Shown here piece by piece: positions 1 through 22,707 of a DNA stretch of 22,707 nucleotides (position 1 is its first letter; every line of letters begins with the position of its first letter). The stretch spans positions 1-22,707 of IMG/VR virus record IMGVR_UViG_3300021373_002673; one strand, given 5' to 3'. Position numbers and translations under genes: made by a program. The notes below the pieces were generated by a model. It ran no database searches and was not told the DNA's origin. It saw nothing but the letters and a program-made list of their open reading frames with translations. This DNA is from a virus.

Positions 1-30
1 TATTAGTCCCTTAAAGTCTAATTTTTTCAT
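1..30 (-). CDS. Start of a further gene, cut by the window edge
   Basis: Ten codons of an open frame begin at an ATG (28-30) that overlaps the TGA stop of the TauD-like gene in an ATGA arrangement, the same coupling used throughout this minus-strand unit. A GGGA stretch lies six bases before the ATG and could serve as ribosome binding site. The visible residues are MKKLDFKGLI. Too little is present to name a product. The overlap and frame suggest it is the next gene of the operon rather than chance. Confidence 0.5.
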   Translation of the reverse strand, partial: MKKLDFKGLI

Positions 31-1103
31 ATTAAATCCCTAAATTTAAATGGTGGTTTTATAAATCCTGTTTTTTCTAACTTCATTATTTTTCGAAGTA
101 GGCGTCTATGTTTTTGTGCATATTCTTCTTGCAAGAACGGTTCATAAAATTTATCTAGCAAGTTATCATATGTATGTTCTATTCTGTAGATCTTTCTGTC
201 GTTTGTTTGTCCTACACGTCGATGTAAAGTAATACTGTTATCAAATGTTACAAAGTCTCCATCTTGCTGATACCAATGATCGTATGTATACTTTTCGCTA
301 AACAGTTCATTAGCAATAGTGTCAAATATTTTTTGACTCTCAGCTTGCGTAGCACCTTGAATACTATGCATTGTTGGAGGTGAAAAATGCAATCCTTTGA
401 TACCGCCCGGACTTTGTATTACCATAGGCACTGGTGTATAATCTTCAGGACACATTTTAAATTTAAGCACTGCTTCTTCACTAGGCCTAAACGGAGGATC
501 AACATCTGCACTATCGTATTTGTGCAATATAATCATATCATTTAGTTCTGATCTAAAACTCTCTGAAACGCTTTCATAGTAGTCTGCGGTGTTTACAAAG
601 CCCGTAGCAGTGCCTACAACGTTCTCTGCTGCTAGTAAGCTAACAGCGTGTTCAAATACATAGTTTCCGCTACTGTGCATATGCCAGTCAAGTTCCTGGC
701 CGCCGTACAATCCGTACTCACCTTTTTCATCCTTAGATGAACTAAAGAAGTTAACACTCTTACCATTGTCTGTTTGAATACTTGCTTTGTAGAGGATGTC
801 TAATATATCTTTGTCTACATCTTCAACAAATGGCAAGTCTGCGTGTACTGCTAGTTGAAATGTGTCCCAATCTATATTGTACTTTTCGAGTAAAGAATAC
901 TTAAGGCCCCAAAACTCAGGACCCCACTTGTGTATTAAATTAGAAAACGTATCGACATTACAATTACTTCCTCGTACAATAGTAACTAAATTTTCTAAAT
1001 GCAGTTTACCTATTTCACGCCATTCTTCGTCAGAAACATTATTAACATCTAAGTCATCAATAATAATACCATAATTACCGACTGGAAATTTTGTTACCTT
1101 CAT
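27..1103 (-). CDS. TauD/TfdA-like Fe(II)/2OG-dependent oxygenase with HxH motif
   Basis: A 358-residue protein of the taurine dioxygenase (TauD/TfdA) type. Such enzymes use Fe(II), O2 and 2-oxoglutarate to hydroxylate or cleave small substrates in the cytoplasm. The metal-site region reads DWHMHSSG (residues 139-146), followed by a TauD-like LLAAENVVGTATGFVNT stretch. The distal part reads DGDFVTFDNSITLHRR (281-296), with H294 as the likely distal ligand and R304 or R307 as the likely 2OG-binding Arg. Known TauD enzymes have HxD (or HxE) as the first two ligands; here the acidic residue is His143. So either the iron site uses three His, or the protein is catalytically altered. Its ATG overlaps the stop of the B12 radical SAM gene by 4 bp, so the two are probably co-translated. 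Substrate unknown. Confidence 0.8.
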   Translation of the reverse strand: MKVTKFPVGNYGIIIDDLDVNNVSDEEWREIGKLHLENLVTIVRGSNCNVDTFSNLIHKWGPEFWGLKYSLLEKYNIDWDTFQLAVHADLPFVEDVDKDILDILYKASIQTDNGKSVNFFSSSKDEKGEYGLYGGQELDWHMHSSGNYVFEHAVSLLAAENVVGTATGFVNTADYYESVSESFRSELNDMIILHKYDSADVDPPFRPSEEAVLKFKMCPEDYTPVPMVIQSPGGIKGLHFSPPTMHSIQGATQAESQKIFDTIANELFSEKYTYDHWYQQDGDFVTFDNSITLHRRVGQTNDRKIYRIEHTYDNLLDKFYEPFLQEEYAQKHRRLLRKIMKLEKTGFIKPPFKFRDLI

Positions 1104-3025
1104 ATGCCAATTACCCTTCCTCTTAAAAATTCTGTTCGAGTGTAGGTGTGCATTTGTGTTGTTAAAAAGTCTACTAGATTTGTAATTGTATCGTTTTTGA
1201 AAGGACTAATTACATCGTTACTAAAACGTACATATTTGAACTTTTTAAATTCTGATGTATAACGTTTTTCTGCTGTAATAAACAAGTCGCTTTCTCTATC
1301 TATTTCAGCAGCAGTAAGATAAGGAAATTCTTCTAATAGCCATTTCTTAATATCGTCTCTACAATCTGCATAATCATAAAATAATTTAAGCATAAAAGAA
1401 GTTTCCATAGGTGCTACCACCTCACCAAATTTAATTGAAAGATTGTTTGCACTCTCATTATCGTCATCATAATACTCTGCAAATCTATTGTCAATCTTTT
1501 GAATATGATCCTGTAAAGATAATCCAGGATTTTTTCTTAAAAACTTTCTATAGAATAGTTTAATAAATTCACCGTAACCAATATTAGATTTTTTAAATAT
1601 CTTTTGCAGTACTTTTCTAAGTAATCCTGTAGTCCAAAATGCTCTTTGAGCACTGAACGCTATCCACATCTCTTTATATTCTTCTTTAGTATAACTAAAA
1701 CTTTCTACAACTACTTCACTTTTTCTAAGTGTAATATTATTAGGTTGCATATTGTTGTATTTTTTAACTGTTTTAATACCGTATCTTGCTCTAAAGTCTC
1801 TACTATAGCTAGGTGTTTCTGGAAGCATATGCCAATTATACAAACAAATATCCATATCGTGACTTGCATAAACGTCCATTTCGTGGTACCATCTATCAGG
1901 AGTAATGCCAGGAAGTCCGCTTATACACTCAGCATATGTGCTAAATCCGTAATTGTGTTTTAGGTGGTTTGCAAGATAAACGTGCTTTTCGAACGAGATA
2001 TCACTACGTGCAATATTTTGTAAAACATCTTGGTGTATACTTTGTATGCTTGCTTTATAACTTAGATCCCAAGTTAAATTATTCTGTGCGTCAATATCAA
2101 GAATCTGTTTAATATATTCTGTATGCTTATCAGTTTTTGCAAAGCCTCCAAAGTAAACGTGAAAAAATGCAGGGTTGGCTTGTTTTCTGTCTGCCATATA
2201 TTGAATAATGTCTATGTCTCTTTCTTTGAGTATACCAAAGTTAGCGTCACATAAGAAAATATATGCACATCCTGCTTCTTCTAGGACGTCAATATCTGCT
2301 TTTACGTGTTCTATAGACTTTTGTTTTACCTTAGAAGCAATTCCTCCACCCCAGTCACAAAATGCACAACTATAAGGACACCCTCTTGTAGTTTCTAGTT
2401 TACCGTTAACTACGTTACTTACTGGACTAGTAAATTGTCTAACTTCATTTGCACATTCTAAAAATGTTTCTCTTTGCATTGTGTAAGGGCTGTAGTCCCA
2501 AAAGAACTGCGATTTATTTCCACGCTTCTTACTTTTATGATAAAAACTTCTGCTCTTAGCCGGAAATACTACTTCAGTAACCGTATTCCAATCAATACTA
2601 TTGTCATCGTTTAAGTTGTCTAATAAATCTGCAAAGGTTATTTCGCCATATTCGCCGCCGTCAAGGCTTGCATCTAAGAACGGATATTGTTCAAACCAAT
2701 CTAGTTCGTGTTTAAAATATTGTTGCGGGCCTCCGCTTATAACTACACAATTCGGAAATGTTTCTTTTACCCACTTGGCTATTTTAAGACATTGTACATC
2801 ATTCCAAATATACATACTGATGCCGAATACATCGGGCTGTACTTCTAACAAATGTTCTTTAATCTTGTCGTCATCAAACTGATAATTTATTCGCGGATGT
2901 ATCCATTCCCATCTATCAGGATCTTTGCCCTTTAATTCGTAATAGCTTTTTGCACTAGCCCATAAAAGTGGTAAGTATACAGCCGAAGACGAATCCGGAT
3001 TGTATATAACAATTTTCTTTTTCAT
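1100..3025 (-). CDS. B12-binding-type radical SAM protein
   Basis: A 641-residue protein with the layout of class B (cobalamin-type) radical SAM enzymes. Residues about 1-140 look like a B12-binding Rossmann domain, with PDVFGISMYIWND (64-76) and VVISGGPQ (94-101). A radical SAM core follows, with the [4Fe-4S] motif C216-x3-C220-x2-C223 in RGCPYSCAFCDWGG. No DxHxxG cobalamin-ligating motif is visible, which is common in this class. The C-terminal third (from about 450) has no motif I recognise. Class B enzymes often methylate unactivated carbons, but many catalyse other chemistry and the substrate here is unknown. The ATG overlaps the stop of a 34-residue ORF (ATGA) and has no good Shine-Dalgarno sequence, so translation is probably coupled. 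It ends overlapping the TauD-like gene. Confidence 0.85.
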   Translation of the reverse strand: MKKKIVIYNPDSSSAVYLPLLWASAKSYYELKGKDPDRWEWIHPRINYQFDDDKIKEHLLEVQPDVFGISMYIWNDVQCLKIAKWVKETFPNCVVISGGPQQYFKHELDWFEQYPFLDASLDGGEYGEITFADLLDNLNDDNSIDWNTVTEVVFPAKSRSFYHKSKKRGNKSQFFWDYSPYTMQRETFLECANEVRQFTSPVSNVVNGKLETTRGCPYSCAFCDWGGGIASKVKQKSIEHVKADIDVLEEAGCAYIFLCDANFGILKERDIDIIQYMADRKQANPAFFHVYFGGFAKTDKHTEYIKQILDIDAQNNLTWDLSYKASIQSIHQDVLQNIARSDISFEKHVYLANHLKHNYGFSTYAECISGLPGITPDRWYHEMDVYASHDMDICLYNWHMLPETPSYSRDFRARYGIKTVKKYNNMQPNNITLRKSEVVVESFSYTKEEYKEMWIAFSAQRAFWTTGLLRKVLQKIFKKSNIGYGEFIKLFYRKFLRKNPGLSLQDHIQKIDNRFAEYYDDDNESANNLSIKFGEVVAPMETSFMLKLFYDYADCRDDIKKWLLEEFPYLTAAEIDRESDLFITAEKRYTSEFKKFKYVRFSNDVISPFKNDTITNLVDFLTTQMHTYTRTEFLRGRVIGI

Positions 3026-3126
3026 CTGTAAATGTGTGGCGATCTCTTTGACAACTCTTTAATCTTTTTGCGATACTTAAACCTAATATATACAGACCTT
3101 AGCCTTTCGAACAAATTTCTAATCAT
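3022..3126 (-). CDS. Small basic 34-residue peptide, unrecognised
   Basis: A short ORF fills the apparent gap between the SGNH-like gene and the B12 radical SAM gene. It starts at an ATG overlapping the upstream stop (ATGATTAG) and ends in a TGA overlapping the downstream ATG (ATGA). GAGAAGG lies seven bases before its start, a good ribosome binding site. The peptide begins MIRNLFERLRSVYIRFKYRK and ends KELSKRSPHIYR. It has about twelve Lys/Arg against two Glu and could form an amphipathic helix. It has no Cys. From memory, unverified, marine T4-like phages carry small basic proteins with a similar Lys/Arg-rich, aromatic C-terminus. It could be a small regulatory or nucleic-acid-binding protein or, more speculatively, a substrate of the adjacent radical SAM enzyme. 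The double overlap plus RBS is the main evidence that it is real. Confidence 0.65.
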   Translation of the reverse strand: MIRNLFERLRSVYIRFKYRKKIKELSKRSPHIYR

Positions 3127-3931
3127 CTTTTAACCTTCTCGCTAATTCTTCTGCAACAAATTCGTGAGCTTCTTGAGTAAAATGGAATCTAGGTAAATTG
3201 TGATTATCAAAAGGAATACACTCTTTAATAGAACTATCAAGGATATCATAATCTTTAACACGAGTTACAAAATGATTTCCGATTTTATTCATAAATTGCG
3301 GCTCTCTATCGTTAATAAAGTTACCTTGTTTATCTATGTCTGAATGTTCCCAATCTGCCCATTGGATAAGATTCCTGTCCGGCCAAAGAATGTGAACTTC
3401 AATACCTTTGGAACTAAGATAATCTGCTGCATAATACAAAGCAATGTGATCTTGTAGTGACTCAAAAGAATCATCAGCAAATTCAAAATAGTTTTCTTTA
3501 AGTAAATTATTTTGTCTTAGCGACAGTCTTTCGTCTTCTCCAGCAAGAGGATGTATTACAAAACTGCCTACAGTTTTTTTATCACCTTCTTCTTTGTATT
3601 TAATAAAAACACGATTGTGTGTTGTAAATTGTAGAATTACTACTGTATCAGTATACGAGTCTTGCTGAAAATGGGTAAATGCTCTTGCAGCAATTTCTTT
3701 ATTAGAAATTCCTTCTATACCCAAGTTCTCAAACTCGCATTTTAATTTTTTTGCTGTTAACGCAGGAAACGAATTGTTGTAGTTGTATGCATCAACATCA
3801 TCGCCTGGTAGAGTTTTAGCAGCTTTTCTTGCATCTTTAAAACTCATTGACGAATAGTTTGGTACAAACTTTTCTTCATACAATTCGTTGCCAGCGGTAA
3901 CACTGCACCCAAAGAAGTATAATTTTTTCAT
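3119..3931 (-). CDS. SGNH/GDSL-like hydrolase family protein
   Basis: A 270-residue protein beginning KKLYFFGCSVTAGNELYEE. The hydrophobic strand followed by GCS-x-TAG matches block I of SGNH hydrolases, with Ser10 as the candidate nucleophile. NLGIEGISN resembles the following Gly/Asn block. Near the C-terminus, FHFTQEAHEFVAEEL resembles block V, but the usual Asp of DxxH is not at its expected place, so activity is uncertain. SGNH proteins remove or transfer acyl groups, often on glycans or lipids. No signal peptide is evident. The ATG at 3931 has AAGGA nearby upstream and a late-type promoter octamer 28 bases upstream. It is the first gene of the minus-strand unit running to the window start, and it is divergent from the ANL/GNAT pair. 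Confidence 0.65.
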   Translation of the reverse strand: MKKLYFFGCSVTAGNELYEEKFVPNYSSMSFKDARKAAKTLPGDDVDAYNYNNSFPALTAKKLKCEFENLGIEGISNKEIAARAFTHFQQDSYTDTVVILQFTTHNRVFIKYKEEGDKKTVGSFVIHPLAGEDERLSLRQNNLLKENYFEFADDSFESLQDHIALYYAADYLSSKGIEVHILWPDRNLIQWADWEHSDIDKQGNFINDREPQFMNKIGNHFVTRVKDYDILDSSIKECIPFDNHNLPRFHFTQEAHEFVAEELARRLKDD

Positions 3932-3958
3932 AGTTTGTCCTTAATCTAAAAAGTCTGA

Positions 3959-3966
3959 TATTTATA
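3959..3966 (-). promoter_or_regulatory. T4-type late promoter octamer for the SGNH-led unit
   Basis: The minus strand reads TATAAATA, identical to the consensus T4 late promoter -10 element recognised by the phage late sigma factor. The element ends 28 bases before the first base of the ATG at 3931. That leaves a leader of roughly 20 bases carrying an AAGGA ribosome binding site. The match and spacing are seen; promoter activity is inferred. Confidence 0.6.
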
Positions 3967-4008
3967 TCGTACCTAAACCATAATAGTATACGTACATTAT
4001 ATTTAGCA

Positions 4009-4016
4009 GCTAAATA
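4009..4016 (+). promoter_or_regulatory. Late-promoter-like octamer for the ANL/GNAT pair
   Basis: The plus strand reads GCTAAATA, one base away from GATAAATA and two from the T4 late consensus. It ends 29 bases before the ATG at 4045, almost the same spacing as the two minus-strand octamers in this window. No convincing -35 element is visible, as expected for a T4-type late promoter. Activity is inferred from position. Confidence 0.45.
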
Positions 4017-4044
4017 TTTCAATAAACAGTAAAGTGAGCATATT

Positions 4045-4704
4045 ATGAAGGTCACCGTATTAACATCAGGCAGCACAGATACACCCAAACACATATTACA
4101 TAATAATATGCGACCCCATATAGAAAGATCTATCAAGGAAATTGGACTAACTGCTGACGATAGAGTGTTAGATGTATTTCCGGCAAATGTAATTGCACAT
4201 TATACTGTAACAGCAATGCCTGCTTTACTTTCTGGAGCACATTTGGTATCAGCAGCATTTGATCCTTATACGTATATAACATTTTTCAATCAAGTACAAC
4301 CTACTTATATTTCTCTTATTCCTAGACATTGGGAGATATTATCGAAAACTAAAGGCTGGAAAGATTTTGATATGAGCTGTGTTAGGTATATGGTAACTGG
4401 AAGTAGCAAAATTTCTCAGCAAATGATAGATGACTTTCGAGAGCGTGGCGTTAAAACTGTTGCCAATTGGTATGGTATGACCGAATTTCCGCCGCCTGTA
4501 ATGATCGGCTATAATTCTACGGTATTTGATCTAAATACTATTGATAGCAATAGTCACCACGTAATGTTTCATCCTATCACGGCAACTTCAAATCTAGCTG
4601 AATGTATTATAAATGGTCGCTCAACTGGTGATATTTTTAATATGGATACAAAAGAATTTCACTCTAGGAGAGTAGAAGCAAATGGTAATACCTGGAAAAC
4701 CTAA
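4045..4704 (+). CDS. Truncated adenylate-forming (ANL superfamily) domain protein
   Basis: A 219-residue protein with core motifs of AMP-forming acyl-CoA synthetases and adenylation domains. The P-loop is TSGSTDTPKH (7-16, family TSGSTGxPKG). MVTGSSKIS (116-124) sits where the family has its GGAPLS-like segment. The YGxTE motif is YGMTEF (143-148), and STGDIF (193-198) matches the (R)TGD ATP-ribose-binding Asp. The P-loop begins almost at residue 1, and the protein stops soon after TGD. The N-terminal lobe and the C-terminal subdomain with its catalytic Lys, present in the usual 500-residue enzymes, are therefore absent. An in-frame TAA at 4030-4032 rules out a 5' extension. It may be a minimal nucleotide-binding or acyl-adenylate enzyme, or a decayed one; intact motifs argue against simple decay. 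It overlaps the GNAT-like gene by 23 bp, suggesting activation and transfer by the pair. Confidence 0.75.
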   Translation: MKVTVLTSGSTDTPKHILHNNMRPHIERSIKEIGLTADDRVLDVFPANVIAHYTVTAMPALLSGAHLVSAAFDPYTYITFFNQVQPTYISLIPRHWEILSKTKGWKDFDMSCVRYMVTGSSKISQQMIDDFRERGVKTVANWYGMTEFPPPVMIGYNSTVFDLNTIDSNSHHVMFHPITATSNLAECIINGRSTGDIFNMDTKEFHSRRVEANGNTWKT

Positions 4705-5260
4705 TTTAGAACTACGATTACTAACACAAGACGATCGTCCTGCATTAGAAAAGTTTTTTGCAGCGTGTGAATCTTTAGGTCTAGAAAACAATAAAAATGC
4801 TGATGCAATTAAGTTAGATAAAATGCATATGCCTTATGGACAATATTTTATTGGTTGGGATCATAACAAAAACTGTATTTGGAATCTTGCTGGCATACAT
4901 CATTTACCCGAGTTAGGTAGCAACAAGTGGCGTGTGCTATTTCGAGGAGCCCAACTACCTGGCTATGCATTAGGCGTTGGCAAGGATTTTTTACGAGTGA
5001 GCTATCATTGGAGATACTTTCTTCCAATGCAAATAAAGTTTATTAAAGAAAATTATCCAGATGCAGAGTTTGTTATTAGTACGAATATTAAAAATGCAAG
5101 TGCAGGTAAAAGTGATCAGCTAAACAAAAAACTAATGCCCCTGCTAGTAAACAGAGGCATTGTAAGTCTTTATAAAGAAAATTTTGAGCTGTTTTATACC
5201 AAACAGAATGTTTGGCTAATTAACCAACCTAATCTTATTCAAGCTCTAGTTCAACATTAA
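4682..5260 (+). CDS. GNAT-like acyltransferase
   Basis: A 192-residue protein whose N-terminus, LELRLLTQDDRPALEKFFAA (residues 9-28), is typical of the first strand and helix of GNAT N-acetyltransferases. The middle has beta-rich segments, and the C-terminal part (KKLMPLLVNRGIVSLYKE) looks like the late helix-strand of that fold. The acetyl-CoA-binding Q/RxxGxG/A motif is not clear, so the assignment rests on overall pattern. The start ATG at 4682 lies inside the end of the ANL-like gene, with AGGAGAG upstream, so the two are probably translated together. A GNAT after an acyl-adenylating domain suggests an acyl transfer pathway, but no acyl carrier is visible. Its last 26 bp overlap the end of the convergent propeller gene. 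Confidence 0.5.
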   Translation: MVIPGKPNLELRLLTQDDRPALEKFFAACESLGLENNKNADAIKLDKMHMPYGQYFIGWDHNKNCIWNLAGIHHLPELGSNKWRVLFRGAQLPGYALGVGKDFLRVSYHWRYFLPMQIKFIKENYPDAEFVISTNIKNASAGKSDQLNKKLMPLLVNRGIVSLYKENFELFYTKQNVWLINQPNLIQALVQH

Positions 5261-6479
5261 CTGAATGTGCTGTGCCGTTTGGCAAGTTAATAACAGTTAA
5301 ATTAGAATCAAGTTTCATACTTTCGTTAATATCAAATCTATATGGCACCATTAATACAGTGTCATTGCTTTCATTGATCGGACCGTATGTTACATTGTTT
5401 GTTGGTAGTTCAACACCTTCGATAACTTGATTGTTTTCTAACTTGTAAACTTTGTTAGGAGCATCGTGCTGTGCTTCATTGCTTACACTAGGAAACAAAT
5501 ATACAGAATTATTACTAATTACTGGCTTTGCGCCTAATGGTAAGTCTGTTTTCACAGATTCTACTGTTTGATTAGCAACATCAAATTTAACTAGTTCATT
5601 GCCTTTGTCCCAACAAGTGTGTGTATAAAATACACCGTCACTCATAGTTCCATACTTGAATCCCATCATACCTGTAGTCGATTCAAATGCTGAAGGTACA
5701 TATTCAACTGCGTCAACTTTTTCGCCATCATAAATCCAAAAATGCATTAACTCTGTGTCGCCCATTACTAACGGAACGCCAACGCCTTTACCTTCGTGTG
5801 TAAATGTTTTGTAGAAAGAACTTTCTACAGGTGCTTCTACAAACTTGTGTTCATTTGTTTCTAAATTAAGAACTAGCAATTTGTTTGTCTTGTTACCATA
5901 TGGAAAAAATGCTACTTCGTTTAATTCTGGAATATGTGTACACCAAATACTTGCAGTATCATCAGGTACATCGTGTGCAACCATTTGCTTAGTTGCTGTA
6001 TCAAATACAATAATTACTCCACTGTTTAATGGAGGATATACAATTTTAGTGCCTACTGCAATAGGACGTCCAAAGTTAAAGTGTCCACAAAAAGTTTTAG
6101 GAGTCTCTGTTCCGTGAATACTAACTGCTTTTTCTTCAATCATTTCAACTTCGTTGGTATCTAAGTTAACTGCTGCCATTCGTACAACACTATCAACGTG
6201 TTTTTTCTGAGTACGCATTACATAAGCAACATTGTCAACTACTTCTACACAACGATATCTGTCCCCTGGTTCGCTGTACTTATGGAAATCAATAAATTCT
6301 GTTTGGTTAGTTTCTGTATTAACTCTTAAAAGCCCTGCCTTAGCAGCAGCATCTTTGTTAATATCTCTATGTTGTTCACCTTCGGTTCTAACCTTTCCGC
6401 TAGTGATAACGCTTAGGTACTCATTACTATTAACGTAATAAGGATCGTCAAGTACCTGTGAAAAAAATGTAGTGGACAT
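5235..6479 (-). CDS. Beta-propeller protein (PYG-repeat family), probably late-expressed
   Basis: A 414-residue protein made of repeated short beta blocks of the form 'strand, YPP or FPYG or VPYR loop, strand, LNLET or FDTATK turn'. Examples are IVYPPLNSGVIIVFD, VAFFPYGNKTNKLLVLNLET and VLMVPYRFDINES. This resembles a Kelch/WD-like propeller and two further propellers in this window (13974-15194 and 15184-16344). No catalytic motif or signal peptide is visible. It has the strongest expression signals in the window: a GGAGG ribosome binding site five bases before the ATG and a late-promoter octamer 28 bases upstream. That would suit a virion component or host-recognition protein, but this is inference. 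Its 3' end overlaps the end of the convergent GNAT-like gene by 26 bp. Confidence 0.7.
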   Translation of the reverse strand: MSTTFFSQVLDDPYYVNSNEYLSVITSGKVRTEGEQHRDINKDAAAKAGLLRVNTETNQTEFIDFHKYSEPGDRYRCVEVVDNVAYVMRTQKKHVDSVVRMAAVNLDTNEVEMIEEKAVSIHGTETPKTFCGHFNFGRPIAVGTKIVYPPLNSGVIIVFDTATKQMVAHDVPDDTASIWCTHIPELNEVAFFPYGNKTNKLLVLNLETNEHKFVEAPVESSFYKTFTHEGKGVGVPLVMGDTELMHFWIYDGEKVDAVEYVPSAFESTTGMMGFKYGTMSDGVFYTHTCWDKGNELVKFDVANQTVESVKTDLPLGAKPVISNNSVYLFPSVSNEAQHDAPNKVYKLENNQVIEGVELPTNNVTYGPINESNDTVLMVPYRFDINESMKLDSNLTVINLPNGTAHSVNVELELE

Positions 6480-6484
6480 TTATA

Positions 6485-6489
6485 CCTCC
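6485..6489 (-). promoter_or_regulatory. Strong ribosome binding site
   Basis: The minus strand reads GGAGG five bases before the ATG at 6479. It is the most complete Shine-Dalgarno sequence seen in this window and fixes the start of the propeller gene. Confidence 0.7.
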
Positions 6490-6505
6490 ATAATGGTTTG
6501 TTGTA

Positions 6506-7204
6506 TTATTTATCTATGATTCCTTGCACTTTTCTAATTTCCGAAATGGCGTCAAAGTCAATGCGAGATAAAATATGTACTCTTTCATCGTCTCCTAAAT
6601 TTTCAGTTCCGTGTGGTACTAGAGGATTAATAATGTAAATTTTTCCCACTTCCATTTGGTACTGTCTTTCTCCATTTTCGCCGAACAAAAATTTTGCATC
6701 TTTGTTAGTGTGCAAGGGTATATGTAACTTTTTTAGTTCACTGTCTTTGTGAATGTTTACTCTTAGGCCCGGTGGATGTCTTGCAATAAGCACTTGTCGT
6801 AATGCACTTTCTGAAAGAGTGTCAAACAGTTTTTGCATTAAACCAAACATATAACGCTTTTGTGGTTTAGCATCATAATAAAATTCTGTAGTTAATGTTT
6901 CGTCGTCATACTTTTTTAATTCAGGATACATTTCTATATTTGCTTGTGTTTTACTAGGGCAAGGAATATCTCTTTCAACTGGCCAACTAACTGTCCAAGC
7001 ACCTACGTTACCTAAGTAATTTCCCATACGTCCTTCTTTTTTAAATGTTTCGTATATTTCTGGACGAATGTAGTCTTTTGAATTGAAATCAAAACAGAAG
7101 TCAGCAAGATCAGTAGTAAGCGTCTTATAATAATCGTTTACTAAATCTTTGTCAATTTGAAGATCTAATTCTATTACGTCCCAATCTGTATCATTAATAT
7201 TCAT
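6506..7204 (-). CDS. Asp/Asn beta-hydroxylase-like 2OG oxygenase (paralog 1)
   Basis: A 232-residue protein of the aspartyl/asparaginyl beta-hydroxylase type, Fe(II)/2OG oxygenases with a double-stranded beta-helix. The facial triad is H152-x-D154 (NIHKDSE) and H198 (LVPHGTENLG), and R208 (DERVHIL), ten residues after the distal His, should bind 2OG. RHPPGLRVN precedes the first His. The N-terminus holds WTVSWPVERDIPCPS, a stretch shared with the paralog at 9691-10344. It is the last gene of the eight-gene unit starting at 12520, and its ATG overlaps the stop of paralog 2 by 4 bp. The family's known members hydroxylate Asp/Asn in proteins, but small-molecule substrates are possible for short phage members. 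Confidence 0.82.
   Translation of the reverse strand: MNINDTDWDVIELDLQIDKDLVNDYYKTLTTDLADFCFDFNSKDYIRPEIYETFKKEGRMGNYLGNVGAWTVSWPVERDIPCPSKTQANIEMYPELKKYDDETLTTEFYYDAKPQKRYMFGLMQKLFDTLSESALRQVLIARHPPGLRVNIHKDSELKKLHIPLHTNKDAKFLFGENGERQYQMEVGKIYIINPLVPHGTENLGDDERVHILSRIDFDAISEIRKVQGIIDK
6507..6514 (-). promoter_or_regulatory. T4-type late promoter octamer for the propeller gene
   Basis: The minus strand reads GATAAATA, one mismatch to the T4 late consensus. It ends 28 bases before the first base of the ATG at 6479, the same distance as the octamer at 3959-3966. It overlaps the last codons of the upstream oxygenase gene. This would let the propeller be transcribed late, independently of the eight-gene unit behind it. 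Activity is inferred. Confidence 0.55.
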
Positions 7205-7782
7205 AGTGTTTTCATTTCTATAATTTCATTTACTTTATCTGCAGGTATTTTAAAGAACAAATGTGTCCTATAACTATCGCCTTCATTTGACGTACCGTGT
7301 AATGCATTAGTATTTACAAGATACATTTTACCAGGTTGTAATACAAACTGCTGATCTTCAAAGTTAAAGTATGCATTATCATTTGTGCTTATAGGAATGT
7401 GTACTTTTACATATGTGTCACTGTCTGTATGTAAATTTATTTTTGTCCCTGGAGGATGTGCAGCAATACTAAGTTGTCGAGAGTAAGGCAACTTAGTGCG
7501 TATTTTATTTGCAAATCCAAATACTAAGGCAGTATCTCTATAATCATCTGTACCATTTTTAGCAACATTATAAGGAGGACAAGGAATATTTAAATCATCA
7601 AGATTACTTTGTATACCCCAACCATAGACTCCATCTATAGAATGTTTTTGATATCCGCTTGTTTCTTCTTTTAGTTCACTTGTCCATTTTAAATGATTAT
7701 AGTTGTTTTCAACATTTTCAAAATACTGTTCTAACTCTGCAAATGAAAAATTTATATCAAGTTCTTTTACTAAGAAATCCAT
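7201..7782 (-). CDS. Asp/Asn beta-hydroxylase-like 2OG oxygenase (paralog 2)
   Basis: A 193-residue member of the same family, shorter at the N-terminus. The iron site is H118-x-D120 (NLHTDSD) with distal H162 (ALHGTSNEG), and R172 (YRTHLFF) is the 2OG-binding Arg. AAHPPGTKIN before the triad and VHIPISTNDNAYFNF after it closely match paralog 1 (ARHPPGLRVN, LHIPLHTNKDAKFLF), so these are duplicated genes. The core is complete and probably active. It overlaps the upstream phosphatase gene by 13 bp and the downstream paralog by 4 bp, so all three are likely made together. Confidence 0.82.
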   Translation of the reverse strand: MDFLVKELDINFSFAELEQYFENVENNYNHLKWTSELKEETSGYQKHSIDGVYGWGIQSNLDDLNIPCPPYNVAKNGTDDYRDTALVFGFANKIRTKLPYSRQLSIAAHPPGTKINLHTDSDTYVKVHIPISTNDNAYFNFEDQQFVLQPGKMYLVNTNALHGTSNEGDSYRTHLFFKIPADKVNEIIEMKTL

Positions 7783-8231
7783 TGCTTCTCCATTAATTCT
7801 TTTATACGGTAATATCCAGAATCATCTGCACCGTCATCGTATATTTCGTTTGAAAGTATTGTTTCGTCTATAAAGTCTGCAACTGCCTTGCTGCGTGATT
7901 CACCTTTGAAACAGTGTATATGAACTAAACTATTGAAAGGAATATCTCTAATAAACTCAACTATATTTTTTGCTTGTTCTTCGGTTATTGCTATTGCGTT
8001 AAAATATGCCTGTATGTCAGGACCCCATTTCTTAATATCTTTAGGTACATCATCAAATGTTTCTCTGATAACATTAGGATGAAGTTGTTTAAAATACGGA
8101 ACTGCGCCATCACCGCCACTAGAGTCAATACAAATAAAATATTCGTCGATACCTTCGACTGTGTTGTCGTTAATTAATCGATCTTGCATTTCTGTAACAA
8201 AATTATTTTTGCTGTAAATCTTTAATCTCAT
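7770..8231 (-). CDS. Dual-specificity/tyrosine phosphatase-like protein
   Basis: A protein of about 153 residues with the Cys-dependent phosphatase signature HCX5R, read as VHIHCFKGESRSK. C107 is the candidate nucleophile and R113 the phosphate-binding Arg, followed by the usual Ser. A candidate general acid is one of the Asp pair in ETFDDVPKD, about 45 residues earlier. I chose the ATG at 8231. The frame is open to a non-ATG start at 8288, but that would overlap the neighbouring oxygenase gene by 86 bp instead of 29 bp and adds nothing family-like. Such enzymes dephosphorylate Tyr/Ser/Thr, phosphoinositides or small phosphates. Lying between two hydroxylase paralogs, it could remove a phosphate in the same pathway or counter the kinase-like protein at 13547-13993; both are inference. 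Confidence 0.72.
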   Translation of the reverse strand: MRLKIYSKNNFVTEMQDRLINDNTVEGIDEYFICIDSSGGDGAVPYFKQLHPNVIRETFDDVPKDIKKWGPDIQAYFNAIAITEEQAKNIVEFIRDIPFNSLVHIHCFKGESRSKAVADFIDETILSNEIYDDGADDSGYYRIKELMEKQWIS

Positions 8232-8859
8232 CTGTCCAAACTTTTCCGTATAAGTGTATTCTATTTGTAGTACCTTTATTTTCAACACTGTGCGGCAATG
8301 TAGTATTTACTAGGTATGCCCACCCAGGTTCCATATGTACTTCTTCGTCTTCAATAATCCAATTACTATCTTTATTTGTGTATATAGGAATATGCACTCT
8401 AATCTTATCAGGCGAATCCTGATGCGTAATTAATTTAGTTCCTGGTGTGTGTATTGTAACTAACCACTTCTTGCTGCGTACTGGTAACCCTTGTACAATA
8501 TCTAAACCGTATCCTGAAAAGCATTTTCTAGGATTAAGTTCATCGTTATCATTGTCTCTATATTCTGGCTTTGCTTGTCCTTGTTCAAAAGGCTTTGGCC
8601 CTGGTTCATCACTGTTCCAACACAGTGTATAATATGCAGTGTCGTCCATTAGTCGATGACCAGTTATACCTTCAGGGTCAACAATAGGTTCTTTCCATAT
8701 ATGCTGATTGTCGCCTACAATAAATTTCCAATCATTGTATTTGTGTTCTAAGTTATGAAACCATTCTTGTATTTTATCAACATTAACTGGAAACCAGCGT
8801 TTATACTTCCAACCTAAATTAATAGGGGTATGTTTTTCAATATATCTTTTAGTTTTCAT
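8203..8859 (-). CDS. Asp/Asn beta-hydroxylase-like 2OG oxygenase (paralog 3)
   Basis: A protein of about 218 residues. Numbered from the ATG used here, the iron site is H146-x-D148 (ITHQDSP) with H190 (TLPHSVENKG), and R200 (NRIHLYG) completes the 2OG site. TIHTPGTKLI and VHIPIYTNKDSNWII repeat the pattern of the other paralogs, and the N-terminal IQEWFHNLEHKYNDWKF matches the helix found in paralogs 2 and 4. I start it at the ATG at 8859, which has AGAGGTG upstream; an in-frame GTG at 8865 lies inside that ribosome binding site. An insert around residues 84-112, rich in Asp, Glu and Pro, is specific to this copy. It overlaps the SGNH-like gene by 11 bp. Confidence 0.82.
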   Translation of the reverse strand: MKTKRYIEKHTPINLGWKYKRWFPVNVDKIQEWFHNLEHKYNDWKFIVGDNQHIWKEPIVDPEGITGHRLMDDTAYYTLCWNSDEPGPKPFEQGQAKPEYRDNDNDELNPRKCFSGYGLDIVQGLPVRSKKWLVTIHTPGTKLITHQDSPDKIRVHIPIYTNKDSNWIIEDEEVHMEPGWAYLVNTTLPHSVENKGTTNRIHLYGKVWTDEIKDLQQK

Positions 8860-9694
8860 AATCACCTCTTACTAAATGATCAACTATTTTATTAAACATA
8901 TTTTCCTTATAAAAAAACTTTTCGTCAAACTTTTTAAAACATAATTGCTCGTCTATCCAATCTTTATCTGAAATGTTACTATCACAAATTATATGTTTGC
9001 TCCATCCATTTTCTGTGTCTTCTAAAATTCCAGAGTTAACACCATCTATTATTTTAGAAATTAGTACGTTATGGTTGTCAAAACATAAATGATTAGCTCT
9101 TAAATCCATAGCACCATTAAATACTTTTTTAAATTTTTTATTTGCATATTCTTCTTGGCAAACTTCCATTAGTGCTTTTTTAAATATTAATAAGTTATCA
9201 AAGTTACCTTGTAGTGCAGGAAACAGTTCATCAAATGCCGGAATAATTATTGTTTTAGTTCCTAACTCTTTAGACTTAACGTCTAGCCATCTTAACCAAC
9301 ATTCTAAGAACCATAAAAAATGATCTTCGTTATGCAAATATGTAAAATAATCAATGTACGCAGACTTTGATTTTTTTATTTTGTTGGCAGTGATATCATC
9401 TGTGTTGTCTAATATATTAGGAGCTTCTGCGTGAGCAAATTGAGAAAAGTAAGGTGCATCTGGAAAGAAATAAGTTCGATCAGGACTAGATAATACTACA
9501 ATAGACATATCTCCTGGTTTCATATCTTTTTCTAGATCCTTCCAGTTTTTAAAATGCTGTAATATTCCTTGACCAGGAAACCCTGTGTTTACTAATTCTA
9601 GATTAAAATGTTTAGCAAGTTGTCTTGGCCAAACTCTAGAATCGTCGGGACTCCACGCAAAGCTACAACCAAAAATATACAGATTGTTTTTCAT
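8849..9694 (-). CDS. SGNH/GDSL-like hydrolase family protein (second copy)
   Basis: A 281-residue protein starting KNNLYIFGCSFAWSPDDSR. This is the same 'strand plus GCS' opening as the protein at 3119-3931, so Ser11 is the candidate nucleophile of an SGNH fold. NTGFPGQGILQHF gives a plausible Gly block, and SIVVLSSPDRTYF a following strand. The C-terminal part contains FDNHNV, but a standard DxxH dyad is not clear. It could be an esterase or acyltransferase acting on a glycan, or an inactive relative. Its ATG overlaps the stop of paralog 4 by 4 bp, and its end overlaps paralog 3 by 11 bp, so it belongs to the hydroxylase operon. Confidence 0.6.
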   Translation of the reverse strand: MKNNLYIFGCSFAWSPDDSRVWPRQLAKHFNLELVNTGFPGQGILQHFKNWKDLEKDMKPGDMSIVVLSSPDRTYFFPDAPYFSQFAHAEAPNILDNTDDITANKIKKSKSAYIDYFTYLHNEDHFLWFLECWLRWLDVKSKELGTKTIIIPAFDELFPALQGNFDNLLIFKKALMEVCQEEYANKKFKKVFNGAMDLRANHLCFDNHNVLISKIIDGVNSGILEDTENGWSKHIICDSNISDKDWIDEQLCFKKFDEKFFYKENMFNKIVDHLVRGDYEN

Positions 9695-10344
9695 TTTAAT
9701 AACCTTAACATTTTATCTATACTTGGATCTGAGATAATATGGGCTCTAGAAGGACCGTTGTTAATAGTTGCGTGTGGGATTGTTGCATTTATAATGTATG
9801 CATTACCTGCTTCCATAGTATATTCTCTATTTAAATTATCGCCAAAAAGAAACTTAGATTCGTTATTAGATATAATAGGTATATGCAATCTAAGTCCTTG
9901 GTCATCATCAACGTGTTTTTTTATTTCAGCACCGGTGTTGTGAACTGTAATTCTAGAACGACAAAATATATCCTCACCTAACTTTCTACAAATATCTTTA
10001 AAATATCCAAACTTGTATCTTTCTTGTATTTTGAAAGGAATATCAACTTTTAATTCAGGAAATAATTCATCATTAGCAGCAAATGTTGGCGGAATAGGAA
10101 TATTCTTTTCCGTAGGCCAGTCTATAGTCCAACTGCTGATGTCACCTCTTAGCGCATCGTTGTATCCATTACTATTTTTGTATTCTTCACTTAAAACGTG
10201 TCCTATAGAAAAATCAAATTTTAAGTCTTGGTATTTTTCGCATACCGTTTCATACCACGCAACTAATTTGTCTACATCAAAAGATATACCGCAATTAATT
10301 ACGTCCCATTCTTTACTATGCAAATACTCTTTAGTGTAAATCAT
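9691..10344 (-). CDS. Asp/Asn beta-hydroxylase-like 2OG oxygenase (paralog 4)
   Basis: A 217-residue family member. The ligands are H144-x-D146 (KKHVDDDQG) and H191 (TIPHATINNG), with R200 (SRAHII) as the 2OG-binding residue. WTIDWPTEKNIPIPPTFAAN parallels the WTVSWPVERDIPCPS stretch of paralog 1, and LHIPIISNNESKFLFGDN parallels its LHIPLHTNKDAKFLFGEN, so these two are each other's closest relatives here by eye. The C-terminus ends soon after the catalytic core. The stop overlaps the next ATG by 4 bp, and the start overlaps the 490-residue gene by 4 bp. Confidence 0.82.
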   Translation of the reverse strand: MIYTKEYLHSKEWDVINCGISFDVDKLVAWYETVCEKYQDLKFDFSIGHVLSEEYKNSNGYNDALRGDISSWTIDWPTEKNIPIPPTFAANDELFPELKVDIPFKIQERYKFGYFKDICRKLGEDIFCRSRITVHNTGAEIKKHVDDDQGLRLHIPIISNNESKFLFGDNLNREYTMEAGNAYIINATIPHATINNGPSRAHIISDPSIDKMLRLLK

Positions 10345-11813
10345 AACCTCTTATAAGCAGTCTCAAATCTAGGATGAGTTTCGCTGTATCCTTTTTTAAT
10401 TCTAATTTCTAAATCATTAGCAAGATAGTCTTGTCCGTATAATACAATGTCGTCGGGTACAAGTTTTTCAAAATTTAGATATTTTTGTTCAATCTCGTCT
10501 ATATCTAAATTCCAATGCAGCATCATAGTGGGCCATATGTTTGTAGTCCACAATAGTTTGTTACCTGTCTGGTTGTTTATTTCTTTAATTAACTTTTCAG
10601 GTTCGTTAACTAGATCAATTACAAAAAAATTATGCTCTAGTTTACTGTACTTATCCCATAATTTTTTAAAGGCTTCTGCTGTACCAAATTCTTTTTCTAT
10701 TTCTTGATTCCAAAACTTTTCATAAGTTCCTCTGTAAGTACTACTAAAGTTGTAATCTAAATCATACTTTAATAACCATTTATGGAAGTCTATTCCATCC
10801 CACGTTTCTAACAGATGCTTTTTAAATTTTAAACTTGCATCACACCAATCATAATAATTTACAATAGTATTCTCGTGAAATCCGTTGTTCTCTAACAACA
10901 TCATTGTTTTGAATCCTGCTGCGGCAGAAAATATACTGTCTATAGGCTTAGATGTCCTAACACCTTCACCGCTTAGACGCTCTGTATTGTACGCATACAC
11001 ACGATCTTTTTCAATTTGTTCTTGATATGCTATTTTACGTAACCAAGCTCGTTGCGTGTAATTTTCAATACTATCAATTAAGTTTTCGTCTTGTAAATTT
11101 TTCCAGGCACGTTCAAGTTTATCAGGTTCTTCATACGGATATAGAAACGCTTTACATTCTCTCATTTCGTTATCAAAGTTATCAATTGTTATACCGTGTT
11201 CACAAGCCAAAGCAATCCAATTTGCACCATCTTCAACAACTGACCATTCCCGTGTTCCGTCAGTACCTTTAATCCACGAAGGTGTATAATCTGCACTAAG
11301 CGTTTCTTCACTAAGTGTAAAGTTAGGATATGTTTGCTTTCTATCCCAAAAGATTCCGTGTTCTAAAAATTCTGGTGATCCTAACTTTTCCCAAGTGTTT
11401 AAATTAACAATTAACAACTGTCTGTGTAATCCTGGATACCTGTCCTCCCTTGCCATAATATGACCTACTACAAAAAAGTCTGGATTATCTTTGTAGTATT
11501 GCACTGTCTTATGAATAATTTTATATAACTTAGGAGCCATTAATCCTTGAGCAGCAATAACACAAATCTCATCTCCTGCGTCTTTGCTATCCTGTAGCAA
11601 CTGTTTCACATTATGTGAAGCACCTCGATACTTACATAAATTTAATTTTACACTTTGATTAACCATCCAATATGTCATATCAAAACAACGCTTCCTTACA
11701 AAGTGATTAGGAATATCTCTACTAATATCAAGTATACCTACACCTATACTTGTATCAATTGTGTTACGTTCAAAGTAACGTTCACCTTCTGTTATGCTGT
11801 TATGGTCTCTCAT
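10341..11813 (-). CDS. Large protein of unknown function, possibly GT-A-like
   Basis: A 490-residue protein I do not recognise. The N-terminal half has alternating strands and helices, with EICVIAAQGLMAPKLYKI (81-98), then NPDFFVVGHIMAREDRYPGLH and QLLIVNLNTWEKLG. This arrangement is reminiscent of GT-A glycosyltransferases but lacks a clear DxD. The C-terminal half contains DSIFSAAAGFKTMMLLENNG followed by YYDWCDASLKFKKHLLETWD, and later HNFFVIDLVNEPEKLI and KLLWTTNIWPTMMLHWN. That could be a second Rossmann-like unit, possibly SAM-binding, but no diagnostic motif is present. No signal peptide or membrane segment is visible. It is flanked by hydroxylase-like genes and overlaps both by 4 bp, so it is likely part of the same pathway. 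Confidence 0.6.
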   Translation of the reverse strand: MRDHNSITEGERYFERNTIDTSIGVGILDISRDIPNHFVRKRCFDMTYWMVNQSVKLNLCKYRGASHNVKQLLQDSKDAGDEICVIAAQGLMAPKLYKIIHKTVQYYKDNPDFFVVGHIMAREDRYPGLHRQLLIVNLNTWEKLGSPEFLEHGIFWDRKQTYPNFTLSEETLSADYTPSWIKGTDGTREWSVVEDGANWIALACEHGITIDNFDNEMRECKAFLYPYEEPDKLERAWKNLQDENLIDSIENYTQRAWLRKIAYQEQIEKDRVYAYNTERLSGEGVRTSKPIDSIFSAAAGFKTMMLLENNGFHENTIVNYYDWCDASLKFKKHLLETWDGIDFHKWLLKYDLDYNFSSTYRGTYEKFWNQEIEKEFGTAEAFKKLWDKYSKLEHNFFVIDLVNEPEKLIKEINNQTGNKLLWTTNIWPTMMLHWNLDIDEIEQKYLNFEKLVPDDIVLYGQDYLANDLEIRIKKGYSETHPRFETAYKRL

Positions 11814-12520
11814 TTTTCTCTATTTGTATAGTAACTGCTTCTTAGCACATAAAAGAAATCACGCAACCGGCGGCCAATCTCGTAATGTATAATCATATGT
11901 ATTCTTGGTTTATCGCTACGATTGATGACTGCGTGTTTGTTACTAATATCCATTAAGAAGGCACTGCCTTCATCCTTAAACGGTACACGACCAAACCCAT
12001 CCATTACCATTTCGCAGCCTTCTGGCATATTAAGACTAATATTACAAACACTTAAACGTTTTTGATCACTAGGACGATCTTGGTGTGGTAAAATGTATCC
12101 ACCCGGTTCTAGCAACATAAAACGCACACGATTTAAATATTCAGCAGGCCAAACATCGGTTAAAAACTTTTTAGTTACAGGGCATTTATCTGCTACCCAA
12201 GTCCAATCTAGTTGTTCAAGTGTTGCATTACGATCTTCACCGTATTGTTCTAAACTTTGTGTATCTTCATTAAGTCCGTGTAGTGTTAAACTTTTCCAGC
12301 CTTTGCCGTAACTATCTTCTCTATGTGAATGAAACTTATCAACAAGTGCTTCGGCTTCTGCATACATTTCTTTCCAAGGTTGGTCATCTAATGCACTTAG
12401 TTGAAACCACGGCCAGCCTGATTCTGTTACTGTCCATTTAGGGTCAAACATATCAGGATATTTAATTTTATAGGTATCTAAATTGTTTTTTAAATAATTT
12501 TCTAACTCAATAGGAAACAC
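11810..12520 (-). CDS. Aspartyl/asparaginyl beta-hydroxylase-like 2OG oxygenase
   Basis: A 236-residue protein closest in style to classical AspH catalytic domains. RFMLLEPGGYILPHQDRP gives ligands H146 and D148. NISLNMPEGCEMVMDGFGRV and GSAFLMDISNKHAVIN supply the distal H196, and KPRIHMIIHYEIG supplies R206 for 2OG. It is more distant from paralogs 1 to 4 than they are from one another. It starts at a GTG (12518-12520) preceded by AGAGGTGG, the only good start here. As the first gene of the eight-gene unit it is divergent from the radical SAM gene at 12583. It probably hydroxylates an Asp/Asn or a related beta-carbon; the substrate is unknown. Confidence 0.85.
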   Translation of the reverse strand: MFPIELENYLKNNLDTYKIKYPDMFDPKWTVTESGWPWFQLSALDDQPWKEMYAEAEALVDKFHSHREDSYGKGWKSLTLHGLNEDTQSLEQYGEDRNATLEQLDWTWVADKCPVTKKFLTDVWPAEYLNRVRFMLLEPGGYILPHQDRPSDQKRLSVCNISLNMPEGCEMVMDGFGRVPFKDEGSAFLMDISNKHAVINRSDKPRIHMIIHYEIGRRLRDFFYVLRSSYYTNREK

Positions 12521-12582
12521 TTACCACCTCTTTTTATGCTATATACAGTAGTTATCACGAATTTTTAAGGTTATTGTTAGGA
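12521..12582. promoter_or_regulatory. Divergent spacer, probable promoters
   Basis: About 60 bp separate two divergent units, so promoters for both should lie here. It holds an AT-rich core (tatgctatatacagta, 12535-12550) that could supply a -10 hexamer on either strand, but no TATAAATA-type octamer at the 28-29 base spacing seen elsewhere. These units may therefore be controlled differently from the late-type ones. No convincing -35 was found. Confidence 0.35.
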
Positions 12583-13560
12583 ATGAATTGCCAGTTTTTA
12601 GATCATCAGGTTTGCATTAGAGCAGACGGACAGTATAGATTGTGCTGTATAAGTCTAGAAACTAATAATCAAGAAAATATTAAAACACACACTATAGAAG
12701 ATTGGTTAAACAGTAACACGCATAAAGATGCCGTAGAAAGTTTTGCAAAGGGTGTTTGGCCAGATGCGTGTAGAACTTGTGCAAATAAAGAAGCACAAGG
12801 ATTTCCTAGCAAAAGATCACAGGCTGATTTAGGACCTGGATTAAGTCATTTAGATTTACGATTTGGCAATAGTTGTAATTTAAAATGTGTAAGTTGTTGG
12901 GAAGGTTCTAGCAGCAGTATTGCAGAAGAAGCAATAGAAATGCAAAAACAAGGAATTATTCCTGTTAATAATGTATTAGAAATTCCTAACTTTAATTGGG
13001 CAAGCGAAACAGCGATTGAACAATTAGTCAAGTATCCACTAAAAGAAGTTTACCTAACCGGCGGTGAACCTATGATGGTTAAACACTTACCTATGCTATT
13101 AGAACGTTTAGATAGCAATGTAGCAATACGATTTAATACTAACGGTACAATTTACAATCCTAAACTAGAAAAATTATTAAAACGCTTCGATGTAGTTAAT
13201 ATGGCGATTAGTATCGATGCTATCGGAAAACGTGCAGAATATATTAGATACGGAAGTAATTGGAATACTGTTGAAACAAACTTTAACAAGTACAAAGATT
13301 ATTGTAGAGTGAGTATCACACCTACAGTCAGTGTACTAAACGAGCTGTATATGGACGAGGTATACAACTGGGCAAAACAAAATAACGTAGAGGTTCACTT
13401 AAACATTTTAGAAAATCCTAATTACTTAAATATTAATAAAGCACAAGACCCAGAACAACGAAAAAAGTTTGTAGATGTTATCACAAGACTTGATAGCTTT
13501 AGAAATATTAGCATAAAGGACTACTTGCCCGAAGTAGCACAAGACTATGGAATTAATTAA
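12583..13560 (+). CDS. Twitch-domain radical SAM protein
   Basis: A 325-residue radical SAM protein. The [4Fe-4S] motif is C98-x3-C102-x2-C105 in LRFGNSCNLKCVSCWEG, followed by LTGGEPMM for SAM binding. A Cys-rich N-terminal module (C3, C11, C21, C22, C63, C66) precedes the core, with QVCIRADGQYRLCC and CRTCANKE. This looks like a SPASM/twitch-type auxiliary-cluster domain placed at the N-terminus. Later SIDAIGKRAEYIRYGSNW matches the protein at 17864-19159 (SIDAVGEKNDYIRYPSNW), so the two are paralogs. Twitch/SPASM enzymes often modify peptides or aminoglycoside-like sugars; the substrate here is unknown. I start it at the ATG 12583; an in-frame TTG at 12574 is less likely. It overlaps the kinase-like gene by 14 bp. 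Confidence 0.85.
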   Translation: MNCQFLDHQVCIRADGQYRLCCISLETNNQENIKTHTIEDWLNSNTHKDAVESFAKGVWPDACRTCANKEAQGFPSKRSQADLGPGLSHLDLRFGNSCNLKCVSCWEGSSSSIAEEAIEMQKQGIIPVNNVLEIPNFNWASETAIEQLVKYPLKEVYLTGGEPMMVKHLPMLLERLDSNVAIRFNTNGTIYNPKLEKLLKRFDVVNMAISIDAIGKRAEYIRYGSNWNTVETNFNKYKDYCRVSITPTVSVLNELYMDEVYNWAKQNNVEVHLNILENPNYLNINKAQDPEQRKKFVDVITRLDSFRNISIKDYLPEVAQDYGIN

Positions 13561-13993
13561 AGAAAATATACAAAAGAAACGTGCTGTATTTTTAAAAGAT
13601 AGTGACACCATTAGAAAGTATTGGTATGACAAAGATTCTAAGTGGATGCAACAACACGCCGAGATACTAGATAAAGTACAACCGGGCTATGTTAAATATG
13701 TAGGTGAAAACTTTATCGACTTTACTAGATACGTAGGACTACCTGCAAGTAAATTAAAACATACTCCACAGTTCCGTGATGAGGTATGTAAATTTTGTAT
13801 AGATCAAATAAACAACACACTACCGTATGCACACGGTGATTGGGTATTAAGTAATATCATAGTTGACGGTGATACTATGCGTATGGTTGATTGGGATAAT
13901 GTTGGAATTTACGATTCTAAATCTATACACACAAAATTAAAAGCAGATTTGCAATCAGCATTTGGAGAGTTATTTGACCCCGCAAGCATTTAG
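13547..13993 (+). CDS. Minimal APH/choline-kinase-like phosphotransferase
   Basis: A 148-residue protein with the catalytic signature of the aminoglycoside-phosphotransferase/choline-kinase branch of the protein kinase fold. YAHGDWVLSNIIVDGD (94-109) gives catalytic D98 and metal-binding N103 (HGDxxxxN). MVDWDNVGIYD (113-123) gives the DFG-equivalent D115. Upstream, the RAVFLKDSDTIRKYWYD strand pair could form a reduced ATP-binding lobe, with K24 as the nearest candidate for the ATP-contacting Lys. Family members usually have 250 to 350 residues, so this is very short, yet the key residues are intact. It probably phosphorylates a small molecule or sugar rather than conferring resistance. It is embedded between a radical SAM gene and a propeller gene with overlaps on both sides. 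Confidence 0.72.
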   Translation: MELIKENIQKKRAVFLKDSDTIRKYWYDKDSKWMQQHAEILDKVQPGYVKYVGENFIDFTRYVGLPASKLKHTPQFRDEVCKFCIDQINNTLPYAHGDWVLSNIIVDGDTMRMVDWDNVGIYDSKSIHTKLKADLQSAFGELFDPASI

Positions 13994-15194
13994 TTACCCT
14001 ACTGTAGGCCCTAATGGACTAATTTACATTCCGCCTTATGGACTAAACGAAAGTTTAGATTATATGCTAGTGGTTAATCCTAAAACATATGTTATTGAAA
14101 AGATTAAACTAGATGTAGATAAGTCCACAGAAAAGTGGCAAAAAGGTATTGTACACCGTAACTTCATTTATTTCTTACCTTACAACGAGAAAAATATTTT
14201 AGTATTAGATACCAACGATAATAGTATACAATACATTGAGGTTCCTATAGACGGCCAAGGCAAATACATTCAAGGACACATATATAAAAATAAAATATAT
14301 GCACTACCTTACGGTGAACACTCTCCATACAGTTACGCATTAATATTTGATATGGATGCAAAATGGGTTAAGCAAATTGAATTGCGTATCCTACCAGACG
14401 ATGAAAAGAAGTGGCACCAAACACAACTCGTAGGAAATACTATTTACGGCCTACCTAGAGGAGAAAACTTAGACAAGCATTTTAACTATGCTATTGAGTT
14501 TGATTGCGATATGGAAACATACTCACTCACCGACTTATCTAATCAATGGATAGACTACGATAAACAGAGGCACTGCAATAAAAAATTTACAACACTTGCA
14601 AAAGTAAACGAAAAACTTTGGTCGCCGCCTTATAGCGAACACGAAGATTTTGATATTCTTGCAAAGTACAACAATGGTTGGACATTTGAAAAAACTGGTA
14701 TTAAGGGCACTAGCAGAAAGTATTATTCACATACGGTTGCAAGTAACAACAAGATATATTTCCCTCCGGCAGGACACGAAGAAGACTGGAGTGAGATGCT
14801 AATTGTTGATGCTATCAACGACACGTGGTACACAAAAGACTTAGGTATAGGTAAAGAAAGTAAAAAGTATTTTGCAGGAGCAGAAAATAGTCAAGGAAAA
14901 ATATATTATATTCCTAGAGGCGGTTGTGTTTGTGAGCCAGAAGAAACTTGGAAAAGCCAAGGCGACCTAGCAGAAATATTAGTGATTGACACAGCAGACG
15001 ATTCTAGTTATACTATAGATGTCGGTGAATACTTTACTGATAGCACAACTATTGAAAAATATAACCAGTGTGTTATTGTTAACGATATCATATATGCGTT
15101 CCCATACGGCGAAAGTGAAAGTTTTCAAACTGTCCTAATTTTTGATACTATTAAAGAAGAAGTTGTTACAACAATAGACTTAAATGACATATAA
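13974..15194 (+). CDS. Beta-propeller protein with eight PYGE-type repeats
   Basis: A protein of about 406 residues built from about eight repeats of 42-62 residues, each with a '[LIF]P[PYR]xGE-like' loop between strands. Examples are IYIPPYGLNES, YFLPYNEKN, YALPYGEHSPY, YGLPRGENLD, WSPPYSEHEDF, YFPPAGHEED, YYIPRGGCVCE and YAFPYGESES. Each is followed by a hydrophobic strand ending in Asp (ALIFD, AIEFD, MLIVD, VLIFD). This fits a multi-bladed Kelch-like propeller and is clearly paralogous to the next gene. No enzyme motif, signal peptide or membrane segment is visible. I place the start at the TTG 13974 because GGAGAG lies before it; another TTG at 13962 lacks such a site. It could be a binding or structural protein, or the substrate of nearby modifying enzymes. 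It overlaps both neighbours. Confidence 0.75.
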   Translation: MTPQAFSYPTVGPNGLIYIPPYGLNESLDYMLVVNPKTYVIEKIKLDVDKSTEKWQKGIVHRNFIYFLPYNEKNILVLDTNDNSIQYIEVPIDGQGKYIQGHIYKNKIYALPYGEHSPYSYALIFDMDAKWVKQIELRILPDDEKKWHQTQLVGNTIYGLPRGENLDKHFNYAIEFDCDMETYSLTDLSNQWIDYDKQRHCNKKFTTLAKVNEKLWSPPYSEHEDFDILAKYNNGWTFEKTGIKGTSRKYYSHTVASNNKIYFPPAGHEEDWSEMLIVDAINDTWYTKDLGIGKESKKYFAGAENSQGKIYYIPRGGCVCEPEETWKSQGDLAEILVIDTADDSSYTIDVGEYFTDSTTIEKYNQCVIVNDIIYAFPYGESESFQTVLIFDTIKEEVVTTIDLNDI

Positions 15195-16344
15195 AGCATT
15201 CGAAGACTGGTATAAAGAAGCAGAAATTAAGCATTTAATTTTGCAAGATATAAATGGTGTGTTAGTATCGCCACCGTTTGCTACTGAGTTGTGCAAAGAC
15301 TATACTTGGTTTAAGTACATTGTCAAAGGTGATACAAAATTAAATTTAGATGTATTTTTAGATCTGCCGCCGGCAACAAGTAAAACTAACACTTGTGAAT
15401 TAATCGGTGGAAACATATGGATGGTGCCTTACGGCATTTATGATGATTTAAACTTTGTCGTAGAACTTGATCTTAACAAAATTAAATTACATAAACTATC
15501 ATTCGGCGGCAAAGGACAATTTTATAACCTAGCTTCTAACGGAGATGAAGGGTTTAGTTTTCCATTAGGTTATCAAGATACTAACATCGGACTACACATC
15601 AAGAACAGTAAAGTAACATCATATCCATTACCTACAAAAGGTAAAAAACTACATATGGGTACTGTTTATTGTAATGGCAGTTTTTGGAGTATGCCTAGAG
15701 GTGATGATCCTGGATACAACACATTACTAGAATTTAACGGTAAAGAAATTGTTACACACGAAATCAAAGGTATTGACGATTCAATTACACGCAAATATAC
15801 AGACATCATTGTTAAAGACAATACGCTTTATGCATTACCGTTTGGAGAAACTGCTGGTCTAAATGAAATTGTAGAATTTAACACAGACACTAAAACTTAC
15901 AAGTTGCATACAATCGATGGACACGACTTTGCTAAAAAATACAACACAGGTGTTTTAGTAGACGACACAATCATAGCATTGCCCTACGGTGAAGATTATA
16001 ATGACGATAGCAATTGGGGGCTTGTGTTTGACACAAAAACTAAGCAAAGTTATCAGTTCGATATTGGATTAAAGTTTGGTGGCAAATATAGATTTAGAAC
16101 AGGCATAGAATACAACAGTTCAGCATATTTTTTTCCGGCAGGCACACCTTCTTGTCCAATACTAAAAATATCAAAACAAGGTGATATAGAAAAAGAATTG
16201 TATATGAAAGATTGGCTTCTAGGAAGACCTATTGTTTATAATAATATGATGTGTGTAATAGGATACAATTTAAAAAATAAAGACCATAAGATTTTTCAGT
16301 TTGACGCAGACTTAAATTTGCTTTCGCAAATAGATATCACTTAA
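15184..16344 (+). CDS. Beta-propeller protein with seven PYGE-type repeats
   Basis: A 386-residue protein of the same repeat family as the preceding gene. Loops occur at about residues 29, 81, 126, 170, 219, 267 and 318 (LVSPPFATE, MVPYGIYDD, FSFPLGYQD, WSMPRGDDPGY, ALPFGETAGL, ALPYGEDYND, FFPAGTPSC). Each is followed by strands such as NEIVEFNTDTK and WGLVFDTKTK. The regular spacing of 44-52 residues indicates a propeller of about seven blades. Function is unknown. The ATG at 15184 overlaps the stop of the previous propeller by 11 bp. The gene's last 33 bp overlap the end of the convergent radical SAM gene. Confidence 0.75.
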   Translation: MTYKAFEDWYKEAEIKHLILQDINGVLVSPPFATELCKDYTWFKYIVKGDTKLNLDVFLDLPPATSKTNTCELIGGNIWMVPYGIYDDLNFVVELDLNKIKLHKLSFGGKGQFYNLASNGDEGFSFPLGYQDTNIGLHIKNSKVTSYPLPTKGKKLHMGTVYCNGSFWSMPRGDDPGYNTLLEFNGKEIVTHEIKGIDDSITRKYTDIIVKDNTLYALPFGETAGLNEIVEFNTDTKTYKLHTIDGHDFAKKYNTGVLVDDTIIALPYGEDYNDDSNWGLVFDTKTKQSYQFDIGLKFGGKYRFRTGIEYNSSAYFFPAGTPSCPILKISKQGDIEKELYMKDWLLGRPIVYNNMMCVIGYNLKNKDHKIFQFDADLNLLSQIDIT

Positions 16345-17214
16345 ACAAGCACACGTTGTCTTGCCACAAGTGATAGGCGCAGTAGGCATAGTGTAATTAC
16401 TAATTGTTCCTAACTTGCCACCTTGTTCACATTCTGCACGATATATGTCTCCATACATATCAATCTTTATCATATGCAAGCCAGCCCAACAAGTCCAACC
16501 ATAGTGATTGTTAAGTTCTTTAACAATTAAGTCATTTGCTGTCACTACCTCATCGTCGAGCATAATTTCTCCACGATGTAATTTATTATCGTCTAACTTC
16601 CTAAAATAAGGCCAGTTGCTTATTATGTCTTGCTGTTCTTGTGTGTATGAACTAACTTTGTTAGTTACGTGATCTACACTTGTCTTGTCTACAATTACTT
16701 TAGGCCATATTGCAAGGGCGTCTGTAAGCGCATATAAGCGTTCTGCAACGCTTTCTTGTTCAGCAAAGTGTTCTGGTACCATCATTAAATTCAAAGCTAC
16801 AGGGCAGTCTATAGCGTTTGCTACGTCTGCAATATGCTGTATGTCTGCATACTTAGGATGATAACTAATTATTATACCATCGCTCCACTGACTTATCTCT
16901 TTGTAGTAATCTACGCTTTGACTACCGTTAGTAAGGAAACTAAATGAATGTCCTTGTTGTTTAACTGTTTTTGCAAACTCAGTAAAGTGCTTCCAATATG
17001 TAGGTTCACCACCTGTTATTCTATAGCAAACTTCTTTACCCGGTAAATCAAAAGTCTTTACAAAATTAATCACATCGTCTTTGTTAGGCCAACCACTAGA
17101 ACCATCGTGTAAGAAACTAGGACAATAGTCGCAACGATAGTTGCACTTGTTACTTAATGTCCAACTAACAAGAAACCAATTTTCTTTTTCTGCATTTTGA
17201 TAAGTTAGCTTCAT
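16312..17214 (-). CDS. Radical SAM protein with Cys-rich C-terminus
   Basis: A 300-residue radical SAM protein. LVSWTLSNKCNYRCDYCPSF gives the cluster Cys C24, C28 and C31; RITGGEPTYW gives the SAM-binding GGEP, and FSFLTNGS a later core strand. The C-terminal part has C242 (GWTCWAGLHMIKID), C262, C283, C288 and C290, in a spacing that could hold an auxiliary Fe-S cluster (SPASM/twitch-like). VSWTLS, IISYHPKYAD, LMMVPEHF and SSYTQEQQ all have counterparts in the protein at 20724-21710, so these are paralogs in the same operon. Substrate unknown. Its ATG overlaps the stop of the hydroxylase-like gene by 4 bp. It is the last gene of the seven-gene unit that enters from the right edge. Confidence 0.85.
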   Translation of the reverse strand: MKLTYQNAEKENWFLVSWTLSNKCNYRCDYCPSFLHDGSSGWPNKDDVINFVKTFDLPGKEVCYRITGGEPTYWKHFTEFAKTVKQQGHSFSFLTNGSQSVDYYKEISQWSDGIIISYHPKYADIQHIADVANAIDCPVALNLMMVPEHFAEQESVAERLYALTDALAIWPKVIVDKTSVDHVTNKVSSYTQEQQDIISNWPYFRKLDDNKLHRGEIMLDDEVVTANDLIVKELNNHYGWTCWAGLHMIKIDMYGDIYRAECEQGGKLGTISNYTMPTAPITCGKTTCACLSDIYLRKQI

Positions 17215-17867
17215 TCCGACATTGTGTTTTTTAAAATAAGATTTTGTGTACGTTCATTTAGTTTTACGGTTAAAATTAAACTATACAAATTATTACTAAA
17301 ACTAAAAACACTATGATCTAATTGAAAATTCGTAAAGTACACTGATCCTGGCTCTGGATATAACGGCTTCCCGTCTATCAGCTGCACATAGTTTTCAGGA
17401 CTACAATTTCCAAACACAACTAAAAGTCTAAAATATTCTGGACTTACTCCGTGAAAATCTCTATGCGGAGGGAAAAATCCTCCTTGATCAACCCGTACTA
17501 AATGCACACGACCAATGTCAGGCGCAAATACGTCTACTAGTTTTGCTATCTCTGGAATCTTATGATACACCTCAGTTGGTGTATTAAAGTTTTCTTCTTT
17601 CATTTCAACATCGTGATAACGTTGCATATGTCCAAAGCTATTCAAATGATAATTGTCCATTACATCGCCAGTATGGCTTGTTACAGGTAAACCCCATCTA
17701 TTATTGTGTGTATCTTTTTTTGCATTATACGGACACCAATTGTCTTTGAACTGTTCTAATTGCTGTTGTACAGCATAATGATCAATCTGCCATTTTAATT
17801 TAACTTGATTACCTAAGTTAACAAGGCTTTGCCAACGTAATCCTCTTTCAATTTCTTCCGGGGTCAT
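17211..17867 (-). CDS. Asp/Asn beta-hydroxylase-like protein lacking the 2OG-binding Arg
   Basis: A 218-residue protein related to the Asp/Asn hydroxylase-like oxygenases. VDQGGFFPPHRDFHG gives H135 and D137, and PGSVYFTNFQLDHSVFSF gives the distal H185. In four of the five other family members in this window an Arg follows the distal His by ten residues (nine in paralog 4). Here that place is Tyr195 in NNLYSLILTV. Iron binding should be possible, but 2OG binding would need another residue, a different co-substrate, or may be lost. The N-terminal segment (about 1-110) is unlike the other copies. The ATG has GAGGAA upstream and overlaps the stop of the twitch radical SAM gene by 4 bp; its own stop overlaps another radical SAM gene, so it sits between two radical SAM enzymes. 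Confidence 0.7.
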   Translation of the reverse strand: MTPEEIERGLRWQSLVNLGNQVKLKWQIDHYAVQQQLEQFKDNWCPYNAKKDTHNNRWGLPVTSHTGDVMDNYHLNSFGHMQRYHDVEMKEENFNTPTEVYHKIPEIAKLVDVFAPDIGRVHLVRVDQGGFFPPHRDFHGVSPEYFRLLVVFGNCSPENYVQLIDGKPLYPEPGSVYFTNFQLDHSVFSFSNNLYSLILTVKLNERTQNLILKNTMSE

Positions 17868-19159
17868 ATATTCCTCAATTCTTCAAACGTTTCTCTAAAA
17901 TTTAAATCTCTGTTACTATCATTTATTTCTAAGTATTCTACTGCGGCTGAAAGTTTATGTGACCAGTCCTCACTATTCATATAATCAACAAGACCTAGCC
18001 AACGTTGTTTACCATATTTGTTATTAATAAACTCTTTTGTGTTGTATGAATTAGCAAATGTACTTATAGAATGTGACACCTGTTTCTTGATATCTTTGGG
18101 TAGCACTTTTATATTTAAATAGCTAGGCAAATAAACTAAATGTAACCCTATAACACCTGCTCCGTAAGGTGCAGCATTTATTTTTTTAAAGTTTTGATCT
18201 ATTTTCCATTCTGCTAGTTCTACTAAACTGCCTACATTTAATAGCTGAACTGCACAAGCCATATTAACTGTAACATTTTTATTAGTGTTATCTAACTTGT
18301 GCATATTAGAAACTAAACTATCCCAGTTACTAGGATAGCGAATGTAATCATTTTTTTCGCCTACTGCATCAATACTAAAGTTAAATTTGACTTCCTTAAA
18401 ATGCTTCCATAAGTCTAACAGTTTATCACTTATATCAGTGCCGTTTGAGTTATAACGTAATACACATTTCTTTGCGTGGCCTTCTGCTACCATAAATTCT
18501 AATATAGTATAATGTTCTGGTATCATTAAAGGTTCGCCGCCGGCAAAGTATAGTTCTTTAATATTTTGTGCTTGTCCCTTAACTGAATTAAGAAACATAC
18601 TTTTCTTATACCAGGCGTAATCAAAGCTAGGATCCCATCCTTGATCTTGTTTTAAATCTTTATTTTTATATTTAGGATATTGAAGTTTCCAATCCTTAAT
18701 CCAACTTGAGCTGTCGTGAGGACTACACATAATACATTTTAAATTACACATATTACCTAGGCGCAAATCAAAGTAAGGAATATTTGGCGGCACAGTACCG
18801 TCTCTTTTAGTTTGCAATACAATGCTATCAATGTCTAATCGCTTGCTCCATACTTCTGTTTCCCAGTTGCGTTTACTTTTAATTCCCTTACTTTCTTCTT
18901 CAAAACACTTACGACAACTTGCAGGAATTTCTCCACGCAACATCTCTAGTCGTGTATTACGCATTTGGCGACTATTAAAAACTTCTTCAATAGTATGATC
19001 ACGTAAATTCATATTAACGCCATCTTTTTTAACAAGTCCTACTTCTTTGTCGTCTGTAGTACCAGCACCACTAGCGTTAGCAGTACAACACACTCGTACA
19101 TCTCCATTAGGACGAGTTGCTAAATGTATCCAAGGTAATGGACAAAAAGTTTCGCTCAT
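17864..19159 (-). CDS. Twitch-domain radical SAM protein
   Basis: A 431-residue radical SAM protein. It opens with FCPLPWIHLATRPNGDVRVC, in which the 'FCxxPW' and 'GxVxxCC' pattern (C6, C24, C25) together with C82 and C85 marks a Cys-rich SPASM/twitch-type module in front of the core. The radical SAM cluster is C138-x3-C142-x2-C145 in LRLGNMCNLKCIMCSP, and GGEP follows in YFAGGEPLMI. SIDAVGEKNDYIRYPSNW ties it to the protein at 12583-13560. It is longer than that paralog, with an insert before GGEP and a longer tail. It overlaps the methyltransferase gene upstream and the Arg-less hydroxylase-like gene downstream by 4 bp each, which argues for a shared pathway. Substrate unknown. Confidence 0.87.
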   Translation of the reverse strand: MSETFCPLPWIHLATRPNGDVRVCCTANASGAGTTDDKEVGLVKKDGVNMNLRDHTIEEVFNSRQMRNTRLEMLRGEIPASCRKCFEEESKGIKSKRNWETEVWSKRLDIDSIVLQTKRDGTVPPNIPYFDLRLGNMCNLKCIMCSPHDSSSWIKDWKLQYPKYKNKDLKQDQGWDPSFDYAWYKKSMFLNSVKGQAQNIKELYFAGGEPLMIPEHYTILEFMVAEGHAKKCVLRYNSNGTDISDKLLDLWKHFKEVKFNFSIDAVGEKNDYIRYPSNWDSLVSNMHKLDNTNKNVTVNMACAVQLLNVGSLVELAEWKIDQNFKKINAAPYGAGVIGLHLVYLPSYLNIKVLPKDIKKQVSHSISTFANSYNTKEFINNKYGKQRWLGLVDYMNSEDWSHKLSAAVEYLEINDSNRDLNFRETFEELRNI

Positions 19160-19755
19160 TTCTTTTTTCCTATAAGCATATAACGCTCGTACTTAGATGT
19201 AGGAAAGGTTCCTCTAAAGTACGGCTTAATTTTGCTCATCTTTGTAAAGTCAGTTAAATCTATAGAACAACGAATGTGTTCGTCTAGGTCGAAATAATTA
19301 TTACTTTGAAGTACAAAAACTGCATCGCCTGGCTGATTAGACAACCATCGCTCATACTGTTCTTGTGTTATATGCTCACAACTTGTGTTTATTACAACAT
19401 CGGCATCTGTTTTAAAATCGCACATATCTGCTGTAATTGCGCTAAATTTTCCTTGCATCTCATAACGTTTATTAATTGTATATGCTATATTTTCGCATAA
19501 TGGGTCTATATCTACGCTTGTAATGCGTTGTATGCTAATTTTAGAATTAAACAGTATACTTGCTAAAACTCCGTTCCAACCACCGTATATGACGATATTT
19601 AACGGTTTAACCGGTACAAATCCTAGTAGTTGTTCAGCTAGCCATACTTTGCTGTTTACTTGCCCTTTCCAAAAGCTCTCAAGGGTACGATACCTATCCT
19701 CGCTATTACGAATAGCATCCATCCAAAATAATACGTCTTGTATATCAACTTTCAA
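19156..19755 (-). CDS. Class I SAM-dependent methyltransferase-like protein
   Basis: A 199-residue Rossmann-fold protein. LNIVIYGGWNGVLASILF (52-69) is the Gly-rich SAM-binding motif I, and RITSVDIDPLCENIAY (77-92) has the acidic residue that binds the SAM ribose. ITADMCDF and DADVVINTSCEHI fill the places of the later motifs, and the QPGDAVFVLQSNNYF strand follows. It is compact, with no extra substrate domain, as in small-molecule methyltransferases. The target atom cannot be inferred. It is placed between two radical SAM genes, overlapping them by 11 and 4 bp, so methylation is probably a step of the same pathway. Confidence 0.75.
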   Translation of the reverse strand: MKVDIQDVLFWMDAIRNSEDRYRTLESFWKGQVNSKVWLAEQLLGFVPVKPLNIVIYGGWNGVLASILFNSKISIQRITSVDIDPLCENIAYTINKRYEMQGKFSAITADMCDFKTDADVVINTSCEHITQEQYERWLSNQPGDAVFVLQSNNYFDLDEHIRCSIDLTDFTKMSKIKPYFRGTFPTSKYERYMLIGKKK

Positions 19756-20731
19756 ATTGAGCTCCTAGTTTATCAAACTTACCGCACTGTTTTTTACAAG
19801 TTTCTAAACAACTTGACGACCAAGTATTTTCTATTTGAGTAAAATAATCAGAATTAAATATCTCTTCTAAACTTGTAGTTCGAAGGTTAGGAAACTTTCC
19901 TATTTTCCCCATATAATCAATGCGCTCATTGCTTACTGGCGGAAGCCATTCTAAATCTATCCAACAGCACGGAGAAACTGCTCCGTTAGCACCAATGTAC
20001 ATCTCATTAGCATTTTTTGCTTTACAACTAATAGTAGGTTTTATTTCTGATTTTGCATCCTCGATTTTTTCTATAAAACTTACACTGCGGTCGGTAGGAT
20101 ACAATGTGTCAATTGGTTTTCCGGCGTCATCCAATACAATATATTTGCCGTCTTTAAATCTACTAGAATCTTTCTTTTGAAATTCTTTAAATCCTAACTC
20201 GTATGCTAGTTTTTCACATTCTTCAGTCTGATGTTGATTATGCTGAAATACTAACATATCCCAACGTGCTTCTCCACCTGCATTTATAAATGTTTTTGCA
20301 TTTTCAATAATTCTGTTAAAGTCTGTATTGATACGATACTTACTGTGTGTGTCCTCTAAACCATCAAGGCCAAACACTACAATTACATTTAGGTATGCTA
20401 GATCTTTCCAAAACTTTTTATTTCTAGCACTTCCGTTAGTATGCATCTGCAAATGTACTTTAGGATTGAGGCTTCTAATATATTCAAATATAGGTACTGT
20501 ATCTTTAGCTATAATAGGATCACCTAAATTACCGCACATATAAAATTTATCAAGTTGTTTTATAAACGAAACTGGAAACCATTCTTTGAATTGTGTCAAT
20601 GTAATTTCTTCTAAGTCTACCCAAGGCATCATCGGACCGCCTTGCAGTCTTCTAGGACACATAGGACAACGTGCCTGACACTTACTTGTAACTTCAAAGT
20701 GTATTATTCTTATTTGATCTAAATTATACAT
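19745..20731 (-). CDS. SPASM-domain radical SAM protein
   Basis: A 328-residue radical SAM protein with a classical layout. The core motif is C18-x3-C22-x2-C25 in VTSKCQARCPMCPRR near the N-terminus. The GGEP position is taken by CGNLGDP (66-72), a known variation in SPASM-type proteins. HLQMHTNGSARN follows. The C-terminal SPASM-like region has C236, C255 and C256 (GAVSPCCWIDLEW), C308, C312 and C316 (SSCLETCKKQC), enough for one or two auxiliary Fe-S clusters. Such enzymes commonly modify peptides or proteins, but sugar-acting members exist. The ATG has AAAGG upstream. It overlaps the upstream radical SAM gene by 8 bp and the methyltransferase by 11 bp. Confidence 0.87.
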   Translation of the reverse strand: MYNLDQIRIIHFEVTSKCQARCPMCPRRLQGGPMMPWVDLEEITLTQFKEWFPVSFIKQLDKFYMCGNLGDPIIAKDTVPIFEYIRSLNPKVHLQMHTNGSARNKKFWKDLAYLNVIVVFGLDGLEDTHSKYRINTDFNRIIENAKTFINAGGEARWDMLVFQHNQHQTEECEKLAYELGFKEFQKKDSSRFKDGKYIVLDDAGKPIDTLYPTDRSVSFIEKIEDAKSEIKPTISCKAKNANEMYIGANGAVSPCCWIDLEWLPPVSNERIDYMGKIGKFPNLRTTSLEEIFNSDYFTQIENTWSSSCLETCKKQCGKFDKLGAQFES

Positions 20732-21710
20732 TCTTTACCTTTGGTAATTTTGAGTCGGCGCTACTAACACAAGAAGGTGTAATGCACTGTGCTGGCGCTG
20801 TAAACAGCTTAAAACCGCCATCTAAAGTGCCCAATGGTTCATCGTGACAGCTATAACTACGCTTGACTTCATTTTCACGTATAACACATCCTTGATAGCC
20901 TGCATTACAGGACCATCCTTTGAACTTGTTAAAGCCAAACGCATTAAAGCGTTCTGCTTGATCTAACTCGTACTCTATTCCTTGGGCATCTTTGAGTAGG
21001 ATTTGTGCGACTTGTTCGCCTTTCCACTCTTGGGGGAATCCTTGTTGCATTCTTTGGATTTGGTCTTGTGTATATCCGTGTACGACAAAACTGGCGGTAG
21101 GATCGGACTGGGGCTTGAGAGTAACGCTGATGCCTCTGGCGGCAAATCGTTCAAGGCGTTCGTAAAGCTCTTCAAACATTTCAGGGACCATAACTTGATT
21201 GATTGTAACAAATGTTTCATTATGCATTAATTGGAGACATTTATCTCCAAACTCCTGTTCGTTTGCAAATTCTGCGTGATAACTTGCAGTAATACTTCTA
21301 CGCTGAAGTTTGCTTGTTGATTCTAACCACCTATTCCACCATTTACTGCCTGGGGACAAATTAGTAGTCATATGTATACTCTGGTACTCAGGATTGTTAT
21401 CATCACAATAGTGATCAATAATCTCTCCAAAGTATTTATAAGCAGTAGGTTCCCCGCCAGAAAAACTAAAATGAAAGTTTTTAAATCCGTTTTCTCTTGC
21501 TTGACGTTTTATTTCATCAAGAGTTTTAATATAAACGCTTAGATCTTGATGATCGGGCGTACTTGATCTAGCGTAAGGCCAGCAATAGGAACAGTTATAG
21601 TTACAGAATCTCGCAAGAATCCAAGACACTGTAAATAATTCAGTGCCTAATAGGGTCTTTTGCCCGAACTCTGTAATGTCATTCCACGGTATTTTGCTGA
21701 AATTGTTCAT
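20724..21710 (-). CDS. Radical SAM protein, paralog of 16312-17214
   Basis: A protein of about 328 residues. FTVSWILARFCNYNCSYCWP gives the cluster Cys (C36, C40, C43), and FSFSGGEPTAYKYFG the SAM-binding GGEP. A Cys-rich tail (GWSCNAGYQGC, YSCHDEP, QCITPSC) suggests an auxiliary cluster. SITASYHAEFANEQEF and INQVMVPEMFEELYERLERF match SYHPKYADIQHI and LNLMMVPEHFAEQES in the protein at 16312-17214. I start it at the ATG 21710, which has GAGTGG just upstream; the frame is open to a TTG at 21722. The start lies inside the end of the glycosyltransferase-like gene, implying coupled translation. Substrate unknown. Confidence 0.83.
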   Translation of the reverse strand: MNNFSKIPWNDITEFGQKTLLGTELFTVSWILARFCNYNCSYCWPYARSSTPDHQDLSVYIKTLDEIKRQARENGFKNFHFSFSGGEPTAYKYFGEIIDHYCDDNNPEYQSIHMTTNLSPGSKWWNRWLESTSKLQRRSITASYHAEFANEQEFGDKCLQLMHNETFVTINQVMVPEMFEELYERLERFAARGISVTLKPQSDPTASFVVHGYTQDQIQRMQQGFPQEWKGEQVAQILLKDAQGIEYELDQAERFNAFGFNKFKGWSCNAGYQGCVIRENEVKRSYSCHDEPLGTLDGGFKLFTAPAQCITPSCVSSADSKLPKVKNV

Positions 21711-22707
21711 ATAACCACTCAAAGTTGTTTATTAACTGAAGGTCAGCCCCGCTAGAAAGGCCAAACTCCATACCAGCGGCAGCGCCTGCCAAAGCATATT
21801 TGCCAAATGGTCTATCGTGTCCCACGGTTGTCCAAGTTTTAAGTCTTGCGTCTGTTTCATTGTCTACTTGTCCTCTTATTGTTTTTGATGATAATTTACA
21901 GCATTCTCTAAATGCTGATCTCCACGTATTAAATTCTGTTGTTGCAAAGTTTGTAATATTACTTACTTCAGGCATTGCATTAAATTTAGTAGAAATACTA
22001 GTTGTCATATCTGTTTTTGTAACATCCATTGCTAATGTTTCTTTTACAGGAAATAATTTAACGCCTCCATAACCATATTCTAAATTGTTTATTGGATTAC
22101 GACTTCTCCAGACAAATACGTTATCCTTTTGCCACTTAGGTACCTGATAGTTAAGCTCAAATTCATCTAATAATTCAGCATCTCCATCAATAACCCAAAA
22201 CATAGTTGTTGTACATAACTTAGCAGCTTCAATATGTGCTTGATGTATGCCTTTTACTCCGTCAACACGTTTGGCTCTAGGATAGCGTTTGAGTAATTGC
22301 TCGTAGTGCTTATCAGCATTAGGTTCGTTGTAACTAATAAACACAATATCATAAGGCTTAGGAATACTAACCAGGTGCGAAATTTCTTTCTTTTTAGTAT
22401 GCCAACAAAATTCATACTCTCTTCGAGAAATATATCTGTCTTTGTGCTGTAGCATTACACCGTCATTGTACAACCCATTTTTAAAAATATGTATGTTGTC
22501 TTTTTCCCAATAAGGAATTTGATAATCAAATGTAAAGTCTGTTTCTACATCACCGGGTATGATCCAAACAAACTCACTAGTAACTGTTGTTAGTTGTGTA
22601 ACGTAATCATCATAATCACTAACAGTTATTTGTTCATAATATTTAGGAGTCGAAGCAACAATGTCTACTTCTTTCTTGTTTGTAAAGAATCTATAATCAT
22701 ATTCTCG
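21679..22707 (-). CDS. Glycosyltransferase-like protein with tandem repeats, 5' end beyond window
   Basis: The frame is open through the right edge with no stop, so at least 342 residues are visible and the true start lies outside. An apparent TTG start at 22473 has no support. Two homologous units are seen. Unit one includes REYDYRFFTNKKE, FVWIIPGDVE, DYQIPYWEKDN. Unit two includes REYEFCWHTKKKE, MFWVIDGDAE, NYQVPKWQKDN. In unit two DGD (174-176 of the visible part) resembles the metal-binding DxD of GT-A glycosyltransferases, followed by YGYGGVKLFPVKE. In unit one the first Asp is Pro (PGD). It could transfer a sugar, or be a repeat-built GT-like binding protein. It overlaps the radical SAM gene by 32 bp, linking glycan chemistry to the radical SAM run. 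Confidence 0.7.
   Translation of the reverse strand, partial: REYDYRFFTNKKEVDIVASTPKYYEQITVSDYDDYVTQLTTVTSEFVWIIPGDVETDFTFDYQIPYWEKDNIHIFKNGLYNDGVMLQHKDRYISRREYEFCWHTKKKEISHLVSIPKPYDIVFISYNEPNADKHYEQLLKRYPRAKRVDGVKGIHQAHIEAAKLCTTTMFWVIDGDAELLDEFELNYQVPKWQKDNVFVWRSRNPINNLEYGYGGVKLFPVKETLAMDVTKTDMTTSISTKFNAMPEVSNITNFATTEFNTWRSAFRECCKLSSKTIRGQVDNETDARLKTWTTVGHDRPFGKYALAGAAAGMEFGLSSGADLQLINNFEWLYEQFQQNTVE

Follow-up and report, generated by a model that had tools for sequence, protein, structure and literature searches.

A virus-specific family of minimal ANL proteins paired with a GNAT-fold protein: a candidate two-protein module for acyl-AMP formation and acyl transfer

The mini-ANL gene and its features

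The window, which is the whole stretch of DNA analysed here, is a virus record of 22.7 kb. At 4045..4704 on the plus strand, it carries an ATG-initiated gene for a 219-aa protein, referred to here as mini-ANL. This protein is composed of the second (flavodoxin-like) subdomain of the ANL N-domain and the strands that follow it as far as the A8 hinge; it possesses neither the first subdomain nor the C-terminal domain. An in-frame TAA stop codon at 4030-4032 (+), already pointed out in an earlier note made from the sequence, lies four codons 5' of the start, and the open frame comprises 223 codons. The Pfam AMP-binding profile (PF00501) matches residues 6-154 over profile positions 169-330 of 384. 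With an E-value of 7e-18 and a score of 65 bits, where the cut-off is 29.9, the match is far beyond chance, and the same profile is matched by 11 of 11 mini-ANL relatives. The closest PDB sequences are feruloyl-CoA synthetase, CysF, and 4-coumarate-CoA ligases.

All of the conserved motifs are on the plus strand. The P-loop (A3; TSGSTDTPK, of the general form TSGSTxxPK) begins after six N-terminal residues and occupies residues 7-15 (4063..4089). It is followed by an A4-like region (PANVIAHY, residues 46-53, 4180..4203), the A5 motif (NWYGMTE, residues 141-147, 4465..4485), the A7 motif (TGD, residues 194-196, 4624..4632), and Arg208 (4666..4668), the counterpart of the arginine in the A8 'GR'. 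A C-terminal Thr-Trp-Lys (TWK, residues 216-218, 4690..4698) precedes one last residue. The earlier note described an ANL core with intact nucleotide motifs, and the ORF, the P-loop, NWYGMTE, and TGD are all found where it placed them. The protein does not end just after TGD, as was also claimed; 23 further residues are present and take in Arg208 and TWK.

Late-promoter-like and SD-like signals had been noted in front of the gene. The late-promoter-like box (CTAAATAT, 4010..4017, +) is present, but it is not conserved across the family. A TAAATA box occurs 5' of mini-ANL in 15 of 61 relatives (~5% are expected for random stretches) and SD-like motifs occur in 12 of 61, so neither signal is a family feature and the argument drawn from them is of little weight. 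A conserved late promoter was therefore rejected. In many relatives, the mini-ANL gene comes straight after another gene.

Conservation of the mini-ANL family

A first IMG/VR scan yielded 13 relatives of mini-ANL. An alignment-based IMG/VR scan yielded 98, of which 80 were kept, resulting in 62 distinct viral proteins when that of the window is included (subfamily 1). All family sequences come from metagenomic viral contigs, which belong to uncultured aquatic viruses that infect bacteria. The 62 proteins have the same two ends and are essentially 210-225 aa in length; two have longer open frames, in one case through start-codon choice. The P-loop is at about residue 5-8, with a small start-codon ambiguity, and the C-terminal end is TWK followed by 1-4 residues. 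A DNA-pattern scan for NWYGMTE revealed extra members. The complete frames among them are all of the same architecture, with a P-loop-to-NWYG distance of 136, and the architecture holds for all ANL-type viral NWYGMTE loci that are sufficiently complete to judge. One family member, UniProt A0A6J5L770 (214 aa, uncultured Caudovirales phage), is 58% identical and is labelled 'AMP-dependent synthetase/ligase'. This name derives from the domain only; no functional description of the protein was found, nor was a paper on phage mini-ANL found in the open-access literature searched.

The residues invariant across the 62 sequences are T7, S8, G9, T11, P14, and K15 in the P-loop; P46, N48, and A51 in the A4-like region, where H52 is present in 57; N141-E147 (NWYGMTE); P150 and P151; T194, D196, F198, and R208; and T216, W217, and K218. 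The ANL nucleotide-binding residues (P-loop, YGxTE, TGD, and the A8 Arg) are thus all present and are invariant or nearly so. Pairwise dN/dS in 51 close pairs has a median of 0.166 and a maximum of 0.41, which indicates that the intact mini-ANL protein is under purifying selection. TWK is retained in L007, L010, L011, and L012, loci that have no overlapping partner GNAT gene 3' of mini-ANL, so its conservation is unlikely to be a side effect of gene overlap.

The most diverged loci of the GNAT partner, described below, led to a second subfamily of mini-ANLs that are ~27% identical to subfamily 1. An alignment-based scan for subfamily 2 identified 50 loci, and these together with two seeds represent 38 distinct proteins, 35 of them complete. 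The complete proteins are 224-247 aa in length, have the P-loop at residue 12-24, and end 0-6 residues beyond the A8 arginine of YYxGR(K). The TGD Asp, the A8 Arg, and an A4 His-Ala-Gly-Gly are each found in 35 of 35. The P-loop is altered in some members (PSK, PRR), and there is no invariant lysine at the C-terminus. A GNAT gene is present in the DNA stretch examined for 32 of the 38 loci, usually upstream. The tree has long branches and does not separate one origin of the mini architecture from two. Because two distant subfamilies share similar boundaries and the same partner, the sequences point to an architecture that is old and functional.

The earlier note had taken the gene for a real mini-domain and not a recent break, and had proposed a search for phage homologues of the same length. 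The 62 same-boundary homologues, the purifying selection, and a divergent second subfamily with nearly the same ends strongly support this. A truncation or assembly artefact is refuted by the shared ends, selection, and motifs.

Predicted structure and relation to known ANL enzymes

A single-chain AlphaFold2 model of mini-ANL built from 11 sequences has a pLDDT of 84 and a pTM of 0.82, and its last six residues, including TWK, are disordered. When compared to ANL structures, as the earlier note had suggested, the model fits from the P-loop onward with Z scores of up to 18.6 (IdnL7, 206 residues, 2.8 A); the match to EntE residues 184-437 has a Z of 17.9 (210 aligned, 2.8 A). The nucleotide-binding region of mini-ANL has a predicted ANL fold. 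In CysF, Thr290, Asp363, and Arg378 bind AMP, and His192 is the proposed general base (PMC11427300). Thr146, Asp196, and Arg208 of mini-ANL are the counterparts of the three AMP-binding residues. CysF His192 aligns near H52 (57 of 62), which may serve as a lead only.

The acyl-CoA synthetases and amide-bond synthetases of the ANL type (FadD13, feruloyl-CoA synthetase 8WEV, and CysF 8RA0) share with mini-ANL the sequence from the P-loop to the A8 hinge, the predicted fold, and the A3, A5, A7, and A8-Arg residues. Compared to these enzymes, mini-ANL is missing ~150-180 N-terminal residues and the ~110-residue C-domain bearing the A10 lysine, and its A4 region is rearranged (PANTIAHY). The first ANL subdomain has also been lost in the PaaK family, as a case of 'domain atrophy' (PMC4432964). 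PaaK retains its C-terminal domain, whereas the phage mini-ANL starts almost at the P-loop and has lost both ends; the PaaK structure 9s3l is a weak sequence match. Subdomain-swap engineering of NRPS adenylation domains has used their flavodoxin-like subdomain, which is roughly equivalent to mini-ANL in the part of the ANL fold that it covers. That subdomain sits inside a full A domain, whereas mini-ANL is a natural stand-alone protein.

Missing domains and full-length relatives

The C-terminal domain with the A10 lysine (PF13193) is absent from mini-ANL and had no match in 12 phage contigs of relatives, 31-356 kb in length, in a search whose controls were positive in 12 of 14 genomes. The first N-terminal subdomain (the ~150 residues N-terminal to the P-loop in full ANL enzymes) is absent from both subfamilies. 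A split enzyme with its C-domain elsewhere in the phage was rejected, as none was found in the 12 contigs; PF00501 is poor at detecting a lone first subdomain. In 11 of these contigs, the single PF00501 match is mini-ANL itself. The exception is the L074 contig, where a separate, full-length ANL gene of 468 aa (2654-4060) lies upstream of mini-ANL. The scan used found no IMG/VR relative of this protein, and an L074-type full-length phage ancestor of mini-ANL was rejected.

The case that would make mini-ANL a remnant, close relatives encoding the full 500-residue enzyme, was raised in the earlier note. No such relatives were found, and the nearest cellular relatives are full length but distant. 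A scan of 84,980 genomes with family peptide patterns found no cellular mini-ANL. Of its 11 exact NWYGMTE matches, four are PaaK/CapK-like proteins and the rest lie in other frames. The four PaaK/CapK-like proteins are long, with open frames of 404-805 codons, three of which are cut at the contig end. By eye, the cellular PaaK/CapK-like proteins of L206, L207, and L211, with exact NWYGMTE, have an apparent aminotransferase-like C-terminal fusion. In 299 Pseudomonadota genomes, every ANL match is full length (494-857 codons). The cellular absence of mini-ANL is that seen in peptide-pattern scans and samples of one phylum.

Among 50,697 phage records, no isolate with a family member was found, and searches for the partner GNAT and for subfamily 2 were likewise negative. 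The matches in these records are ANL fragments that are 21-31% identical, mostly in unannotated or bacterial-looking records. T4-like phages are found among the relatives (gp23 in 6 of 9 contigs). Membership of a defence system was rejected, as there was no PADLOC match.

The GNAT-fold partner

The partner gene (4682..5260, +) encodes a 192-aa protein and overlaps the mini-ANL stop by 23 nt. An AGGAGAG at 4666-4672 (+) lies 5' of its ATG. The partner has no Pfam or NCBIfam match. Its single-chain model (pLDDT 94) has a predicted GNAT fold, matching PA3270 with a Z of 12.9 (165 aligned, 3.4 A), and the GNAT structural matches include PatZ and Streptomyces lividans Pat, one entry being complexed with the Acs C-domain. 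The predicted fold is shared with the GNAT acyltransferases PA3270, FeeM, SpeG, and Pat. The partner differs from these in the missing family matches and in the motif A acyl-CoA pyrophosphate loop, [QR]xxGx[GA], which is present in only 8 of 51 partners. The partner of the window is counted among the eight through QLPGYA, possibly by chance. By this pattern, the partners mostly appear to have no canonical CoA loop.

In about 50 of the 62 subfamily-1 loci, the partner and mini-ANL are same-strand neighbours. The mini-ANL stop falls within the longest open frame of the partner in 49 of 50 loci; the commonest overlap is 29 nt. Where the two genes are not adjacent, a diverged GNAT copy is found elsewhere on most contigs; it was not seen in four viral contigs (26, 17, 11, and 5 kb), which are possibly fragments. 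In the reverse search, mini-ANL lies within 3 kb in all 68 viral loci found with the partner GNAT. The partner has no match in 398 Pseudomonadota genomes, with the same profile being positive in phage contigs. The pairing is tight in both directions and obligate-looking, which supports a role for the GNAT-like neighbour, as guessed in the earlier note.

In L281 (2305-3546 and 4942-5781), an uncharacterised domain of ~240 aa is joined to the front of the GNAT partner. L282 has a stand-alone copy of this domain. A class IV aminotransferase gene lies 5' of mini-ANL in L281.

Proposed mechanism and alternatives

ANL enzymes are a very common class that activates organic acids with ATP. In the textbook view, they catalyse with two domains, and central roles are given to the lysine of the C-domain and to rotation of the domains. 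The mini-ANL family challenges the view of how much of an ANL enzyme is required. With both ends gone and the nucleotide site invariant, it makes a minimal adenylating unit directly testable. The proposal to which we give an even chance is that this virus-specific minimal ANL family and its GNAT gene form a two-protein module that makes acyl-AMP and transfers the acyl group. Adenylation (catalysis), complex formation, and acyl transfer, along with a substrate and an acceptor, are what we infer; the boundaries, motif conservation, purifying selection, predicted folds, pairing, and absence of a C-domain gene in the contigs searched were computed.

Mini-ANL would bind Mg-ATP and a carboxylic acid through the intact A3/A5/A7/A8 residues and form the acyl-adenylate (acyl-AMP). 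The invariant C-terminal Lys218, the partner, or both would replace the lost C-domain lysine, and a dimer or the GNAT partner would cover the surface bared by loss of the first subdomain. The GNAT-fold protein, a clear candidate for the missing half of the ANL, would then transfer the acyl group, with an amine or a hydroxyl as acceptor, and probably finishes the reaction. Mini-ANL would work in a complex, most likely with the GNAT protein, because FadD23 lacking only its C-domain is almost inactive (PMC9989471), while PaaK-type ligases that lack the first subdomain restore the lost surface by a homodimer interface (PMC4432964). Counting against the two-protein module are the missing A10 catalytic lysine, the near inactivity of FadD23 once its C-domain is deleted, the four contigs in which no GNAT was seen, and, in subfamily 2, the altered P-loops and a C-terminal lysine that is not invariant. 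To our knowledge, no activity is known for any ANL protein this small.

It is possible, though doubtful, that the half-size ANL, lacking the catalytic C-domain, makes the acyl-adenylate and that the GNAT-fold protein, without using CoA, accepts the acyl group straight from AMP. If true, the work of adenylate-forming enzymes would here be divided in a new way, and mini-ANL would be the smallest ANL catalyst that we know of. An active mini-ANL/GNAT pair would be a compact acylation tool. It would also hint at the targets that aquatic phages modify via halogenase, oxygenase, and radical-SAM clusters beside a tail-fibre-like gene.

Mini-ANL may instead adenylate alone, perhaps as a PaaK-like homodimer, with the GNAT being an ordinary CoA-dependent acyltransferase of a later pathway step; the two would then be linked by pathway and not by a shared intermediate. 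PaaK-type ligases without the first subdomain do dimerise, the halogenase, 2-oxoglutarate oxygenase, and SGNH-like neighbours resemble a biosynthetic or modification cluster, and the GNAT is kilobases distant in some loci. We consider this unlikely, since the overlap in 49 of 50 loci and the reverse co-occurrence in 68 of 68 suggest a tighter link, and most partners have no recognisable CoA loop.

The absence of both parts required in normal ANL catalysis, as well as the near loss of activity in FadD23 upon C-domain deletion (PMC9989471), would also suit a nucleotide-binding protein that is not an enzyme, its ATP/AMP site acting as a sensor or as a structural subunit of the GNAT protein. This is quite unlikely in our judgement. 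The strongest constraint on mini-ANL includes the substrate-pocket region (P46, N48, A51, H52, P150, and P151) in addition to the nucleotide site, and a mere sensor has no need of the acid-binding side.

Regulation of mini-ANL by the GNAT through acylation of Lys218, as Pat does on acetyl-CoA synthetase, would draw on the position of this invariant, exposed, C-terminal residue in subfamily 1 and on the presence of PatZ and S. lividans Pat among the structural matches. It is very improbable: the target of Pat is the A10 lysine, a C-domain residue that mini-ANL lacks, and subfamily 2 has no invariant terminal lysine, yet keeps the same partner. The short length alone and the 468-aa ANL of the L074 contig could be cited for the view that mini-ANL is what remains of a full-length enzyme after truncation. 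This is hardly credible given identical ends in 62 distinct proteins and near-identical ends in 35 more, purifying selection, intact motifs, and no full-length close relative.

Gene neighbourhood

A tail-fibre-like gene is found upstream of mini-ANL in 47 of 62 loci, one example having an Mtd_N domain. Asp/Arg-hydroxylase-like 2-oxoglutarate enzymes are encoded around mini-ANL in 47 loci and tryptophan-halogenase-like proteins in 35 (PF04820, E 2e-67 in L281). Other neighbours are SGNH-like proteins and radical-SAM enzymes of the B12 type. Cyanomyoviruses are known to carry a tryptophan halogenase gene (PMC2984593). This neighbourhood suggests that the island modifies a small molecule, a glycan, or a virion protein.

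Several ORFs at 6506-10344 (-) of the window encode an expanded set of the Asp/Arg-hydroxylase-like 2-oxoglutarate enzymes. Over the 47 loci, 195 such genes cluster together, ~four per locus, which is an unusual paralogue expansion. The product of 1100-3025 (-) is a B12-binding radical-SAM protein that is nearest to the KedN5 C-methyltransferase family (E 6e-46), with a score far below the cut-off of that family, and related genes lie near mini-ANL in 8 of 62 loci. Several CxxxCxxC-type proteins, radical-SAM/SPASM-looking by eye, are encoded within 10 kb on both strands at 12574-21722.

The 148-aa product of 13547-13993 (+) has an HGDWVLSNI...DWDN that, by eye, is like the catalytic core of the aminoglycoside-phosphotransferase/choline-kinase type, and it may be a further half-enzyme that stands alone in this island. 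An HCFKGESRS motif in the product of 7770-8288 (-) is like that of a cysteine phosphatase (HCx5R), and a similar VHCxAGxCRSG protein is encoded near mini-ANL in L010, L012, and L279. Long, repetitive, beta-propeller-looking proteins are encoded at 5235-6479 (-), 13962-15194 (+), and 15184-16344 (+). The type found at 5235-6479 recurs near mini-ANL in 13 of 62 loci.
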